Below are positions 1-64,000 of a DNA stretch of 64,000 nt, piece after piece. Source of the stretch: Parapedobacter koreensis. GTDB taxonomy: Bacteria > Bacteroidota > Bacteroidia > Sphingobacteriales > Sphingobacteriaceae. Where the stretch lies: contig NZ_FNZR01000008.1 of the NCBI RefSeq assembly GCF_900109365.1, positions 1 to 64,000 of the forward strand, in the 5' to 3' direction. The notes below the pieces were generated by a model that saw only the letters and a program-made list of their open reading frames with translations, made no database searches and was not told the DNA's origin. Each line of letters starts with the position of its first letter. The first letter of the stretch is position 1. A program made the position numbers and the translations under genes.

Positions 1-152
1 GAGTCTTTAAGCTCGTAGAGGAAATTCTTTTATATCTCTCTTTAGTACAGAGAGTGGTTTGTTTTGTGTTTTTAATTTATAGAGGAAATATACGTAAAGC
101 GAGTGTGATTTACAATTTTTGATCTGGTCATCTAAATTTTGTGCTGGGCTGA

Positions 153-497
153 TTAGCGAACGAGAGGCTGGCCACTTGGAGTAGGCTGCTCAAGAATGTG
201 ATCCATCCCGGCAAGCACCAATACTTTGGCATCGCTGTCTATTTTGAATGTCTTGTTGTAAAGATTGTCTGCCTATCCCATTTCGCGCTCTTTGGTGTTG
301 TCTGTGTTTTCATAGGACACCAATTTAAACCCCAGTTCAAGGGCTTTTCGTGCCAGTTTCGCATAGTTTTGTTCCTGGATGTAGAAGCCCGAATTTAAGT
401 CTATTTGCTTCGTTTCGTTTACGGTTTCCTCTTGCTGGGGGGCTGAGAAAAGCATGGTAAAACCGAAGACCACGCAGGCAAATCGATGATGTTTCAT
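153..497 (-). pseudogene. Decayed secreted hypothetical protein with in-frame amber stop
   Basis: Reading the minus strand from ATG at 497 gives a signal-peptide-like start (MKHHRFACVVFGFTMLF) and then a domain-like stretch (residues about 35-74, including SGFYIQEQNYAKLARKALEL) that stops at a TAG at 273-275. The same frame continues past the TAG for 39 more codons to a TAA at 153-155, and that part still looks coding (IDSDAKVLVLAGMDHILEQ). A single CAG-to-TAG change would explain the break. From memory, the full-length relatives are secreted Bacteroidota proteins with a long segment between the signal peptide and the SGFY block, which is missing here, so an internal deletion is also likely. 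The 3' end looks truncated too. Positions 1-152 hold no gene; a small CTCTCT/AGAGAG hairpin is at 36-54. Confidence 0.6.
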
Positions 498-692
498 ATC
501 GCGTACGCTTAATGTGATGTTTGTTTGTCTTACAAATCTGTATACAAAACTAATAATTTAGTTTTTAAGTGTCGAATAAAAATCGAATGAACCCTGCATG
601 AATTGCCATTCACAGAAGGATATGAGTAATTCATGCAAGCTTCATGGCCTTTAAAAAGCAAATTATTCTGATGAAAAACAGTACACAATAGA

Positions 693-725
693 AAAAGCCC
701 CGAAACGGGGAGAATCGGGGCTTTT
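693..725. terminator. Bidirectional hairpin terminator
   Basis: An 11-bp stem (AAAAGCCCCGA at 693-703 with TCGGGGCTTTT at 715-725) encloses an 11-nt loop. The A and T runs at both ends let it work in either direction. It lies downstream of the minus-strand oxidoreductase gene that ends at 856, so it may end that transcript; it also sits just 5' of the short ORF at 753. The rest of the gap at 498-692 holds no gene that I can support, only AT-rich sequence upstream of the pseudogene. Confidence 0.6.
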
Positions 726-752
726 CAAACTAACCAATTATAAACCTAAATT

Positions 753-785
753 ATGAAAAGACAATTTTTACTAACTAATTATTAA
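753..785 (+). other. Ten-codon leader-like ORF, possible gene relic
   Basis: ATG at 753 reads MKRQFLLTNY and stops at TAA 783-785. It is preceded by AACCAATTATAAACC and an ATT-rich run directly before the ATG, which looks like the 5' leader that precedes many Bacteroidota outer-membrane receptor genes. The start resembles the first residues of a signal peptide that then breaks off. It could be a truncated gene start left after a deletion, or a chance ORF. No plus-strand gene follows before 2309. Confidence 0.25.
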
Positions 786-855
786 ACGTATACGGTGCCG
801 TTTTGTTATAGGGCGAAATGTTAATATTTGTTAAATGCCGTATATACGCGTGAGC

Positions 856-1710
856 CTATGCAGACACTGATATGGTTTTCCTTACATACGCTGCCAGTGG
901 CGTAGTTGGGCGGTTAATCAACCGGGAGAGCGTGTGGCTGTCGTCGAACAGATCGCCATTAGCAGTGCTCACGTCCCAACCGGCAATGGCATGGGCTAAC
1001 CCGCCGGGCAAACCAAGCGATTTCAAGGCTTCGACGTACTCGCCTTCCGGAAGGTTATTGTAGTGGATATCTTTTCCCGTCTGCCGGGATACTTCAGCTG
1101 CGAGATCCGCCAGCGTGTAGGCTTCGTCGCCTGCCAGTTCGTACACGTTGCCCTGGTGGTCTTCGCTGGTCAATACCACAGCAGCGGCCTCGGCATAGTC
1201 GGCACGAGTAGCGGAAGCGATTTTACCGACACCGGCACTGCCGATGAAGGAGCCATTAGCGATTGCTCCGGCGATTGAACCGGCATAGTTTTCGGTATAC
1301 CACCCGTTGCGTAGTATCGTGTAGGGAATACCCGATGTTTTCAGTGCTTCTTCGGTCGCTAAGTGCTCTGCCGCCAAACTCAGTGTAGAGGTGTCGGCGC
1401 GTAGTACGCTGGTGTACACGATCCAGGTAACACCGGTCTGCTGTGCAGCTTGGATAACATGCTCATGCTGTGTTTTGCGCTGGCCGATCTCATTGGAAGA
1501 TATCAATAGCAAGTGTTCTACTCCTTGCAGTGCATCGACAAGTGACGCAGGCTCATTGTAGTCGAACGCGCGGGCTTCAATACCCAAGTCAGCCGCTTTC
1601 TCGGGGCTTCGCACTAATGCTACGAGGTCTGTGGCTGTCCTTGCTTTCAATTGTTCTACGACCAGACGACCCAGTTGTCCCGTCGCACCTGTTATTCCTA
1701 TTTTTGCCAT
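856..1710 (-). CDS. NmrA/QorB-like NAD(P)H-binding oxidoreductase
   Basis: The 284-residue product begins with a Rossmann nucleotide-binding loop (GITGATGQLG, residues 5-14) and has the length and layout of the atypical short-chain dehydrogenase group that includes NmrA and the quinone oxidoreductase QorB/YtfG. It lacks the classical YxxxK pair at the usual place, as expected for NmrA-like proteins. The reading frame is open back to 1746, but the ATG at 1710 (MAKIGI) is preferred because it places the fold start correctly and leaves the operator-like site at 1718-1734 outside the coding region. The Rrf2-type regulator gene lies directly upstream on the same strand, so a stress-inducible quinone or NADPH sensing role is plausible. 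The substrate is unknown. Confidence 0.85.
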   Translation of the reverse strand: MAKIGITGATGQLGRLVVEQLKARTATDLVALVRSPEKAADLGIEARAFDYNEPASLVDALQGVEHLLLISSNEIGQRKTQHEHVIQAAQQTGVTWIVYTSVLRADTSTLSLAAEHLATEEALKTSGIPYTILRNGWYTENYAGSIAGAIANGSFIGSAGVGKIASATRADYAEAAAVVLTSEDHQGNVYELAGDEAYTLADLAAEVSRQTGKDIHYNNLPEGEYVEALKSLGLPGGLAHAIAGWDVSTANGDLFDDSHTLSRLINRPTTPLAAYVRKTISVSA

Positions 1711-1717
1711 ACTTATT

Positions 1718-1734
1718 GTAATAATTTTTGTTAC
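1718..1734 (-). promoter_or_regulatory. Operator-like site, copy 1 (between regulator and oxidoreductase)
   Basis: The minus strand reads GTAACAAAAATTATTAC, a dyad with GTAA/TTAC ends. It matches 14 of 17 positions with the site upstream of the adjacent regulator gene (2195-2211, plus-strand reading). It lies in the 42-nt gap between the regulator stop and the oxidoreductase start. Two matching sites around one regulator/target pair suggest that the Rrf2-type protein binds here; this is inference. Confidence 0.6.
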
Positions 1735-1752
1735 ATTTATATTCAAAAAAAA

Positions 1753-2163
1753 TCAACGGAATTGCCTGACGAATTCATCCAACGTGATCCCTTGGAGGTA
1801 AGCCGAAACCAATCCGTCTGTTTTTGCGAAAAGCCCGCCTAATTCGCTATTGATCTGTTTTCCAATCGGACAGTTTGGATTGGTATGGAGGTTTTTCTTG
1901 CCCAGTACGTCGGCATTTTTTACCAGGGCATAGACATCAGCCAATGAAATTTCCGCACTGTTTTTTTGTAGCATGGAACCGCCTTCTTTGCCTTTGCGGG
2001 TGACGACCAACCCCCGTTCTTGCAGTAAACCCAATTCTTTCCTTACCATCACTGGATTGATGTTGATGCTGCTTGCAATCCAATCGGAGCTCAACCATTC
2101 GCCTTCATTATCGGCCAGCATGGCCAAAATGTGTACTACCGTCGCAAACCGGGTGTTGTTCAT
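1753..2163 (-). CDS. Rrf2 family transcriptional regulator (YwnA-like)
   Basis: A 136-residue protein with an N-terminal winged helix-turn-helix (residues 5-60; the recognition helix region contains SSDWIASSININPVMVRKEL) followed by the Rrf2 wing motif (RKGKEGGSML) and a dimerisation helix. It has one cysteine only (in NPNCPIGKQ), so it cannot carry the three-Cys Fe-S cluster of IscR/NsrR; it belongs with the cluster-free, thiol-sensing YwnA type. It is the first gene of a two-gene unit with the NmrA-like oxidoreductase. Matching 17-nt dyads lie upstream of both genes, which suggests autoregulation and a shared regulon. The lone Cys as redox sensor is inference. Confidence 0.88.
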   Translation of the reverse strand: MNNTRFATVVHILAMLADNEGEWLSSDWIASSININPVMVRKELGLLQERGLVVTRKGKEGGSMLQKNSAEISLADVYALVKNADVLGKKNLHTNPNCPIGKQINSELGGLFAKTDGLVSAYLQGITLDEFVRQFR

Positions 2164-2194
2164 ATCATTGCAAAGCTACGTATTGTTTTTAATC

Positions 2195-2211
2195 GTAACA
2201 ACTTTTATTAC
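2195..2211. promoter_or_regulatory. Operator-like site, copy 2 (upstream of rrf2)
   Basis: The plus strand reads GTAACAACTTTTATTAC, 32-48 nt upstream of the regulator ATG at 2163. It is the partner of the site at 1718-1734 and carries the same GTAACAA...TTATTAC halves. The position fits repression of the regulator's own promoter. Confidence 0.6.
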
Positions 2212-2308
2212 AATTAAAATGTAAGTTGCTGTTTTCTGACGCTTCTACCGATGATTTGCGTATTTTCGCCTACGTAAATAATCGTATTTGTCATTTTGGT
2301 AGCTCGTT

Positions 2309-3346
2309 GTGAAAACCTTTTTTAAAGTTGTTTTGTACCTGATTGCAGGCGTGCTGGGCATCGCCCTGCTCGTTGTAGCTTATTTTTTTATCAGCAATAA
2401 TGCCTTTATCGGTTCCGTTGATGACGAGTTTGTTCGCTACCTCGACCAGCATGAAATGCCGATTTCCGGCACCTTTGATGACGAATCGACCGTATATTTA
2501 TTTGGAGAAAACCACGGCTTTGCAGGCAATCAGCTGGCAGATGAACAGCTATTCTTGTCGCTTAACAAACAATATGGTATTCGGTATTACTTGGCGGAGG
2601 TGGATAGTGCCACTGCTGGGCTATTGAATCGGTTTTTGGCGGCGCCGGAGCAGGATACGCTATTGCTTAAAAATTTTGTCAACGCTTATAGAACACGAAT
2701 CCCACAGCAGGCAAGCCGTGAGCTTTATGACAAATGGAGCCGGCTTCATCAGTTCAACCAGCAACTGGACGACTCGCTGAAAATATCCGTATTGGGGATA
2801 GACAAGGACATCGATGACACGGTGTCTGGCATACCGCGGGATTCGGCCATGATGGTCAATTTTGTAAACATCTTGGCAGCAAAAGGGTTGCAGCGTGAAA
2901 AGTTCTATGGGTTTTTCGGTTTCTTCCATGTACTGCAATCCGACCCCGTGGGTATGGAGCGCCCCTTCGCCCAGCGGTTGAAGGCAGCTAACTACCCCGT
3001 ATGCAGCATTGCTGGATTTGCACTGGACAGCGATATGTACTTGCCAAAAGGTTTGGGTATGCCCACGCCGGATAATGAGCGCGTCGGGATCGCCAATTCG
3101 GACGGACCGCTTATACTGGTCAAAGGAATCAAAGACTTAAAGGCTGCTTCCCTGCCTAATAGTACCACACTGTTTAAGCTGAACGCTAACGGATCGCCGT
3201 ACCTTGCATCTCAGAAATTGATCAGCATTAAAATAATCAAGGTAGGAGCCGACTTCATGCCTAAATCTGAACATGAAACCACCACGGACTATTTCCAATA
3301 TGCGTTGCTGCTGAGGAATTCAGCGGCTTTGCAGGGATTGGAGTAG
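2309..3346 (+). CDS. Membrane-anchored hydrolase-like protein (EreA/TIKI-type fold suspected)
   Basis: A 345-residue protein starting at GTG. An N-terminal transmembrane anchor (residues 6-29) is followed by a periplasmic domain. That domain begins with a GENHG motif (around residue 67) and a following AEVD segment, which recalls the erythromycin-esterase/TraB-TIKI group of metal-dependent hydrolases. A GFFGFFH segment occurs near residue 200 where a second histidine would be needed. I cannot name the reaction. It is monocistronic on the plus strand, and its 3' end overlaps the convergent isomerase gene by 27 nt. Confidence 0.6.
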   Translation: MKTFFKVVLYLIAGVLGIALLVVAYFFISNNAFIGSVDDEFVRYLDQHEMPISGTFDDESTVYLFGENHGFAGNQLADEQLFLSLNKQYGIRYYLAEVDSATAGLLNRFLAAPEQDTLLLKNFVNAYRTRIPQQASRELYDKWSRLHQFNQQLDDSLKISVLGIDKDIDDTVSGIPRDSAMMVNFVNILAAKGLQREKFYGFFGFFHVLQSDPVGMERPFAQRLKAANYPVCSIAGFALDSDMYLPKGLGMPTPDNERVGIANSDGPLILVKGIKDLKAASLPNSTTLFKLNANGSPYLASQKLISIKIIKVGADFMPKSEHETTTDYFQYALLLRNSAALQGLE

Positions 3347-4198
3347 GGTGGACCGAAGATAGGCTACGCTTTCCCGGATGGCGGGTACGCTGTCAAACGC
3401 GGGATCGTTACGCCGGTATTCGTATTCCACAGCAATCACTCCCCGGAAAGATTGCCGCTGCATTTCGTGGATTACGGCTTTCAGGTTTGCTTTGCCCTGC
3501 CCCCACCACACATCATGTGCATCGGGGTCACCGGTAGCGTTCAGATCTTTCATATGTATTGATATCAGCCTGCCCTCCAATAATTTGAGACTTTCGAGTG
3601 GGCTTAGTCCTGAACGCATCCAGTGGCCGATGTCGGCACAAGCGCCGATGGCTTGATTGTGGTCAATAACCGTTGAGCGTACGGTTTCTGGATTCCAGTA
3701 AGGGCTCGGAATGGCGTGGTTATGTATGGCTACCTTTATTCCATATTCCGCTGTCAATTCATCCAATAAAGGCATAGACTCCACTTTGGGTTCCGAGACA
3801 ATGGTTTCGATTCCCATATCCTTGGCGAAATCAAACAACTGGGACCATTCTTCACGGGTAGCAGGATTTACCACGCCGTAGGCTATTAGTTTTATGCCTT
3901 TGTCCTCAAGCATTTGCTTGACCTGTCGGCGTGTCTGCGCATCCATTCGGAAATCAGTAGCACCCGGTATCCCACCACCAATTTGCTGCTGTGGGAATGC
4001 CTCGACGTATCGCAAACCACAAGCGATCACCTTGTCCAATGTTTCGGCAAAGGTAAGCGGTCGATACGTCGAGGCCTGCATCGCCAGTTTCCAGCCGATC
4101 GTTTCTTCGGGATAGTTGTTTTCGGCAGGTTGTGCGTATCCCTGTAATCCGGTAAATAAGCTGATAAACAAGGTTATTGATAAGTTGAACGTTTTCAT
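3320..4198 (-). CDS. Secreted sugar phosphate isomerase/epimerase-like TIM-barrel protein
   Basis: A 292-residue protein with an N-terminal signal peptide (residues 1-22, ending GYAQ). The rest is a xylose-isomerase-like TIM barrel: a metal-site Glu in VEAFPQQ, the loop HNHAIPS, then DIGHWMRSG, HMKDLN and the final VEYE strand supply the usual Glu/His/Asp/His/Glu metal set. It is the last gene of the DJ-1/FecR/SusC/SusD/PQQ-DH/MFS operon and starts 2 nt after the permease stop. A periplasmic location with a PQQ dehydrogenase upstream suggests it acts on an oxidised (keto) sugar or glycoside rather than on a phosphorylated one. That is inference from context. Confidence 0.8.
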   Translation of the reverse strand: MKTFNLSITLFISLFTGLQGYAQPAENNYPEETIGWKLAMQASTYRPLTFAETLDKVIACGLRYVEAFPQQQIGGGIPGATDFRMDAQTRRQVKQMLEDKGIKLIAYGVVNPATREEWSQLFDFAKDMGIETIVSEPKVESMPLLDELTAEYGIKVAIHNHAIPSPYWNPETVRSTVIDHNQAIGACADIGHWMRSGLSPLESLKLLEGRLISIHMKDLNATGDPDAHDVWWGQGKANLKAVIHEMQRQSFRGVIAVEYEYRRNDPAFDSVPAIRESVAYLRSTLLQSLQSR

Positions 4199-4200
4199 AA

Positions 4201-5418
4201 TTATGATTTAGTTGGAAGATTTGTTGTTTTTTGGGTTTTAAAAAGAAAGAGGAATAAGACGAGCACCAAACCTGCGATCAGCGAAGGTACCATCCAAATG
4301 GTTTCCCAATGGTGGAATCCATCCTCCGTGACATTGGCATCTACGATAAAACCGGCCAATACGGATCCCAGCATCATCCCCACGCCGTAAGTTGCCAATG
4401 TAATCAGCCCTTGGGCTGCATTTTTGAATTGGTCGCCCGCCTTGTTATTGGTGTAGATTTGCCCGGTTACAAAAAAGAAATCAAAACAAATGCCATGGAT
4501 GAGGATACCTGCAATCAACGGCCATTCACTCCCCGACAGGTACCCTAATCGAAATAACGCGTAACGTATGGCCCAGCCCAGCATGCCGAGCCCCAACATG
4601 TATTTGACACCCAGACGTACGAAAAAGAAGGGCATCAGTAGCATGAACAGCAATTCGGACACTTGGCCCATTGCTTGGATTCCAGCCGCCGATTTGACAC
4701 CGATTTCATTGAAAAATGGATTGGTGAAACTGTAATAGAATGCTAACGGAATGCATAGTGCGATGGAAGCTAAAAAGAAAACCAGGTAAGAGCGGTCTTT
4801 GAGTAATCGGAGGGCATCCAACCCAAGCGTATCACCCAATGATACTTGCCCCCCTCTTTTTAGCGGCGGCGTGGCGGGTAGAAAAAATGTCATAACGGCC
4901 ATGCCTCCGGAAGCAAGAGCCGCCATTTTAAAGGTATTGGGTAACTGTCCGCTTTGTTCCCATGCCGTATAGCCGATAATGAGTCCCGCGACGACCCATC
5001 CCAAAGTTCCAAAAACGCGTATTGGCGGAAACTCTTTGTCCGGATTGTTCATTTGCCGGAAGGAAATGGTATTGATCAATGCCATCGTCGGCATATAGAC
5101 CATCATGTATAACAGGATAATGATGTAAAAATTGCCGAATACGTCCGTCGATCCAGCACACCAAAGCAAAATGCCTCCAATGATATGCAGGATGCACAAC
5201 AGCCGTTGTGCGGCGATATAGCGATCGGCAAGCAGGCCAATCAAAAAAGGAGGAAGGATGGCACCGATGGATTGGGCCATGAAGGTCAATCCGACCTGCG
5301 TACCCGACGCTTGTAGGTTCTTGATTAAAAATGTTCCCACCGTGACGAACCATGACCCCTTGATAAAAAATTGGAGGAACATCATCAATGACAATTTGAT
5401 ACGGATTGTTGTATTCAT
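4201..5418 (-). CDS. MFS permease of the nucleoside:H+ symporter (NupG) family
   Basis: A 405-residue protein with about twelve hydrophobic segments and the NupG-family start (IKLSLMMFLQFFIKGSWFVT). The open frame reaches 5454, but ATG at 5418 is chosen because the earlier part overlaps the end of the dehydrogenase gene. Members of this family in Bacteroidota carry sugars and oxidised sugars as well as nucleosides. Here it sits 8 nt after the PQQ dehydrogenase and 2 nt before the isomerase, so it is the likely inner-membrane importer for the product made in the periplasm. Confidence 0.85.
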   Translation of the reverse strand: MNTTIRIKLSLMMFLQFFIKGSWFVTVGTFLIKNLQASGTQVGLTFMAQSIGAILPPFLIGLLADRYIAAQRLLCILHIIGGILLWCAGSTDVFGNFYIIILLYMMVYMPTMALINTISFRQMNNPDKEFPPIRVFGTLGWVVAGLIIGYTAWEQSGQLPNTFKMAALASGGMAVMTFFLPATPPLKRGGQVSLGDTLGLDALRLLKDRSYLVFFLASIALCIPLAFYYSFTNPFFNEIGVKSAAGIQAMGQVSELLFMLLMPFFFVRLGVKYMLGLGMLGWAIRYALFRLGYLSGSEWPLIAGILIHGICFDFFFVTGQIYTNNKAGDQFKNAAQGLITLATYGVGMMLGSVLAGFIVDANVTEDGFHHWETIWMVPSLIAGLVLVLFLFLFKTQKTTNLPTKS

Positions 5419-5426
5419 GTTGCGTA

Positions 5427-7634
5427 TTATAAGTGACGAGGTAAAGCAAAGCATATATACGTATCGCCAGACGGCAATCCTACTTTCCCGCCTCCACAGG
5501 CGATGACCACGTACTGGCGGCCATTTACGGAATAGGAGGCGGGCGTAGCAAATCCGGCTGCGGGCAGATCATGCTGCCAAAGCACGTTTCCGGTGCGTTT
5601 GTCAAATGCGCGGATTTTGCGATCTTGTGTAGCGGCGATAAATACGATTCCCCCTTTTGTGACAAGCGGGCCACCGTAATTTTCGGTTCCGGTAGGCGGA
5701 ATACCTCTTGCCGTGAGTTCTGGATGTTCGCCCAACGTTACCTTCCAAAGCACCTCGCCCTTGTTGAGATCGATAGCGTTGAGCGTTCCCCACGGCGGTT
5801 TGATACCCGGATAACCGTTTTGATCAAGGAAACGGACTAGGCCTGTGCTGACATAGGGCGTTTGCGGGGCTGTCGAAGGCTGCGGCGGCGGCGATTCCCG
5901 ATCGGAGGCCTTTTGAGATGTGCTCGTATCCATGTTGGCTGCCTGATCTGGGGCGAGGAGGTATTTGACCAGTGCTCGTTTTTCTCCTTCATTGAGGTGT
6001 TTAAAGGCCGGCATCATGTTGCGCCCATTGTCAATCACTTGATGGATTTCCGGCTCTTTCAGCCTACGGCCAATCCCTTTGAGTGTAGGGAAGGAGGGAT
6101 CCGGACTCACTAAGGACGCCCCGTGGCAGGTCGCACAATTCGTCAGGTATACCGAACGCCCTACTTCGGGAACGGTGCCGTTGCCGTTATTGGCGCCGAC
6201 GGGTATTTCCGCCATCACCTGACTCCAAGGCAGTTCCGAGCTGTTGACATACATGATCTGGCTTTCGAGATCTATCGCTGCGCCACCCCACTCGCCACCG
6301 CCATCGAATCCCGGAAATACCCACGTACCTTCCATGCTGGGTGGCGAAAATTTTGCGCGATGCTTGATTTTTAGGTACCGTTCCATTAAGTACGCGTGGG
6401 TTTCAGGGGTGAGGTCACTCACATCCTCGGGCTCGAATTGCTGCCGGGCAAAAGGTTCTGGCTTTACTGGAATCGGCTGCGTGGGCCAAGGTTTTTCGCC
6501 GGGCAACCCGTCGGTAGGCACCGGTACTTCGTTGATGGGAAAAAGGGGCTTACCACTTACACGGTCGAAAACGAAGACATATCCGTGTTTGGTAATTTGG
6601 GTGATGGCATCTACTTCTTTGCCTCCAATTTTTAAGGTAACCAGATTGGGATTGGCCGGTAGATCGCGGTCCCAGAGGTCGTGATGGACAAATTGGTAGT
6701 GCCAGATATACTGCCCGGTATTGGCATCCAGTGCGATTAAGGAATTGCCAAACCAGTTCATGCCTTTCCGGTTGGCACCATAGTACTCGATGCTTGGGGA
6801 AGCGGTAGGAATATAAACGATCCCTCGCTTTTCATCCAGCGCCATGCCTGCCCAACTGTTTACCTTACCGAAAGTTTTCCATGCATCGGGGTTTTCCCAA
6901 GTATCGTAGCCCAGTTCCCCGGGGTGCGGTATGGTGTGGAAAATCCATTTTCGTTCGCCTGTTCGTACATCATATGCCCGGATGTGGCCGGGCGCATCGC
7001 TCACCCGCGTTCCCAGAATCATTAAGTCTTTGTAAATCACTCCTGGCGTCGTACTGGCCAAAAATGCATTTTCCAAACCTTCTCGGTCAAGGTTTTCCCG
7101 TAGATTTATTTTACCATCTTTCCCGAAGGATTGGATGAGTTGGCCGTTGTTTGCGTTCACTGCATAGACATATGGACCGCTCCCATAAAAAATTCGTTTA
7201 TCAGCCTGTGTACTATCTTCCCAATACATCACGCCTCGGATAACTTGGTAAAACGACCGTTCTGCTTCGGCTGTATCCACACGTTCGGGATCGAACATCC
7301 ATTTCAATGTACCATTAGCGGCATCGAGTGCAAATAGTTTTGATTTTGGGCTCAACCCGTATAGTACGCCATCCACTACAATGGGGTTGCACTGGATCTG
7401 GCTCCGGTTCCTCGGATCCTTATCCGCTGTGCTGAATGTCCACGCTACCTCCAACTGGGCCACGTTTTCCACCGTAATTTGGTCGCCGGCCGAATAGCGG
7501 TTACCGTCTTTAGCGCCTGCGTAAGCTTCCCACTCCAGGTAATCATGGCCGGGTTTCAAAATGGATGGCCCTTGGCAGCATGCCATGAGTACGGCAGCTG
7601 CCAGGGACCAAACGAAAGAGGGATAGCGACTCAT
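5427..7634 (-). CDS. PQQ-dependent sugar/alcohol dehydrogenase with inserted cytochrome c domain
   Basis: A 735-residue lipoprotein (lipobox LMAC, Cys near residue 19). The body is a PQQ beta-propeller of the glucose/quinate dehydrogenase type, with repeated W-docking segments such as DAANGTLKW, DANTGQYIW and DKRTGNVLW. A c-type haem motif CATCH lies at residues 500-504, with a likely axial Met in RNMMPAF (540-541). About 165 residues of propeller follow, so the cytochrome is inserted between blades rather than fused to an end. Electrons would pass from PQQ to this haem and on to the respiratory chain. No PQQ biosynthesis gene is in the window, so PQQ may come from elsewhere. The gene starts 1 nt after the SusD stop. 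The substrate is unknown. Confidence 0.88.
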   Translation of the reverse strand: MSRYPSFVWSLAAAVLMACCQGPSILKPGHDYLEWEAYAGAKDGNRYSAGDQITVENVAQLEVAWTFSTADKDPRNRSQIQCNPIVVDGVLYGLSPKSKLFALDAANGTLKWMFDPERVDTAEAERSFYQVIRGVMYWEDSTQADKRIFYGSGPYVYAVNANNGQLIQSFGKDGKINLRENLDREGLENAFLASTTPGVIYKDLMILGTRVSDAPGHIRAYDVRTGERKWIFHTIPHPGELGYDTWENPDAWKTFGKVNSWAGMALDEKRGIVYIPTASPSIEYYGANRKGMNWFGNSLIALDANTGQYIWHYQFVHHDLWDRDLPANPNLVTLKIGGKEVDAITQITKHGYVFVFDRVSGKPLFPINEVPVPTDGLPGEKPWPTQPIPVKPEPFARQQFEPEDVSDLTPETHAYLMERYLKIKHRAKFSPPSMEGTWVFPGFDGGGEWGGAAIDLESQIMYVNSSELPWSQVMAEIPVGANNGNGTVPEVGRSVYLTNCATCHGASLVSPDPSFPTLKGIGRRLKEPEIHQVIDNGRNMMPAFKHLNEGEKRALVKYLLAPDQAANMDTSTSQKASDRESPPPQPSTAPQTPYVSTGLVRFLDQNGYPGIKPPWGTLNAIDLNKGEVLWKVTLGEHPELTARGIPPTGTENYGGPLVTKGGIVFIAATQDRKIRAFDKRTGNVLWQHDLPAAGFATPASYSVNGRQYVVIACGGGKVGLPSGDTYICFALPRHL

Positions 7635-7635
7635 A

Positions 7636-9420
7636 TCAATAACCGGGGTTTTGCTTCAATGTAGGCACCCCATCTACCATACTGTTGTCGATGACGGTCT
7701 GAGGAATGGGTAGGATCATGTCCGGCATCCGCGAGTATACCGCCCCTTGGATGATGGAGCGCTTCGGGGCTTCGTGTCGTATATACTCATTCAATAATTC
7801 TTCATCAAGCCCGAATCGGATGAGGTCGAAGAAGCGGTGGCCACCTTCCAACCCCAATTCGAGATTCCGTTCGAAAAGGATGGTTCGCAATGCCACCTCT
7901 TGATTGGCAAAGGCTGGATGGCCCGCAGGATACAGCCCGATTTTATAGTTGGCCGCTGACCCCGTTCCGTCGATACGTTGTACCCAATGGTCGGGGCTTC
8001 CCGAATTCTGTGCCATACGGGTGCGAATCTGATTGACGTATTCCCGGGCTTTCTCCAGGCTTCCTACACGCGCTTCCATCTCCGCAGCGTATAAAATAAT
8101 ATCGGCATAGCGGATAATATTGACGTTAAGGGCATTATATGCTTGTCCCGGCATCACGTAAATGCCGTCCTGATCGTTGCGGATATGACCCTTTTTTTGG
8201 ATGTAAGGACCGGATTCGATGGGGGTGTATACCCAATCGGCACCGGGGTTGATACCGAAGTCAAGGAAAGGGATTCCCCGACGGCCTACGCTCCAATCCA
8301 GTCTGGGATCGAGCGGGGCCGTTTCTGGTTCGAAGGGATCTGACGATCGCAATCCGTCGTCGTTTTTTACGCTGTTGGGATTGGTATCGTACATGTCGAG
8401 GTAGGGGAGGCCGTTGTCGTCTACACGGAAATGGTCTACAAACCATTGCGAGGGCGTATAGAATCCTGATCCACGGCCCCATCCCGGCGATTGTGGATTT
8501 TTACCAGAGGCACCGCGGATTTCCTGGTTGCCGTTGTCAATGCTGTTCGTGCCGTCGTTTGCTGAATGTTGTACGGCAAAGACACTCTCCGGGCCGTTTT
8601 CCCGGGTGACGTCGAAGTTGTAGTGAAAATTTTCTTCCAACTGGTATTTTTGGCCGCTGGCGGTGATGCCGTTGGCCATCACGTCATTCAACACCTGTAA
8701 GGCTTCGTCGAAGCCTGTGGGGAGGTCTCCCTCACTTCCTCTGTAAATCAGTATTTTTGCGTAATACGCTTCGGCAGCCCACTTATTCGGCCTGCCCAGG
8801 TCACGTTGGGTCTGGGGCAGGTTTTTCCGTGCAAAGTCAAAATCCGCTTGGATTTGAGGCCAGGTATTGACATAATTGCCGGATTCGTCGGTATTGGGTA
8901 CGCGGAATTCGTTGATGGATTCGATCCATGGAATATGCTTATACCATCGTTTCAGCAGGAAATAATAATGTCCGCGGAGAAAGCGTGCTTCCGCTTCAAT
9001 CTGAGCGGTTTCCTCAGGTGTTAGCTCAGCGACTTGTGGAAGCAAATTCAATACCGTATTGCAAAGGAAAACAGCATTATACAGGTACCTGAAATTGACC
9101 CCTGAACTGTTGGTGTTCACTTCGTAGCGTACCATGAAGTTCATCCAGGCCTGATCGGTCAGCGTCGATCCCTTGTGGGCGTTGCCACCCATCATTTCGG
9201 CCATGGCCATACCGGGCGTGGCCATGCCATAGGCCGCCCAATCCCGCGTCCCGTTGAGTTGCGAATACGCTCCGATAAGTGCTTGTTGGATGCCACTGCG
9301 GGTAGCGACGTTGGTCACACTGAATGAACCTACCGGCTTCTGTGAGAGAAATTCATCTTGGCACGATGTAACCGAAATCGTCAGTACACCCAAGAATGTA
9401 TATATTGTTGATCGTTTCAT
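7636..9420 (-). CDS. SusD/RagB family nutrient-binding outer-membrane lipoprotein
   Basis: A 594-residue protein with a lipoprotein signal (VTSCQDEFL, Cys at residue 20), an N-terminal SusD-like TPR region (motifs such as EAEARFLRGHYYFLLKRWY around residues 140-160) and the long C-terminal RagB/SusD domain with the typical ERNLELGLEGGHRFFDLIRF near residue 530. It covers the SusC barrel as the substrate-binding lid. It follows the SusC gene by 23 nt and precedes the PQQ dehydrogenase with 1 nt between. No starch-type glycoside hydrolase is found nearby, so the ligand is probably a small glycoside, sugar or aromatic sugar derivative. Confidence 0.95.
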   Translation of the reverse strand: MKRSTIYTFLGVLTISVTSCQDEFLSQKPVGSFSVTNVATRSGIQQALIGAYSQLNGTRDWAAYGMATPGMAMAEMMGGNAHKGSTLTDQAWMNFMVRYEVNTNSSGVNFRYLYNAVFLCNTVLNLLPQVAELTPEETAQIEAEARFLRGHYYFLLKRWYKHIPWIESINEFRVPNTDESGNYVNTWPQIQADFDFARKNLPQTQRDLGRPNKWAAEAYYAKILIYRGSEGDLPTGFDEALQVLNDVMANGITASGQKYQLEENFHYNFDVTRENGPESVFAVQHSANDGTNSIDNGNQEIRGASGKNPQSPGWGRGSGFYTPSQWFVDHFRVDDNGLPYLDMYDTNPNSVKNDDGLRSSDPFEPETAPLDPRLDWSVGRRGIPFLDFGINPGADWVYTPIESGPYIQKKGHIRNDQDGIYVMPGQAYNALNVNIIRYADIILYAAEMEARVGSLEKAREYVNQIRTRMAQNSGSPDHWVQRIDGTGSAANYKIGLYPAGHPAFANQEVALRTILFERNLELGLEGGHRFFDLIRFGLDEELLNEYIRHEAPKRSIIQGAVYSRMPDMILPIPQTVIDNSMVDGVPTLKQNPGY

Positions 9421-9443
9421 TTCTTTTGTGTTTACGTTGTCTA

Positions 9444-12400
9444 TTAAAGATTCACCGATAGTCCGAAGATGAATTGCTTCGGGGTAGGGACATAGTTGTT
9501 GACCACGCCCATGGAGGTGTCGCCGCCGCTGGCCTGTGCGTATCCGGGATCCATCAGCGTAGATTTGCTGATGGTCAGTAAGTTTTGTCCCTGCACATAA
9601 ATTCTGAAATTCTCCATGCCGATGCGGCTACTCCACGCCTTCGGCAGCGTATAGCCGAGTTGTACCGTTTTCATCCGAAGGTAAGACGCATCTTCGAGGA
9701 AGTAATCCGTGATGTTGGAAGACGAATAGCTGTCATTGAGGTCGAGCTTGGGAAGTTTGGCACGATCCCCGAGTTCGGGTGTCCACGATTCATAAAGCAT
9801 GCGTGTGCTCCGATTGGTGGTGAAGGTATGGAAATCGATGACGTAGCGGGTATAGTTGAAAACCGTTCCACCCTGATTCCAGAAAAAGAAGCAATTGAAG
9901 TCAAAGTTTTTATAAGCCAACGAAAGATTCAGACTGGTCTGGAAATCGGGATGCGGGCTACCCAGTATGGTCCGATCGTTGCCATCAACGCGTTTATCAC
10001 CATTGATGTCCTTGATGCGCCACCTGCCGACTTCAGGCGTCAGCCAGGTCGAGTATTCGGCGGCATAAGCCTCAGCCTCTTCTTGCGTATTGAAAAAACC
10101 GTCAATCTGATAGCCGTAGAAGCTGGAGATGGGATAGCCTGCCTGTGTCAATACCGCGTTGCCTATACGTGTGCTGCCGCCAGCCAACACAGCCAAGGGA
10201 TTGTCCAGTACACGGATAACGTCGTTCCGATACATGGAGAAAATCAACGATGCGGTGTATTGGAAATTGCCGGGCCTGCTGCGTTTGGTAATTCCAAGGT
10301 CGATGCCTTTATTGGTCAGTTCACCTACATTGACCGACGGTTGGGTGATGCTTGGTCCGGTAAAAGGGGCCTGATTTACGGCCAGGAGATCGGTCGTTCT
10401 ACGCACGTACCAGTCGAAGTTGATGTCCAATGTCGAGCGCAGCAACGTCGCATCAAACCCAAGGTTGAGCGTCGCACTTTTTTCCCAACGCGTGTCCGGG
10501 TTGCCAATTCGTGAGGGAACCAAGCCCACTATGCGCGAGCCATTATCACCAGATATGCCATATGAATTCGGATCGGATGTCACGTACACATCATATTGAT
10601 TGTTGTTGTCCAGGCCATTCTGGTTGCCGATGACGCCCCAACTGGCCCTTAGTTTCAGGTCATCAAGCCAAGTGGCGTCTGCCATGAACGATTCAGAACT
10701 TATCCGCCAGCCCACCGCTGCGGAGGGGAAATAGCCGGTGCGGTAGTTCCTGCCGAATTTGGAAGATTGATCCCGGCGGAGCGTGCCGTTAATGAAATAA
10801 CGATCCTTGAATGTATAGTCTAAACGACCGAAGAGCGAAAACAGTGAACTGCGGGAAAACGATCCCGAATTCGTCTGTGCACCCGTACCTGCCGAGATGA
10901 CCAGGAAGTCTTCGTCATCGTCGATTTCAAGGTTCAACCGGGTGGCGGATAAACTGTTGCCGAATGTGTTGATGGCTTCCGAGCCTACCAATGCCTTAAA
11001 CGTGTGGTCACCCCAAGATTTATTGTAGTTTGCCGTATTTGTCCAAGTCCAGGTATTATCCGTATTCCTGCTTTCCATCAGGGAATTCGGTGGATTGGTA
11101 TTCTGCGCGTGCTCATAGGTCACTTGGGTTAGGTCTAGCGTCCTTGAGTTGGCATAATCGACGCCGAAAGAGGTGTAGAGCGAAAGGCCGTCTAAAATTT
11201 CGGCTTCTGCAAATACATTGCCCAGTATGCCAATCCGATTCGACTTGTCGAAACGGTTGCGCCACGGCTGGGTGACGGGGTTGGTGCTGAATTCGGGTTC
11301 GCCTCCTGTACTTGGCGCGGCATTGCCGGCAGGGTTGCCAAACTCATCCCATACGGGCACCAGTGGATGCATGGTCATGACGGTCGATGCCCAGATGCTC
11401 GATGCGTCGTTGGTCCGGTAGGCAAGTTGTACATTTTCACCTACACGCACCCGTTTCCCCAAATTGAATTGGGTATTGGCCCGCAGCGTATACCGGTCAA
11501 ATTTGTTGTATTCCGAAGCGGTGTTACCCTCATTAAAGTAGTTTAGGCCAATGGCATAATTACCCGCTTCGCCGCCACCACTCAACCCGACTTGATAGGT
11601 CTGTATCGCTGCGGGTTTAAATACTTCTTCGGCCCAGTTGGTGTTTGCCGAACGGACAATTTGGTGCGTGGCAAAGTCGTAGCTATCCGGATTTACCAAT
11701 GCGGCAAATAATGCCTGTTGGCTGGCATTTCCATGCTTGAGGGCTTCAAGCTCCGCACCGCCGATACGGGCACCATTGTTTACAACCATGATGTATTCCG
11801 GGATGACAGGCTCAGGGCCATTGCCGTACTGTGGATGCCCCCAATCGGGATCACCGACTTGCCGGCCTGCACCGATCATGGATTTCCAGTACAGCTCGCC
11901 GTTTTCCTGGGCATTTAATACATCCGGAAAATCGCTTTTCGAAATGAAATTGACACCATAATAGGAGTTGAAGCTCAATTTCGTTTTTCCGGGTTTCCCG
12001 TTTTTGGTGGTGATGATGATGACACCATTTGCTGCACGGGCACCGTAGATGGCCGCCGATGCGGCATCTTTGAGCACCTGCATGGATTCGATGTCGTTGG
12101 CATTGAGGTTGTCTACGCCGCTTTGTGATGCCGGCACGCCGTCTATGATATATAACGGGTCTGATCCGCCGAAGGAGCCAAAACCTCGTATCCGTACCTT
12201 GCCGCCACTTCCGGGCGACCCGCTTGAGCTTACCGTCACACCTGCTGCATTGCCCTGTAGCTGCGTTTTCACATTGCCCGAGGGGATGGATAGCAGGTTT
12301 TCGGTGTCAACGATGGATACCGAACCGATGATGTCTTTCTTTTGCTCTTTGGAGTAGCCCGTTACAACCACTTCGGTGAGTGCTGTTACTTCAGGTTCCA

Positions 12401-13043
12401 TACGAATAATGAGATTGCCGGAGGCTGGTATCGCTACTTGCTGGCTCACGTATCCGATAAACGAAACGGTGAGCAGGCCGCTCCGTTCGGCCAGTGACAG
12501 CACGAATGAACCATTTGTCGCCGTTTTTGTGGTGACACCACTTTCAGCATGAAGGATGCTCACACCTTCCAATGGTAGGCCATTTTCGTCTGTGATTGTG
12601 CCATTAATCGTTTGTTGCATAGGCCCAATTGGTCTCCCATCGCGGGCAAGAGCCTTATTGTCACCGGCCGACTTACCTTTCGTAACCTGTTTTTTCATAA
12701 TGATGATGTGTTGTCCATTTGTCCGCTCAAATCGTAGCCCGGCAGGGTCCAGCAGTTCCCCGAGAAGTTGATGGAGTGGGACGGTGCGCATCTTCGTTTC
12801 GTCAAAAGCCACCTTGATGTTTTCCAGCAAATCGTTGTCATAGTTGAAATTGACGCCGAATTGAGTTTCCAGTTTAGTCAGTACACCGATAAGGGCTTGG
12901 CTGTCTATCGTGGTAGCCGTTCGGTGCTGCCTACCGGAGATCGATGCCATGGATTGTCCTTTGGCATCGTTACTGGGCGCGGCCGATGCGATAAAGACGG
13001 CCAGCCAAAAGATACAAGTAGTTCTTTGCATAGTGCTACACAT
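9444..13043 (-). CDS. SusC-type TonB-dependent transducer with STN domain
   Basis: A 1199-residue outer-membrane importer. In order: signal peptide (1-29), STN/secretin short domain (about 48-117), carboxypeptidase-regulatory-like domain (about 145-215), TonB box (TEVVVTGY, 223-230), plug (235-350; KDAASAAIYGARAANGVI is the hallmark SusC stretch) and a long barrel ending in a terminal aromatic-rich strand (FIFGLSVNL). The STN domain marks it as a transducer that signals to the FecR anti-sigma encoded 171 nt upstream, and through it to the divergent ECF sigma factor at 15044. ATG at 13031 is an alternative start with a better signal peptide. It pairs with the SusD downstream. Confidence 0.95.
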   Translation of the reverse strand: MCSTMQRTTCIFWLAVFIASAAPSNDAKGQSMASISGRQHRTATTIDSQALIGVLTKLETQFGVNFNYDNDLLENIKVAFDETKMRTVPLHQLLGELLDPAGLRFERTNGQHIIIMKKQVTKGKSAGDNKALARDGRPIGPMQQTINGTITDENGLPLEGVSILHAESGVTTKTATNGSFVLSLAERSGLLTVSFIGYVSQQVAIPASGNLIIRMEPEVTALTEVVVTGYSKEQKKDIIGSVSIVDTENLLSIPSGNVKTQLQGNAAGVTVSSSGSPGSGGKVRIRGFGSFGGSDPLYIIDGVPASQSGVDNLNANDIESMQVLKDAASAAIYGARAANGVIIITTKNGKPGKTKLSFNSYYGVNFISKSDFPDVLNAQENGELYWKSMIGAGRQVGDPDWGHPQYGNGPEPVIPEYIMVVNNGARIGGAELEALKHGNASQQALFAALVNPDSYDFATHQIVRSANTNWAEEVFKPAAIQTYQVGLSGGGEAGNYAIGLNYFNEGNTASEYNKFDRYTLRANTQFNLGKRVRVGENVQLAYRTNDASSIWASTVMTMHPLVPVWDEFGNPAGNAAPSTGGEPEFSTNPVTQPWRNRFDKSNRIGILGNVFAEAEILDGLSLYTSFGVDYANSRTLDLTQVTYEHAQNTNPPNSLMESRNTDNTWTWTNTANYNKSWGDHTFKALVGSEAINTFGNSLSATRLNLEIDDDEDFLVISAGTGAQTNSGSFSRSSLFSLFGRLDYTFKDRYFINGTLRRDQSSKFGRNYRTGYFPSAAVGWRISSESFMADATWLDDLKLRASWGVIGNQNGLDNNNQYDVYVTSDPNSYGISGDNGSRIVGLVPSRIGNPDTRWEKSATLNLGFDATLLRSTLDINFDWYVRRTTDLLAVNQAPFTGPSITQPSVNVGELTNKGIDLGITKRSRPGNFQYTASLIFSMYRNDVIRVLDNPLAVLAGGSTRIGNAVLTQAGYPISSFYGYQIDGFFNTQEEAEAYAAEYSTWLTPEVGRWRIKDINGDKRVDGNDRTILGSPHPDFQTSLNLSLAYKNFDFNCFFFWNQGGTVFNYTRYVIDFHTFTTNRSTRMLYESWTPELGDRAKLPKLDLNDSYSSSNITDYFLEDASYLRMKTVQLGYTLPKAWSSRIGMENFRIYVQGQNLLTISKSTLMDPGYAQASGGDTSMGVVNNYVPTPKQFIFGLSVNL

Positions 13044-13159
13044 TTAGATTTACATTAGTTAAGTTTACATTCAACATTCAATCTGTTGCTTTGTAATTAA
13101 TTGGTAATTAATTGGTTATTTTCATTTTATTTTGTGATTAAGCAGCAAAATCATCCCTT

Positions 13160-13198
13160 ACGACCACATGGCGGTCGTTTGGCCAATTACTGCCAAAC
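13160..13198. other. Two adjoining, mutually exclusive hairpins between fecR and susC
   Basis: The first pairs ACGACC (13160-13165) with GGTCGT (13173-13178). The second pairs GTTTGGC (13177-13183) with GCCAAAC (13192-13198). They share two bases, so only one can form fully. They lie in the 171-nt gap between the FecR stop and the SusC start, the only sizeable gap in the operon, where an attenuator or a processing site could raise SusC expression over FecR. There is no U tract, so simple termination is unlikely. Confidence 0.35.
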
Positions 13199-13214
13199 CG
13201 TTGGTTATTTCGAT

Positions 13215-14252
13215 CTAATTGGTATTTCCTATCGTCACGTGTTGGTCCTGCTCCTGGACATTGACACCAAAGGCCTTGCCAATGGAGCGCAACAGTAGTG
13301 AGATTTCATTAGCAGCGCAGGAGCCCGTAAAATGTTTTCCTGCGAGTGTTGGGTCGTCAAAGACGACACGGTATCCATAATTATCTTCTAATATACGCGC
13401 CACTTCCTGTAAAGGCGTTTTTTTGAAGATGAGTCTGTGATCCCTGAATGAGCCATATCGGCTGGGTTCCTCCACCTGTTCTTTATGCCACGCGCTCTTT
13501 TGCGCATCCCATACAATCAATTCCCCGGGCTGCATGTACACCGCATCGTGATCTACTTCATTGAATGCTGCTGTATTGCTCACCTTTACCTTACCTTCTT
13601 CCAGCACGACCTGTTTCTTCATCGGTCGGTTAGTCATCGTAAATTTGGTGCCCAGTACTTCTACACCCATTTCATCGGCTGTCTGAATGAGGAATCGCTG
13701 GTGGTCTGGGGTATGTATGACGCTGAAATGGGCTTCACCTACCAGGCTTACTACACGGGTGGCTGCGTCAAAATCTTTTTCTTGGTAGTTCAATGTCGAA
13801 TTTCCATTGAGCACCACACGCGAACCGTCCGGCAGGGCGATAGATTTCACTTCGCCATAAGCCGTAGTAAAGGATACGGTAGTCGTCTGATTGGCTAGCC
13901 AATAAATACCTATCGAAATCGCCATGATGACACCTGCCCAAAGCGCCGCTATTCGGCTCCAGCGTCTGATTGTTGATTGTCGTGTTTTTGGCAGCGTGAT
14001 TACCGTCGTTTCTTGTGTACGGTGCTGAATGGTGCTCCACATCAAATCGATCTTCGAATCGGACAGTTCCTCGCCCAAGCCCTGAAACGCTGCCAATAGT
14101 TGCTTCGCTTTATGGATTTCTCCCTGTTGATCCGGGTGCTGGCTTGCCCAGTTTTCCCAAAAATGGGCATGTTCTCCCTCGGGATGCAAGCACCATTCTT
14201 GGAAGGATTCGTCTTTTATAAAATCGATTGCTTGATATTTCGAATAGTCCAT
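13215..14252 (-). CDS. FecR family anti-sigma factor
   Basis: A 345-residue protein: a cytoplasmic sigma-binding region (residues 1-95), one transmembrane helix (about 101-120, AALWAGVIMAISIGIYWLA), the periplasmic FecR domain (VSFTTAYGEVKSIALPDGSR, about 125-225) and a C-terminal DUF4974/STN-like domain (about 270-345) that meets the STN domain of the SusC transducer. It is encoded just before susC in the same operon and is the expected partner of the ECF sigma factor at 15044, which is transcribed divergently rather than directly upstream as is usual. The DJ-1-like gene sits where the sigma gene would normally be. Confidence 0.92.
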   Translation of the reverse strand: MDYSKYQAIDFIKDESFQEWCLHPEGEHAHFWENWASQHPDQQGEIHKAKQLLAAFQGLGEELSDSKIDLMWSTIQHRTQETTVITLPKTRQSTIRRWSRIAALWAGVIMAISIGIYWLANQTTTVSFTTAYGEVKSIALPDGSRVVLNGNSTLNYQEKDFDAATRVVSLVGEAHFSVIHTPDHQRFLIQTADEMGVEVLGTKFTMTNRPMKKQVVLEEGKVKVSNTAAFNEVDHDAVYMQPGELIVWDAQKSAWHKEQVEEPSRYGSFRDHRLIFKKTPLQEVARILEDNYGYRVVFDDPTLAGKHFTGSCAANEISLLLRSIGKAFGVNVQEQDQHVTIGNTN

Positions 14253-14261
14253 AACACGAAA

Positions 14262-14867
14262 TTAGCGGAAGTTTTGCGTGTAATTGCGTAGTAGATGCAT
14301 AAATTGCGGCAAGCATTCGGCATAATCATGCCATGTCCGGGTGGTTACGAGGTTGCCATCTACCGCGACCGGTTGATTGACGTAGGTTGCTCCTCCCTGT
14401 TTTGCGTCCAACGCGCATTTGGCTACAGTGGTCACGGTGCGGCCATGGATCACACCGGCTGCACTGACGATTTCAATGCCGTGGCACACGACGCCGACGG
14501 GTTTATTTTGCTCAAAGAAATGCCTGACAATTCGAATGAGATCCGTGTCGTATCGGATGTATTCCGGCGCCCGTCCGCCAGAAATGAAAATCCCGTCATA
14601 CGCTTCCGGGTCTACGTCTTTAAATGCCACGGTGGCCTCGATATGATATCCGGGACGTTCCTCAGTAATGTCCCACTTTACGTCCTTTCGTTTCGGAATT
14701 TCGTGTAGCACCATGGCATAAGTGCGCGCTTCGGGCCCGGCTACAACGGTTTCATAATTTTCCTCACCTATTCGGAAATACGGATACAGTGTATCCACGG
14801 TCTCCGAAGCATCACCGATAGGCATCAGCACTTTCCCTACCCAATTCGCTTTCTTTGCAGTTGTCAT
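14262..14867 (-). CDS. DJ-1/PfpI family protein
   Basis: A 201-residue protein with the DJ-1/PfpI fold. The nucleophile elbow is GVVCHGIEI (Cys about residue 147, followed by His), and the acidic partner region is GIFISGGRAPEYIR (the glutamate in PEYIR fits the conserved Glu next to the cysteine in 3D). The family includes deglycases, glyoxalases III and amidases. It is the first gene of the operon that continues 9 nt later with fecR and then susC/susD and the PQQ dehydrogenase. Its place suggests a role in handling reactive carbonyl or keto-sugar products of that pathway. This is inference. Confidence 0.85.
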   Translation of the reverse strand: MTTAKKANWVGKVLMPIGDASETVDTLYPYFRIGEENYETVVAGPEARTYAMVLHEIPKRKDVKWDITEERPGYHIEATVAFKDVDPEAYDGIFISGGRAPEYIRYDTDLIRIVRHFFEQNKPVGVVCHGIEIVSAAGVIHGRTVTTVAKCALDAKQGGATYVNQPVAVDGNLVTTRTWHDYAECLPQFMHLLRNYTQNFR

Positions 14868-14970
14868 AACCTGATTAAATTGGTTCTTTTATCTACATAA
14901 GGGAGGAATACAGAAAAGTCCATCAAAAAAAATTAAAAAAAATAAAAAAATGTTCATTTATTTAATTCTT

Positions 14971-14983
14971 TACCTTTGTCGCG
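14971..14983 (+). promoter_or_regulatory. Promoter -7 element of the ECF sigma gene
   Basis: TACCTTTG at 14971-14978 fits the Bacteroidota consensus TAnnTTTG and lies 65 nt upstream of the sigma gene ATG. The extended form TACCTTTGTCGCG is repeated with one change upstream of the second ECF sigma gene (53410-53422, minus strand). No clear -33 TTG was found at the usual spacing; the upstream region is A/T-rich. Confidence 0.6.
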
Positions 14984-15043
14984 AAGTAATAAGGACTGAT
15001 CAATAATTTCGTAGCCTAATTAAAAACTCGCGGTATTTCAATC

Positions 15044-15628
15044 ATGGCCGATCGGAGTTTCAATGACATTGAATTATGGAGCCGTTTTAAGGCTGGAGAT
15101 CCTTCCAGTTTTGCGTCGATCTATCGGCAGCATGTTCGCGCGTTATACAGTTTTGGAAAACAGCTGGTTGACGACGGAGACTTAGTGGCCGATGCGGTCC
15201 AGGAGTTGTTTATCTACATCTGGGAAAGAAGAGCCCATTTAGGTGATACGGATAATATTCGTCATTACCTTTTTAAAGCCCTGCGGCGGCGGCTGATCGA
15301 TGCCATCTCAAAGCAGCAACGGACGGTGCAGGTTCATGAAACCACCGTTGATCGGCGTGCGGCCGAAGATTCCATTGAACAGACCCTGATTAAACACCAA
15401 GCCGATATCGAGCTGCGGGCCCTACTTCAGCAGGCGCTGCGTCAGCTAACCAAGCGGCAGCGCGAGGCGATATTCTTGCGTTTTTTTGGCAAGATGAGTT
15501 TCAGAGAGGTCGCGGATATTATGTCGTTGAGCCTCAAATCCACCTATAACCTTATCGCCAAAGCCCTTGATGAATTGCGAAAACATTTTCCGCTAATGCT
15601 GGCAGTCGCCGTTGCGATGCTGGGCTAA
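15044..15628 (+). CDS. ECF RNA polymerase sigma-70 factor (FecI-like)
   Basis: A 194-residue sigma factor of the Bacteroidota ECF group. Region 2 (residues 10-80) has the core-binding VADAVQELFIYIWERR stretch, and region 4 (about 120-180) has the HTH segment MSFREVADIMSLSLKSTYNLIAKAL with the usual R/E pair. It is transcribed away from the DJ-1/fecR/susC operon and is the natural partner of that FecR. The C-terminus has an extra hydrophobic tail (LMLAVAVAMLG), common in this group. Its stop codon overlaps that of the rhomboid gene (CTAA). Confidence 0.93.
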   Translation: MADRSFNDIELWSRFKAGDPSSFASIYRQHVRALYSFGKQLVDDGDLVADAVQELFIYIWERRAHLGDTDNIRHYLFKALRRRLIDAISKQQRTVQVHETTVDRRAAEDSIEQTLIKHQADIELRALLQQALRQLTKRQREAIFLRFFGKMSFREVADIMSLSLKSTYNLIAKALDELRKHFPLMLAVAVAMLG

Positions 15629-16362
15629 CGGCGAGTCGGTAGCCTGAAACGATTGACCAACAGCAACCCGGCGATGAACCCGCCGATATGGGCTGCATAG
15701 GCAACGCCACCAGCCTGCTCGCCACCCAAAGCACCGAGCCCATTGCTTACTTGAAACAAAAACCACAGGCCAATAGCGACAATGGCAGGGACGGAAAAAA
15801 CCAAAAAAAACATCCAAATGGTAATGCGTTTATGCGGGAAAAGCACCATATACCCAGCCAGAACGGCAGAAATAGCACCCGATGCACCTAAACATGGGGT
15901 CAATAGATTCTGCCCAAAAAACAGCGTGGCGAATACGTGGCTCAGGCCGCTCAATATGCCGCATAATAAATAGAAAATCAGGTACCGGAAATGGCCCAGC
16001 CGATCTTCTACGTTGTCTCCGCATATCCAAAGGTAAAGCATGTTTCCTGCTAAATGGCCTACCCCGCCATGCATAAACATGGCCGTAATAAGCGTCAGAA
16101 AGACTGGTATATCGGTACGCTGCAATCCGGGCATCTCAAACGATTTGCCCGAAATCGGATCGACCACAAGCTGGCTTTCTGTCACCAAATCTTTTCCAGT
16201 CAATATCTCCGCAGGGATGGTCGCATACGAAAAGGTGAATTGGATGTTGTAGCCGAGACCCTGGAAATACACAAAGACAAAAATGTTTAAACCGATCAGT
16301 AAATAATTGACAAACGGGAACGATCTCCGGTCGTGATTTTCATCTCCAATGGGTAGTAGCAT
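15625..16362 (-). CDS. Rhomboid family intramembrane serine protease
   Basis: A 245-residue membrane protein with about six helices. The catalytic set is visible: GASGA with Ser161, His225 in AAHIGG and the helper Asn107 in HLAGNML. It cleaves transmembrane segments of unknown partners. An insertion of about 50 residues after the first helix (residues 40-85) is the L1 loop region, which is long here. It is convergent with the ECF sigma gene and shares a 4-nt stop overlap with it; no functional link is implied. Confidence 0.93.
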   Translation of the reverse strand: MLLPIGDENHDRRSFPFVNYLLIGLNIFVFVYFQGLGYNIQFTFSYATIPAEILTGKDLVTESQLVVDPISGKSFEMPGLQRTDIPVFLTLITAMFMHGGVGHLAGNMLYLWICGDNVEDRLGHFRYLIFYLLCGILSGLSHVFATLFFGQNLLTPCLGASGAISAVLAGYMVLFPHKRITIWMFFLVFSVPAIVAIGLWFLFQVSNGLGALGGEQAGGVAYAAHIGGFIAGLLLVNRFRLPTRR

Positions 16363-16476
16363 AACAAAATTTCAAACAAGACGAAGATAGGGATTGTTTA
16401 TCTTTTTTTGACCGTGCCGTGAAGAATAGCGGCGCCAAATAAGATTCTTATTCGTATAATCGCAAAAAAACAAGTT

Positions 16477-16794
16477 ATGACGGTACAAGTTAATTCCGAC
16501 AAGAACATTCAGGTAAGCGACAGCTTCATTAACAAGATTACAGAAAGCTTAAACGATTCGTTATCACGTTTTGCCGAATTCATTACCCGGCTGGAAGTCT
16601 TTCTCGCTGATGAAAACAGCGGCAAGCAGGGGAGTGACGACAAGCGCTGTACCATAGAGGTACGTATTAAAAGCTTAAATCCGGAGGCAGTGACCGCAAC
16701 GGCAGACAACATTGACGTAGCGTTCAAACAAGCTTCTGACAAAGTGATACAACTCCTGCGGACACGCACGGATAAAATGAAAAGCCATTCGTAA
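16477..16794 (+). CDS. HPF/RaiA-like ribosome-associated protein
   Basis: A 105-residue protein with the S30AE (HPF/RaiA) pattern: an N-terminal beta strand and helix, a middle strand with TRLEVFLADENSGKQG, a strand carrying CTIEVRIKSLNPEAVTATA and a C-terminal helix with the repeated basic residues of ribosome binders (KVIQLLRTRTDKMKS). It is a short form without the dimerisation tail of long HPF. Such proteins sit in the decoding centre of resting ribosomes. It stands alone between convergent neighbours. Confidence 0.75.
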   Translation: MTVQVNSDKNIQVSDSFINKITESLNDSLSRFAEFITRLEVFLADENSGKQGSDDKRCTIEVRIKSLNPEAVTATADNIDVAFKQASDKVIQLLRTRTDKMKSHS

Positions 16795-16874
16795 GCCACT
16801 TTTTATGCTCCTTCCCGATGGAATGCACCTTGGTAGTGAATAATCGGGGAGGAGTTGAGCAGCAATGTGGTGGA

Positions 16875-17525
16875 TTACAGTTCCAGACCAAAAAATGTGG
16901 CTACTTTGTCATAGTTTTCGAAAGGAATTTGCTGAAGCCTTGCGGCCTCCATGGCCTGCCCTTCAACGACGACAACCTTAAACTGAATGCCTGGTGCCGT
17001 AGGTGCCGTATTGGTTGAATAGTGCATTCGCAATGTCACACCGCCTGTTTTTACACCGTAGGAAAAATTTACCGTTCGCCCGCTTTCAAAGTAGGAAACG
17101 GGCAACGCACTCCAAGGCTCTCCCCAAAAGAAACCTCCATATACCATCACTATACCATTGTTTACGATTGCCGCAGTAATCTCGGGTATGTCAAGTGAAG
17201 CGGTGACATAGTTGGTGCCAAATAGCGTGGTATTTCTCCAGGTAATTTGGGAAGCGGTAAATGTGCGGGATTTGACATTGGCATTGCCCGGATCGCCTTT
17301 ATCTCCTTTGGGTCCCTGAGGTCCCCTTGGGCCGGTTGCACCCTGTGCGCCAGTGGTGCCGCGCGGCCCGGTTTCGCCCCGTTCGCCCTTGTCACCTTTA
17401 TCGCCTTTCTCTCCTTCTACGCCTTCCGGACCCTGTGGACCAATATCCCCTTTTTCACAGCCGCTACCCAACAGGGTGGCCATCGCAACCGCCGTGATAA
17501 CTAATAATTGATTAATAAGACGCAT
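16875..17525 (-). CDS. Collagen-like triple-helix repeat lipoprotein
   Basis: A 216-residue product. ATG at 17525 gives a clean lipoprotein signal with lipobox LGSGC (Cys23), so it is preferred over the in-frame ATG at 17576. Residues 26-80 are 18 uninterrupted Gly-X-Y triplets rich in GDKG, GERG and GPRG, charged and proline-containing as in bacterial collagens. A globular C-terminal domain of about 135 residues follows (beta-rich, with [12 protein letters not shown]). The product is probably a trimeric stalk with a head on the cell surface. Its ligand is unknown. The divergent gapN gene lies 267 nt away. Confidence 0.85.
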
Positions 17526-17668
17526 AACTAACAGGTATATTTCTGTGACGAAAATAATAAGCGATTCCTTTCCCATGGTTTATAGTGAGTGAAGAACGAA
17601 CCCGATTGAGCGAATCCGCGGGTTGAATGAGTAATTGTGTCTCAGCGGCAGCGGAGAGACCGATAAAC

Positions 17669-17708
17669 CGCTTTTATATGCAACGCGATTGTATTGCATA
17701 TAAAAGCG
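17669..17708. promoter_or_regulatory. Perfect 15-bp inverted repeat overlapping the gapN promoter
   Basis: CGCTTTTATATGCAA (17669-17683) and its exact complement (17694-17708) flank a 10-nt spacer. The right arm covers the -33 TTG of the gapN promoter at 17694-17696. The site lies between two divergently transcribed genes, the collagen-like lipoprotein and gapN. Arm length, symmetry and position suggest a repressor operator; a 5' transcript hairpin for the minus-strand gene is the alternative. Confidence 0.65.
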
Positions 17709-17724
17709 AATTTAGCTAAGTTTG
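17694..17724 (+). promoter_or_regulatory. gapN promoter (-33 TTG, -7 TAAGTTTG)
   Basis: TTG at 17694-17696 and TAAGTTTG at 17717-17724 are separated by 20 nt, which matches the Bacteroidota primary-sigma consensus (TTG, 19-21 nt, TAnnTTTG). The gapN ATG is 68 nt downstream. The -33 box is inside the inverted repeat at 17669-17708, so a protein bound there would block RNA polymerase. Confidence 0.65.
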
Positions 17725-17792
17725 GAATACGGAAAATACAATGAAGAAGCAGGCCGACAATACAGGGCTTCTTTTAATTAAATCATCAAATC

Positions 17793-19427
17793 ATGGAACA
17801 ACAACATGCCACGGCAGGCGCTTTGTCCGGAATATTTAAAACGGAGAGCAACATACCAACAGAATATAACGTCCCTGAAATCCATCAGCGGGAATATTTA
17901 CTAAATGGAGCGTTGGTGCCGTGGAATGGTGCCGTCGCCAATATTTACTCTCCGGTATGTATACCTACTGAAAAGGGGCTCGAACGAAAACTGCTCGGCA
18001 GCATACCGGACACCACAGCAAAAGAAGCAATGGAAGCGCTGGATGCCGCTGTAGCGGCTTATGACAACGGACTTGGTGAATGGCCTACGATGTCCGTGGA
18101 AGGACGGCTTCATTGCATGCAGCGATTTGTATACCTGATGATCCAACAGCGCGAATTGGTCATTAGGCTGCTGATGTGGGAAATCGGTAAAACACTCCCC
18201 GACGCCACTAAGGAGTTTGACCGTACGGTTGATTACATCAACGATACGATTGATGCGCTGAAGGACTTGGATCGCGAGTCGTCCCGCTTTCAACAGGCTG
18301 AAGGTACAATTGCCCAGATAAGAAGGGCACCACTGGGTGTGGTATTGAGTATGGGGCCGTTCAACTATCCGTTGAACGAAATATTCACGACACTGATACC
18401 GGCGCTTATCATGGGCAATACCATACTGTTTAAATTACCGAAGCATGGTGTTCTGGCACATTATCCACTGCTTAATGCGTTTAAAGAAGCTTTTCCCAAA
18501 GGAACGGTGAATACGTTGTACGGCAAAGGATCAGAAATTGTTTCACCTATTATGGAGAGCGGCAAGGTCAACGTGCTGGCGTTTATCGGTTCGAGTAAAG
18601 TCGCCAATGGGCTCAAGAAATTACATCCCAAAGTCAACCGCTTGCGTGCGATATTGAGCCTGGATGCAAAAAATGCGGCAATAGTCACCAAACATGCAAA
18701 CCTGGATGTGGCGGTAAACGAATGTATATTGGGAGCGCTGTCATTTAACGGGCAACGCTGCACCGCACTGAAATTGATATTTGTGCAGCATGAAGTAGCG
18801 GCTGAGTTTACCGCGAAATTAAATGCGGCTGTATCTGCGCTGAAACCGGGATTGCCGTGGGAAAAAGATGTGAAAGTAACCCCACTTCCCGAGCCTACCA
18901 AGCCGGCTTATCTCCGGGAGTGCATAGATGACGCTATTGCAAAGGGTGCACAGGTCATCAATGAAAACGGCGGGTATAGCGAAGCTTCGTTTGTATTTCC
19001 GGCTGTAGTATATCCCGTCAATGAGCAGATGAGGCTATATCATGAAGAACAGTTTGGACCCGTGATTCCAGTGGTGCCATTCGATGGCATTGAAGAGCCC
19101 ATCAATTACCAGGTAAATGCTTCGCATGGCATGCAAGTGAGCATATTCAGTGAAGATCCGATGGAAGTAGCCAAACTCATCGATGCTTTTGTAAACCTTG
19201 TCAGCCGTGTAAATATCAACTGCCAAGCGCAGCGTGGTCCTGACGTTTTTCCGTTTACGGGAAGAAAAGATAGCGCGGAAGGCACACTTTCGGTATTTGA
19301 CGCTTTGCGGTCATTCTCTATACGCTCGTTGGTAGCGACCAAGGTGACGGAATCGAATAAACACCTGTTCAATACCATCGTCAGGGATCACGATTCCAAC
19401 TTCCTGAGCACGGACTATATCTTTTAG
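17793..19427 (+). CDS. gapN: NADP-dependent non-phosphorylating glyceraldehyde-3-phosphate dehydrogenase
   Basis: A 544-residue aldehyde dehydrogenase family protein. The oxyanion Asn is in GPFNYPLN (Asn191), the nucleophile is Cys323 in FNGQRCTALK, and EEQFGPVIPVVPFD marks the C-terminal region. FNGQRCTALK, the PLPEPTKPAYL stretch and the overall layout are those of the GapN branch that oxidises glyceraldehyde 3-phosphate straight to 3-phosphoglycerate with NADPH formation. One odd point: the catalytic base region usually reads LELGGK, but here it is LSLDAK (288-293), so Ser289 replaces the usual Glu and Asp291 lies two residues later. The gene has its own promoter with a perfect palindrome on the -33 box. 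The stop codon overlaps that of the SMP-30 gene. Confidence 0.88.
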   Translation: MEQQHATAGALSGIFKTESNIPTEYNVPEIHQREYLLNGALVPWNGAVANIYSPVCIPTEKGLERKLLGSIPDTTAKEAMEALDAAVAAYDNGLGEWPTMSVEGRLHCMQRFVYLMIQQRELVIRLLMWEIGKTLPDATKEFDRTVDYINDTIDALKDLDRESSRFQQAEGTIAQIRRAPLGVVLSMGPFNYPLNEIFTTLIPALIMGNTILFKLPKHGVLAHYPLLNAFKEAFPKGTVNTLYGKGSEIVSPIMESGKVNVLAFIGSSKVANGLKKLHPKVNRLRAILSLDAKNAAIVTKHANLDVAVNECILGALSFNGQRCTALKLIFVQHEVAAEFTAKLNAAVSALKPGLPWEKDVKVTPLPEPTKPAYLRECIDDAIAKGAQVINENGGYSEASFVFPAVVYPVNEQMRLYHEEQFGPVIPVVPFDGIEEPINYQVNASHGMQVSIFSEDPMEVAKLIDAFVNLVSRVNINCQAQRGPDVFPFTGRKDSAEGTLSVFDALRSFSIRSLVATKVTESNKHLFNTIVRDHDSNFLSTDYIF

Positions 19428-20437
19428 GTTTTTAGTTTGATCCGCAGCACGTAGGTATCATTGGTCACATAAATTGTTTTTTCATCGGTAGATAGGGCCA
19501 CATTGGATGCCGCTTCTTCTAATCGTATTTTTCCCAGCACTTTCCCATCGGGGTTGAATATCCAGATACCACCGGGGCCGCTGGCAAATACGGTTCCGTT
19601 TTTAGCGATCTTCAATCCATCGGGTAGGCCATTTAATCCGTTGCGTTCGTTGGTGGCACTGTAAAATAAGGTGGGAGTTGCTCGTGTATCACCGGCATCA
19701 AGTATGTACCAGTTGGCCGCGTTGGGGTCAGAACAGGCAACCAATAATTTTTCTTCACCGGGGAAGAATGCAATCCCGTTCGGCCGTGTAATGCTGTCGG
19801 CCAGCAATACGATGTCACCATTCGGCTTTACCTTATAAACCCCATTAAAAGCAATTTCTTTTGCAGGATCATCGTCATTTTGCGCAGGCAGTCCATAAGG
19901 TGGATCCGTAAAAAACAGTTCGCCGGACCGATTATACACGGCATCATTTGGGCTGCTGAAGCGCTTGCCGCCATACCTATCGGTCAAGGTAATAAACGCA
20001 GCTGCCGGTTTGTCCAAAGGGGCTTCCATCTTGGCCATCCGCCTGTCGCCATGCTGGCACAGCACAAGATTGCCGCCATTGTCCAGCAGCAACCCATTGC
20101 TGCCCGGTTCCTTGCTTTGGCTGGGCGCTGCTCCCGTATAGCCACTTGGTTGTAGATAGACTTCCGTGCCGTTTTCTGCTGTCCACTTATAAACCGTATT
20201 TGCAGGCACGTCTGAAAACAACAGCATTTGTTTGCTTTCTACCCATAGAGGTCCTTCACTCCAATCAAAGCCTTCCGCAATGATTTCGGCTTTTGCGTTG
20301 GTGTCAATAATGGCGTCCAATGCCGGGTCAAGGCGCTCGATATGGCCCGTAGTTTTATACTTCATTTGTCCGGATTGTTGCGTATTGTTGCAGGCTATCG
20401 CCACGGTTAGAACGCCTAAAATAAGTATTGGTTTCAT
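19424..20437 (-). CDS. SMP-30/gluconolactonase family lipoprotein
   Basis: A 337-residue product. ATG at 20437 gives a lipoprotein signal with Cys18 in IACNNTQ; the open frame continues back to 20563, but that part runs through the tRNA gene and is rejected. The six-bladed propeller motifs are present: EGFDWSEGPLWV (metal Glu), SSPNDAVYN, RPNGIAFF and GLPDGLKIA. These supply the Glu/Asn/Asn/Asp metal set of gluconolactonases. It hydrolyses sugar lactones in the periplasm or at the surface. It could open lactones made by a PQQ sugar dehydrogenase such as the one at 5427-7634, but it is not in that operon. Confidence 0.88.
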   Translation of the reverse strand: MKPILILGVLTVAIACNNTQQSGQMKYKTTGHIERLDPALDAIIDTNAKAEIIAEGFDWSEGPLWVESKQMLLFSDVPANTVYKWTAENGTEVYLQPSGYTGAAPSQSKEPGSNGLLLDNGGNLVLCQHGDRRMAKMEAPLDKPAAAFITLTDRYGGKRFSSPNDAVYNRSGELFFTDPPYGLPAQNDDDPAKEIAFNGVYKVKPNGDIVLLADSITRPNGIAFFPGEEKLLVACSDPNAANWYILDAGDTRATPTLFYSATNERNGLNGLPDGLKIAKNGTVFASGPGGIWIFNPDGKVLGKIRLEEAASNVALSTDEKTIYVTNDTYVLRIKLKT

Positions 20438-20488
20438 AATTTTTATTTTATGCTTCGCTGGGTATCCCCCTCTCGGGTTAACAAAAAC

Positions 20489-20521
20489 AAAAAAAGGCAT
20501 CCATCTTGGATACCCTTTTTT
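20489..20521 (-). terminator. Intrinsic terminator of tRNA-Asp
   Basis: On the minus strand the stem GGTATCC/GGATGCC with one G-U pair is extended by A/T pairs and ends in a U tract (plus-strand A run at 20489-20495). It begins about 10 nt past the tRNA 3' end and precedes the SMP-30 gene, so the lactonase needs its own promoter or some read-through. Confidence 0.7.
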
Positions 20522-20530
20522 GTTTTTCAG

Positions 20531-20604
20531 CGGTCCGGACGGGACTCGAACCCGCGACCCCATGCGTGACAGGCATGTATTCTAACCAGCTGAACTACCG
20601 AACC
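20531..20604 (-). tRNA. tRNA-Asp (anticodon GTC)
   Basis: A 74-nt cloverleaf on the minus strand. The acceptor stem GGTTCGG pairs with CCGGACC (one T-G wobble), with discriminator G. The anticodon arm CATGC-CTGTCAC-GCATG exposes GTC, the D arm starts TTCAGCTGGTTAGAA and the T arm has the GGTTCGAGTCC loop. CCA is not encoded. A terminator follows directly. Confidence 0.97.
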
Positions 20605-20670
20605 TGCTTCCCTTTCGGGACTGCAAATATAGCGTGTTTTCTCTATTTGCAAACATTTTTTTCAAAATAT

Positions 20671-21744
20671 TTAAAGTGTCGCTCCCTCCTTCATTTTCTC
20701 GGCATTTTCAGCAAATTGGAGTGCATCGATAATCTCTTGGATATCACCGTCCATGATGGCAGGGAGGTTATACATCGTGAGTCCGATGCGGTGTTCGGTC
20801 ATCCGGCCTTGTGGGAAATTATAGGTTCGGATTTTGGCAGATCGGTCGCCCGTGGAGACCATGGTCTTCCGCTTGGCCGCAATATCACCATGTTTTTTCT
20901 GCACTTCAAGCTCATAGAGCTTTGAGCGAAGCATCTCCATGGCCAATTCACGGTTGGCCAATTGCGAACGCTCAACTTGGCAGACCACAACAATACCGGT
21001 AGGCTTATGGGTGAGCTGCACTTTGGTCTCCACCTTATTCACATTCTGTCCACCGGCACCGCCCGATCGGGAAGTCTGCATCTCCACATCTGCAGGATTG
21101 ATTTCTACATCCACTTCCTCCGCTTCGGGAAGCACGGCCACTGATGCGGCTGATGTATGCACGCGACCCTGGGTTTCGGTATCCGGTACACGCTGTACAC
21201 GGTGTACGCCGGATTCATATTTCAATTGGCCATATACGTCTTCGCCGGTAACTTTGAGGATAACCTCCTTATAGCCGCCTGCCGTTCCCTCGGTCACGTC
21301 CATGACCTCGGCCCGCCATCCTTTCGTTTCAAAATAGCGGGTGTACATCCGGTAGAGGTCGCCAGCAAATAGGGCCGCTTCATCCCCCCCGGTACCGCCA
21401 CGGATTTCGAGGATGGCATTTTTAGCATCTTCGGGATCCTTCGGGATAAGCATCAAACGGATTTCTTCTTCCTTTACTTCCTTTTGTTCCAAGAGTATGT
21501 CCAGCTCTTCTTTGGCCATTTCACGCAACTCCTGGTCTTTTTCATTGGCAAGGATATCCTTGTTGGTTTCGATGTTGCTAACGATATTTTTGTAGATATG
21601 GTATTGCTCCACGATTCGTCCCAAATCCTTGTATTCTTTATTGAGCTGGGCAAATCGTTTCATATCATTGATGGCGTCCGGACTGCTCAATTCACGCTCC
21701 ACCTCTTCCCAACGATCTTTTATGGCTTTTAACTTTTCTAACAT
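20671..21744 (-). CDS. prfA: Peptide chain release factor 1
   Basis: A 357-residue class I release factor. The GGQ motif is in [16 protein letters not shown] (Gly-Gly-Gln at residues 231-233), with the stop-codon recognition tripeptide PDT in [14 protein letters not shown], the RF1 position for PxT. The PxT tripeptide assigns it to RF1 (UAA/UAG) rather than RF2. The frame extends to 21762, but MLEKLKAI at 21744 is the standard RF1 start. It lies between tRNA-Asp and gdx on the same strand, a neutral housekeeping context. Confidence 0.97.
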
Positions 21745-21896
21745 ATGTACGGTGTTTAGCATTTACATCTCTTGTCTCCGCGCTTTGCGTCATGTAGGCA
21801 ATGCGATAGGACAGGAAAACGAAATCACAAAAATGTGTACAAAAGTACGTTTTTTTACCGATTTTTTTGGGCGGGGAAAATGTGGTGGCTTCAGGC

Positions 21897-22226
21897 TTAA
21901 TGCGGGGACACCACTTTAAGCCCGATGATGGAGCCGATAAGGGTAACCATGAAGATCAAGCGCCAAAGCGTGGCCGGTTCTTTGAAGAAAATAATTCCTA
22001 CCAACACGGTACCCACCGCCCCGATGCCGGTCCACACAGCATAGGCCGTGCCAAGAGGCAATGTTTGCGTGGCCTTGATCAGCAGCGACATACTCATCGT
22101 AAGGCAGAAGACAAAACTGCCATACCACCAAACAGATTCCATGCCGGCGGTGGTTTTTGCTTTGCCGAGACTTGCTGTAAAGCCTACTTCGAAGAGGCCT
22201 GCGATGATAAGGATTATCCAGTTCAT
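21897..22226 (-). CDS. gdx: SMR family guanidinium exporter Gdx (SugE)
   Basis: A 109-residue protein with four transmembrane helices. The essential Glu14 is in AGLFEVGFTASLGK, and the SugE-type signature GTAYAVWTGIGAVGTVLVG (third and fourth helix region) with the ending GSIIGLKV assigns it to the Gdx/SugE branch rather than the EmrE/QacE branch. It works as a dual-topology dimer exporting guanidinium and small quaternary amines with proton antiport. It follows lpxH by 3 nt, so it is probably co-transcribed and has no room for a guanidine riboswitch of its own. Confidence 0.9.
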   Translation of the reverse strand: MNWIILIIAGLFEVGFTASLGKAKTTAGMESVWWYGSFVFCLTMSMSLLIKATQTLPLGTAYAVWTGIGAVGTVLVGIIFFKEPATLWRLIFMVTLIGSIIGLKVVSPH

Positions 22227-22229
22227 GAA

Positions 22230-22988
22230 TTATGACAATGAGGTTAACCATTTTCTTAATCCCAGGTTTTGGCCATCAAATACCGCATAGGTATTATGGT
22301 TTATCCATTCGCCAAGGTTGATGTACCTGCTGCCGTTGGGCAAGTCAATTTCCAGAGGAAGATGGCGGTGTCCAAAGACGAAATAATCGTAATGTTGGTT
22401 TTCAAGGATGGACTTCGCATACACCACGAGCCACTCGTTGTCTTCTCCGTTGAATACCTCGTGCTCCCCCGACGCAAGGCGGCTATGGGCGGACCACCGT
22501 TGTGCAATGCCTATTCCCAAGTTGGGGTGCAACCGGGCAAACAGCCATTGGCATGCGCGACTTCTGAATATTTTCTTCAGCAATTTATATTTTTTGTCGC
22601 CAGGCCCCAATCCATCGCCATGATGCAAGTAAAATGTTTTTCCTTTACGCTCGATAATTAATTCGTTGTCTACGATGTCAGCGCCGATTTCATGCTTTAA
22701 ATAGCCAAACATCCACATATCGTGGTTGCCTTTAAAGAGCGTGATTTTCACACCTAAGTCGGCTAATTCTGCCAACTTGCCAAGAAAGCGGATATACCCC
22801 TTGGGTACCACGGTAGCATACTCGAACCAGAAATCAAAGATATCACCCATCAGGTAGAGCTCACTTGCGTCGGCTTTGATAACCTCCAGCCAGTGGACTA
22901 TCCTGGCCTCCCGCTCACGCGTTGCCGAACGGGGATAAGCACCCAGGTGAAAATCAGAAGCAAAATATATCTTGTCGCGGATTGCCAT
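22230..22988 (-). CDS. lpxH: UDP-2,3-diacylglucosamine diphosphatase
   Basis: A 252-residue calcineurin-like phosphoesterase. Metal-site motifs run in order: DFHLG, GDIFDFWFEY, GNHDMW, HHGDGLG and GHRHLPLEI. The YFASDFHLGAYP start and the position of FDFWFEY fit LpxH, the lipid A step that removes UMP from UDP-2,3-diacylglucosamine. ATG at 22988 (MAIRDKIYF) is chosen; the frame reaches 23054 but the added part is an unrelated leader. A second LpxH-like gene at 37357 lacks the FDFWFEY stretch. Confidence 0.9.
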   Translation of the reverse strand: MAIRDKIYFASDFHLGAYPRSATREREARIVHWLEVIKADASELYLMGDIFDFWFEYATVVPKGYIRFLGKLAELADLGVKITLFKGNHDMWMFGYLKHEIGADIVDNELIIERKGKTFYLHHGDGLGPGDKKYKLLKKIFRSRACQWLFARLHPNLGIGIAQRWSAHSRLASGEHEVFNGEDNEWLVVYAKSILENQHYDYFVFGHRHLPLEIDLPNGSRYINLGEWINHNTYAVFDGQNLGLRKWLTSLS

Positions 22989-23079
22989 GTGCAGCCAAAC
23001 ATAGCTAAAAATGGGGGCATACGCAAAAAGATTGACCAAGATGGGGGCGCTCAAAAAAGTGTTCGTGAATGTTGCGCAT

Positions 23080-23093
23080 TTTAGCTAAGTTTG
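23080..23093 (+). promoter_or_regulatory. Promoter -7 element of the prolyl oligopeptidase gene
   Basis: TAAGTTTG at 23086-23093 fits TAnnTTTG, 37 nt upstream of the ATG. The 14-nt block TTTAGCTAAGTTTG (23080-23093) is identical to that at the gapN promoter (17711-17724). No good -33 TTG is at the usual spacing. Confidence 0.5.
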
Positions 23094-23130
23094 CGATAGC
23101 AGAATAAATGATAGATTTAACCCATTCCGT

Positions 23131-25272
23131 ATGAACAAAAATATCCACATCCTTGTGCTGGCCACACTGGTAACAGCCTGCCAAGACCAAAAGGCCATCA
23201 ACCCTGCTCCATCTATTACCTTGTTGCCCTACCCGGAGACCAAAAAAGGTGACGTGGTAGACAATCATTTTGGGTTACAAGTACCCGATCCATACCGTTG
23301 GCTTGAAAATGATACCGCAGCCGATACTAAAGCCTGGGTGGAAGCGGAAAACGAAGTTACAAACAATTACTTCGGACAGATTCCCTTCCGCGATGCTATT
23401 TATAAGCGGTTGGAGAAATTATGGAATTACGAGAAGTTTTCCGCTCCATTCAAAGAGGGGGACTATACGTACTTTTATAAAAACGACGGCCTGCAAAACC
23501 AAAGTGTCTTGTACCGCCAAAAAGGAGAAGAAGGGGAGGCGGAGGTCTTTCTTGACCCCAACAAATTTTCAACAGATGGCACCACTTCCCTGGCTGGCAT
23601 TGCGTTTAGTAAGGACGGAAGTCTGGTGGCTTATCAGCTGTCCGAAGGCGGGTCCGATTGGACGAAAGTTGTGACTGTCCGCGCGGAAGATAAGACGGTG
23701 ATAGGAGACACGCTGGTGGATGTAAAGTTCAGCGGCCTCGCTTGGCGGGGTAATGAAGGGCTCTACTACAGCAGCTATGACAAACCTAAAGAAGGAAGCG
23801 CGCTTTCGGGCATTACCGATCAGCACAAACTTTATTTCCACCAATTGAATACACCCCAAAGCACCGATACGCTGGTATTTGGCGGGCCAAAAACTCCACG
23901 ACGTTATATCGGAGGATACCTTACCGAAGATGAGCGTTTTCTCATTATTTCTGCGGCCAATACCACCAGTGGTGGTGAATTATATATCCAGGATCTGACC
24001 AAACCCGGAAGTGCGATCGTGACTGTGGTAGGCGATTTCGAGAAAAACCACGCCATTATTGACAACGATGGTGATAAGCTGTTTATCTACACCAACCTCA
24101 ATGCGCCAAACGGCAAGATCGTGACCGTGGATGCCAGCAATCCCAGCCCTGAAAATTGGGTGGATTTGATTGCGGAAACTGAAAATGTTCTTAATCCGGG
24201 AACCGGTGGGGGTAAGTTATTTGCCCATTACCTCAAAGATGCCACGTCACTGGTGCAGCAGTATGACAGGGCTGGTAAGCTGGAGCGTACCATTGAGTTG
24301 CCAGATGTCGGATCGGCGAGCGGATTTGGTGCCAAGACAGCAGACAAGGAACTGTATTATTCCTTTACTTCGTATGTGTATCCACCTACGATTTTTAAGT
24401 ATGACATTACATCAGGCAAATCGGAATTGTATAAGGCTTCAGGGGTGGATTTTGATCCGACAAAGTACGAATCCAAGCAAGTGTTTTATACATCAAAAGA
24501 CGGCACCAAGGTACCCCTGATCATCACCCATAAAAAGGGAGTGGAATTGAATGGCAACAACCCGACGCTATTATATGGCTATGGCGGGTTCAACGTCAGT
24601 CTTACGCCTTCATTCAGCACGTCAAACATTATCCTGCTCGAACAGGGAGGTATATATGCCGTGGCTAACTTGAGGGGCGGCGGGGAATATGGTGACAAAT
24701 GGCACCTGGCAGGTACCAAGCTCCAAAAGCAAAATGTATTTGATGATTTTATTGCAGCGGCTGAATATTTGATCAGCGAAAAATACACGTCATCGGAGAA
24801 ATTGGGCATTGCTGGCGGTTCCAATGGCGGATTGCTTGTTGGAGCGGCCATGACGCAGCGTCCGGAGTTATTCAAGGTGGCTTTCCCTGCTGTGGGTGTA
24901 ATGGATATGCTGAGGTACCATAAGTTTACGGCCGGTGCAGGCTGGGCATATGACTACGGTACGGCTGATGATAACGAAGAGATGTTTAAGTACTTATATA
25001 CATATTCGCCCTATCAGGCACTGAAGGAAGGTACGGCATATCCGGCCACGTTGGTCACCACGGCGGATCACGATGACCGTGTGGTGCCCGCCCACTCTTT
25101 TAAATTTGCCGCGCGCTTACAGGAATATCATACCGGCTCGAATCCGGTGCTGATACGCATCGAAACCAAAGCAGGCCACGGAGCAGGCAAACCCACAGCG
25201 ATGATTATTTCCGAGCAGACTGATAAATGGGCATTTTTATTCCAAAATACGGGAACTTCTTATATTGAGTAG
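23131..25272 (+). CDS. Prolyl oligopeptidase (S9A family), lipoprotein
   Basis: A 713-residue peptidase with a lipoprotein signal (LVTACQDQ, Cys about 17). The N-terminal cap (PDPYRWLENDTAADTKAWVE) and a seven-bladed propeller (about 110-450) lead to the alpha/beta hydrolase domain with the nucleophile Ser564 in GGSNGG, the acid in DHDDRV and His683 in KAGHGAG. It cuts short peptides after proline. As an outer-membrane-anchored or periplasmic form it probably takes part in peptide feeding. A GNAT-like gene follows directly. Confidence 0.95.
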   Translation: MNKNIHILVLATLVTACQDQKAINPAPSITLLPYPETKKGDVVDNHFGLQVPDPYRWLENDTAADTKAWVEAENEVTNNYFGQIPFRDAIYKRLEKLWNYEKFSAPFKEGDYTYFYKNDGLQNQSVLYRQKGEEGEAEVFLDPNKFSTDGTTSLAGIAFSKDGSLVAYQLSEGGSDWTKVVTVRAEDKTVIGDTLVDVKFSGLAWRGNEGLYYSSYDKPKEGSALSGITDQHKLYFHQLNTPQSTDTLVFGGPKTPRRYIGGYLTEDERFLIISAANTTSGGELYIQDLTKPGSAIVTVVGDFEKNHAIIDNDGDKLFIYTNLNAPNGKIVTVDASNPSPENWVDLIAETENVLNPGTGGGKLFAHYLKDATSLVQQYDRAGKLERTIELPDVGSASGFGAKTADKELYYSFTSYVYPPTIFKYDITSGKSELYKASGVDFDPTKYESKQVFYTSKDGTKVPLIITHKKGVELNGNNPTLLYGYGGFNVSLTPSFSTSNIILLEQGGIYAVANLRGGGEYGDKWHLAGTKLQKQNVFDDFIAAAEYLISEKYTSSEKLGIAGGSNGGLLVGAAMTQRPELFKVAFPAVGVMDMLRYHKFTAGAGWAYDYGTADDNEEMFKYLYTYSPYQALKEGTAYPATLVTTADHDDRVVPAHSFKFAARLQEYHTGSNPVLIRIETKAGHGAGKPTAMIISEQTDKWAFLFQNTGTSYIE

Positions 25273-25279
25273 CAACATC

Positions 25280-25561
25280 ATGGAAATCCAACGGGACGAT
25301 AATGGCAAAAAGGGGCAATTCAGCGCAATAATCGATGGTGAAGAAGCCGGTGTAATGACGTATACATGGGCTGGCAATGATAAATTTATCATTGACCATA
25401 CGGAGGTAAACCCTGATTTTTCCGGTAAAGGGGTAGGCAAACAACTGGTAATGGCGGGCGTAGCGTTTGCACGGGATAATAACCTTCACATCATGCCCCT
25501 ATGTACGTATGCCAAAAGTGTATTTGACAGGGTACCCGCTATAAGGGACGTGTTGTTCTAA
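25280..25561 (+). CDS. Small GNAT-type N-acetyltransferase (YjdJ-like)
   Basis: A 93-residue protein with the minimal GNAT fold found in YjdJ-like proteins. The acetyl-CoA loop GKGVGKQLV and the preceding strand IIDHTEVNPDFSG are clear, and the ending MPLCTYAKSVFDR is the typical C-terminal part of this family. ATG at 25280 is preferred over a TTG at 25265, which would overlap the stop of the upstream gene. It is probably read from the peptidase transcript, 7 nt after its stop. The stop overlaps the convergent M28 peptidase stop (CTAA). The substrate is unknown. Confidence 0.85.
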   Translation: MEIQRDDNGKKGQFSAIIDGEEAGVMTYTWAGNDKFIIDHTEVNPDFSGKGVGKQLVMAGVAFARDNNLHIMPLCTYAKSVFDRVPAIRDVLF

Positions 25562-27018
25562 TCCCACCGCCAGTCACCGCCCAAGCGCAAGGATTCCTCC
25601 AGGTTATTGTCAAGCATTAACTGTTTTATGTCCGTATCTGACATCCGCTTGACAGGGATTGCATCGGCATTCGCTAATCCGTAAATCAACATGCTGGAAA
25701 AACGGACAGTATTCCTCATTTGCTGTTCGTTTATCAGCGCGAAGATGTCACAATCGGCATGATAACAATTGAGCGCTTCACGGCTGAGGGCACCGCCAGC
25801 CCCTCCTGTGGGAATACCCTGTAACATAAACGGCTGGTGGTCACTGTATAACCCTGCGCTTGCAGCAAAAGTGCCCTTAAATGTAGTGTCCACCATTGAT
25901 GCACTACGGCCGATTTCTTCAAATAGTGTCCGGCTTCCTTCGAGGGTAGCATGGTAGCTCTTGGGATCATTGGTCATATCGAAGTTGAGCATAAAACGGA
26001 TTTGATCGAGTGAGCCAGCACTTACAGCGTGCTGTACATAAGCCTTGGAGCCAAGTAATCCCTGCTCTTCACCCATGAACAGCACAAACTCAATGGTACG
26101 CTTTGGTTTAATGCCCAGCGCTTTGAATGTACGGGCCATGTCAATTACCGAGAAGGCTCCCAAGCCGTTGTCTACGGCACCGGGTGAAAGATCCCAACTA
26201 TCCAGGTGACCACCTACTACGATTTTTTCATTCGGATATTCGCTGCCGGTAATCCGCGCGACGACATTACGGGCCTGCATCTTGCCGGCTTTATTTTTCA
26301 TCTCAATGGCGGCTTCCTGCTTGCCTTCGGCAATACGGCTTTTGAGCATATTGCCGTCTTCAAGACCCACACATAACGCGGGGATCGTGAGCAGATCGCC
26401 TGTAATAGACGCCGTGCCGGTAAGCAGCGTGCCACCCGCTACGCTATTGAATAGAATGATACCTTTGGCTCCATATTTTATCGCCAACGCGGCTTTGGCA
26501 GAGCGATGTAGGTTTTTGGCGCCCTCGGGAGAGCCTGGAAGCAGGTTCAATGCTGCAAGTACAATTTTTCCTTTGGCCTTGTCAGGATTAGCCGTGTAGT
26601 CGCTTTCGAGGCCATTACCCATATCCACCAATTCACCTGCGGCGCTGGCTGATGCGGGGGTACTGGCTAATGCTACGGCTTTTACGGGCTGCATATTTCC
26701 GGACGATCCGATACGTAGGTCGAGACTTTCGCGTGCCCAGCCATTAACGGTGAATGGCTGAAAAGCAACATCTTCAAATCCATAAGCTTTCAGCAAATCA
26801 AAAGCATACTGCTCAGCTTTGGAGCCATTGGGCGAGCCGGTAAGGCGGTGGCCAATTTGCTGGATGGATTCACCGAGGCGTGTATAAGCTTCCGAGTGGC
26901 TGAGTACTTCTGCATTGATTTGCCTAAATACAGTTTCTAAGTCGAACTGTTGCTGTGCAGCTAAACGTTGGCAGCAAAGCAAGTAAGAGAAAAGCAGTAG
27001 GAAGCCGTATTTTTTCAT
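25558..27018 (-). CDS. M28 family zinc aminopeptidase with PA domain
   Basis: A 486-residue secreted peptidase with signal peptide (1-21, ending RLAAQ). An inserted PA domain (about 130-250) precedes the M28 core. Metal and catalytic motifs: VGGHLDSWDLSPGAVDNGLG, FMGEEQGLLGS, FDMTNDP and a late His in YHADCD. It resembles the plasma glutamate carboxypeptidase-like M28 group and would trim peptides in the periplasm. ATG at 27018 (MKKYGF) is used; six codons upstream there is another ATG. Confidence 0.92.
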   Translation of the reverse strand: MKKYGFLLLFSYLLCCQRLAAQQQFDLETVFRQINAEVLSHSEAYTRLGESIQQIGHRLTGSPNGSKAEQYAFDLLKAYGFEDVAFQPFTVNGWARESLDLRIGSSGNMQPVKAVALASTPASASAAGELVDMGNGLESDYTANPDKAKGKIVLAALNLLPGSPEGAKNLHRSAKAALAIKYGAKGIILFNSVAGGTLLTGTASITGDLLTIPALCVGLEDGNMLKSRIAEGKQEAAIEMKNKAGKMQARNVVARITGSEYPNEKIVVGGHLDSWDLSPGAVDNGLGAFSVIDMARTFKALGIKPKRTIEFVLFMGEEQGLLGSKAYVQHAVSAGSLDQIRFMLNFDMTNDPKSYHATLEGSRTLFEEIGRSASMVDTTFKGTFAASAGLYSDHQPFMLQGIPTGGAGGALSREALNCYHADCDIFALINEQQMRNTVRFSSMLIYGLANADAIPVKRMSDTDIKQLMLDNNLEESLRLGGDWRWD

Positions 27019-27071
27019 GGTATAACCGTTAAGCATACTGTTGGTTAGATTTTGGTTACGAATTTACTGTT

Positions 27072-28124
27072 TTAAGCGGTTATTTTTCCTTTTTTTGGAA
27101 AAATAAGTGACGCAATCACACTAATAGCCAATATCGAGACGATCACGATCAACGAATGGGATGTGGTGAAACCCCACTCGTCCAACCAGTGGTGCAACAA
27201 CATCTTAGCCCCGATAAATACCAAAAGAAAGGAAAGTCCCGTTTTGAGGTAATGGAATTTATGGATGATATTGACCAGCAGGAAAAACATGGAACGCAGA
27301 CCCAAGATGGCAAAAATATTGGAGAAAAAGACAATGTACGGATCTTTGGTGACGGCAAAAATTGCCGGGATGGAATCTACAGCAAATATCAGGTCGGTAA
27401 ATTCAATGACCAATAACACCAGGAAAAGCGGCGTGATGTATTTCTTGCCTGCTTCTTTGTGAAAGAACTTGCCGCCTACAAATGTAGAATAGACGGAAAA
27501 ATACTTGGAAGCAAATTTGACGACCTTATGGTTCTGCGGGTCAATCTCATCCTCTTCGCTGCGATGCAAAAACATGTTTACCCCGGTATACACCAAGAAA
27601 AAACCAAATAAATAAAGTATCCACCCAAACTGGCTGATCAATGCTGCTCCCAGAAAGATGAATAGGAAACGCAGCACGATAGCACCAATGATACCCCAAA
27701 CCAATACCTTATGGTAATACTGTGCAGGCACACCAAATGAGGTGAAAATCAAGACCATCACAAAGATATTGTCTACGGATAAAGCGTATTCTACTACGTA
27801 TCCAGTGATATATTCGAGGGCGAGGTTCTTGTTGTACAATTCCAGGCCGGCAACAAAGTCGCCCGGTATGAGGCGAATATTATGCAGGTGGCGCTTCGTG
27901 ATTTCAGCTAATCGATCGAAGTCTTGGATATCATGCAACTCGTGTCCCCAAATGCGCAGTACGACATAAAAACCGAGCGCAAAGCTTACCCATACCGCAC
28001 TCATGATCGCAGCCTGCTTTAAGCTTACCGGCTTGTTGCTTTTGCTAAAAAGGCCCAGATCGATGGCCAGCATTAGTATGATGAAAAGTAAAAAGCCACC
28101 AAAGAATAGTAGTTCGTTGCTCAT
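27072..28124 (-). CDS. TerC/Alx family membrane protein
   Basis: A 350-residue protein with about nine transmembrane helices and the TerC/Alx hallmark segments: EYALSVDNIFVMVLIF and LVVIEFTDLIFAVDSIPAIFAVT, whose acidic residues line a metal path, plus FSNIFAILGLRSMFFLL. Alx/TerC proteins export manganese or supply it to secreted enzymes. In other bacteria alx has a pH/Mn riboswitch; here the start codon lies 6 nt after the upstream gene, so there is no room for one. Confidence 0.92.
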   Translation of the reverse strand: MSNELLFFGGFLLFIILMLAIDLGLFSKSNKPVSLKQAAIMSAVWVSFALGFYVVLRIWGHELHDIQDFDRLAEITKRHLHNIRLIPGDFVAGLELYNKNLALEYITGYVVEYALSVDNIFVMVLIFTSFGVPAQYYHKVLVWGIIGAIVLRFLFIFLGAALISQFGWILYLFGFFLVYTGVNMFLHRSEEDEIDPQNHKVVKFASKYFSVYSTFVGGKFFHKEAGKKYITPLFLVLLVIEFTDLIFAVDSIPAIFAVTKDPYIVFFSNIFAILGLRSMFFLLVNIIHKFHYLKTGLSFLLVFIGAKMLLHHWLDEWGFTTSHSLIVIVSILAISVIASLIFPKKGKITA

Positions 28125-28130
28125 GTTATG

Positions 28131-29102
28131 TTATTTGTTTCGTTCTGTTGTATACCTCACGAGTTGTTCCAGTCCATCACGATATGCACTTGGGGGGAAA
28201 CCGGAGAGGATATCAAATGCTTCCTGTTGATAAGCGAACATCTGCGAAGTGGCGTATTCCATGCCACCATTTGTCTTGACAAAGGCAATCACTTCACTCA
28301 CTTTTTGATGATCTTCATTATGATTTTTCACTAAATTGATGATATAGCGCTTTTCCGATTTGCCTACTTGCTTTAAAGCGTAAATCAATGGCAGGGTAAT
28401 CTTTTTCTCTTTAATGTCGTTGCCTAACGGTTTTCCTACATCATCGATGCCAAAATCAAACAGATCGTCTTTGATTTGGAAAGCAATACCCACTTTTTCG
28501 CCGAAAAGGTGCATTTGGTTGATCGTTGCCGCATCGGCCCCACCAGATGCAGCACCACAGGCACAACACGAGGCAATCAGCGAGGCTGTTTTTTGCCGGA
28601 TGACTTCAAAATACACCGGCTCTTCGATATCCATGCGCCTGGCCTTTTCAATTTGGAGCAATTCACCCTCGCTCATTTGTTCGACGGCATGGGTGACTAC
28701 CTCAAGTAAGTTAAAATCACTGTTGCGGATGGAAAGCGACAATCCCTTAGCAAGCAAAAAATCGCCCACTAATACGGCAATCTTATTTTTCCATAATGCA
28801 TTCACCGAAAAAAAGCCCCGGCGTACATTAGCATTGTCCACCACATCGTCATGCACCAATGTAGCAGTATGCAAGAGTTCGACCAAGGCAGCTCCCCGAT
28901 GTGTAGCATCGTTGATGGTACCACAGAGCCCTGCTGAAAAAAATACAAACATGGGTCGCATTTGTTTGCCCTTACGCTTGACGATGTAGTGCGTAATGCG
29001 ATCGAGCAATGGAACCGAACTGCGCATCGATTCCTTGAATTTATCTTCGAAAATTGCCAGTTCCCGGGCAATGGGTTTTTGTATTTCGCTTAGTTTGAGC
29101 AT
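28131..29102 (-). CDS. Polyprenyl diphosphate synthase (octaprenyl/solanesyl type)
   Basis: A 323-residue trans-isoprenyl diphosphate synthase. First Asp-rich motif HDDVVDNANVRR (around residue 83) and second motif KDDLFDF (around 210) bind Mg-diphosphates; GKQMRP is the IPP-binding segment. The residues before the first Asp motif are small, which fits a long-chain product for the menaquinone side chain. ATG at 29102 is chosen because the upstream part (to 29153) is not family-like. Start of terC follows in 6 nt. Confidence 0.9.
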   Translation of the reverse strand: MLKLSEIQKPIARELAIFEDKFKESMRSSVPLLDRITHYIVKRKGKQMRPMFVFFSAGLCGTINDATHRGAALVELLHTATLVHDDVVDNANVRRGFFSVNALWKNKIAVLVGDFLLAKGLSLSIRNSDFNLLEVVTHAVEQMSEGELLQIEKARRMDIEEPVYFEVIRQKTASLIASCCACGAASGGADAATINQMHLFGEKVGIAFQIKDDLFDFGIDDVGKPLGNDIKEKKITLPLIYALKQVGKSEKRYIINLVKNHNEDHQKVSEVIAFVKTNGGMEYATSQMFAYQQEAFDILSGFPPSAYRDGLEQLVRYTTERNK

Positions 29103-29178
29103 GAAAAATGGTCGGCAGCCACGGATAAAACCTGTTTGAATAAATCGGCGCAAGATACTAAGATATTTTCAGAATAAC

Positions 29179-29745
29179 CTATAGCAGCGCTACCGATTCT
29201 TCTAACTCATTGTACCATTCCTGCCCGTATTTGCGGATGAGGGGCTCTTTTAAGAAGGCATATACGGGTACCTGAAGTTCGCGGCCAAGCGCACAGGCTG
29301 CATGGCAAATGTGCCAACGGTCATAATGCAGCACGTCAAACTCGGGGTACACCGTCGTACGGATGGGATATAGGTGACAGGAGATGGGTTTTTTCCAGTT
29401 TATTTCGCCTTTTTCATAGGCCTTTTCAATGGCGCATTTGGTGATGCCGTTTTCCCAAGTTACATAGGCACATTCCTTATGACCATCCACACAAGGGGTC
29501 GTGAGATCGCCGTCAGCGTCAACTACATGTGTGCCGAACTCCTCAACGGCGGCGATTCCCTTTTCCGTCATATAGGGCTTCACCGTTGGATAGATGGCTG
29601 CAAGCACAGCCAATTCGTCTTGTTGCAATGGAGCACCGGCATCACCCTCCACGCAGCAGGCTCCTCGGCATTTGCTGAGGTTGCACACAAATTCCTCTTT
29701 AATCAATTCCTCGCTTACCAATACAGCGCCTACTTCAATCATCAT
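29179..29745 (-). CDS. DUF3109 family cysteine-rich protein
   Basis: A 188-residue cytoplasmic protein with a YkgJ/DUF3109-type metal-binding pattern: CNLSKCRGACCVEGDAG near the N-terminus, then DGHKECAYV, TKCAIEKAY, ISCHLYPIR and HICHAACALG. The many conserved cysteines suggest iron or zinc chelation. The function is unknown. It lies between a DUF3108 protein and the polyprenyl synthase in a same-strand run. Confidence 0.85.
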   Translation of the reverse strand: MMIEVGAVLVSEELIKEEFVCNLSKCRGACCVEGDAGAPLQQDELAVLAAIYPTVKPYMTEKGIAAVEEFGTHVVDADGDLTTPCVDGHKECAYVTWENGITKCAIEKAYEKGEINWKKPISCHLYPIRTTVYPEFDVLHYDRWHICHAACALGRELQVPVYAFLKEPLIRKYGQEWYNELEESVALL

Positions 29746-29761
29746 GGTCGATTAACTTCTA

Positions 29762-30556
29762 TTATTTGGATATGCCGTTCACCTTTTGCCCCAGTGGATA
29801 CTTCAGCCCAGTGGCTTCATTCAATTCCAACGTGACCGAGCCTATCAATATTTCCACTTGGGCTTTTACCGGAATGCGGTTCCCATCATTCGTCACCCAT
29901 AGGTAGAGGCGGCTATCTTTCCTGAATATTCTACCTGGCGTGATCTCAGGACTGAATTTCAAGCATTCGAGCGTGCCTAAGGGGGTCTTGATGTTTTCAA
30001 TACCAACGTACTCAATGCCTAATGTGGCAATTTCGTCATTCAGGAAATACGTCATCGTAAAAGACTGCCCGGGCTTGACGTTAGCCAGGTCAAGGTTGCG
30101 CGAAAAGTAGTAGGCAGACAGTAAATCGAATGTCTGGGCAGACTTGCTTTTAAACGTACCTTTATTGCCTTGCACCGTGCGGTTTCGGTGGTCAAAGCGG
30201 ACGATATCCGTACGACGGTAATTGCCTTCCCGGATGTTTTCCGTGTAATAGTGGGGCAAAAATGTCCGGGAATCGATATACGAATCGTAACGGTTGTCTA
30301 CCGTGTAAAAGATGCTGAACGCGTTGGACGTGCGCCCCCTTGCCGATAAGTGAAAACTGTGGGGACTGCTAAACTTGATTTCTGAGTCTTCAACAGTCAA
30401 TGTACCTACAGCGGCGGATATTACTCCATAGCGTAGCCGATAGCGCAATTCCTCACCTGCTTGAAAAGCGGATTCCTTGAGGTAAGGGAGGGATTGCCCA
30501 TTGGCCAACAGCGCCGCGCCAAAACAGAAGCAAATAAAGGCGAGCGTTTTCTTCAT
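29762..30556 (-). CDS. DUF3108 domain periplasmic protein
   Basis: A 264-residue protein with a signal peptide (1-20). The sequence is beta-rich and shows the DUF3108 pattern: FQAGEELRYRLRYGVISAA at the start, FSIFYTVDNRYDSYID, then DLLSAYYFSRNLD and the final YPLGQKVNG. DUF3108 proteins resemble the lipocalin-like or LolA-like barrels but have no fixed role. It starts 41 nt after the DUF2480 gene stop. Confidence 0.85.
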   Translation of the reverse strand: MKKTLAFICFCFGAALLANGQSLPYLKESAFQAGEELRYRLRYGVISAAVGTLTVEDSEIKFSSPHSFHLSARGRTSNAFSIFYTVDNRYDSYIDSRTFLPHYYTENIREGNYRRTDIVRFDHRNRTVQGNKGTFKSKSAQTFDLLSAYYFSRNLDLANVKPGQSFTMTYFLNDEIATLGIEYVGIENIKTPLGTLECLKFSPEITPGRIFRKDSRLYLWVTNDGNRIPVKAQVEILIGSVTLELNEATGLKYPLGQKVNGISK

Positions 30557-30597
30557 GCGCTATTCCGTGCAAATAAAATGCCGTTTTTGACTATATG

Positions 30598-31113
30598 CTA
30601 TGCCTTGCGCTTGAATACAGGTACCGTGGAACAAGGCTCACCGTACATGATGCTTTTGGCAACCTTGCTTAATAAGACGGTAAATTTGACAAAGGCAGAT
30701 TCGGGAATCGGGATGTCGCCGCATCCTTTGACCACCACCCGCTGATCCCGATATGCTTCCACGTCCAGATCTTCCAATGCCCTTTCATACAACACATTTT
30801 CCAATGTTGTCAAATCACCAAAAACAACGTCCTTGGCATAAGGTTCCAAGCGATTGGCCAACAGCATATACGCCCAGGTGGGTACGATGGCATCCGCTGT
30901 GCAGGTGATGGCGACGTATTTTCCGGTATATTGTGTCCAGTCGTGTGCCTTCACAAACTCCCTAAAATCCTTTTCCCGTAGGATGAGGCCCTGGAATAGG
31001 TTGTCTTTGATATCGTAAAGTACCCGATCGCCCTGTGGAGCAAAATGGGCAAGGTCTACGGTGACCAAGCCACTTTGTGCAACTTTATTGACGATAGTTT
31101 CCTGTATTTCCAT
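30598..31113 (-). CDS. DUF2480 family protein
   Basis: A 171-residue soluble protein that matches the Bacteroidota-specific DUF2480 family in layout: MEIQETIVNKVAQSGLVTVD start, TGKYVAITCTADAIVPTWAY centre, and RVVVKGCGDIPIPESAF near the end. The function is unknown. ATG at 31113 is preferred; ATG at 31119 is a two-codon alternative. A strong hairpin with U tract ends 2-8 nt upstream of the start, and a promoter -7 box sits just before the hairpin, so the hairpin may be the 5' end of this mRNA. Confidence 0.85.
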   Translation of the reverse strand: MEIQETIVNKVAQSGLVTVDLAHFAPQGDRVLYDIKDNLFQGLILREKDFREFVKAHDWTQYTGKYVAITCTADAIVPTWAYMLLANRLEPYAKDVVFGDLTTLENVLYERALEDLDVEAYRDQRVVVKGCGDIPIPESAFVKFTVLLSKVAKSIMYGEPCSTVPVFKRKA

Positions 31114-31120
31114 AACCATA

Positions 31121-31154
31121 AAAAAATCCGGATAACGTCTGCCGTTATCCGGAT
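31121..31154 (-). terminator. Strong hairpin with U tract between ppiD and the DUF2480 gene
   Basis: A perfect 12-bp stem (31126-31137 with 31143-31154; ATCCGGATAACG and its complement), 5-nt loop and a run of T on the minus strand at 31121-31126. It is the intrinsic terminator of the ppiD transcript by form and place. It also lies within the expected 5' end of the DUF2480 mRNA. Confidence 0.85.
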
Positions 31155-31155
31155 A

Positions 31156-31163
31156 CAAAGTTA
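31156..31163 (-). promoter_or_regulatory. Promoter -7 element before the DUF2480 gene
   Basis: Minus strand TAACTTTG fits TAnnTTTG. A start a few nucleotides downstream would fall at about 31151, at the 5' arm of the hairpin 31126-31154, so the transcript would begin with that hairpin. Confidence 0.5.
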
Positions 31164-31190
31164 CGAAAAATAACGTTTGGTGCGGATGTG

Positions 31191-33302
31191 TTAAAAGAAC
31201 CTCGCGCGGTTATCCACAATGTCTGCTTTGTCCTGCAATGCGCGGAAAGCCATGGACCAGGTGCGTTGTGCCAGCGATTGCGTGATCTGGCGTTTTTGGG
31301 CGCTTAGGTCTGTTGGTGCTGCTGGATTGACAAAACCGGTGACCTCTACGATGTATACCCCTTGCGAGCCGCGTATGGGTTTTGAGGGTTGTTTGGGCTG
31401 TAATCCAAAGACAGTACCCACAACCGCATTTTCCTGGGCTACTCCCGGTATTACCGGATTTGCGAACACAATATTTTCTGCCAAAGTAGGTGTTTTACCT
31501 AATTTCTGGCCAACCTGAGCAAGGCCGGTAGCTCCGTTGGCAGCTTCAGTGGCCTGTGCAATCAGCTGTTTGGCTTTTACCCGATTGCGCACAATGCTTT
31601 CAATATCACCCTTTACCGCTTCCAGGGGCAATTGGCCTTTTTTATGGACATCTGTAAGCTTGGCGACGATGTATTTCGTCTCGGATTCGTATACTTTATC
31701 GCTGATATCCCCTTTATCGGCTTCAAATGCCCAGCGTACAAGTTCGCGTGGCACTTCAGTGCCCGACAACATCGTTTCCATTGCAGTGACATTATCGGCT
31801 TGCAAAACAGATAGGCCCTGCTGTGTGGCAGTCTCTTGGAAATTGGCTGAATTAATTGCACCAAAGAATTGGGTAGCTTTACCGTAGGCGGCATCCATGG
31901 TTTCCTGGCCGCTGTTTACCTGCTTGTCCACGATGGCTGCTTTCACTACACGGGAAGACCCAATTTGATTTTCAATCTTGATGATATGGATGCCAAATTG
32001 GGAGGTGGCCACGACCACATCACCGTTGCGGGCATCAAAAGCGGCATTTTCAAAGGCGGGAACCATTTGGCCACGGCCGAAGGTGCCCAGTTCGCCACCG
32101 TTGATTTTGCTGCCTTCATCGACGCTGAATTGCACGGCCAATGCAGCAAAACTTTCTCCTTTTTCAATGAGCCCCTTAATGGAATCGGCTTTCGCTGTAG
32201 CCTTATCCATACCACCTTCCGTTGCCGGATTGAGCAGGATATGGCTGGCTTTTACCGAGTCGGGGCCGACCTTCGTTTCAATGACCTTCGCGATTTCAAA
32301 TCCCCCATTAGAACGTACCGGACCCACAACCGTGCCTATAGGGGCATTGAATACCAACGTGTCTAAAGCAGGTGGAAATTCACCCTGCTTGCGGAAGATA
32401 TAAGGATATTTGGTGTCAGCGTTTACAGCGGCAAATAAAGAATCTGTGGTAGATTCGGCCAATTGCGCCTTCAAATCTTCAATAGAGGCCTTCACCCGCG
32501 CTGTATCCTGTGCCGTAGGGCTTGCGTCAAATACGACGAACTCCATGTTACGGGTTTCTTCAGGATTCTTAAACACTCCTTTATTCTCGTTGTAATATTC
32601 TTTGTAATCCTGATCAGTAACCTTGACTGCGCTATCGGCTACAGTGCTGTAATCCAAGAGCACGTACTCAAAGTTGGCCAGCTTGTTGCGCTGGTTGTAT
32701 TCCTCCGTGGCCTCTAATGAAGTAACGTAAATGCTATTGTTGATGAGGTTGGTATATTTGGCGCTTAGGCGCTCATCAATGATATTTTGCAACAAGGCTT
32801 CCCATTGGCCGTGCGCCTCATGGCCTTGGGGCAGCGTACCCACCTGTGAAATGAAGCTGGTGAGTTGGGTACGGTCAAATTGTCCGGTCTGCGGATTTCG
32901 GAAGGCTTGCTGGATTTGCATGGCAGGGCTATCACCTTGGACAAGGTCATTCAGCTCGGTGCGCCCTACGGACAGGCCAATTCGTTCTACCTCATTTTTT
33001 AATAACTCACGGTTGAGGTATTGGCCCCATACTTGTTGCACCGCCCATGACTTCATTTGGGGGCTCAATGTGCCTCCACCCATTTGCTGGCGAAACATTT
33101 CCGAGGTCTGGTCCACCTGTGCGTTGAAGTCATTGATATCGATAGATTCGCCATTGATGCTGCCAACTTGGTTTTGATGGCGTGCCCAGAATGGTGTTCC
33201 ATAGTTAATCACGTCTCCCAACAAAAACGCAAAAATCGCGAAACCGATAAAAACAACGATAATCACTCCCGCACGGTTACGCAAATAATTCATAAATCCC
33301 AT
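31191..33302 (-). CDS. ppiD: PpiD/SurA-type periplasmic peptidyl-prolyl isomerase
   Basis: A 703-residue protein: one N-terminal membrane anchor (residues 11-33), SurA_N-like chaperone region (45-215), a parvulin domain (about 349-446; KASHILLN, NGGELGTFGRGQMVPAF and GIHIIKIE) and a C-terminal chaperone part. It matches PpiD, which helps proteins emerging from the Sec channel fold. A first, degenerate parvulin-like segment may lie at 255-345. It lies in the conserved Bacteroidota envelope cluster behind lptC and an outer-membrane protein. A strong terminator follows. Confidence 0.9.
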   Translation of the reverse strand: MGFMNYLRNRAGVIIVVFIGFAIFAFLLGDVINYGTPFWARHQNQVGSINGESIDINDFNAQVDQTSEMFRQQMGGGTLSPQMKSWAVQQVWGQYLNRELLKNEVERIGLSVGRTELNDLVQGDSPAMQIQQAFRNPQTGQFDRTQLTSFISQVGTLPQGHEAHGQWEALLQNIIDERLSAKYTNLINNSIYVTSLEATEEYNQRNKLANFEYVLLDYSTVADSAVKVTDQDYKEYYNENKGVFKNPEETRNMEFVVFDASPTAQDTARVKASIEDLKAQLAESTTDSLFAAVNADTKYPYIFRKQGEFPPALDTLVFNAPIGTVVGPVRSNGGFEIAKVIETKVGPDSVKASHILLNPATEGGMDKATAKADSIKGLIEKGESFAALAVQFSVDEGSKINGGELGTFGRGQMVPAFENAAFDARNGDVVVATSQFGIHIIKIENQIGSSRVVKAAIVDKQVNSGQETMDAAYGKATQFFGAINSANFQETATQQGLSVLQADNVTAMETMLSGTEVPRELVRWAFEADKGDISDKVYESETKYIVAKLTDVHKKGQLPLEAVKGDIESIVRNRVKAKQLIAQATEAANGATGLAQVGQKLGKTPTLAENIVFANPVIPGVAQENAVVGTVFGLQPKQPSKPIRGSQGVYIVEVTGFVNPAAPTDLSAQKRQITQSLAQRTWSMAFRALQDKADIVDNRARFF

Positions 33303-33443
33303 AGCCTGTATAAAACTGTTTCTTTTAAGCTGTTATTTTATTATGTCAAATCCTTGTTTTCAGATGGTTGCCTCCACCTTTTTTCAAAATGAGGCGCAAG
33401 ATACGACTTTTATCAAAAAAAGAATAAAAACTTCGATAAATCG

Positions 33444-34034
33444 TCACTGCCGGAATGCCGGGCCTTGCCCATCTTCGAATAGGTACAATCCCGTAGAATT
33501 CTGCACTTCGATGTTTTCAAAATTGCCGTCCGATTGGAAGGAAGATCCCATGAAATTTCCCCTTCCGTCTTTGAAATATGCTTCAATGGCCACGTGGTTG
33601 TAAAATGTATTGGCTTTTTGGTCATGAATAAGTTCCTCGGTCTTGATGATTGATCCATCAGCGCGTGTGATGACCACGTTTCCCCTAAATTCGGTAAGCT
33701 CTTGCACCTCTTTTTGGATGGCATAGTCTGATGTGATACGTTGCAATTCTGCGCCGTTGTCATCAAAGAAAATAATGGTTACCCCTTTTTGGAATTCATA
33801 ATACGGTTCTTCCACATTGTAATGCCTCATTTCAGGGGCGGTCATTTTTGCCTTCACTTTGGCGGAGTCGCTGTAAACGACGGTTACACCCTGTGAGATA
33901 TCCACAGGCTCTTCGGCTTGGATGGCAGCAATACGGTCGACCTCCTTTAAATCGGTTTCGCAGGAAGCAACGATCACCATACCCATGAGTACGGCTACGG
34001 CAAAGCGGAAATTCCTGTTGCTAAATGCATTCAT
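33444..34034 (-). CDS. lptC: LPS export ABC transporter periplasmic protein LptC
   Basis: A 196-residue lipoprotein-type protein (VIVASCETD, Cys about residue 25) with a single beta-jellyroll LptC/OstA-like domain: VVYSDSAKVKAKMTAPEMRHY, FQKGVTIIFFDDNGAEL, YAIQKEVQELTEFRGNVVI and a final strand FENIEVQNSTGLY. In Bacteroidota LptC is often lipid-anchored instead of having a TM helix. It bridges LptBFG and LptA in LPS transport. It is placed between the outer-membrane protein gene and ppiD. Confidence 0.88.
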   Translation of the reverse strand: MNAFSNRNFRFAVAVLMGMVIVASCETDLKEVDRIAAIQAEEPVDISQGVTVVYSDSAKVKAKMTAPEMRHYNVEEPYYEFQKGVTIIFFDDNGAELQRITSDYAIQKEVQELTEFRGNVVITRADGSIIKTEELIHDQKANTFYNHVAIEAYFKDGRGNFMGSSFQSDGNFENIEVQNSTGLYLFEDGQGPAFRQ

Positions 34035-34066
34035 GACCAGCTAGCATGAGGTGAAGGTTCTATCCA

Positions 34067-35362
34067 TCAATCATAAGGCCTGCGTATGAACCAGCGTTCG
34101 TTAAGGGTAAACCCTAAATTGAAATTAATATACCGTTCGCGTACTAAGTTATTGGACAGGCTACCCCGCTGCCCCAACTCAGAGGAAAAATTGATCTTGT
34201 AAAATGCGCCGCTAAACAATGCGGGCAGTGGGAAACCAAACCCTACGGTCACCGCCATCTGTTTGATGTCTTGGTTCTCAACGTTGACGTACGATTTATT
34301 GTACTTAAAGCCCAACCGATAGTCGACAACATTGAAGTAATTGACAGACGTGATGTCCGGTGTAATCTGCCCACCTACCGCAAAACCATAGCTATTGGTG
34401 AGATTGGGATGGTGATCGCCAATTTGGAAGTTGCTCCATTGGGCGTAGTTCACCTCGCCTCCTACTAACCAATTGGTTCCCTTAGCTACGCTGAATCCCA
34501 AGCTGTGTTTCATGGGCATCGTAATCCGTTCTTTCTGGCCTTCATAGGTGTCTATGGAGTCCACAGGTAAGTTTTCGACGTCGTCTTCAACACTGGTCGG
34601 CGTACGGGTGACCACACGGGAAGCCCTGGTATTAAGCGGGGTGCCGGCAGTTCCGGTATAACCGACCGTGAGGCTCACATTATTGCCTAAGGGCTGGAAA
34701 TATTGGGCACCATAGTCAAAGCTGAATCCATTGACATATTGGCTGCTGTCTTTTCGTATGTTTAATGCACCTATATCATCCGGAAATTCAACCGAAGTTA
34801 TGTTCTCCAATGTGCCGAAAATATACGATACATTGGCTCCGACACTGAAGTTGTTGGTGATGGCTATACCATAGCCCAAATAGGCCTTCGTTGTACCACC
34901 TGCCCCTGCATATACTGTACGGATGGCGGTCGTGTCAATGGTGCCGGGAATAGCATAGCTGAAACCGACATCGGAAAAGGGCATAATGCCAAAGCTGATT
35001 CCTCCCGGACGTCCCAGCGGGATGCCAAAGTTGATGTGGCTAAGCGAAAAGTTGTATGAATTTTCCGAAAGCTGGCTCCGGCTGAGTTGGGTAATATTGC
35101 CAAATACGCCTACGTCTACCGTAGTAAGCTGCAACGCGGAGTATGAGGCCGGATTGCCAACATTGATATTGCCATAGCCACTTAAGTAGCGGATACCGGT
35201 AGCGATTCCTCCCATAGCACGGGTTTGTGGTAAAAGGTCTCCACGGATTTCTCCAAGCCCAAATCGCGAGTACGGTGAGCTAGTAGTCGAGCGTTGCGCA
35301 TATGCCAAAGTAGCAGTTAAGAAAAGAGTGGGGAAAATAATAACTTTTAATAGATGATGCAT
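34067..35362 (-). CDS. Outer-membrane beta-barrel protein (FadL/PorV-like, Bacteroidota)
   Basis: A 431-residue protein with a signal peptide (residues 1-22) followed by SSPYSRFGLGE, the typical opening of a family of Bacteroidota barrels that sits beside lptC in many genomes. The rest alternates in strand pattern (IRYLSGYGNINVGNPASYSAL and similar) and ends in a C-terminal strand. The substrate and function are unknown, though a hydrophobic-ligand channel is plausible. ATG at 35362 is chosen because it starts the signal peptide; the frame opens at 35398. Confidence 0.8.
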   Translation of the reverse strand: MHHLLKVIIFPTLFLTATLAYAQRSTTSSPYSRFGLGEIRGDLLPQTRAMGGIATGIRYLSGYGNINVGNPASYSALQLTTVDVGVFGNITQLSRSQLSENSYNFSLSHINFGIPLGRPGGISFGIMPFSDVGFSYAIPGTIDTTAIRTVYAGAGGTTKAYLGYGIAITNNFSVGANVSYIFGTLENITSVEFPDDIGALNIRKDSSQYVNGFSFDYGAQYFQPLGNNVSLTVGYTGTAGTPLNTRASRVVTRTPTSVEDDVENLPVDSIDTYEGQKERITMPMKHSLGFSVAKGTNWLVGGEVNYAQWSNFQIGDHHPNLTNSYGFAVGGQITPDITSVNYFNVVDYRLGFKYNKSYVNVENQDIKQMAVTVGFGFPLPALFSGAFYKINFSSELGQRGSLSNNLVRERYINFNLGFTLNERWFIRRPYD

Positions 35363-35416
35363 GGTACGATAAGAGTGCTTTGGGATGCGGTGCCGCATGT
35401 GCTAAGTTAAACCTGA

Positions 35417-36109
35417 TTACGATAGTGCAGTATGAAGAATGGATTCAAAAATGCCCAATCCGTCTTCATTTCCCAATACACAGTCTGCTGCTCGTTCGGG
35501 ATGAGGCATCATGCCGAATACATTCCGTGTACGGTTGCATACGCCTGCGATATTTTCTATAGAGCCATTGGGATTTGCCGCTTCGGTAATGTTGCCCGCG
35601 GCATCGCAATATCGGAATAACACTTGGTCGTTGTCGGCTAAGGACTTCAGTGTATCCGCGTCCGCGAAATAATTGCCTTCGCCATGGGCAACTGGGATTT
35701 TATATGCGCGGTCAAGATCCAGTTGAGCAGTAATCAGGGAATTTGTGGTCTGTGCCTTTAAGTAGACATTCTCGCAAATAAATTTTCGTCGTTTATTATG
35801 CAATAATGCGCCTGGTACCAGCCCTGCTTCCGCAAGGATTTGGAAACCATTGCAGATGCCCAATAGGTAACCGCCTTTGTTTGCATAAGCGATGATTTCT
35901 TGCATAATCGGCGAGAAACGTGCTATTGCACCTGACCGTAGGTAATCACCGTAGGAAAAGCCCCCGGGCAGTACGATAAATTCGGATCCCTGCAAATCAT
36001 GATCTTTGTGCCAAAGACGCACGACCTCCTGGCCCATTATGTGTTCCAGCACATAAATGATATCTTCATCGCAGTTGGAACCTGGAAATATAACCACACC
36101 GAACTTCAT
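35417..36109 (-). CDS. purQ: Phosphoribosylformylglycinamidine synthase subunit PurQ
   Basis: A 230-residue class I glutamine amidotransferase. Nucleophile Cys86 is in LLGICNGFQIL, and the His203-Pro-Glu205 pair is in MMPHPERAAD. FPGSNCDED at the start and GGFSYGDYLRSG (oxyanion loop) are PurQ-specific. It feeds ammonia to PurL in step four of purine synthesis. Bacteroidota mostly use the large fused PurL, so a separate PurQ is worth noting; purS and purL are not in the window. It lies 54 nt upstream of the barrel gene on the same strand. Confidence 0.95.
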   Translation of the reverse strand: MKFGVVIFPGSNCDEDIIYVLEHIMGQEVVRLWHKDHDLQGSEFIVLPGGFSYGDYLRSGAIARFSPIMQEIIAYANKGGYLLGICNGFQILAEAGLVPGALLHNKRRKFICENVYLKAQTTNSLITAQLDLDRAYKIPVAHGEGNYFADADTLKSLADNDQVLFRYCDAAGNITEAANPNGSIENIAGVCNRTRNVFGMMPHPERAADCVLGNEDGLGIFESILHTALS

Positions 36110-36288
36110 GTAAATCTGTTAAAATTGATACAAACAACTAAATAAATGCGGTAACTAAGTAATCTACTGTTTGTTGGTCAAACCTGCATCCACAGGGATT
36201 ATCCCGCTAAAAAAGTATGCAAAGCTATCTAAATTTTAATTGCCGAGGGACATCCTTTTTGTTAAAAAAGGTTAAAACGCTGTTTGTA

Positions 36289-36315
36289 AATCGGTTAGAA
36301 GCTTGCAAGCCGATT
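36289..36315 (-). terminator. Weak hairpin after the multi-TM gene
   Basis: AATCGG (36289-36294) pairs with CCGATT (36310-36315), enclosing a CTTGCAAG palindrome, and includes the stop codon of the gene ending at 36314. There is no U tract, so termination is uncertain. Confidence 0.3.
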
Positions 36316-37294
36316 AAAAAAACTGAAAATAAATGATGGTGAGCAATAGCAAACCAAATACACTTTCGTAAAACCATCGCCTGGTCGCATAATTGAAGTA
36401 ATAAGTCATGTATATGGCTATTGGGGGTGCGGCCAGCAAAAAATGATTGACAGCCAAATCCGCGTTAAGGTAAAATGAAATGATGGACAGCACAAACATG
36501 CAAAATAGCAATTGAAAAGATTTGCGGATATGTACAACGCTTTTAAAGAGATTTTGCCGTAGGGAGAAGAAAAACAATATCATGATGATCACCACGGGAA
36601 ACAGTACAAGGTAATCATAAATGTCGATGTGCAACGATGTGGGAAACGGATAGGTCAGCGGCAGCCAGATTTCATAAAATGCATCCATCCTATCCAGCCA
36701 GAGATAGACCACACCCAATAAAAAATATACTGTCGTAAAGCCGATAGGTGCTGCCAGCCATTCGCGCCAGTCGAATGGGCGGAAAATGATCAAGCTGCAC
36801 CAAAGTAGCAGCAGCATGATGATAAAAGGGAAATAAACCAAGCTGCCCAGCGCCACGATCATGCCCAAATCAAACATGAGCGACTTTATTTCTGTACGGC
36901 GATGGATGCTGAGCAGTTTATCAAGCATCCAGATGGTGAGAAAATTGCAGATTAGAATGGGCGATAATACCAGGAAAGGCAATATCAGGCTGGCAAGTGT
37001 CATGTACATCAAGGCAGCTAAGAAACTGGAGCGTCCTACAAGGTTGAAATGGTTGACAACCGTGTTGATGAGCAGGGCTTGGATGATTGTGAGTGCCAAT
37101 GTAAGGATTACGTTGGCCTGCGGCGAGATATTTTCAGCAGACAGTTTACCCGTAAAATTGCTTATAGCAGGTTCGAAGAATATCGGCATCAGGTTGTCCG
37201 GTAGATGTGTGAATACACCAAGGCAAAGGACAAGCCCGATGATAGACAGCAAAAAAATATTTAAAGGCGTGTATTTCCGAAATTGATTAATCAT
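36314..37294 (-). CDS. Multi-pass membrane protein (DUF6427-like)
   Basis: A 326-residue protein with about nine hydrophobic helices and no clear soluble domain. Layout and content fit the Bacteroidota family DUF6427, whose role is not known. Positively charged loops (SIHRRTEIKS, LRQNLFKSV) suggest a standard topology. It lies 62 nt after the LpxH-like phosphoesterase gene on the same strand and could share its transcript. Confidence 0.7.
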   Translation of the reverse strand: MINQFRKYTPLNIFLLSIIGLVLCLGVFTHLPDNLMPIFFEPAISNFTGKLSAENISPQANVILTLALTIIQALLINTVVNHFNLVGRSSFLAALMYMTLASLILPFLVLSPILICNFLTIWMLDKLLSIHRRTEIKSLMFDLGMIVALGSLVYFPFIIMLLLLWCSLIIFRPFDWREWLAAPIGFTTVYFLLGVVYLWLDRMDAFYEIWLPLTYPFPTSLHIDIYDYLVLFPVVIIMILFFFSLRQNLFKSVVHIRKSFQLLFCMFVLSIISFYLNADLAVNHFLLAAPPIAIYMTYYFNYATRRWFYESVFGLLLLTIIYFQFF

Positions 37295-37356
37295 ATTGCA
37301 TGCGCCACATCGACGCTACAATAATAAGAAGACGATTTGGATTTTCAGCCATCCAT

Positions 37357-38208
37357 TCAAACTGTCGGCTCGGATTTAAACAGATCAAGCAACCGCTTGA
37401 CGTCTAGTTTGCCATCGAGGTCATCATTTTCAGCGTTATCGGCGTCGATATCGGCCGCCACGTAATCGGCCGCTTGATAACGGTATATCTGCCAGGCATT
37501 GCGATGGTATTCCAATGCCGTAAGGTTTTCCACCCAGTCGCCGGAATTCAGGTAAGTCACGGTGCCTTTTTCTGTTTCGATTTGCCGGATTTCAGGCTGG
37601 TGGATATGACCACAGATGACATATTGGTATCCTTTTTCCATGGCCAATTCGGCTGCGGTCACTTCAAAATCGTTGATGAACTTCACTGCATTTTTGATGC
37701 TGTTTTTTATCCTTTTAGATAGGCTCATCTTTTCCCTACCGAATTTGGTAAGCATCCAATTGACAAAGCTATTCAATAAGATGAGGCTGTCGTATCCGAT
37801 AGCCCCTAACCTGGCAAGCCATTTGGAATGCTGCATGGTCACGTCGAAGATATCGCCATGAAAAATCCAGGCCCTTTTTTTGCCGATTTGTAGCGAAAGT
37901 TTGTTGGTCAATGTAAGCGATCCCAACTGGAAGTCCGTAAATTTGCGGAGCATCTCGTCGTGGTTGCCGGTCAAATACGTTACCGGAACACCTTCGGCCA
38001 CGAATTTGAGAATTTTCCGAACAACCTTCATGTGGGATTCGGGCCAATATCGTTTGCTGAACTGCCAGACATCAATGATATCGCCATTAAGGAGCAATTG
38101 TTTTGGTTTAATGCTTTTCAGGTAGCGCAAAAGCTCCTTTGCATGGCAGCCGTAGGTGCCGAGGTGTACATCTGATATGATGACGAGGTCTACATCCCGT
38201 TTATTCAT
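37357..38208 (-). CDS. LpxH-like calcineurin-type metallophosphoesterase
   Basis: A 283-residue protein with the full two-metal set: DVHLGTYGC, GDIIDVW, GNHDE, HGDIFDV and GHIHQPEI. The layout follows the UDP-2,3-diacylglucosamine diphosphatase-like group, but the sequence differs from the LpxH at 22230, and an acidic tail (about 255-275) is added. It may act on a different nucleotide-sugar lipid or another phosphate ester. A 37-aa membrane peptide gene lies 11 nt upstream. Confidence 0.88.
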   Translation of the reverse strand: MNKRDVDLVIISDVHLGTYGCHAKELLRYLKSIKPKQLLLNGDIIDVWQFSKRYWPESHMKVVRKILKFVAEGVPVTYLTGNHDEMLRKFTDFQLGSLTLTNKLSLQIGKKRAWIFHGDIFDVTMQHSKWLARLGAIGYDSLILLNSFVNWMLTKFGREKMSLSKRIKNSIKNAVKFINDFEVTAAELAMEKGYQYVICGHIHQPEIRQIETEKGTVTYLNSGDWVENLTALEYHRNAWQIYRYQAADYVAADIDADNAENDDLDGKLDVKRLLDLFKSEPTV

Positions 38209-38219
38209 ACATAATTCCG

Positions 38220-38333
38220 TTAGCAGTCTTCCCTGTCTTCAAATCGTACGTCGACGTACTTGGTAAATAAATACAACAATCCACCTAAGCAAGCGATGAT
38301 GGCGCAAATCGTTATTTCCAACAGGTATGCCAT
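38220..38333 (-). CDS. 37-residue single-span membrane peptide
   Basis: ATG at 38333 reads MAYLLEITICAIIACLGGLL, then YLFTKYVDVRFEDREDC, and ends with TAA at 38220-38222. The first 23 residues form one transmembrane helix and the rest is a charged cytoplasmic tail, a good layout for a small membrane protein. The phosphoesterase gene starts 11 nt after its stop on the same strand, so it is the first cistron of that unit. It is too short for usual gene callers. A TTTACTTTG stretch upstream (minus strand, 38341-38349) resembles a -7 region. No function can be given. Confidence 0.5.
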   Translation of the reverse strand: MAYLLEITICAIIACLGGLLYLFTKYVDVRFEDREDC

Positions 38334-38469
38334 ATTATATGCAAAGTAAAAGCCTGGATATTACGTGAATGTTAGTGATGGATTAATTTTTTCATATGCG
38401 TGCCTCCTTATTACCTGCTTCATGGCTGGGTCGCTATTAAAGTAGTATTGATAATGGTCAAACAAAGTA

Positions 38470-38538
38470 TTGATATAGGGTTAATAAGGGTTTAACCTCT
38501 GTCAAACCTTTGTCAACCCCCTATTAACCCTCTATCAA
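38470..38538. repeat. 27-nt imperfect inverted repeat with nested direct repeats
   Basis: The arms at 38470-38496 and 38512-38538 match in 23 of 27 positions and flank a 15-nt loop. Both arms carry AGGGTTAATA. On the minus strand AAGGTTTGA[T/C]AGAGG(G)TTAA also occurs twice as a direct repeat. No U tract follows. It lies in the 260-nt gap between the DUF4342 gene and the 37-aa peptide gene, downstream of the former. It may be a terminator, a REP-like genomic repeat or a structured RNA. Nothing else is seen in 38334-38593. Confidence 0.6.
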
Positions 38539-38593
38539 ACCTTCATTAATAATGGAGGAAGTAAGAAGAAGGTAATGACTTATTGCGAAGCAA

Positions 38594-38857
38594 TTAAACA
38601 CGAGGCTCATCATCGGCGGGTTCTTCCCGTTCGACGGTGATGGAGCATTCGCCGATCAATGCCGCAAGGGCACCTATCGCTGCAAAAAGCGGGGCGAACA
38701 GTGTACCTACTACGCCGATGGTGAGTGGAAAGCTCATGATTTCCTTCCCTGCTTTATCCGAAATCGTGATTTTGCGGATGTTCCCTTCGGCAATCAGTTC
38801 TTTTACTTTTTTAAGCAGATTTTCGCCGTTTATGTTAAACGATTCTTTTGATGACAT
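38594..38857 (-). CDS. DUF4342 domain protein
   Basis: An 87-residue protein with the DUF4342 pattern: an N-terminal helix LLKKVKELIAEGNIRKITI, a strand GKEIMSFPLTIGVVGTLFAP running into a hydrophobic helix (AAIGALAALIGECSITVE) and an acidic end. The fold combines a UBA-like helix with one membrane-associated segment. The function is unknown. It is divergent from dinB and shares the 75-nt promoter gap with it. Confidence 0.85.
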   Translation of the reverse strand: MSSKESFNINGENLLKKVKELIAEGNIRKITISDKAGKEIMSFPLTIGVVGTLFAPLFAAIGALAALIGECSITVEREEPADDEPRV

Positions 38858-38932
38858 AGCTTTATGACGTTAAGTATCGTATCAAACTTAGTAAATAATT
38901 TCCTATCTTAGCTATACGACGGACAAGGAAAT

Positions 38933-40075
38933 ATGGCGAGACAACGTAAAATCATTCACATCGATATGGATGCGTTTTATGCTTCGGTAGAGCAGCGGGA
39001 TTTCCCCGAATACCGGGGCAAGCCGCTTGTCGTCGGCGGTTCGCCTGAGGGGCGTGGCGGCGTGGTGGCCACGGCAAGTTATGAAGCGCGCAAATTTGGT
39101 ATCCGATCGGCCATGCCTTCCAAAACCGCGCTCCGTCTTTGTCCGGAAGTGCTATTCGTGCGCCCGCGTTTTGACGCATATAAAGCCGCATCTCGCCATA
39201 TCCGGGAAATCTTCCGCCGTTATACCGATGTCATTGAGCCGCTGTCATTGGATGAGGCCTATTTAGATGTCACGGAAGACAAGCAGGGCATAGGCTCTGC
39301 TATCGATATTGCCAAGCGGATAAAGCAGGCCATCAGCGAGGAGTTGCAGTTGACGGCATCGGCGGGTATTTCCGTTAATAAATTTGTGGCCAAGATCGCG
39401 TCGGATCTGCAAAAGCCGGACGGACTTACCTTTATTGGCCCTTCCAAAGTCGAGGCGTTTATGGAAAAACTTCCGGTAGAGCAGTTTTTTGGCGTGGGCA
39501 AGGTCACCGCCGCAAAAATGAACGCGTTGGGCTTCCATACCGGTGCCGACCTTAAGAAACTTTCCGAAGAAGCCATGATCCATCATTTTGGCAAGCCGGG
39601 ACGGTTTTATTACCAAATTGTGCGGGGAATAGACCACCGGGAGGTTCAATCCCATCGGGAGACGAAATCCGTAAGTGTGGAGGATACCTATCAGCAAGAT
39701 ATCGCGGTTGTCGAAGAGATGCTGGTAGCATTGGATCGGCTCACCGCTAAGTTGGCCTCCCGGCTGCAAAGCACCCAATTGAAGGGAAGGACGGTCACCG
39801 TTAAATTCAAATTTCATGACTTTGCCTTGATGACCCGCAGTCATACGGTTCCGGTCCTCATCGCCGACAAAGGCGATATTTTCCAGGTGGTGGAGCAACT
39901 GGTGGCTAAAGCGGATTTGCACGATCGAAAAGTGCGTCTGTTGGGTGTAGGCATATCCAATTTTGAAACGTCTGAAACTGAACGTCACGAAAAAGCAAGC
40001 GATGTGCAATTGAAACTGTTTGACGTTCCCCCTTCAGACGCTATGCCGCCGTCTATGCGGGGGTATGGGCCTTAG
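38933..40075 (+). CDS. dinB: DNA polymerase IV (Y-family)
   Basis: A 380-residue translesion polymerase. Catalytic carboxylates Asp11 (HIDMDAF), Asp107 and Glu108 (SLDEAYLD) are in place. The fingers (VATASYEARKFGI), the HhH thumb region (FFGVGKVTAAKMN) and the little finger (ETKSVSVEDTY) follow in order. The C-terminus has QLKLFD, a beta-clamp binding motif. It is preceded by AAGGAA, one of the few Shine-Dalgarno-like sites here. The last 23 nt overlap the convergent helicase gene. Confidence 0.96.
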   Translation: MARQRKIIHIDMDAFYASVEQRDFPEYRGKPLVVGGSPEGRGGVVATASYEARKFGIRSAMPSKTALRLCPEVLFVRPRFDAYKAASRHIREIFRRYTDVIEPLSLDEAYLDVTEDKQGIGSAIDIAKRIKQAISEELQLTASAGISVNKFVAKIASDLQKPDGLTFIGPSKVEAFMEKLPVEQFFGVGKVTAAKMNALGFHTGADLKKLSEEAMIHHFGKPGRFYYQIVRGIDHREVQSHRETKSVSVEDTYQQDIAVVEEMLVALDRLTAKLASRLQSTQLKGRTVTVKFKFHDFALMTRSHTVPVLIADKGDIFQVVEQLVAKADLHDRKVRLLGVGISNFETSETERHEKASDVQLKLFDVPPSDAMPPSMRGYGP

Positions 40076-41288
40076 GCCGTTTGCGTTTTTTCTTTTTTTT
40101 CGGTTTGGGGGGCACGGGCTTGTTCACCTGATCCTGGTGGGATTCCTCATTTACGGCCACAAATGGGTGGTCGGCCACCAAAGGGATCTGTTGTTTTATC
40201 AACTTGATAATTTGCGATAGGTATTCCTCCTCTTCCGGAGAACAGAATGAGAGCGCTCGACCACTTTCACCAGCTCTTCCGGTCCGGCCGATTCGATGCA
40301 CATAAGTTTCCGGCTCATTGGGCAGGTCGTAGTTGATTACCAACTGCAGGCGGTCTATATCAAGGCCCCTGGCGGCAATATCGGTAGCCACCAAGGCTTG
40401 GATTTTCCCGCTTTTGAAGGCAGCCAGTGTGTTTTGTCGTGTCTGCTGCTTTTTGTCACCATGAATGGCTTCAGCAGAAATGCCATTTTTTTTAAGCTTT
40501 CTCGCGATTCTGTCCGCCCCGTACTTCGTCCGTGAAAAGACCAGGATGTTTGCAGCATGATCTTCTTTTAAGATCAGGTAAATCAACAAATTGGCTTTAT
40601 CCGTTTTTGCAACCGGGTAGATTGCTTGTGAAATTTTATCCACCGTAGATGCAACGGGTGTCACAGCGATCTGTTCTGGATTGCTCAGCATTGTATTTGC
40701 CAGGTTCGTTATGTCAATGGGCATGGTTGCTGAAAATAACGAGGTATGGCGGTCGGTGGGAATGAGGCTGACAATTTTTTTGATATCCTTGATGAAGCCC
40801 ATATCGAGCATCCGGTCTGCTTCATCCAATACAAGAAAAGCCACATTTTGAAGAGACAACTCCCGCTGTGCATGCAAATCGAGTAGCCGACCCGGTGTGG
40901 CAACCAGCATCTCAGGTTTTTTTTGCAATTCGCTGATTTGGCCACTTAACGATACGCCGCCGAACACCGCCGCGTGGCCTATGCATGTGAAGCGCGTGTA
41001 AGCCGCTATGTTTTCGTCTATTTGGATAGCCAGTTCCCTTGTGGGAGCGATGATAAGTGCTCGTGGTCCTATTGATGGTGCACTCGGCGTGGAGCGCAGT
41101 AAATGCTGGATGATTGGCAGTGCAAATGCCGCTGTCTTGCCTGTTCCCGTCTGTGCACAGGCAAGCACGTCTCGTTTTCTAAGGATAGCAGGGATAGCCT
41201 GCTGTTGAATAGGGGTAGGTTGCTGGTATCCCGATGCCTCCAACGCCTTTAATAAGGATTCGGCAAGATTTAGATTTGAAAATGACAA
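40053..41288 (-). CDS. DEAD-box RNA helicase (RhlE-like)
   Basis: A 411-residue helicase with all motifs: Q motif (YQQPTPIQQQAI), AQTGTGKTAAF (I), PTRELA (Ia), TPGRLLD (Ib), VLDEADRML (II), LFSATMP (III), ATDIAARGLDI (V) and HRIGRTGRAG (VI). The tail after residue 385 is highly basic (KPKKKKKRKRPKAH), which helps RNA binding. The layout fits RhlE, used in ribosome assembly and RNA decay. The gene is transcribed divergently from the candidate sRNA at 41498. Confidence 0.95.
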   Translation of the reverse strand: MSFSNLNLAESLLKALEASGYQQPTPIQQQAIPAILRKRDVLACAQTGTGKTAAFALPIIQHLLRSTPSAPSIGPRALIIAPTRELAIQIDENIAAYTRFTCIGHAAVFGGVSLSGQISELQKKPEMLVATPGRLLDLHAQRELSLQNVAFLVLDEADRMLDMGFIKDIKKIVSLIPTDRHTSLFSATMPIDITNLANTMLSNPEQIAVTPVASTVDKISQAIYPVAKTDKANLLIYLILKEDHAANILVFSRTKYGADRIARKLKKNGISAEAIHGDKKQQTRQNTLAAFKSGKIQALVATDIAARGLDIDRLQLVINYDLPNEPETYVHRIGRTGRAGESGRALSFCSPEEEEYLSQIIKLIKQQIPLVADHPFVAVNEESHQDQVNKPVPPKPKKKKKRKRPKAHTPA

Positions 41289-41460
41289 ATTTTATCGTTT
41301 AAGTATTGCTGAATAACTAATAGTTTCGGTCATGCCGCTTTGCCTACTGTATAGCACGACACCGCCGTAAAGATGCATATTTTAAGTCGTTGAGACAAAC
41401 CGAAATAACAATGGCAGGAAAAATATCAGGCATTAAACATGCCCGGATTTTATCGTTCTA

Positions 41461-41492
41461 TTGGTGGGTATGGATTTAATTTGCTACCTTTG
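41461..41492 (+). promoter_or_regulatory. Promoter of candidate sRNA (-33 TTG, -7 TACCTTTG)
   Basis: TTG at 41461-41463 and TACCTTTG at 41485-41492 are separated by 21 nt, a full match to the Bacteroidota promoter form. No plus-strand gene follows; the next structure is a strong terminator about 45 nt downstream. Confidence 0.65.
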
Positions 41493-41497
41493 CATTA

Positions 41498-41570
41498 GGT
41501 TTAGGTTGATAGCCCCTAACCCCATTGGGGCGGATCCTTGTTTCAGCAGTGAAACAGGGATTTTTTATTT
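41498..41570 (+). ncRNA. Candidate stand-alone small RNA, about 73 nt
   Basis: A consensus promoter at 41461-41492 and an intrinsic terminator at 41536-41570 enclose about 73 nt with no ORF. Two C runs, GCCCC (41512-41516) and CCCC (41520-41523), can each pair with the same GGGG (41527-41530), so the 5' part can switch between two folds. The RNA is divergent from the RhlE helicase gene, and its 3' end touches the 3' end of the TPR gene on the other strand. The start position is estimated from the -7 box. Confidence 0.55.
41536..41570 (+). terminator. Intrinsic terminator of candidate sRNA
   Basis: CCTTGTTTCA (41536-41545) pairs with TGAAACAGGG (41550-41559), ten pairs with one G-U, followed by A and TTTTTT. 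A U tract is present only in plus-strand reading, so it serves the sRNA rather than the TPR gene. Confidence 0.8.
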
Positions 41571-42941
41571 TAGGGGGGAAGCAACGGGAGCAGTTCGGTA
41601 ATTTTTATGCAACAGCTTCGCTTTTACCCAGCGATCTATAGGTTTGCGGATGGGAGCCAACAATAACGCTACGCCAATATGAATCAGCATATTCATTGCT
41701 ACGGAATTCGTTGTCAGGTGTTCCATATACCCCACCAATGGGCCAATGATGGTACTGATGAATTCGAACAGCAACAACAAGATGACCAACCCCAAAAACT
41801 CTATTGTCCGTGGTTTGACGTTGGTGCGGCTTAGGTATAAGGTGAACAGAAAGAAGATGGGGAGAAATACCGCGATACCTGCCATTTGTATATTTTTTTT
41901 TCTGGCTGCTTCTTCGAGACGTTTCATTTCGGCCAGTTCTTCCTGGCGTTGCTGCTCTGCAAAGGAAAGTGCTTGTATCTCTTTCATTTTTTCCTGGCTA
42001 AACAGGCTATCCTTGGCGGTGACGTATAGATCCTGGTAATGGAGGGCACTGTCCAGTCTCCCCGTCTTCTTATAGTGGTCTACCAAAAACTTGCTGGTCG
42101 TCAAAATTTCCGAGATAAATCCACCGTTTGCAGCTAACGTGAATGCCTTCTTGGCATCCCGCAGACTGGAATCTGCCTGACTGATATCACGGAAAATTTC
42201 CGCTTTGGCAAGGAGTATCTGAGCGAATCCGTCGTCTTCATTCTGCGTTTCGTAATAAGCGGATGCTTTTCGGTAATAGGCCAATGCAATGTCCAGATTG
42301 CCCATCTCTTTATTAATATGGCCCAAGTTTGCGATACAGGTGGTCATTACGTATGTATTTTGCAACTGCTCCGCAAGCTCAAATGCTTGGGAAGTGTATA
42401 TCCGCGCCGAATCCAACATTTCGATGCCCAAATAAGACCCGCCCAAGTTGGCAAGTGCGATAATCAAAACGTTTTTGTTGTCGATGGTTTCCAGTATATG
42501 TTTGGTTTTCAACAGGTAGTCAACCTGTTGGCGACCATCGCCTTGCAGGTGATATATTTGAGCAATATTACCCATGTTTTTGGCCATCTCGAGTAAGTCA
42601 TTGCGTGCTTCGTTCAATTTTAGTGCCTCCAGGTAGTGACTGAGCGCCTTGGGGAGATTGCCGATGACACTGTATGCAAGCCCCACGTAGTTCAGGCTTT
42701 TGGCTTCACCTTTTTTATAATGTAGCTTCCGGGATAGATCAAGGGCGCGTTGCGCCATCATTAATGCGCTGTCGGGTTTGGATCCTGTCCAATAGGGAGC
42801 AAATTGCAGCAGGATATCCACTTTTGCCGTGTCTTCGTTTGCTGTCAACAGTAGATTTTTCAGGCTGTCGGTTTCTTGTTGCATGCCTTGGGCATGGGTC
42901 ATTGCCAGCGCAAACGCCAATAGAAGGATTGTCTTTTTCAT
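41565..42941 (-). CDS. TPR-repeat membrane protein, no output domain
   Basis: A 458-residue protein: signal peptide (1-17), six to seven TPR units (about 25-320; GDGRQQVDYLL, NYVGLAYSVIGNLPKAL and similar), a coiled coil (FAEQQRQEELAEMKRLEE, about 325-350) and then three transmembrane helices (about 353-440). The TPR/coiled-coil arrangement is that of Bacteroidota two-component sensors and LuxR-type regulators, but where these have a kinase or HTH domain this one has a membrane bundle. No kinase or DNA-binding motif is visible. The function is unknown. Confidence 0.75.
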   Translation of the reverse strand: MKKTILLLAFALAMTHAQGMQQETDSLKNLLLTANEDTAKVDILLQFAPYWTGSKPDSALMMAQRALDLSRKLHYKKGEAKSLNYVGLAYSVIGNLPKALSHYLEALKLNEARNDLLEMAKNMGNIAQIYHLQGDGRQQVDYLLKTKHILETIDNKNVLIIALANLGGSYLGIEMLDSARIYTSQAFELAEQLQNTYVMTTCIANLGHINKEMGNLDIALAYYRKASAYYETQNEDDGFAQILLAKAEIFRDISQADSSLRDAKKAFTLAANGGFISEILTTSKFLVDHYKKTGRLDSALHYQDLYVTAKDSLFSQEKMKEIQALSFAEQQRQEELAEMKRLEEAARKKNIQMAGIAVFLPIFFLFTLYLSRTNVKPRTIEFLGLVILLLLFEFISTIIGPLVGYMEHLTTNSVAMNMLIHIGVALLLAPIRKPIDRWVKAKLLHKNYRTAPVASPLK

Positions 42942-43152
42942 GGTTCAAGAGGTCGTATTAGCCCCGGTAATTCCTTTCAAAAACCGTTGGCGAGGCTCAG
43001 GTTATGTATGGAAGGTGCCGTAGCTTACTTTTCACTTACTTTTGTCACGGCTAAAAGTAGTGAATATTCCAGTTTCTTTGCAAGTTGAAATGGAATTGTT
43101 TTGCAAAGTAGCGCTGGCTACGCATTTTCTAATGCTATGCCGAGTAGACGGC

Positions 43153-43482
43153 CTAAAGAATGAGTATTAGCACCAAAATAATGAGAATGATAGCACCTAC
43201 GGACAGGTAAACTCCGCCTGAACCCAAGGCACGCGCCTTTTTGTTCATATCACGCAGCTCTTTTTTAAGAGCTTTGCGCTCCCCTTTGCTCAGGTTCGAT
43301 TTATCCATGGCCTTGATTTCGGCCACCCGTGCGCGCATTTCGGCCAGTTTGGCTTCCGCTGCGGCCTCGGTCATATCCATTTTCTTGCCGGGGTGCTCGT
43401 CCATTACCTTGGCGGCTACCGGTGTACTGAATGTGAATGATAACATCACAATCGCCAACAACGCATATACTTTTGCCTTCAT
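43153..43482 (-). CDS. Small secreted coiled protein with C-terminal hydrophobic anchor
   Basis: A 109-residue protein with signal peptide (1-24), an alpha-helical charged middle (AKLAEMRARVAEIKAMDKS, then LSKGERKALKKELRDMNKK) and a C-terminal membrane segment (VYLSVGAIILIILVLILIL). This layout recurs in short Bacteroidota envelope proteins of unknown role. It may span the periplasm as a tether. Nothing else is known. The gap 42942-43152 holds no other gene. Confidence 0.7.
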   Translation of the reverse strand: MKAKVYALLAIVMLSFTFSTPVAAKVMDEHPGKKMDMTEAAAEAKLAEMRARVAEIKAMDKSNLSKGERKALKKELRDMNKKARALGSGGVYLSVGAIILIILVLILIL

Positions 43483-43550
43483 ACCTCGATAACTTAAGTC
43501 TAACTTTGTATCGTAGACAGCGGAAGCGGTAAATTGTTTGCGGTTGTGAG

Positions 43551-43573
43551 AAAAAAGCGCTGTGCCGTCAGCG
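43551..43573 (-). terminator. Terminator after the serine hydrolase gene
   Basis: On the minus strand CGCTG pairs with CAGCG around a 6-nt loop and is followed by a C and six T. The stop codon of the hydrolase (43568-43570) is inside the structure. The stem is short, so strength is moderate. Confidence 0.5.
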
Positions 43574-44770
43574 TACTGCTTTGAGCACGTTGCTTATCAA
43601 ACCGTCCATTTCTTTGTTTTCGATCCAGCGGGCTACTACGACCAGATCATGTTCCGGATCGCAGTAGATCATGTTTGTACCGTTGCCAATATGTACCCAA
43701 GCGCCTTCTGGGGCTGAGGGGAGTAGTTTTTTGTCTGTATTCAAAAACCAGTTCATATACCCGTAGCCTGTATTGGTTGTTGTGGGCGTCAATGCCTGTT
43801 TTACCCATTGCTCACTGATGAGTTGCTTGCCATTCCAATTGCCATGGTGTAGGGTGAGCAAACCAAACCGTGCCATATCATATGCATTGATAAACAGGCC
43901 GCCGCCCCAGTGGCCGCCGCCGCTTACCGATTGCATAAGCTGGCCATTAAGGACAATCCATGAATTATGGTACCCTGTCCAATGCCACGTATTGGATGCG
44001 CCAATCGGATCCATGATGTATTCCTTCAGCACTTGCGGGAGGGGCTTCCGCCAGATGGCGGTAGCTGCCAGCGCCAATGCATTCACCCGGACATCGTTGT
44101 ATTTCCAGACCGTGCCGGGCTCATGGCGCTCTCGGGTTTTCCATTGATCGATATCGCCCTGTGGCCTATCTGCCCAGTCGGGTTTGTCCCATAGGGTACC
44201 CTCCCAATCGCTGGTTTGCCTCAGCATCACCTCCCAGGTGAGTTTGCGGTTGTGTGCCGATTCAAAGGGACGGATGAGTTCAGGGGGTGTCTTGCCTTCT
44301 GCATGATAGATTTCTATCGGAGGGATCGCTGAGGCTATTGTATCTGTTGTGCTGCCGATCAGCTCCTGATCAACGGCTAGCCCAACCACGGTAGACAAGA
44401 AACTTTTGGTGACGCTGTGTGTGATGTCTACGCGGGAAGGATCACCCCATTCAGCCACAATATAGCCTTTATAAATCACGAGTCCGGTAGCCCCGCCGCG
44501 ATCTTGAAGCGGGCCAATCGGATCGCTTAATGGTTCTCTTCCAAAGCTTTGAATTTGGCCCAATAGACCTTCGCGAACTGTTTTTGCTTCATGTCCTTTT
44601 GCAAACTCAACCGCTTGATCCATCGCCTGTGCGTCCAATCCCAGGCGTGCCGGGGACTGGTGCTGCCAGGTAGATGCCGGAGGGAAATAAGCGGCTTGGC
44701 CAATTGTTTCTTGGCTATGGGCCACAAAGGCAGCCACAAGAAGTAATATCCAATGAATAGGTGCTTTCAT
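43568..44770 (-). CDS. Beta-lactamase-fold serine hydrolase (class C type)
   Basis: A 400-residue secreted protein (signal peptide 1-19). Active-site motif SVTK (Ser119-x-x-Lys122) and the YxN motif in WKYNDVRVN fit the class C beta-lactamase/DD-peptidase/esterase fold; the third motif KTG is replaced by HIGNG, as in esterases and D-amidases of this group. It most likely is an esterase or peptidase rather than a resistance enzyme. It stands alone, with a terminator at its end. Confidence 0.88.
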   Translation of the reverse strand: MKAPIHWILLLVAAFVAHSQETIGQAAYFPPASTWQHQSPARLGLDAQAMDQAVEFAKGHEAKTVREGLLGQIQSFGREPLSDPIGPLQDRGGATGLVIYKGYIVAEWGDPSRVDITHSVTKSFLSTVVGLAVDQELIGSTTDTIASAIPPIEIYHAEGKTPPELIRPFESAHNRKLTWEVMLRQTSDWEGTLWDKPDWADRPQGDIDQWKTRERHEPGTVWKYNDVRVNALALAATAIWRKPLPQVLKEYIMDPIGASNTWHWTGYHNSWIVLNGQLMQSVSGGGHWGGGLFINAYDMARFGLLTLHHGNWNGKQLISEQWVKQALTPTTTNTGYGYMNWFLNTDKKLLPSAPEGAWVHIGNGTNMIYCDPEHDLVVVARWIENKEMDGLISNVLKAVR

Positions 44771-44893
44771 GGGCGAAAAATAAGCGTTTTTTATTGAATT
44801 CTTACTTCTTTTATTCTGATTGCCTGAGCTGCATGGTTATCCAATCGCCGTTTAACCTGCCGTCGATCCGTAGATGATGATATCAGGCATATT

Positions 44894-45934
44894 TTATGTT
44901 GGATAAGAAGCTCTTCTGACTTTTACCGCTAATGCATTGGCAGGATTCGTTTTAAAAAGCAGGGTTAGTTCGCTATCGGTAAACCGCGCTTTTTTCAGGG
45001 CGGGGATGAGATCGTTGAACACGGAAATATACGGTCGGAAAACTCCCCCGCGCGGAGTACCTACTTGGTACCAACCGGCATCGTGCGATAATAAAACCCG
45101 ATGCAGCAACTGCTGCTTTTTCATGTCGTTTAGAAAGGCTACATACCGGTCTGCCAACTGCGGATGTAACCCGTCAAAAGCAATCCAACCGCCGGCCTTT
45201 GCAGCCTGAACGTGTATAGCCGTGTCCGATTCGTTTTGCGCATGGGTCCATACCCAGGCGTCGGCCTTTACGCCCACGCCTTCGATGAGCTTCAACTGTT
45301 CAAGTGCGGCTTTCCCATCTCCGGTATGCACGAAAATCGTCAGTCCGGTTTCAAGATGGGTAAGCGCTGCCGCCTTGATCAGCTTTTGCTGTACTTCCGA
45401 TAACGGATAGTTATCTACCCCCGTTTTGATGATTCCGGGCCTTATCGGTGTGTCGCCAATGCCTTCCTTCCACTCGGTTGTCCACCGCGCGGCCAGTTGT
45501 TCTGCCGATTCGGTATATGCATGAGGAGGAAGGTATTTTTCCTTGGCTGCTCCATAGTAGCCCGTATTCGTGATGATATGCATCCCGCAGGCGTCTGAGA
45601 GCCGCTGTAAGAGTTTGACATCACGACCCAGCCATTCGGGCGTGCAGTCCACAAAGGTTTGTACACCGTGGAGGTGAGCTTGTTTTAAATGGGGCAGAAC
45701 AGCATCATGCACTTCGTCTGCTACATAGCGCGAAGGGCTCACTTGGTCGGCGCCGATAAAATCAACCAGAATGTGCTCATGCGGCAGTACAAAACCGGCC
45801 TTCATGAGCGGTATCGGGCCATTGACCGTCATCAGGTAATCGTTTGCTGCTAAGAAACGCTGAAGGCAGTTAAACGCACTTGTACAAGGCAGCACAGCTA
45901 ACATCCCATGCTGGATGAAATTTCTTCTCTTCAT
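44894..45934 (-). CDS. Phosphotriesterase-like amidohydrolase
   Basis: A 346-residue protein with a secretion signal containing RRNF (residues 3-6), possibly Tat. Metal-site residues are visible: His52-Glu-His54, the bridging Lys170 (GIIKTG), His in FVHTG, His in WTHAQ and Asp in LSHDAG. This is the phosphotriesterase-like lactonase family, and a lactone or ester is the likely substrate. ATG at 45934 is chosen; the frame opens at 46042 but would run through the terminator at 46008. Confidence 0.88.
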   Translation of the reverse strand: MKRRNFIQHGMLAVLPCTSAFNCLQRFLAANDYLMTVNGPIPLMKAGFVLPHEHILVDFIGADQVSPSRYVADEVHDAVLPHLKQAHLHGVQTFVDCTPEWLGRDVKLLQRLSDACGMHIITNTGYYGAAKEKYLPPHAYTESAEQLAARWTTEWKEGIGDTPIRPGIIKTGVDNYPLSEVQQKLIKAAALTHLETGLTIFVHTGDGKAALEQLKLIEGVGVKADAWVWTHAQNESDTAIHVQAAKAGGWIAFDGLHPQLADRYVAFLNDMKKQQLLHRVLLSHDAGWYQVGTPRGGVFRPYISVFNDLIPALKKARFTDSELTLLFKTNPANALAVKVRRASYPT

Positions 45935-46007
45935 CGTGGTCCAATAATAGGATAGTATTCGGATACAAGGTGCATTAAATTGATGACTTTTGCAAGCGCT
46001 TGCTGCC

Positions 46008-46040
46008 AAAAAAAAGCCTCCCGGCGATAGACCAGGAGGC
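46008..46040 (-). terminator. Terminator of the Xus-like operon
   Basis: On the minus strand a 9-bp stem (GCCTCC-TGG with CCG-GGAGGC, one G-U pair) around a 7-nt loop is followed by eight T. It begins 13 nt after the PepSY gene stop and closes the operon that starts with the ECF sigma gene at 53383. Confidence 0.85.
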
Positions 46041-46052
46041 AAATTATAGTCT

Positions 46053-47219
46053 TTATGTCTTTAAATAAGTACGAAATGATTGCTTGATCGCCATTTTTCC
46101 CGGCTTTCTTTTTCTTTTTTTCCTTTTGCCCCACCAGATATAAAACCCGGTGATAGGCAGGCTGGCGCAGACGAGGCTGGCCAGAAAATAAATGACTTTG
46201 GTCGTGAGGCCTCCGATTTCGCCAACATGCAGACCATAGTTAGCACGCATAAGCCACCGCGAGATATGTTCTTCGCCAATCGGGCGTTGACTGTCCGGCA
46301 GCAGTTGAAGGGTCGTCTGGTCGAACAGCAGGTCGCGCCAAGATCCGCCATACATATCCGTACACGCATATATCGGCTCTTGCTCGTCGTGGGGAAAATG
46401 TACGATGACAGCTTCCCGGTTGTGACGGGCGATTTCTTTACGTACTTTTAGCCATACAGCGTCTACAGCTTGGGCCATATCCAATTGGGTAGCCATATGC
46501 GCAACAGGAGGGATGGCCACTTCCGCTGGCGGCGCTACGCGGGTTCCTCCGGCCATCCAAAATACTGTTTGTCTCATCCAAGGAAAGCTCATTACCAAGC
46601 CAGTAATGGTCATCACCAACGCTATTATCAATGCATAGAAACCCAGTACGTTGTGTAAGTCGTAGTTTAGCCGCTTAAGCCGGGCCTTCCATCGGATGGT
46701 AAAGCTGCTTTCCACCGTCTTTTTGGTCCATCGTTTGGGATACCACAGTACTAGTCCGGTAATGAGCAATACGAAAAAAACAAATGTGGACCAGCCCACT
46801 ACTTGCCTTCCGGCGGCTGGCGGAAACCATAGATAGAGATGGCCTTGTTCAATCCAATGGAAAAGATCCTCGTGCTCGACCGTGCTTAATACCTCGGCCG
46901 TATAAGGACTGGCGTAGACAACAGCGTTGTTTTCGGTGCTGATTTTTACAGACTTATCGAGGCCATAGTACCAAAGGCTATGTACTTCCGTGCCGGGCAA
47001 TTGCTGTTCTACGCGGGCTTTGATTTCAGATGGAGGCAGCTGGTCATTGGCGGCCTGCTGTTCTACACGTAGCCAAGGGTATAGCAGCTGGTTTATTTCC
47101 TGTTCGAAAACCAGTATGCATCCGGTAATACAGATGATGAGTACCGCCATCCCGGATACGATACCGAGCCAGCGGTGCAGCCAGCTTACGATAGCCATCG
47201 CGCTACGTCGGATACGCAT
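46053..47219 (-). CDS. PepSY-domain transmembrane protein (XusC-like ferric-siderophore reductase)
   Basis: A 388-residue inner-membrane protein with four main helices: RWLGIVSGMAVLIICITGCIL, then GWSTFVFFVLLITGLVLWYPKR, LGFYALIIALVMTITGLVMSF and KVIYFLASLVCASLPITGFYIWW. His residues in HRWLG, HDLFHWIE, DLHNVLG and YGLHVGE are spaced as in haem-binding PepSY-TM proteins (PiuB/FoxB type). In Bacteroides the matching Xus locus has such a protein as XusC for iron release from siderophores. Its ATG overlaps the stop of the DUF4374 gene (TAATG), so translation is coupled. Confidence 0.88.
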   Translation of the reverse strand: MRIRRSAMAIVSWLHRWLGIVSGMAVLIICITGCILVFEQEINQLLYPWLRVEQQAANDQLPPSEIKARVEQQLPGTEVHSLWYYGLDKSVKISTENNAVVYASPYTAEVLSTVEHEDLFHWIEQGHLYLWFPPAAGRQVVGWSTFVFFVLLITGLVLWYPKRWTKKTVESSFTIRWKARLKRLNYDLHNVLGFYALIIALVMTITGLVMSFPWMRQTVFWMAGGTRVAPPAEVAIPPVAHMATQLDMAQAVDAVWLKVRKEIARHNREAVIVHFPHDEQEPIYACTDMYGGSWRDLLFDQTTLQLLPDSQRPIGEEHISRWLMRANYGLHVGEIGGLTTKVIYFLASLVCASLPITGFYIWWGKRKKRKRKPGKMAIKQSFRTYLKT

Positions 47220-48427
47220 TAGTTCAGCTTTTCTAAGCGCAAGACAAAATCCACACCACCCACGATTTCGGCACCTTGTTTCAATTGGTCTGTAGCAGGG
47301 TCATATTCCCAGATAAAGTCGCGGTCGGCATTGACGGCAATATATGCCTTGCCGTTTTCAACGATGACGGCTTGCACCATGCGCTCTCCTTTGTCAGCAG
47401 GCAAATCCAATTTTTTGATGAAGCTACCATTCCTTACATCAATGACGCTGAAAGAATGTTCGGCATCGATGGATTGGCCGGCAACGCGGGTACGCACGAT
47501 GGCCTTGCCGTTGCCGATATGCCACATCGCAGGGCCCATACCATTCTGCGTAGCTGCGGAGAAATTGAAGGCATACGCCGCATCCAGATCGGTACTGCCG
47601 CTTTTAATGCGATACACCATGGATGGTGAGTTGTAATCGTAGTTGTATACCGGGTCAGTGATGAAATAGATATCATTGTTTTCATCGATGAAGGAAGCGG
47701 GTGCATAGACCGTGGGGCCGCCAGGTGTCGTAGAACGGGTATCGCTCAGGGTCTTTTCGGTCTGCATGGTGTTGTAATCGATGACGGCGATATACAACGA
47801 CTGGTATACGGGCATATCCGGGTATAAGCTCCAGTCCGAAGACATGAAACCATATCCGACAAATAGCTTGTTGTCACGGTATTCGGCAAAACCGATGCTA
47901 TAGGTATCAAAACCATCGGGGAAGCCCTCCAGGTCAAGGGTTCCCGTGGTGACGCTCATGTCCGCAACGTTGACTTTTGCATAGCGGCCCTCGTTGTCGC
48001 CCGTACCAAAGATAACCAACGTCTGGTCATTAATCCAGGCATAGGAGCTCCAATCAAGCCAGCTGAAAGGGATTTCTTTGTCAGTGACGAGTGCACCGTT
48101 TTCAACGTGATACTTGCCGAAGCGACCACTGCCGGAATTGGCGTGATAGTAGAAGCCGTTCCGTTGGATCACGTCTTGTGCATAGACCTTACCGGTCATT
48201 TCCGCGCCGTTGCCTGCGAGACTTACCTGTCCTTCGGTAAGGGACGGCAAATCGGCAATGTAGTAAGCTGTATTGGGCCAGCTCCCTACACAGAGCACGA
48301 GCGAATACTGTCCGCTTTCGGGTTCGGGAGTCGGTGTGGGGCCATCATCATCATTGCAGGCGGCAACGAAGAAGCCAGATAGAAGCACTATTAAGGCCTT
48401 AGATGTGGTTGAAATGAATTTGTTCAT
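47219..48427 (-). CDS. DUF4374 lipoprotein, XusB-like (copy 1)
   Basis: A 402-residue lipoprotein (signal VAACNDDDG, Cys about 24) predicted to be a beta-propeller of the DUF4374 family. In Bacteroides thetaiotaomicron the DUF4374 protein XusB is an outer-membrane-anchored siderophore-binding lipoprotein beside the TonB receptor XusA; this is recalled from the literature, not searched. Residues such as WPNTAYYIAD and GGVDFVLRLEKL mark the first and last blades. A second copy with 402 residues lies on the other side of the receptor gene. Both probably capture ferric siderophores. Confidence 0.87.
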   Translation of the reverse strand: MNKFISTTSKALIVLLSGFFVAACNDDDGPTPTPEPESGQYSLVLCVGSWPNTAYYIADLPSLTEGQVSLAGNGAEMTGKVYAQDVIQRNGFYYHANSGSGRFGKYHVENGALVTDKEIPFSWLDWSSYAWINDQTLVIFGTGDNEGRYAKVNVADMSVTTGTLDLEGFPDGFDTYSIGFAEYRDNKLFVGYGFMSSDWSLYPDMPVYQSLYIAVIDYNTMQTEKTLSDTRSTTPGGPTVYAPASFIDENNDIYFITDPVYNYDYNSPSMVYRIKSGSTDLDAAYAFNFSAATQNGMGPAMWHIGNGKAIVRTRVAGQSIDAEHSFSVIDVRNGSFIKKLDLPADKGERMVQAVIVENGKAYIAVNADRDFIWEYDPATDQLKQGAEIVGGVDFVLRLEKLN

Positions 48428-48480
48428 GCTGTTATCGTGTTATATTAATGATTTAATTAGTGAACGATTGAGTGACTCAT

Positions 48481-50874
48481 TTAATGGATGAAATAGCGCA
48501 GCTTGACCGCATACGATCTGCCCGGCTTTTGCAGGCGGAAATTGTCATAGGCCAGTTCGTCTGTCAGGTTGCGGCATTCGGCAGATAGGTTATATCGGCC
48601 ATTTTGCAGGGAATAGGTAATCATGGCGTTGTGCACCAGTTGGGTGGGGATGTTTGACTTGCCGTTGACGTTGCCGTATTTTTCCCACGTCAAGTAAAAC
48701 CAGTGCACATATTGGCTGTACCAATTGAATGTCAGTCGGGTATCCTTACCAAGTAGGTTGTCTTTCCCGATGCTGAGGTCGGCATTGCCGTAGAACCAAG
48801 GCCGGTTAGGGATCTTGTTTTTGTACGTAGCTTCGGGTACGCTGGTTCCGCCTTGACTGAATTTGGTGGTGTTGATGGCGTTTTCATAGGTAGCATTGAC
48901 GTTGAAAGTCAGCAGGCTGCCATACTGGTAGCGTGCTTCGGCTTCAAAACCATGTACACGCACATTGGATTTATTTTCGTTTTTGAGTGCATTGGAACGT
49001 TGGTCGGGCACGGTATAAATAAAGTCTTTGGCATCCCGGTAGAAACCGGACGCCTCTACAAAAAACTGGTGCTGCTGGATTTGGCGCTGGTAGTATGCCC
49101 CTAAATTGAGGTTATTGCTGCTTTCGGGAAGCAAATCAGGGTTGGGCTGGACGTTGAGCCCATCGCCAAACATTTCCTCCGTTTCCTGCAAGCGATACGC
49201 ATGCTCTACCGAAAATTTGATGCCCAGGGCGTCATTAATCCGATAGCGGCTGGCCAACCCATATCCGTATTTGGCGAAACTTGTATCTGCCATTGCATAA
49301 GCACCATCACGGTATTTTTCCTGCTCCATGCCAAGAAGATACTGTTTGACAAAAAAGGTGTTGACCCATTTTTGTTGAAAAAGCGTTTGCTGGTAAGCCA
49401 ACCCGGCGATTTGTTTCCGCAGTATGCCGGGCGTGTCGTCACCGGAAGTGATCAGTGCATTGTAGGATTCATTTTTGACATTGTCCAACGTGTAGTTGAC
49501 GTTAAAGCTGTGCTGTTCATTGAGGAGGTAGCTGGCATTGACGCGTCCGTAGATACGTGGCCTGATGATGTTGCCCAGCGATCGGATGCCGCCCATTTCG
49601 GCGGTCGCACGGCCGCTTTTCCAGGTGCCGTCCCAGAAATACTGGCGCATCAGTGTGTCCGCTGTGATGAAATGATCGTGCGAATAGGATAGAAAGAGGT
49701 TGGTATGGAGACCTTCTACAAAAAGGTTATCCTTCTTGTAGCGCAGCGAGCCGCTGTAGGCTTTGCTTTCGCGGGTTACATTGCCGTATACGGTGCGTTG
49801 GTCAAATCCGGTTTGCAGATCTTGGTCGATGGTGGTATAGCCAATACTACCGAAGAGCACATCGGCCCATTTCTTTTGGCTTACGCCCACTTCCAACTGC
49901 CCCATTGCCGATCGGTATTGGTCGTGGAAGCGCCGGGCCGTGCCTTGCACAAACTGGGCTTTGCTATCGTCGACAATCCGGTCGCCATCCAGAATAGCAC
50001 CGTCCAGCAATTCAATCTCCTTCATCAGGTAGTTGTTGTCCGAATAATTGAAAAAGCCACTGCCACGGACGGTCAGGCCCGTCTCGGGATGTACATATTG
50101 CCCATGCAGGGCCGAGCGATTCGTATTAAAAGAACCATAGCTGTGGCTGATATCCAAGAAGTTCCGGGCTTGTTGGTTGGTAACTACATTAATGGCACCG
50201 CCCATAGCATCGGCACCCAGGTCTACGGGCACTACACCTTTATAAACTTCAAGCCGCTCCGCCAGGTTGACGGGAATATTATTGAGGCTCATGGCACTGC
50301 CAAGCAGTTCCATCGGTACGCCATCGATGAAATACTTTACCGCTTTGCCGGAAAGTCCATTGATGGAAAAATTGAAGTTGGATCCCAAGCCTCCGGCTTC
50401 GCGGATGCGGATGCCCGTGCTCCGATTCAGTATCTGGTTGAGGTCGGCTGTGGTGTTGGCATATTGTCGGGTTTCGATGGCATTGACGTGGAAACCGGAC
50501 TCTTTGAGTTGCTTGCTCGCTGTTTTGCCGACGACATCTACCGTCTCCAGTGCATTGTTTTGGGCCTCCAAAATGATGGTCAGGTTTGCAATAGGTTGTG
50601 GCCCTATGACCAACTGCTGCGTTTGGGTGAGGTAGCCTACACCTGAAATTTCCAAGATATGCTTGCCATACGGAATGTTGTGGAGCGAAAAGGAACCATC
50701 TTCTTCGGATAGTGTTCCCAAGGTGTGATGTTGGATCTGAATGGTAATTCCCGGTATTCCTTGGTTTGCTGTTGATACGATATGGCCCGTTAGTTGCCCG
50801 ACTTGTTGTGCATAACCTAAAAAAACAGACATGAATAGCCCGATGGCTAATCCCGCTATCTTTAATTTTGACAT
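48481..50874 (-). CDS. TonB-dependent siderophore receptor, XusA-like
   Basis: A 797-residue receptor: signal peptide (1-22), carboxypeptidase-regulatory-like domain (26-113), TonB box/plug (115-240, DVVGKTASKQL and GVVPVDLGADAMGGAINVV) and a 22-strand-type barrel ending KLRYFIH. There is no STN signalling domain, although an ECF sigma/anti-sigma pair opens the operon, so sigma activation must rely on something other than the usual FecA-type contact. DUF4374 lipoprotein genes flank it on both sides, an arrangement that fits receptor plus binding lipoprotein. Confidence 0.9.
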   Translation of the reverse strand: MSKLKIAGLAIGLFMSVFLGYAQQVGQLTGHIVSTANQGIPGITIQIQHHTLGTLSEEDGSFSLHNIPYGKHILEISGVGYLTQTQQLVIGPQPIANLTIILEAQNNALETVDVVGKTASKQLKESGFHVNAIETRQYANTTADLNQILNRSTGIRIREAGGLGSNFNFSINGLSGKAVKYFIDGVPMELLGSAMSLNNIPVNLAERLEVYKGVVPVDLGADAMGGAINVVTNQQARNFLDISHSYGSFNTNRSALHGQYVHPETGLTVRGSGFFNYSDNNYLMKEIELLDGAILDGDRIVDDSKAQFVQGTARRFHDQYRSAMGQLEVGVSQKKWADVLFGSIGYTTIDQDLQTGFDQRTVYGNVTRESKAYSGSLRYKKDNLFVEGLHTNLFLSYSHDHFITADTLMRQYFWDGTWKSGRATAEMGGIRSLGNIIRPRIYGRVNASYLLNEQHSFNVNYTLDNVKNESYNALITSGDDTPGILRKQIAGLAYQQTLFQQKWVNTFFVKQYLLGMEQEKYRDGAYAMADTSFAKYGYGLASRYRINDALGIKFSVEHAYRLQETEEMFGDGLNVQPNPDLLPESSNNLNLGAYYQRQIQQHQFFVEASGFYRDAKDFIYTVPDQRSNALKNENKSNVRVHGFEAEARYQYGSLLTFNVNATYENAINTTKFSQGGTSVPEATYKNKIPNRPWFYGNADLSIGKDNLLGKDTRLTFNWYSQYVHWFYLTWEKYGNVNGKSNIPTQLVHNAMITYSLQNGRYNLSAECRNLTDELAYDNFRLQKPGRSYAVKLRYFIH

Positions 50875-50949
50875 ATTTACCTACTTGTTTAGGAAATGTA
50901 GCACGTGGCGAGTTTTACCGAAGTCCGGTACGAAAAAAAAGAAGAAATA

Positions 50950-52158
50950 TTATTGGAAATCTACACGCAGGATATAATCTGTACCCCCGGTTAGTTTTAA
51001 TCCCGGATTGATGGCTCCCGAGGGGATATCATATACCCACAACTGGTGGTTGTCTGCGGCATCGTCAATGGCAATATAGGCTTTGTCGCCTTGGACCAAT
51101 ACCGATTCCTTGCGCGTGCCCTTATCCAGTGGCAAATCCAATTTGGTAAGTGACTGCTTGGTCAAATCCACCACATAGTATTCAAACTGGTATGTGCTGT
51201 GGTGATCAGAAAAATTCGTGTACTTATCTTTCCGTTCGCTCCGGATGATGGCTTTCCCGTATCCGATTGACCACATGCCGTAGGCATGGTTGCCGATTTG
51301 CTCGGAGATATTGATCCAATAATCCGGATCGATCGTATCCGCTGCAGCCGGTATTTTAAAGATCGCCGTTGGCAGGTCTGGCATATTGCCGAGTGCAATA
51401 CCGGGGCAACTCATGAAATAGAAATCCCCTTTTTCATCCGTGAAGTTATAACTTTGCACCGTATTGATTCCGCCGGGATAGGCAGAGCGGGCATCTTTGT
51501 GGATGGCCTTTAAGGCCATAGAAGGATAGGCCAGGATAGCGGTGTAAAGCGTGTCGATGGTCGTGTATTCCGTGATCCCGGTATATTGGTGGTAGCAATA
51601 GCCGATGATGACTTCATGCTGTCGGAAATTGCTGAAACCAATGGAGAGCGTGTTATAATCGCCTATTGACTTTGGTAGGTCTATGATACCGCTACGGATC
51701 AGTTTGAATGCATCTACATCAATGACGTGGTATTCCAGCGTAGCATAGGTCTTGTCATCAAGCGTAAAAAGTATCAGTGTATGATCATCGCTCCAGTAAC
51801 TGTTTTCAATGTGCTTATCCGCCATTGGTAAGGTAGCAAGGGCTTGCAGGCTATCCGCGGTCAGCCGATATTTCACCAACTGGTCAATGGCCTTGTCGAT
51901 GTGGTAGTAATGACCGTTTTTGACCATCATGGAACGGTCAAAAGTCTCCGTAGAAAGGGGGATACCGTCCACTTCAGCTGATAAGCTATCCTGTTCGAGG
52001 TTGTTGGCAATGACAACACAGTTGCCATCATCCTTGGTGAGCATGTACAGCGAATAGGTTCCGGTAGTTTGTTTGGTGTGGTGAGCAGGATGCTGAGCAG
52101 GCATGCAGGCTAAAAACCAACAAGCCAGCAGACCATAATAAAGGACGTATTTCCTCAT
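50950..52158 (-). CDS. DUF4374 lipoprotein, XusB-like (copy 2)
   Basis: A 402-residue lipoprotein (FLACMPAQH, Cys about 18), a diverged copy of the protein at 47219: same length, same last blade (GGTDYILRVDF), same GGxxT...FTDEKGDFYF order, with low overall identity by eye. It is the first structural gene after sigma and anti-sigma and lies 13 nt after the latter, so it should be made early and in parallel with the receptor. Two copies in one operon suggest different siderophores or a two-step hand-over. Confidence 0.87.
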   Translation of the reverse strand: MRKYVLYYGLLACWFLACMPAQHPAHHTKQTTGTYSLYMLTKDDGNCVVIANNLEQDSLSAEVDGIPLSTETFDRSMMVKNGHYYHIDKAIDQLVKYRLTADSLQALATLPMADKHIENSYWSDDHTLILFTLDDKTYATLEYHVIDVDAFKLIRSGIIDLPKSIGDYNTLSIGFSNFRQHEVIIGYCYHQYTGITEYTTIDTLYTAILAYPSMALKAIHKDARSAYPGGINTVQSYNFTDEKGDFYFMSCPGIALGNMPDLPTAIFKIPAAADTIDPDYWINISEQIGNHAYGMWSIGYGKAIIRSERKDKYTNFSDHHSTYQFEYYVVDLTKQSLTKLDLPLDKGTRKESVLVQGDKAYIAIDDAADNHQLWVYDIPSGAINPGLKLTGGTDYILRVDFQ

Positions 52159-52171
52159 GGGGCTCCCGGAG

Positions 52172-52801
52172 TTAAGAAAGGTTAAGTTGCTGTTTCAACC
52201 TACGTTGTACCGCTGGCGGGAGAAACGTCATTTCACTTTTGGTGAAGATAAACTGTGTTTCGGCATCAGTGGATTCCAGTACGATATAGGTTTCCCCTTG
52301 TTTCAACAGGATGGGCACGCCGCTTTTGAGAATCTCAATGTTGCGTTTTGGTTTGAATAAAAGGTTTCCCGCTACTTCCAGCTTCCCGGTGCCAATATTG
52401 ATTTTTGCGCTTGATGCTTCGCCGAGCAGGATGTCATAATTCGCTTGCCTGATCCAAAGCGGGGAAACACTCTTCGAATTGTCAAATACCATTTCCCGTT
52501 GGAGGTCAGCCTTTCGGGGCCATAAACTCCATAGCATCGCCGCCAATGCTGCAACTCCACCCAATCGCCAGACTAATGAAACGATTTTAGGTCGTTTTTC
52601 CGGCAATGGAGCGACCGGTGTATCCATATGCGGAAGTACAGATGCCCATATCTCGTGCTGCACGGCTGTTCGATTCGTTATTGGGAGGGCTGAATCGACA
52701 TCCAGTGTATCATCGGCCAACCATTTTTCAACAAAAAGCTGCTCTTCTGGCGAACACAATCCCAAATGATATTTTTCCAGAAGCTCCTTATCGATATTCA
52801 T
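52172..52801 (-). CDS. Short FecR-like anti-sigma factor
   Basis: A 209-residue protein with a cytoplasmic N-terminus (LLEKYHLGLCSPEEQLFVEKWL, the anti-sigma opening), one transmembrane helix (about 72-90, WRLGGVAALAAMLWSL) and a periplasmic part of about 115 residues. The latter has FecR-like strand content (ILLGEASSAKINIGTGKLEV) but is much shorter than a normal FecR and has no C-terminal domain for an STN contact. It may instead sense a DUF4374 protein or be controlled by proteolysis. ATG at 52801 is chosen over the frame start at 52852. The sigma stop is 57 nt upstream. Confidence 0.75.
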   Translation of the reverse strand: MNIDKELLEKYHLGLCSPEEQLFVEKWLADDTLDVDSALPITNRTAVQHEIWASVLPHMDTPVAPLPEKRPKIVSLVWRLGGVAALAAMLWSLWPRKADLQREMVFDNSKSVSPLWIRQANYDILLGEASSAKINIGTGKLEVAGNLLFKPKRNIEILKSGVPILLKQGETYIVLESTDAETQFIFTKSEMTFLPPAVQRRLKQQLNLS

Positions 52802-52858
52802 GACAAACTGTTGCCCCACAAAGATAAAGAAAATCCAGCAATGGCATGACAACTTTGC

Positions 52859-53383
52859 TTAACCAATGTAATCGGACAAGTGGGTCTTCAGGGTGCGCAA
52901 TGCGCGGCTGATGTGATATTCGACCGCCCGCTCGGAAATATACAGCTGGCTGGCAATCTCTCGGTTGGTCAATCCTTGATCCCGGCTCAACTGGAATACG
53001 TGTTTGCATTGCTTTGGTAAGGTATTGACCAGTTGTTTGATCCGTGACAAGAGCTCCTGTGTGCCGATATAGTCATCGGTATAGTGGGTCGCGGAACGCT
53101 GTAGAAGGACTTCATGGTGCTGTGTCCGGATGACCTTGTTACGGATATGCTCGTAGGTTCTCAATTTTACCGAACGGATTAAATAACGCTCCACTTCATG
53201 CAATTGGAGGGTAGTGCGCCGCTCCCATAACGATTTAAAGACGTCTTGGACAACCTCTTTAGCTGTTTCCTCATCTTCAATGGTCTTGTAGCAAAACACG
53301 TACAAACGTTCCCAATGTTGCAGATACAGTTGCTCAAAGCTACTTTTAGTGATTACAAACACGTCTTTATCGAGTTTCAGCAT
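52859..53383 (-). CDS. ECF RNA polymerase sigma-70 factor (iron/siderophore locus)
   Basis: A 174-residue ECF sigma. Region 2: FEQLYLQHWERLYVFCYK and AKEVVQDVFKSLWERR; region 4: LTNREIASQLYISERAVEYHISRALRTL, an HTH typical of Bacteroidota ECFs. It is the first gene of the operon anti-sigma, DUF4374, XusA-like receptor, DUF4374, PepSY. It probably drives its own operon under iron or siderophore cues. The promoter -7 at 53415-53422 shares an extended TAYCTTTGTCGCG block with the other ECF sigma gene in this window. Confidence 0.92.
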   Translation of the reverse strand: MLKLDKDVFVITKSSFEQLYLQHWERLYVFCYKTIEDEETAKEVVQDVFKSLWERRTTLQLHEVERYLIRSVKLRTYEHIRNKVIRTQHHEVLLQRSATHYTDDYIGTQELLSRIKQLVNTLPKQCKHVFQLSRDQGLTNREIASQLYISERAVEYHISRALRTLKTHLSDYIG

Positions 53384-53409
53384 GATAAATGCGCTGCCTG
53401 GAGCAGCAA

Positions 53410-53422
53410 CGCGACAAAGATA
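53410..53422 (-). promoter_or_regulatory. Promoter -7 element of the second ECF sigma gene
   Basis: Minus strand TATCTTTG (53415-53422) fits TAnnTTTG, 31 nt upstream of the sigma ATG. The extended block TATCTTTGTCGCG differs in one position from that before the first ECF sigma gene (14971-14983). Confidence 0.6.
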
Positions 53423-53489
53423 GAATTATTTAGATTTATTTTAAATAAAACACTGATTAAATAAATCTTCCATCGGCGACCATGGCTCC

Positions 53490-55850
53490 TCAGCTTCCGA
53501 ATTGATAAGTCAGGGATAGCGTTACCCGCCGGTTGTCCGGCCTGCTGTACGAATAAGTTTCCATACTGCCAAAAGAAGCACGGCTTTCGGGCTTAGCATT
53601 GCGCACCAATCCTGTACACGATAGCTTTACATTGGCACGCTTATTCCAGAACGACCGATCTACGCCGATGTCCAACCCATAGTTCGGAGCAGTGCGGACA
53701 GCACCGGATGCCATGCCTGATCGGTAATATCCGATAAGTTCTGCCCGCCAAGCGGTGTACCTGAATGTATGCCTACTGTTTATGGCCCAACTGGAGCTGG
53801 CGTTGTCCAACACGGTACCGCGAAACGAGCCTTCATAGCGGTTGTGGAACGCATTAGCATAATGGCTACCTTCCCACCAAGCGGTAAAAGGGCTGTTGTA
53901 CATCATGCTAATGCCATAGTTGGTAAAATGGCCTACGTTTTCCGGGCGGCTGAACGTCTGCCCGCTTTGTTCGCCCTTGCCCGTGATATCCATGATGACA
54001 TCGCTTCCTCGGTTGAACGAGAGTGTGGTAAACCACTTGTTGGCAAAGCTATGCCCCAATTCCAGTGCATGTGTTTTCGAGGGAGCCAAAAAGGGATTGC
54101 CCTCGAAGTAATTGAACGGGTCGGCATATATCCGGAAGGCATTGACATCGTGGTCGCCCGGCCGCTCGATGCGGCGGCTGTACGCCAGCCGGAGTTGGTG
54201 CCTTTCCGACAATGGATAGCTCAGGAACAAATTGGGGAAGAGGTCGAAATAATGCTGCTTGACCACCGATTCCAGTGTCACCTGCCTGGCTTCGGTGCCG
54301 GTATATTCACCCCGAATACCCATTTGGATACCCAGCTTCTTCCAGGAGGTATGATAAATGGCGTAGGCAGCCTCCACATGCTGGCCATACTGGAAGCGGT
54401 TGCTGGTAAGGGCATCATATACCCAGCGAGTGCCATCTTGGAGCGTATCATTGAGGGCGAGGTTGTTTATCCAAAGATATGTTCCTTTCCACCCGATTTC
54501 TAGTTTGCTGTTTGCACCCAGCGGGCGGCTATAGTCGATGGTGCCAAGATAAGTCGTGTTAGCCAAGTCCTGTATGTTGCGCCGTGCAGCAGGATAGCCC
54601 GATGGTAGACCGGTGGCATCGTGGTAGTTCGTATGGAAGCCATTGTCATAGTCATTGCCGTGCGGCGCATAATCGACATTGATGTTGAGCGTGTGCCCAT
54701 CGTCCCGGAAGCGCTTGGTGTAGTGTGCGTTGAATGTCAGGTTGTTGTAGCCTTCATCGAAATGGTTTTGTGTCGTGTTTTGTTGTTGCAAGGTTTCATC
54801 CGGCGCAAGGAAATGCAGGAACGCATCGGAGTAGCTTTGGTAGCGTCCCTTTATCCAATCAAAGCTAATGCCCACCGAACTGGTGCTGTCTGCCGTGTAG
54901 TCGATGCCGGCACGCAATCCATAATTTCTCCCCGGATCCGTACGGCTTGCTTCCCATTGTCGGGTGATCAATCCGACAGCTTGTTCAGTGAAAAATGTGC
55001 GTTCATCGTAGGCAGACGAGCGGTTTTCATCGCGGCCATAGCTGCCGCTCAACTGTGCAACCCATTTGCCTGCCCTGGCATGGATATTTCCGCCCAATGC
55101 GTATTGAGGTTCCCTTCCATGGGAGCCCCGTGTAAACATATCGCCTCCGATACCGGATGGCGATTGGTTTTTGGTGACAATGTTGATGATGCCGCCGCTG
55201 CCCTCGGCATCCTGCCGGGCTGAAGGGCTGGCCATGAGTTCTACTTTGGCTACTTCATGGGCCTGCATGCCGCGCAATAGCAATGCCAGCTGGCTGCCGG
55301 ATAGGTATGTGGCCCGCCCATCGATCATCACTTTGGCGCCCCGGCGCCCCTGGATGGCAAAATCCCCGTCGCCTTCTACCGTCACACCGGGGGTACGTTC
55401 CAGCAGTTCAAATACGCTATTGCCTTCGGTAAGCACGCTGCCACCCACGTCTATGGTCATCCGGTCTATTTGTTGCGTCACGGTAGGCCGCTTGGCTGTG
55501 ATGGAGACTGTGGCCAGCGTAGTGATATCCGCGGCTAATGGAATATCACCCATGTGTTTGGTGGCAGGGGTTACCAGCGTTGCGCTATAGTAATCTTTGT
55601 AGCCCAGATGCTTTATTTTGAGGGTGTACGATCCGTTGCCCCGGAAAGTGATGTCAAATGTCCCGTTGTTGTTCGTAATGGTTTGAACGACGGCGCTGGA
55701 GTCCGGCAGGCGAAGCAACGACACTGCGGCGTGCGGAAGTGGGCGATGCTGCGCGTCCATGACCCGGCCTGTCAATTCCAGGTTTTGCCCATACCCAGCC
55801 AGCATATGGAGCAGAAACACTGCACACATGCAAGATTTTAAAAAACCCAT
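53490..55850 (-). CDS. TonB-type outer-membrane beta-barrel protein (OMP_b-brl_3 family)
   Basis: A 786-residue protein with signal peptide (1-21), carboxypeptidase-regulatory-like domain (26-105), a plug-like domain (EGNSVFELLERTPGVTVEGDGD, GAKVMIDGRATYLSG, and ARQDAEGSGGIINIVTK) and a C-terminal barrel with the final strand LSLTYQF. The plug without a strong TonB box and this barrel type assign it to the outer-membrane barrel family with PF14905-like end. The substrate is unknown. The start ATG at 55850 is preferred over GTG at 55856. It is upstream of the ECF sigma gene but separated by 106 nt and a promoter. Confidence 0.85.
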   Translation of the reverse strand: MGFLKSCMCAVFLLHMLAGYGQNLELTGRVMDAQHRPLPHAAVSLLRLPDSSAVVQTITNNNGTFDITFRGNGSYTLKIKHLGYKDYYSATLVTPATKHMGDIPLAADITTLATVSITAKRPTVTQQIDRMTIDVGGSVLTEGNSVFELLERTPGVTVEGDGDFAIQGRRGAKVMIDGRATYLSGSQLALLLRGMQAHEVAKVELMASPSARQDAEGSGGIINIVTKNQSPSGIGGDMFTRGSHGREPQYALGGNIHARAGKWVAQLSGSYGRDENRSSAYDERTFFTEQAVGLITRQWEASRTDPGRNYGLRAGIDYTADSTSSVGISFDWIKGRYQSYSDAFLHFLAPDETLQQQNTTQNHFDEGYNNLTFNAHYTKRFRDDGHTLNINVDYAPHGNDYDNGFHTNYHDATGLPSGYPAARRNIQDLANTTYLGTIDYSRPLGANSKLEIGWKGTYLWINNLALNDTLQDGTRWVYDALTSNRFQYGQHVEAAYAIYHTSWKKLGIQMGIRGEYTGTEARQVTLESVVKQHYFDLFPNLFLSYPLSERHQLRLAYSRRIERPGDHDVNAFRIYADPFNYFEGNPFLAPSKTHALELGHSFANKWFTTLSFNRGSDVIMDITGKGEQSGQTFSRPENVGHFTNYGISMMYNSPFTAWWEGSHYANAFHNRYEGSFRGTVLDNASSSWAINSRHTFRYTAWRAELIGYYRSGMASGAVRTAPNYGLDIGVDRSFWNKRANVKLSCTGLVRNAKPESRASFGSMETYSYSRPDNRRVTLSLTYQFGS

Positions 55851-56095
55851 GCTCACCGTACTATTATTTTTTGCGTAAAGGCATTTTGAAATGATAGCTT
55901 TATGCCATGTGATGTCAATACAAAAACCGTATCAGGTGGGATGCTTGTCATGTTGCTATGGATTACCGTGTTAATTATAACAGGATAGTAGCATAACACG
56001 GACTTTGCCGTAAGCCCAGTATGAAAAAAGGCATACGGAAGATGCTAGTAAAGCCGTAATTAATAAAGGTTGATGTGTATCTTTAACACGTGAAA

Positions 56096-59044
56096 ATGAA
56101 AGCAGCAGCTATACAGACTGGATTATCCCAATTGGAGAAAACCTTAGCAGGTTCATTTTACTATGACGAACGCGCGGAGCACCAAACGGTACTCCGTGCC
56201 TATTCCACGGATGCCTCGGTGTACCAAGAGCGCCCGTTGGCTGTCGCAATCCCAATGGACATTGCCGATTTGAAGGCGCTCATCGCCTTTGCTTCGAATC
56301 ACGGCGTCACGCTGATCCCGCGCACAGCAGGCACATCATTGGCCGGGCAGGTAGTAGGCCATGGCATCGTGGTGGATGTATCCAGACACTTCAACCGTGT
56401 GCTGGAGGTGAATAAGGAAGAACGTTGGGTACGTGTGCAGCCCGGTGTCGTACGCGACGACCTCAATGCCTACCTCCGGCCGTATGGATTGATGTTTGGC
56501 CCGGAGACCTCCACGGCCAGCAGGGCAATGGTGGGTGGGATGATAGGCAACAATTCCTGCGGACTCCATTCCATCGTATGGGGCGATACCCGCAGCCACT
56601 TGCTATCGGCCAACGTATTGCTGGACGATGGTTCGGAAGTGGTATTCGAGGCGTTGGAGGGGCAAGCATTGTTCAGCAAGCTGACATTGGACAACCGTGA
56701 GGGGCAGATTTACCGTTGGATAGCTGATCTCCTATCGGCGCCTGCAAATCAGCAGGCTATCAAAACCGGCTACCCCAAGCCATCGCTCACCCGGCGGAAT
56801 ACAGGCTATGCATTGGATATACTCAGCGATCCTTCCCAACCGTTTAATTTCTGTAAGTTGCTCGCCGGATCAGAAGGGACATTGGGCATCCTCACCGAAG
56901 CCAAGCTTAACCTGCTGCCGCTACCGCCTAAGGAAATCGGGCTGCTGTGTATCCACTGCCATACGCTTATTGAGTCGTTGCATGCCAATTTGATAGCACT
57001 GCAACATCATCCTGAAGCTTCTGAATTGGTGGATAAATACATCATGGACTTTACCAAGGGACACCCGACTTACCAATACAACCGGTTTTTCATTGAGGGG
57101 GATCCGGAAGCGATGCTTATGGTGGAGTTTAGGGGTGATACCTTGGCCGAAGTTGAGCGCAAGGCAGGAGCCTTGAAAGCTGACTTAACGGCAAAGGGCC
57201 TGGGCTATGCCTATCCCTTGATAACTGGTGCACAAACCAACCTGGTGTGGGATGTGCGTAAGGCGGGGCTGGGCTTGATACGCAACCTGCCGGGCGATAC
57301 ACAGCCCGTAAATCTTATTGAAGATTGTGCGGTGTCTCCCGAGGATCTGCCGGCATATATCACCGATTTACAGGGTATTTTGGATAACCACGGCCTGAAG
57401 GCTTCCTACTATGCACATGCGGGGGCAGGCGAATTGCATGTGGAACCGTTGATCAACCTGAAGACTGCCGATGGCCGTAAGACCTTTCGGGCAGTACTCG
57501 CTGAAACGGCCCGGTTGGTGAAAAAGTATAACGGATCGCTCAGCGGTGAACATGGCGATGGTCGCCTACGTGGGGAATTTATCGGCAACGTGTTGGGCAA
57601 TAGGGTATATGCCTTATTGAAACAGGTGAAGGAAATTTTTGATCCACATGGCATCTTCAATGCGAACAAAATTGTGGATACGCCGCCGATGGACAAATTC
57701 CTGCGGTATGAACGGGATACTTCGACCATCAAGGTGGATACCACATTTGATTTCAGCAGACAAGAAAGCATATTGCGCTTAGCCGAAAAATGTTCCGGCT
57801 CTGGCGACTGCCGTAAGACGCATATCACCGGCGGGACGATGTGCCCGTCGTATATGGCTACCCGTGAGGAAAAGGACACGACCCGTGCACGGGCCAACAT
57901 GCTCAGGCAATTTCTTACGAATTCACCCAAAGCCAATCGCTTTGACCACCCGGAAATCAAGGAAGTCATGGATCTCTGTTTGAGCTGCAAGGGCTGCAAG
58001 ACGGAGTGCCCCTCTGGCGTAGATGTTGCGAAGATGAAAGCGGAATTTTTGCAACATTATCACGATGCAAATGGTACGCCTTTCAGGACATGGCTGATCG
58101 CCAACTTTACCAAGTCCCAACAAATGGCTTCGTTTTTTCCACGACTTTACAATGCCGTAGTTAAAAACAAAGCGCTGGCTGCTTTGGTGAAGTGGGTCAT
58201 CGGTTTCGCACAGGACCGATCCTTGCCTGAGGTGGGCAATATCACCCTACGCAAATGGATTGAACGGCAACAGACAATCCATCCATCGGATAATGGGCAC
58301 ATTAAACGAAAAAAGCCAGTTTATTTATTCTGTGATGAGTTTACGGAGTACAATGATGTAGGTATCGGTCAAACGGCATATCGCCTGCTCACCACGTTGG
58401 GATATGAGGTGCGGCTTGCCAAACATATCGAAAGTGGGCGTACTTATCTTTCTAAGGGGTTGGTACGCAAAGCGAAGGACATCGCTAACCGCAATGTCCA
58501 ATACCTCAAAGACCTTATTTCTGCAGAAGCCCCATTAATTGGTATTGAGCCTTCCGCTATCTTGACATTCCGTGACGAGTATCCCGAATTGGTTGATAAG
58601 CAATGGGTGGAATCTGCTTACCGTTTGGCTAAACATGCGTTGCTCATCGATGAATTTATCCTCCGGGAAATGGAGGATGGGAATATCGATTCCACGCAAT
58701 TTACGGATGAGGTCCGTAAAATCAAACTGCATGGCCATTGCTACCAAAAAGCCTTCCATCTGGTGGATACTACAGCCAAGATCCTTTCGTTGCCTGGTGG
58801 CTATGAGGTAGAGACCATTCCTTCCGGTTGCTGCGGTATGGCGGGCTCGTTTGGCTATGAAAAGGAACATTACCAGGTATCGATGAAGGTGGCTGAATTG
58901 GTGTTGCTCCCTGCGGTGAGGAGCATGCATGCCGAAGCGCTCGTGGCCGCTCCCGGCACAAGCTGCCGCCACCAAATCAAAGATGGCGCAGGAAGAAAGG
59001 CTTATCATCCCGTTGAAATTCTTTGGGAGGCATTGAAACGCTGA
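56096..59044 (+). CDS. FAD-linked oxidase with Fe-S and CCG domains (YdiJ/D-2-hydroxyacid dehydrogenase type)
   Basis: A 982-residue flavoprotein. N-terminal FAD-binding type 4 domain (PRTAGTSLAGQVVG, GNNSCGLHSIVWGDTRSH), FAD-linked oxidase C-domain (ENCAVSPEDL-like segment and SGEHGDGRLRG), two 4Fe-4S sites (CSGSGDC...MCPSY, about residues 562-585, and CLSCKGCKTECPSGVD, about 628-643) and C-terminal CCG half motifs (HGHCYQKAF and PSGCCGMAGSFGYE). Length is near that of E. coli YdiJ (D-2-hydroxyglutarate dehydrogenase). ATG at 56096 is preferred over a GTG at 56090. It is a single plus-strand gene in a minus-strand area. Confidence 0.88.
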   Translation: MKAAAIQTGLSQLEKTLAGSFYYDERAEHQTVLRAYSTDASVYQERPLAVAIPMDIADLKALIAFASNHGVTLIPRTAGTSLAGQVVGHGIVVDVSRHFNRVLEVNKEERWVRVQPGVVRDDLNAYLRPYGLMFGPETSTASRAMVGGMIGNNSCGLHSIVWGDTRSHLLSANVLLDDGSEVVFEALEGQALFSKLTLDNREGQIYRWIADLLSAPANQQAIKTGYPKPSLTRRNTGYALDILSDPSQPFNFCKLLAGSEGTLGILTEAKLNLLPLPPKEIGLLCIHCHTLIESLHANLIALQHHPEASELVDKYIMDFTKGHPTYQYNRFFIEGDPEAMLMVEFRGDTLAEVERKAGALKADLTAKGLGYAYPLITGAQTNLVWDVRKAGLGLIRNLPGDTQPVNLIEDCAVSPEDLPAYITDLQGILDNHGLKASYYAHAGAGELHVEPLINLKTADGRKTFRAVLAETARLVKKYNGSLSGEHGDGRLRGEFIGNVLGNRVYALLKQVKEIFDPHGIFNANKIVDTPPMDKFLRYERDTSTIKVDTTFDFSRQESILRLAEKCSGSGDCRKTHITGGTMCPSYMATREEKDTTRARANMLRQFLTNSPKANRFDHPEIKEVMDLCLSCKGCKTECPSGVDVAKMKAEFLQHYHDANGTPFRTWLIANFTKSQQMASFFPRLYNAVVKNKALAALVKWVIGFAQDRSLPEVGNITLRKWIERQQTIHPSDNGHIKRKKPVYLFCDEFTEYNDVGIGQTAYRLLTTLGYEVRLAKHIESGRTYLSKGLVRKAKDIANRNVQYLKDLISAEAPLIGIEPSAILTFRDEYPELVDKQWVESAYRLAKHALLIDEFILREMEDGNIDSTQFTDEVRKIKLHGHCYQKAFHLVDTTAKILSLPGGYEVETIPSGCCGMAGSFGYEKEHYQVSMKVAELVLLPAVRSMHAEALVAAPGTSCRHQIKDGAGRKAYHPVEILWEALKR

Positions 59045-59062
59045 ATGCCAATCGATGGGCGA

Positions 59063-59467
59063 TCAATCTGAAAAAAAATGCACCAGGGGCTCGGCTGTCT
59101 TTAGTGCTGAAAGATCTTCCCGTTTTATGGGTTTTACCAGGTAACCGGCAAGTTGTTCATAGGTAAATGCACGTTCTTTATCAGCCTTATCGATGGAAGA
59201 AGTAACGATGACCACGCGGATATTATTGCCGTAGGGGAGTGTTTTCAATGCGTCCAGTACTTCCCATCCGTTCATGATCGGCATGTTGATATCTAAAAGT
59301 AACAAGAATCGTTTGTCTCTTGAAATGTGCTGCTTTAAGCGCGCAAGCGCCTCCTCGCCACTCGTACAAATCTCCGGTTCAACAGCAATGCCGGTGTCAT
59401 TGAGCAAGACCTTTGCCATCGTGTTAAACATTTTGTCGTCATCAATAACCATAACATGCAGATCCAT
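59063..59467 (-). CDS. Single-domain response regulator
   Basis: A 134-residue CheY-like receiver with no output domain. Acidic pocket Asp9-11, phosphoacceptor Asp59 (LLLLDINMP), Thr/Ser in VIVTSS and the Lys in YLVKPI. It follows the multi-PAS sensor by 15 nt and is therefore its expected partner; since the sensor lacks an ATPase domain, phosphate must come from another kinase, or the pair uses protein binding only. Confidence 0.92.
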   Translation of the reverse strand: MDLHVMVIDDDKMFNTMAKVLLNDTGIAVEPEICTSGEEALARLKQHISRDKRFLLLLDINMPIMNGWEVLDALKTLPYGNNIRVVIVTSSIDKADKERAFTYEQLAGYLVKPIKREDLSALKTAEPLVHFFSD

Positions 59468-59482
59468 TGTATAGCTAAGATT

Positions 59483-62164
59483 TTAGGTGAAATTGATTTG
59501 CTCGGCTTTGTTGGTGATTGCTTTTAAAATATCATCCAGTTCTATTGCTGAACCATTTATAGAGTCTAATAGTTCGCCATTTTCGACGCCGGACTCGGGG
59601 AAATTCTGGATGAGATCGACAAGTCCCATAATACGGGCCAAAGGTGCCCGCACAACGTGCGATTGCATCCAGGCAATCTCTTGCAGTTTCCTGTTCTGTG
59701 TTTCAATAGCTTCGATATGATTCAGCTTTTCGGTGATGTCCTGCGCCAAAATAAGCGCCGCTGTCCGGCCGTGGAAGTTGATGATGACACTCTGTACTTC
59801 CACATGGATGATTTCCCCGTTCTTTTTGCGGTGGATATAAACGTCTTGATTAAAGAGCTCGTCGTGTTCTTTGGAAAACTCATAGCTCCCCCCTAATTTC
59901 AGCCGCTTTTGGGAAGGTTTGATATCCTTGATGGTCATGGAGAAAAACTCTTCTCGCGTGTACCCGTAATGTTTGATGGCTGCAACATTGACATCCAAAA
60001 AACGGTAGGTTTCCAAATCATATACCCACATGGGTTGTGGACTGAGGTGAAATAGGTTGCTATATTTGGCTTCGGATTCTTCCACTTCCCTAAGGTGTTT
60101 CTCCAGCTGCCGGTGCATTTGTTTTAGTTTTAGCTCGTTATGCTTCATTTCGGTGATGTCCAGACAGGCACCTATCATTTTTATCGGTATCCCTTCTTCG
60201 TCAAACATACACCTTACCCACGTTTTTAAATACCTCGTCTCACCATCCGGACGTACGATGCGTTCTTCAAATACACTGTCGTTGCCGGTTTTGCGTACTT
60301 GTTTTAAGATTTCGATGCTCCGCGCCTTGTCATCGTTATGCAAGGCCGCCAAATATCCCTGAAAGGTAGGATGATAATCGGTATTGGCAAATCCGTAAAT
60401 ATCACGAAGGACACTTGACCAACGCACACGGTTTGTTTCGGCATCCCACTGCCAGTTGCCAAAACGGGCCAATTCTTGCGCTTGATCAATCATGGCGGAA
60501 ACCTCCTGCGCCAAATCGGCATTCCGGCGGTTTTCCAGTATCATTTTCAACAGGGTGGCTGTACGCTCAACGATTGCTAATTCCTCCGCGTTTGGGGCTT
60601 TTATTTGCTTGTAGTAAAGGCCAAGGACAGCCATTACACTGCCTTCGGAATCGATGATGGGATACGACCAACAGGCCTTGAGGCCATGCGAGAGCGGCGC
60701 CTGTGAGATACCGTACCATTTCGGATCTGTGGCGATATCGCTGACGATGATCGGAATTTTCAGGTAGGCTGCTGTACCGCATGATCCGGTGTTATCACCT
60801 ATTTGCCGATTGTGAATGGCCGCTGAATAGGCCTGTGGAAGCGAAGGTGCCGCCCAGTTGAACAATCGGCCGTCGTGAACCCGATGTATAGAACAGTATA
60901 AGCCTGGAAAAAGCGCCTCGATACCAAGCAGGTATTCCGATAAAATCAACTTGACAGGCGTATTCCGGTGGGTGGTCAATTCTAATATATTTTTTTCGAG
61001 GTGGTCTAGGTCGGCAAGGCGCTTGGTTTCAGTAATGTCTACCATGATACCACGCAGCCATCTTGGCTTGCCGGATTTTGAGATGACAGATACTACATTC
61101 TTGATCCAGACGGTGTCCCCGTTTTTTTTGATTGCCCGGTAATCAAAGGTATGGTTGGCTAGTTTTTTTGTCTGCTGGCGATGGTACTTGGTCGCACGCT
61201 CCCTGTCGGATTCGTGGATGTGTTTCATCCAGAAATCGGGTTCGGAAAACCACTCCTTAGCGGTGTAGCCCAGCATCCGTTCAACTTTTTTACTGATAAA
61301 TGTCAACTCGTAAGGTTCTACACTTGCTTCCCAAACAATCCCGTCTATCGTTTGGATGAGGTTCTGAAAATTTCGGTCAGATGAAACCAATGCGTTTTCA
61401 GTGTTCCGTTTATCGGTGATGTCCTTTGAAATCCCGTAAATCCGGACGCATACACCGTCTACCATGTCGGCTTTGCCTACAGTGGACAACCAGCGTTCAC
61501 GGCCTTTGGCGGTAATGACAGGGAGCGTAAGGCGGAAAGAAGTGCCGTGCCGATTAGCCTTCTGAAAAGCCCGCAACATGCTCTTGCGGCTTATGGTATC
61601 AAAAAAGGACAAGGCGGATTCAAAATCGGGCTGGAATGCCGAATCCACTTGTAAGATCGTTTTTAACCGTTGTGACCAAGTAACAGTCCTATGCACCATG
61701 CTTACTTCCCAATTACCAGACCGGGCCATCTGCTGGGTTTGTTCGAGAAGGCGCTCATGCCGTATAGTCTCGGTGACATCCGTCATCGATCGGATGATAA
61801 ACATGATTGCTCCCTGTTCATCGAGCACAGGGGTATTCAGTACGTCGAAGTATTTGATATCGACGCCATTGGATAATCCCGGCAACGGAAAGGGATATTT
61901 TTGTGTTATTACTTTATCGGTTTTTTTTTCGTGAAGGACTTGGTCAAAAGTAGCCTGCCATTGGTGTTGGTTCACGTAAGGGTTGCGGGGGAATACGTCA
62001 AAAAAGCCTTTGCCAACGATTTTTTCCCGTTCGATAGTACCACTCAGCGCCAAATAGGTATTGCTCGCATTGATGATGGTAAATACGGGGGCATTTGGAA
62101 GCAGAATCAAGCATGGTGTAGGCAAAGCCTCAAACATCGCTGAATAATGCTTTTCGCTTATCAT
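59483..62164 (-). CDS. Multi-PAS/GAF sensor with DHp helices but no ATPase domain
   Basis: An 893-residue cytosolic sensor. Domains in order: PAS (about 8-130), PAS (145-255), PAS (270-385), GAF (about 400-550), PAS (560-680) and PAS (705-815), then a coiled linker and the DHp-like helices with H-box SHVVRAPLARIMGL (His836). The protein ends 57 residues later, just after the second helix; no N, G1 or G2 boxes exist. This truncated kinase form with SHVxRxPL is common in Bacteroidota, so it is a real type and not a recent break. It ought to dimerise and bind a receiver (the next gene) without making ATP-dependent phosphate itself. Confidence 0.85.
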   Translation of the reverse strand: MISEKHYSAMFEALPTPCLILLPNAPVFTIINASNTYLALSGTIEREKIVGKGFFDVFPRNPYVNQHQWQATFDQVLHEKKTDKVITQKYPFPLPGLSNGVDIKYFDVLNTPVLDEQGAIMFIIRSMTDVTETIRHERLLEQTQQMARSGNWEVSMVHRTVTWSQRLKTILQVDSAFQPDFESALSFFDTISRKSMLRAFQKANRHGTSFRLTLPVITAKGRERWLSTVGKADMVDGVCVRIYGISKDITDKRNTENALVSSDRNFQNLIQTIDGIVWEASVEPYELTFISKKVERMLGYTAKEWFSEPDFWMKHIHESDRERATKYHRQQTKKLANHTFDYRAIKKNGDTVWIKNVVSVISKSGKPRWLRGIMVDITETKRLADLDHLEKNILELTTHRNTPVKLILSEYLLGIEALFPGLYCSIHRVHDGRLFNWAAPSLPQAYSAAIHNRQIGDNTGSCGTAAYLKIPIIVSDIATDPKWYGISQAPLSHGLKACWSYPIIDSEGSVMAVLGLYYKQIKAPNAEELAIVERTATLLKMILENRRNADLAQEVSAMIDQAQELARFGNWQWDAETNRVRWSSVLRDIYGFANTDYHPTFQGYLAALHNDDKARSIEILKQVRKTGNDSVFEERIVRPDGETRYLKTWVRCMFDEEGIPIKMIGACLDITEMKHNELKLKQMHRQLEKHLREVEESEAKYSNLFHLSPQPMWVYDLETYRFLDVNVAAIKHYGYTREEFFSMTIKDIKPSQKRLKLGGSYEFSKEHDELFNQDVYIHRKKNGEIIHVEVQSVIINFHGRTAALILAQDITEKLNHIEAIETQNRKLQEIAWMQSHVVRAPLARIMGLVDLIQNFPESGVENGELLDSINGSAIELDDILKAITNKAEQINFT

Positions 62165-62410
62165 AGCTGTGAACTAATATTACACTATTTTTGAACGAGT
62201 AGAAAGACCTTAATTGAGCAATCTTACGATTACGGAAATAAAGTTAATGCCTTTTTTATTAAAATCCTAACTTTTCAGCTATAAACTTGTCGCAGTAGAT
62301 AGGCGAAGGATCAGGACGAGGCATGCATGCTATCGAACAGGCGGCAACAGATAAAATATTCATGAAGGTTTAGTGGTGGAATACTGGAATGGACAGCGAA
62401 ATGAAGCTAT

Positions 62411-62450
62411 CGGGGTATCCAAAAAAGCACTTGTTTTTTTGGATACCCCG
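62411..62450. terminator. Perfect 16-bp hairpin after gdhA
   Basis: CGGGGTATCCAAAAAA (62411-62426) and its exact complement (62435-62450) enclose an 8-nt loop. It lies 16 nt past the glutamate dehydrogenase stop and probably ends that transcript; the T run is inside the stem, so it can act in both directions. The rest of the gap 62165-62410 holds no supported gene, only a 34-codon ORF (62259-62363, minus) of doubtful value and the sensor's promoter region. Confidence 0.7.
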
Positions 62451-62465
62451 TTAAGCTTGAAAATA

Positions 62466-63902
62466 TTACGGCCAAATACCCAGGTTTTGGTAAGAGCCGG
62501 CGATTTTATCAATGGCACCTACGAAAGCGGCAGTCCGCAGCGTATCGATGGCTTTGTTTGAGTTTTTAATTTCCCTGATTTCGTGGTAAGCGCGTATCAT
62601 GGTATCTTCCAGCCCGGAGTTGACCAGCTCCAATTCGTCTGCGCCCTTTACAATGGTCATCCGTTGGGCTGGGGTAAGTGACTTGCCCGTGATGGCCTCT
62701 ACAGTGTTTACTAAATTGAGGTTGGCCATTTCTTCATACCGTTTATCCATGCGGCCAAAGGCCACGTGCGACAGGTTTTTCAGCCATTCAAAGTAAGATA
62801 CCGTCACACCTCCTGCATTGCAATACATATCAGGGATAATAATCCCTCCCTTTTTGACGAATGCAGCTTCGGCGCCGGGAGTAGTGGGGCCGTTGGCACC
62901 TTCGGCGATAATTTTAGCTTGGATGCGGCCGATATTTTCTTCGGTCAATTGGTTTTCCAATGCTGCGGGAACCAAGATGTCACAAGGCTGTTCCAACCCT
63001 TCTGCCGATGTCTTAAATTCTTTGGAAGCTTTTTTGTAGCCCAATATCGAACCCGTATTTTTACGGTGTTCGAGGATGGCATCCGGGTCTAAGCCATCCG
63101 GATTGTACAGTGCGCCATCGTACTCGCATATCCCCACGATGACAGCACCAAACTCCATCAGTACCTTTGCCGTATTGTATCCAACATTACCCAGCCCTTG
63201 TACAATTACCTTTTTTCCTGTGATGCCGGGCGTAAGGCCGATTTCCTTCATGTCTTCGGTGACATCCACGCATTCGCGTATGGCGATGGCCACACCGCGT
63301 CCGGTGGCGGCTTTGCGCCCATTGATGCCATGCAATGAAATCGGTTTGCCCGTCACGCATCCGAAAGCATCCAACTGCCCCGGATTCATTGTCGTATAGG
63401 TGTCGGCTATCCAGCTCATTTCCCGTTCTCCGGTGCCGTAATCGGGAGCAGGTACATCAATAGCAGGGCCGATAAAATTCTTCTTGATCAATTCAACAGT
63501 GTATCGCCGGGTAATATTCTCTAACTCGGCAACGGAGTAGTTTTTCGGGTTTATGGCAATTCCGCCCTTGGCGCCCCCAAATGGTACGTTGACAATGGCA
63601 CATTTGTACGTCATTAAGGCAGCGAGCGCCATCACCTCATCTTCATTGACCATTTCGCTGTACCGGATACCCCCCTTGGTGGGTGACATGTGTTGCGAAT
63701 GCTCAACCCGCCAAGCGTTGATTACTTCTAACGTGTCGCCTCTTCGGAAAGGGAAACTAAAACGATAAACGCTATTACACACCTTAATTTGGTTGAGCAA
63801 GCCTTGGGAATGCTTCGTGAATTGCGCTGCATGATCAAAAAATGCGGATACATCGTCAAAAAAATGGGGTTCCTGCGCTGTTTTTGCTATTGACTTAGCC
63901 AT
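62466..63902 (-). CDS. gdhA: Glutamate dehydrogenase (Glu/Leu/Phe/Val dehydrogenase family)
   Basis: A 478-residue enzyme. Substrate-binding lysines Lys76 (SPTKGGIRY), Lys100 (TYKCAIV) and Lys112 (GGAKGGI), the nucleotide-binding fold [14 protein letters not shown] and [12 protein letters not shown] are all present. It interconverts glutamate and 2-oxoglutarate plus ammonium. The N-terminus has about 40 residues before the usual start, as in several Bacteroidota forms. Its promoter lies in the last 98 bases of the window, in which no other gene is seen. Confidence 0.93.
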
Positions 63903-64000
63903 AACAATAGTTATTATTAGATAATCGGTAATTTTAAATGAACAAGCAGCTTAACGGTGTTTCACGAATGTACTAGTGTTTTTGCTGTTTTTCCAAGCGA

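Follow-up and report, generated by a model that had tools for sequence, protein, structure and literature searches.

In the 64,000-nucleotide stretch analysed here (the window) we found a SusC/SusD locus that, read from its sequence, may take up a glycoside (or a similar polyhydroxylated compound) by a TonB-dependent route and cleave it oxidatively, through oxidation by a PQQ dehydrogenase (PQQ-DH), beta-elimination by a TIM-barrel protein and import by an MFS permease, a reading to which we give an even chance. SusD and SusC would carry the substrate into the periplasm, where the PQQ-DH lipoprotein would oxidise a secondary hydroxyl, presumably at C3 of the glycosyl unit, with the inserted heme c relaying the electrons to respiration. 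Next to the new keto group the C-H would become more acidic, a metal-dependent TIM barrel with an H-x-H motif would take that proton and expel the aglycone, and the NupG-type MFS permease would move a product across the inner membrane. The ECF sigma factor and FecR would turn the locus on, and we would guess that the DJ-1/PfpI protein deals with a reactive dicarbonyl product. We infer the substrate, the carbon oxidised, the elimination, the order of the steps and the direction of transport; we know of no PQQ enzyme that oxidises C3 of a glycoside. The original prediction had proposed uptake, oxidation on the cell surface or in the periplasm, a second enzyme acting as an isomerase, and import; with the oxidation placed in the periplasm and a probable lyase step instead of the rearrangement, this succession still fits best, as the predicted active site of the TIM-barrel protein (H-x-H, D, H, E) resembles that of the O-glycoside beta-eliminase AtOGE.

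Organization of the locus

Open reading frame calls with Pfam and NCBIfam profiles gave the same gene families and layout as had been predicted from the letters of the sequence:

3320..4198, minus strand: secreted xylose-isomerase-like TIM barrel, predicted keto-sugar beta-eliminase/lyase (PF01261, 73.6 bits)
4201..5454, minus strand: NupG/LacY-type MFS permease, predicted inner-membrane importer (PF03825, 346 bits)
5427..7634, minus strand: PQQ-DH lipoprotein with inserted cytochrome c domain (PF01011, 630 bits; PF13442 at 491-559)
7636..9420, minus strand: SusD-family surface lipoprotein (PF07980, 124 bits; PF14322, 65 bits)
9444..13043, minus strand: SusC-family TonB-dependent receptor (TIGR04056, 817 bits)
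13044..13214, minus strand: 171-base gap before SusC (position only)
13215..14252, minus strand: FecR-type anti-sigma factor (PF04773 and PF16344)
14262..14867, minus strand: DJ-1/PfpI protein (PF01965, 115 bits)
15044..15628, plus strand: divergent ECF sigma factor (Sigma70 regions 2 and 4; TIGR02985, 104 bits, under its cut-off of 126.4)

An adjacent SusC/SusD pair, as used to define a polysaccharide utilization locus, is present (TIGR04056; PF07980, PF14322), and a Pfam scan of the 10 proteins encoded in 2309-16362 found neither a glycoside hydrolase nor a polysaccharide lyase. Of a trans-envelope signalling set, the one locus holds an ECF sigma factor, a FecR protein with its C-terminal domain and the receptor. 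SusC has ~140 residues ahead of its carboxypeptidase-like domain, in which Pfam reports no STN domain at E<=0.001. Judged by position alone, a promoter for the SusCD-PQQ-MFS-TIM unit probably lies in the 171-base gap; scans for promoters and terminators gave no more hits than shuffled sequence did. The DJ-1/PfpI protein had matches at E<=1e-45 in the window's genome (G000) and genome G057 alone, among 151 family genomes. A gluconolactonase-like gene lies at 19424-20563 of the window.

The MFS protein scored 347.2 bits against the nucleoside permease model TIGR00889, under the cut-off of 446.1, and was rejected as NupG in the strict sense, while the broader PF03825 was matched. Its true start is probably a later Met at about base 5418, so that an overlap with the PQQ gene is not required; the counterpart reading frame at locus L039 in G057 has 405 aa.

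The PQQ dehydrogenase

The heme c domain of the PQQ-DH sits inside the propeller, with profile positions 1-444 preceding it and 453-595 coming after, and has its CXXCH at residue 500; the lipoprotein signal was read by eye. Residues W261, D322 and K349 align to W404, D466 and K493 of E. coli Gcd, the last two of which we take to be the catalytic residues of mGDH-type enzymes. The best NCBIfam match was TIGR03074 (glucose/quinate/shikimate) at 478.1 bits against a cut-off of 832.65, and membership in that family in the strict sense was rejected on this score.

This match, under cut-off as it is, would agree with oxidation of an aldose or oligosaccharide at C1, in which the PQQ-DH, like glucose dehydrogenase, would form a periplasmic aldonolactone, and isomerisation or dehydration of the acid would fall to the TIM barrel. 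Sugar-acid chemistry would also fit the same-genus paralogues found beside mandelate-racemase-type dehydratases, a lactonase, UxuA, DUF4440 and MFS proteins, as well as the gluconolactonase-like gene of the window. However, eight of the nine PQQ genes labelled with sugar-acid partners fall in one 12-row clade (100/100) and the window enzyme in another, the ninth (at L074, which also has a TIM barrel) falls elsewhere in the tree, neither a lactonase nor a mandelate-racemase-type gene is present in the window operon, and the TIM-barrel residues are lyase-like; we consider oxidation at C1 unlikely.

For the source of the cofactor, the PqqC model TIGR02111 found nothing in 61 family genomes or in a further set of four (again including the window's own), but no control genome gave a match either, so an absence of PQQ synthesis is not established by these searches. 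Import of PQQ by the window's SusC/SusD was considered and found no support. At L053, in a second genus, the TonB receptor adjoining a PQQ-DH shares 23.6% identity with E. coli PqqU (E=3e-32), a likeness that may be only general receptor similarity.

The TIM-barrel protein as a predicted lyase

Residues H159, H161, D189 and H215 of the window TIM barrel, whose signal peptide was read by eye, align to H132, H134, D163 and H189 of AtOGE (8BVK), where passages of PMC10628242 assign H132 to metal binding and H134 to catalysis; for E258 and AtOGE E233 the match is one of strand position only. In an alignment of the window protein with 11 relatives, 12 sequences in all, none of the five window residues varies. 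The match to 8BVK is weak, with an E-value of 0.0013 for the single sequence and 3.1e-7 for the 12-sequence profile, each over part of the chain, and 6.7e-4 with an 86-residue fragment as query. In a second alignment of five sequences the same residues made up five of 11 invariant columns; four of these sequences were PQQ-locus TIM barrels picked after H-x-H was already known in them (one, L074:18031, lies inside the fetched stretch and outside the PQQ run), so this alignment shows only that the D, H and E accompany H-x-H. Other PQQ-linked TIM barrels lack the motif, with ANH at L055, L104, L071 and L072, ENH at L078 and L110, and HPN at L068. AlphaFold2 of the protein alone gave a mean pLDDT of 47.4.

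With this predicted site the protein looks more like a keto-sugar beta-eliminase or dehydratase than an isomerase, and a plain isomerase/epimerase was rejected on the H-x-H ligand pattern. A dehydratase could also serve a cyclitol or quinate route, in which the PQQ-DH would oxidise a ring alcohol (inositol, quinate) and an IolE-like or dehydroshikimate-dehydratase-like TIM barrel would remove water. TIGR03074 is named for glucose/quinate/shikimate enzymes, IolE (3cny) matched the 12-sequence profile slightly better than AtOGE did (E=4.9e-8) and also carries HxH in the aligned stretch, and the top NCBIfam match was TIGR04379 (iolE). That match reached just 26.4 bits against a cut-off of 290, on which IolE in the strict sense was rejected, and AsbF (3dx5) matched the profile only at E=0.062. 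Since the SusC/SusD pair suggests a larger ligand, and the PF06439 fusions and neighbours described below point to 3-keto-glycosides, we regard a cyclitol or quinate route as quite improbable.

Links to 3-keto-glycoside genes

At two loci (L100 and L101) a TIM barrel of the window kind (39% and 37% identical, respectively) is fused to a PF06439 3-keto-disaccharide hydrolase domain (129 bits in L100; by alignment in L101); the L101 fusion adjoins a Gfo/Idh gene, and a NupG relative is present at each of the two loci. Within the genus, L105 has the order SusC-SusD-PQQ-PF06439 (PF06439 204 bits) and L103 the order ECF-PQQ-FecR-SusC-SusD-PF06439 (50.5 bits). The order PQQ-TIM-PF06439 occurs at L055 (PF06439 58.5 bits, the TIM barrel by our own profile only) and, by sequence cluster, at L104, L071 and L072. 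At L061 a TIM barrel (45% identical), PQQ-DH, GMC and Gluconate_2-dh3 genes adjoin one another. There were four relatives of the window SusD at 50-51% identity: that at L086 adjoins a DUF7133-cytochrome c protein and PF06439, as does that at L087 by cluster, L084 has a DUF7133-type protein by cluster, and L085 has neither a DUF7133 nor a PF06439 relative.

Among nine distant TIM-barrel homologues, six (L095-L099 and L102) had no PQQ, GMC, PF06439 or Gfo/Idh relative nearby by BLAST; that at L099 adjoins an aldo/keto reductase. The window operon itself has no PF06439 or Gfo/Idh gene, so that hydration and reduction must happen elsewhere; the window genome has 14 PF06439 matches. At L039 a convergent Gfo/Idh gene, by profile, adjoins the TIM-barrel gene.

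Conservation of the neighbourhood

Genome G057 (contig C13, L039) has all eight genes, at 65-90% identity, with their order and orientations unchanged. A neighbourhood that is not conserved had been named as what would refute the original prediction; the run is kept in G057, and its arrangement is more than chance. The complete gene order was present in one of the eight other genomes of the genus, and the exact eight-gene locus in G000 and G057 only. The original prediction knew of no described locus of this composition, but its parts recur in the genus, which makes the locus less isolated than had been claimed: a co-directional SusD gene lies <=5 kb from 14 of 33 PQQ reading frames (~3.2 expected), and TIM-barrel genes lie in 14 of 29 PQQ loci compared with one among 20 control regions (Fisher p=0.0013). 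Three of those 29 loci had also served as seeds for the TIM profile. Gfo/Idh genes (6/29 vs 3/20) and, by profile, 3-keto hydrolases (1/29 vs 1/20) were not enriched near the genus PQQ loci.

Outside the genus TIM barrels were hardly more common near PQQ-DH genes than in controls (3/22, at L041, L061 and L063, vs 1/20), and a co-directional SusC lay <=2 kb away in four of the 22 PQQ loci. In the 19-row clade of the window enzyme, 14 rows had no TIM barrel by profile, and L059 alone of these had a co-directional SusC. A single-protein search of the genome contigs returned five loci.

An ordinary polysaccharide-type uptake locus, with its hydrolases encoded elsewhere and the PQQ-DH and TIM barrel as minor accessories, would accord with the 73 PF07980 matches in the window genome and with the glycoside hydrolase-like genes in some PQQ-SusCD loci (GH32-like and apiosidase-like at L056, alpha-amylase-type at L077). 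Against this, the PQQ-DH gene comes immediately after SusD and is still found with SusCD in the second genus (L053), and the eight-gene run is free of glycoside hydrolases in both genomes that have it, making such a locus very improbable in our judgement. Returning to oxidative cleavage, there may be a class of Bacteroidota SusCD loci whose quinohemoprotein forms keto-glycosides that are then cut by H-x-H TIM-barrel lyases or 3-keto-disaccharide hydrolases, a periplasmic, non-hydrolytic route passing electrons straight to respiration; we hold this generalization tentatively, at somewhat below even likelihood.

Comparison with known systems

Cleavage through 3-keto-glycosides is a known alternative to hydrolysis, to our knowledge so far only with NAD or flavin enzymes. 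If a PQQ quinohemoprotein carries it out within SusCD loci, a chemistry could be predicted for a set of Bacteroidota loci lacking glycoside hydrolases, PQQ, whether made or scavenged, would have another role in the breakdown of carbohydrates, and a testable activity could be proposed for the structures 3p6l and 4kw2, deposited without described function. In searches on PQQ with SusC/SusD, TonB-dependent or polysaccharide utilization loci, none of the matches listed paired the two by its title or the start of its abstract, and the passages retrieved from PMC11653725, PMC10199937 and PMC11658791 (PqqU) were unrelated to such a pairing.

E. coli Gcd and other mGDH-type quinoproteins (TIGR03074) share the propeller family, and Gcd W404, D466 and K493 are kept in the window enzyme; unlike Gcd, it matches the profile from position 153 on, has a lipoprotein-type start and an inserted heme c, scores under the family cut-off and does not keep Gcd H262 and H775. 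Bacteroides reportedly cleave glycans non-hydrolytically via 3-keto intermediates (Nasseri et al.), with nicotinamide-type oxidoreductases, unlike the PQQ enzyme here. The Agrobacterium tumefaciens operon, as described in passages of PMC10628242, encodes a glycoside dehydrogenase, AtOGE (8BVK), a second TIM barrel with preliminary evidence as a hydratase and a Gfo oxidoreductase. It shares oxidation followed by cleavage by a metal-dependent TIM barrel, and its metal ligands and catalytic His agree with the window protein; unlike the window, with its predicted periplasmic PQQ-cytochrome oxidant and secreted TIM barrel, the operon described there has no SusCD or PQQ enzyme. The levoglucosan pathway (LgdA, LgdB1, LgdB2 and LgdC), in the passages of PMC7676230, likewise proceeds from oxidation through elimination and hydration to reduction and uses proteins that carry sugar phosphate isomerase annotations, but its oxidant is levoglucosan dehydrogenase, not a PQQ enzyme, and it acts on one small anhydrosugar. 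A counterpart in layout is in the window genome itself, where L089 appears as a flavin version that combines SusCD and a TIM barrel with Gfo/Idh and a NupG-type permease sharing 50% identity with that of the window, and in which GMC and Gluconate_2-dh3 proteins, both assigned by cluster with the Pfam-scanned proteins of L061, replace the PQQ-DH.

Gene content and order of the locus

Each gene that the original prediction had placed in this SusCD locus, described there as carrying a PQQ dehydrogenase and no glycoside hydrolase, was borne out by ORF coordinates and family matches. The genes are given in transcription order, followed by the divergent sigma gene:

14262-14867, minus strand, DJ-1/PfpI protein (first in transcription order)
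13215-14252, minus strand, FecR
9444-13043, minus strand, SusC
7636-9420, minus strand, SusD
5427-7634, minus strand, PQQ dehydrogenase
4201-5454, minus strand, NupG-type MFS permease
3320-4198, minus strand, TIM-barrel protein of the xylose-isomerase-like family (last in transcription order)
15044-15628, ECF sigma gene, divergent to the minus-strand genes

Downstream from SusC the genes stand 23, 1, and 2 bases apart, except that the MFS ORF, at its listed coordinates, shares 28 bases with the PQQ gene; its true start is probably later. FecR and SusC are separated by 171 bases, a likely candidate promoter region. By eye, the N-terminus of the TIM-barrel protein is a predicted signal peptide and those of the PQQ enzyme and SusD are predicted lipoprotein signals. 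Beyond the operon, a convergent rhomboid protease gene (15625-16362) shares its last 4 bases with the end of the ECF sigma gene, and a 233-residue protein (16875-17576) contains collagen triple-helix repeats. An aldehyde dehydrogenase gene (plus strand) and a convergent SMP-30/gluconolactonase-like gene (minus strand) at 17793-20563, ~2-5 kb past the sigma gene, also lie outside the operon and are possibly linked to sugar oxidation.

The PQQ dehydrogenase

The propeller of the PQQ enzyme is split by a heme c domain at residues 491-559 (CXXCH at 500), with PF01011 profile positions 1-444 ahead of it and 453-595 behind. Residues W261, D322, and K349 align to W404, D466, and K493 of the E. coli quinoprotein glucose dehydrogenase Gcd, whereas Gcd H262 is replaced by tyrosine, Gcd H775 falls at a gap, and several other inspected positions differ. 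The enzyme did not reach the glucose/quinate/shikimate family cut-off (478 vs 832.65 bits), and we know of no PQQ enzyme specific for C3. A search for PqqC gave no match in the searched genomes, but the control was silent as well. A further PQQ dehydrogenase in the window's genome (L057 10806-12878, C18) is in separate ORFs and apparently broken.

A lyase-like active site in the TIM-barrel protein

The closest solved structures to the TIM-barrel protein (PF01261) are 3p6l (222 bits), titled only "sugar phosphate isomerase/epimerase", and 4kw2 (164 bits), titled only "uncharacterized protein". With residues 140-225 as the query, there was a match (E=6.7e-4) to 8BVK, the 3-keto-O-glycoside beta-eliminase AtOGE of Agrobacterium tumefaciens, in which H159, H161, D189, and H215 align to AtOGE H132, H134, D163, and H189 (numbers counted by hand along the printed alignment). 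AtOGE is reported to split C3-oxidised O-glycosides via beta-elimination, its metal bound by H132, D163, H189, and weakly E233, and its H134A variant is inactive (PMC10628242). The printed alignment ends before E258 of our protein, which takes the place of E233 by strand order only. Across the window protein and 11 aligned relatives, all five residues (H159, H161, D189, H215, and E258) are without variation.

A profile of the aligned TIM proteins matched 8BVK (E=3.1e-7) and, no less well, the inosose dehydratase IolE (E=4.9e-8). IolE catalyzes an elimination beside a ketone. In this the two matched enzymes are alike, and from its sequence we consider the TIM barrel of the locus to be lyase-like. 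Two genomes from a different family encode a TIM-type domain joined to a 3-keto-disaccharide hydrolase domain in one protein (L100 8977-10410, 39% identity, Pfam 129 bits; L101 8645-10078, 37%, by alignment); both loci have a NupG relative, and Gfo/Idh adjoins the fused L101 copy. For 6/9 distant homologues, BLAST of the neighbours found no PQQ, GMC, PF06439 (3-keto-disaccharide hydrolase), or Gfo/Idh relatives nearby, although one of the six, L099, adjoins an aldo/keto reductase. H-x-H is absent from some PQQ-linked TIM proteins.

PQQ gene neighbourhoods within the genus

Seven of the nine genus genomes hold 32 PQQ dehydrogenase genes (PF01011, E≤1e-20; counted by hand from rows), and the stretches around them form 29 loci, the window included, some ending at contig ends. 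For 14 of 33 PQQ ORFs (the total includes both halves of a split gene) a co-directional SusD was no more than 5 kb away, vs 3.2 expected from SusD density; 14 is a lower count, since at least one SusD-like_2 type (L054) escaped the SusD profile. PF01261-type genes were present in 14/29 PQQ loci vs 1/20 control regions (Fisher p=0.0013; controls of similar size, set at round coordinates in three genus genomes), a count tilted somewhat toward PQQ loci because 3/9 profile seeds come from the 29 loci. NupG occurred in 2/29 (the window and L039, the same locus in a second genome) vs 0/20. Neither Gfo/Idh (6/29 vs 3/20) nor the 3-keto hydrolase by profile (1/29 vs 1/20) was enriched. A Pfam scan that covered PQQ loci only then turned up PF06439 missed by the profile in L055 and L103, with L104, L071, and L072 added by sequence cluster. 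Operons of this kind read SusC-SusD-PQQ-PF06439 (L105) and, in the window's own genome, ECF-PQQ-FecR-SusC-SusD-PF06439 (L103) and PQQ-TIM-PF06439 (L055). A single run of SusCD, GH32-like, PQQ dehydrogenase, apiosidase-like, and nucleoside-hydrolase-like genes also occurs in L056 (identified by Pfam) and L073 (by cluster), from two genomes.

Two kinds of PQQ operon

Other PQQ dehydrogenases form a second group, partnered by mandelate-racemase-type dehydratases, lactonase, DUF4440, UxuA, or MFS genes (Pfam scans for members in L055, L108, L054, L062, and L107, cluster assignment for the rest); such company is what oxidation at C1 to sugar acids would lead one to expect. Operons with mandelate-racemase-type dehydratases, lactonase, or UxuA (L055, L067, L071, L072, L107, L108, L054, L062) belong to a single PQQ clade. 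Among the 53 PQQ enzymes placed in a tree, 8/9 labelled as second group fall in a 12-row clade (100/100), which also takes in an RraA-linked enzyme and three without a label; L074, the ninth, has TIM as well as mandelate-racemase-type genes and lies outside it. A separate 19-row clade (100/100) contains the window enzyme. Where contexts in this clade were labelled, they are TIM (window, L039, L058, L061) or SusCD only (L053); the remaining 14 rows are without TIM by profile, one of them (L059) with a co-directional SusC. Further clades also contain TIM-linked PQQ enzymes. Because of this clade split, oxidation to a ketone followed by a lyase is favoured, not proven, for the window.

Conservation of the locus and parallel loci

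The complete locus looks rare because matches to its SusD, DJ-1, and TIM proteins are sparse. The same-genus genome G057 has it entire, including the divergent sigma gene, at 65-90% identity, and a DJ-1 search found the full locus in none of the other seven genus genomes. DJ-1 matches at E≤1e-45 came only from the window's genome and G057 among 151 family genomes, and TIM matches at E≤1e-45 from 9/345 phylum genomes (own genome counted, G057 not in that sample). Across 400 genomes of the order, with the three best-looking candidates scored in each, SusD matches above 60% identity beyond the window genome came only from G057 and G017, the next best being 50-51%. The G017 locus (L053), from another genus, groups SusC (58%), SusD (63%), and PQQ dehydrogenase (56%) with a FecR of low similarity (26%) and an ECF gene running in the same direction (21%), but lacks the permease and TIM genes. 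Directly behind that PQQ dehydrogenase is a 698-residue plain TonB receptor (L053 6328-8424), 23.6% identical to E. coli PqqU, which from its sequence could be a PQQ uptake route.

Beyond the genus the association of PQQ genes with these partners is weak: in 22 PQQ loci of other family genera, TIM was found by profile in three (L041, L061, L063) and a co-directional SusC within 2 kb in four (L053, L059, L069, L070). In L061, TIM, PQQ dehydrogenase, GMC, and Gluconate_2-dh3 genes adjoin. Among the four loci with SusD at 50-51%, L086 has a DUF7133-cytochrome c protein and PF06439 as neighbours (Pfam), L087 has both by cluster, L084 has a DUF7133-type protein by cluster, and L085 has neither.

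Proposed pathway and known systems

SusCD would import the substrate, which the PQQ enzyme would oxidise in the periplasm; the TIM-barrel protein would then perform an elimination, the permease would import a product, and DJ-1/PfpI would possibly handle a reactive dicarbonyl. The oxidised carbon, the substrate, and the elimination are what we infer. Weighing against this scheme are the 6/9 distant TIM homologues without such partners by BLAST, the PQQ-linked TIM proteins that lack H-x-H, the IolE profile match that equals the one to AtOGE, and our knowing of no C3-specific PQQ enzyme. Another locus of the window's genome, L089, has SusCD, a TIM barrel, Gluconate_2-dh3 and a GMC oxidoreductase (both assigned by cluster), Gfo/Idh, and a NupG-type permease with 50% identity to that of the window, and is a flavin version of the same layout. 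Among the matches listed (titles and abstract starts, with subscription papers thinly covered), no publication paired PQQ with SusC/SusD, TonB-dependent, or polysaccharide utilization loci; the chemistry of oxidation then elimination is already known (PMC10628242; PMC7676230).
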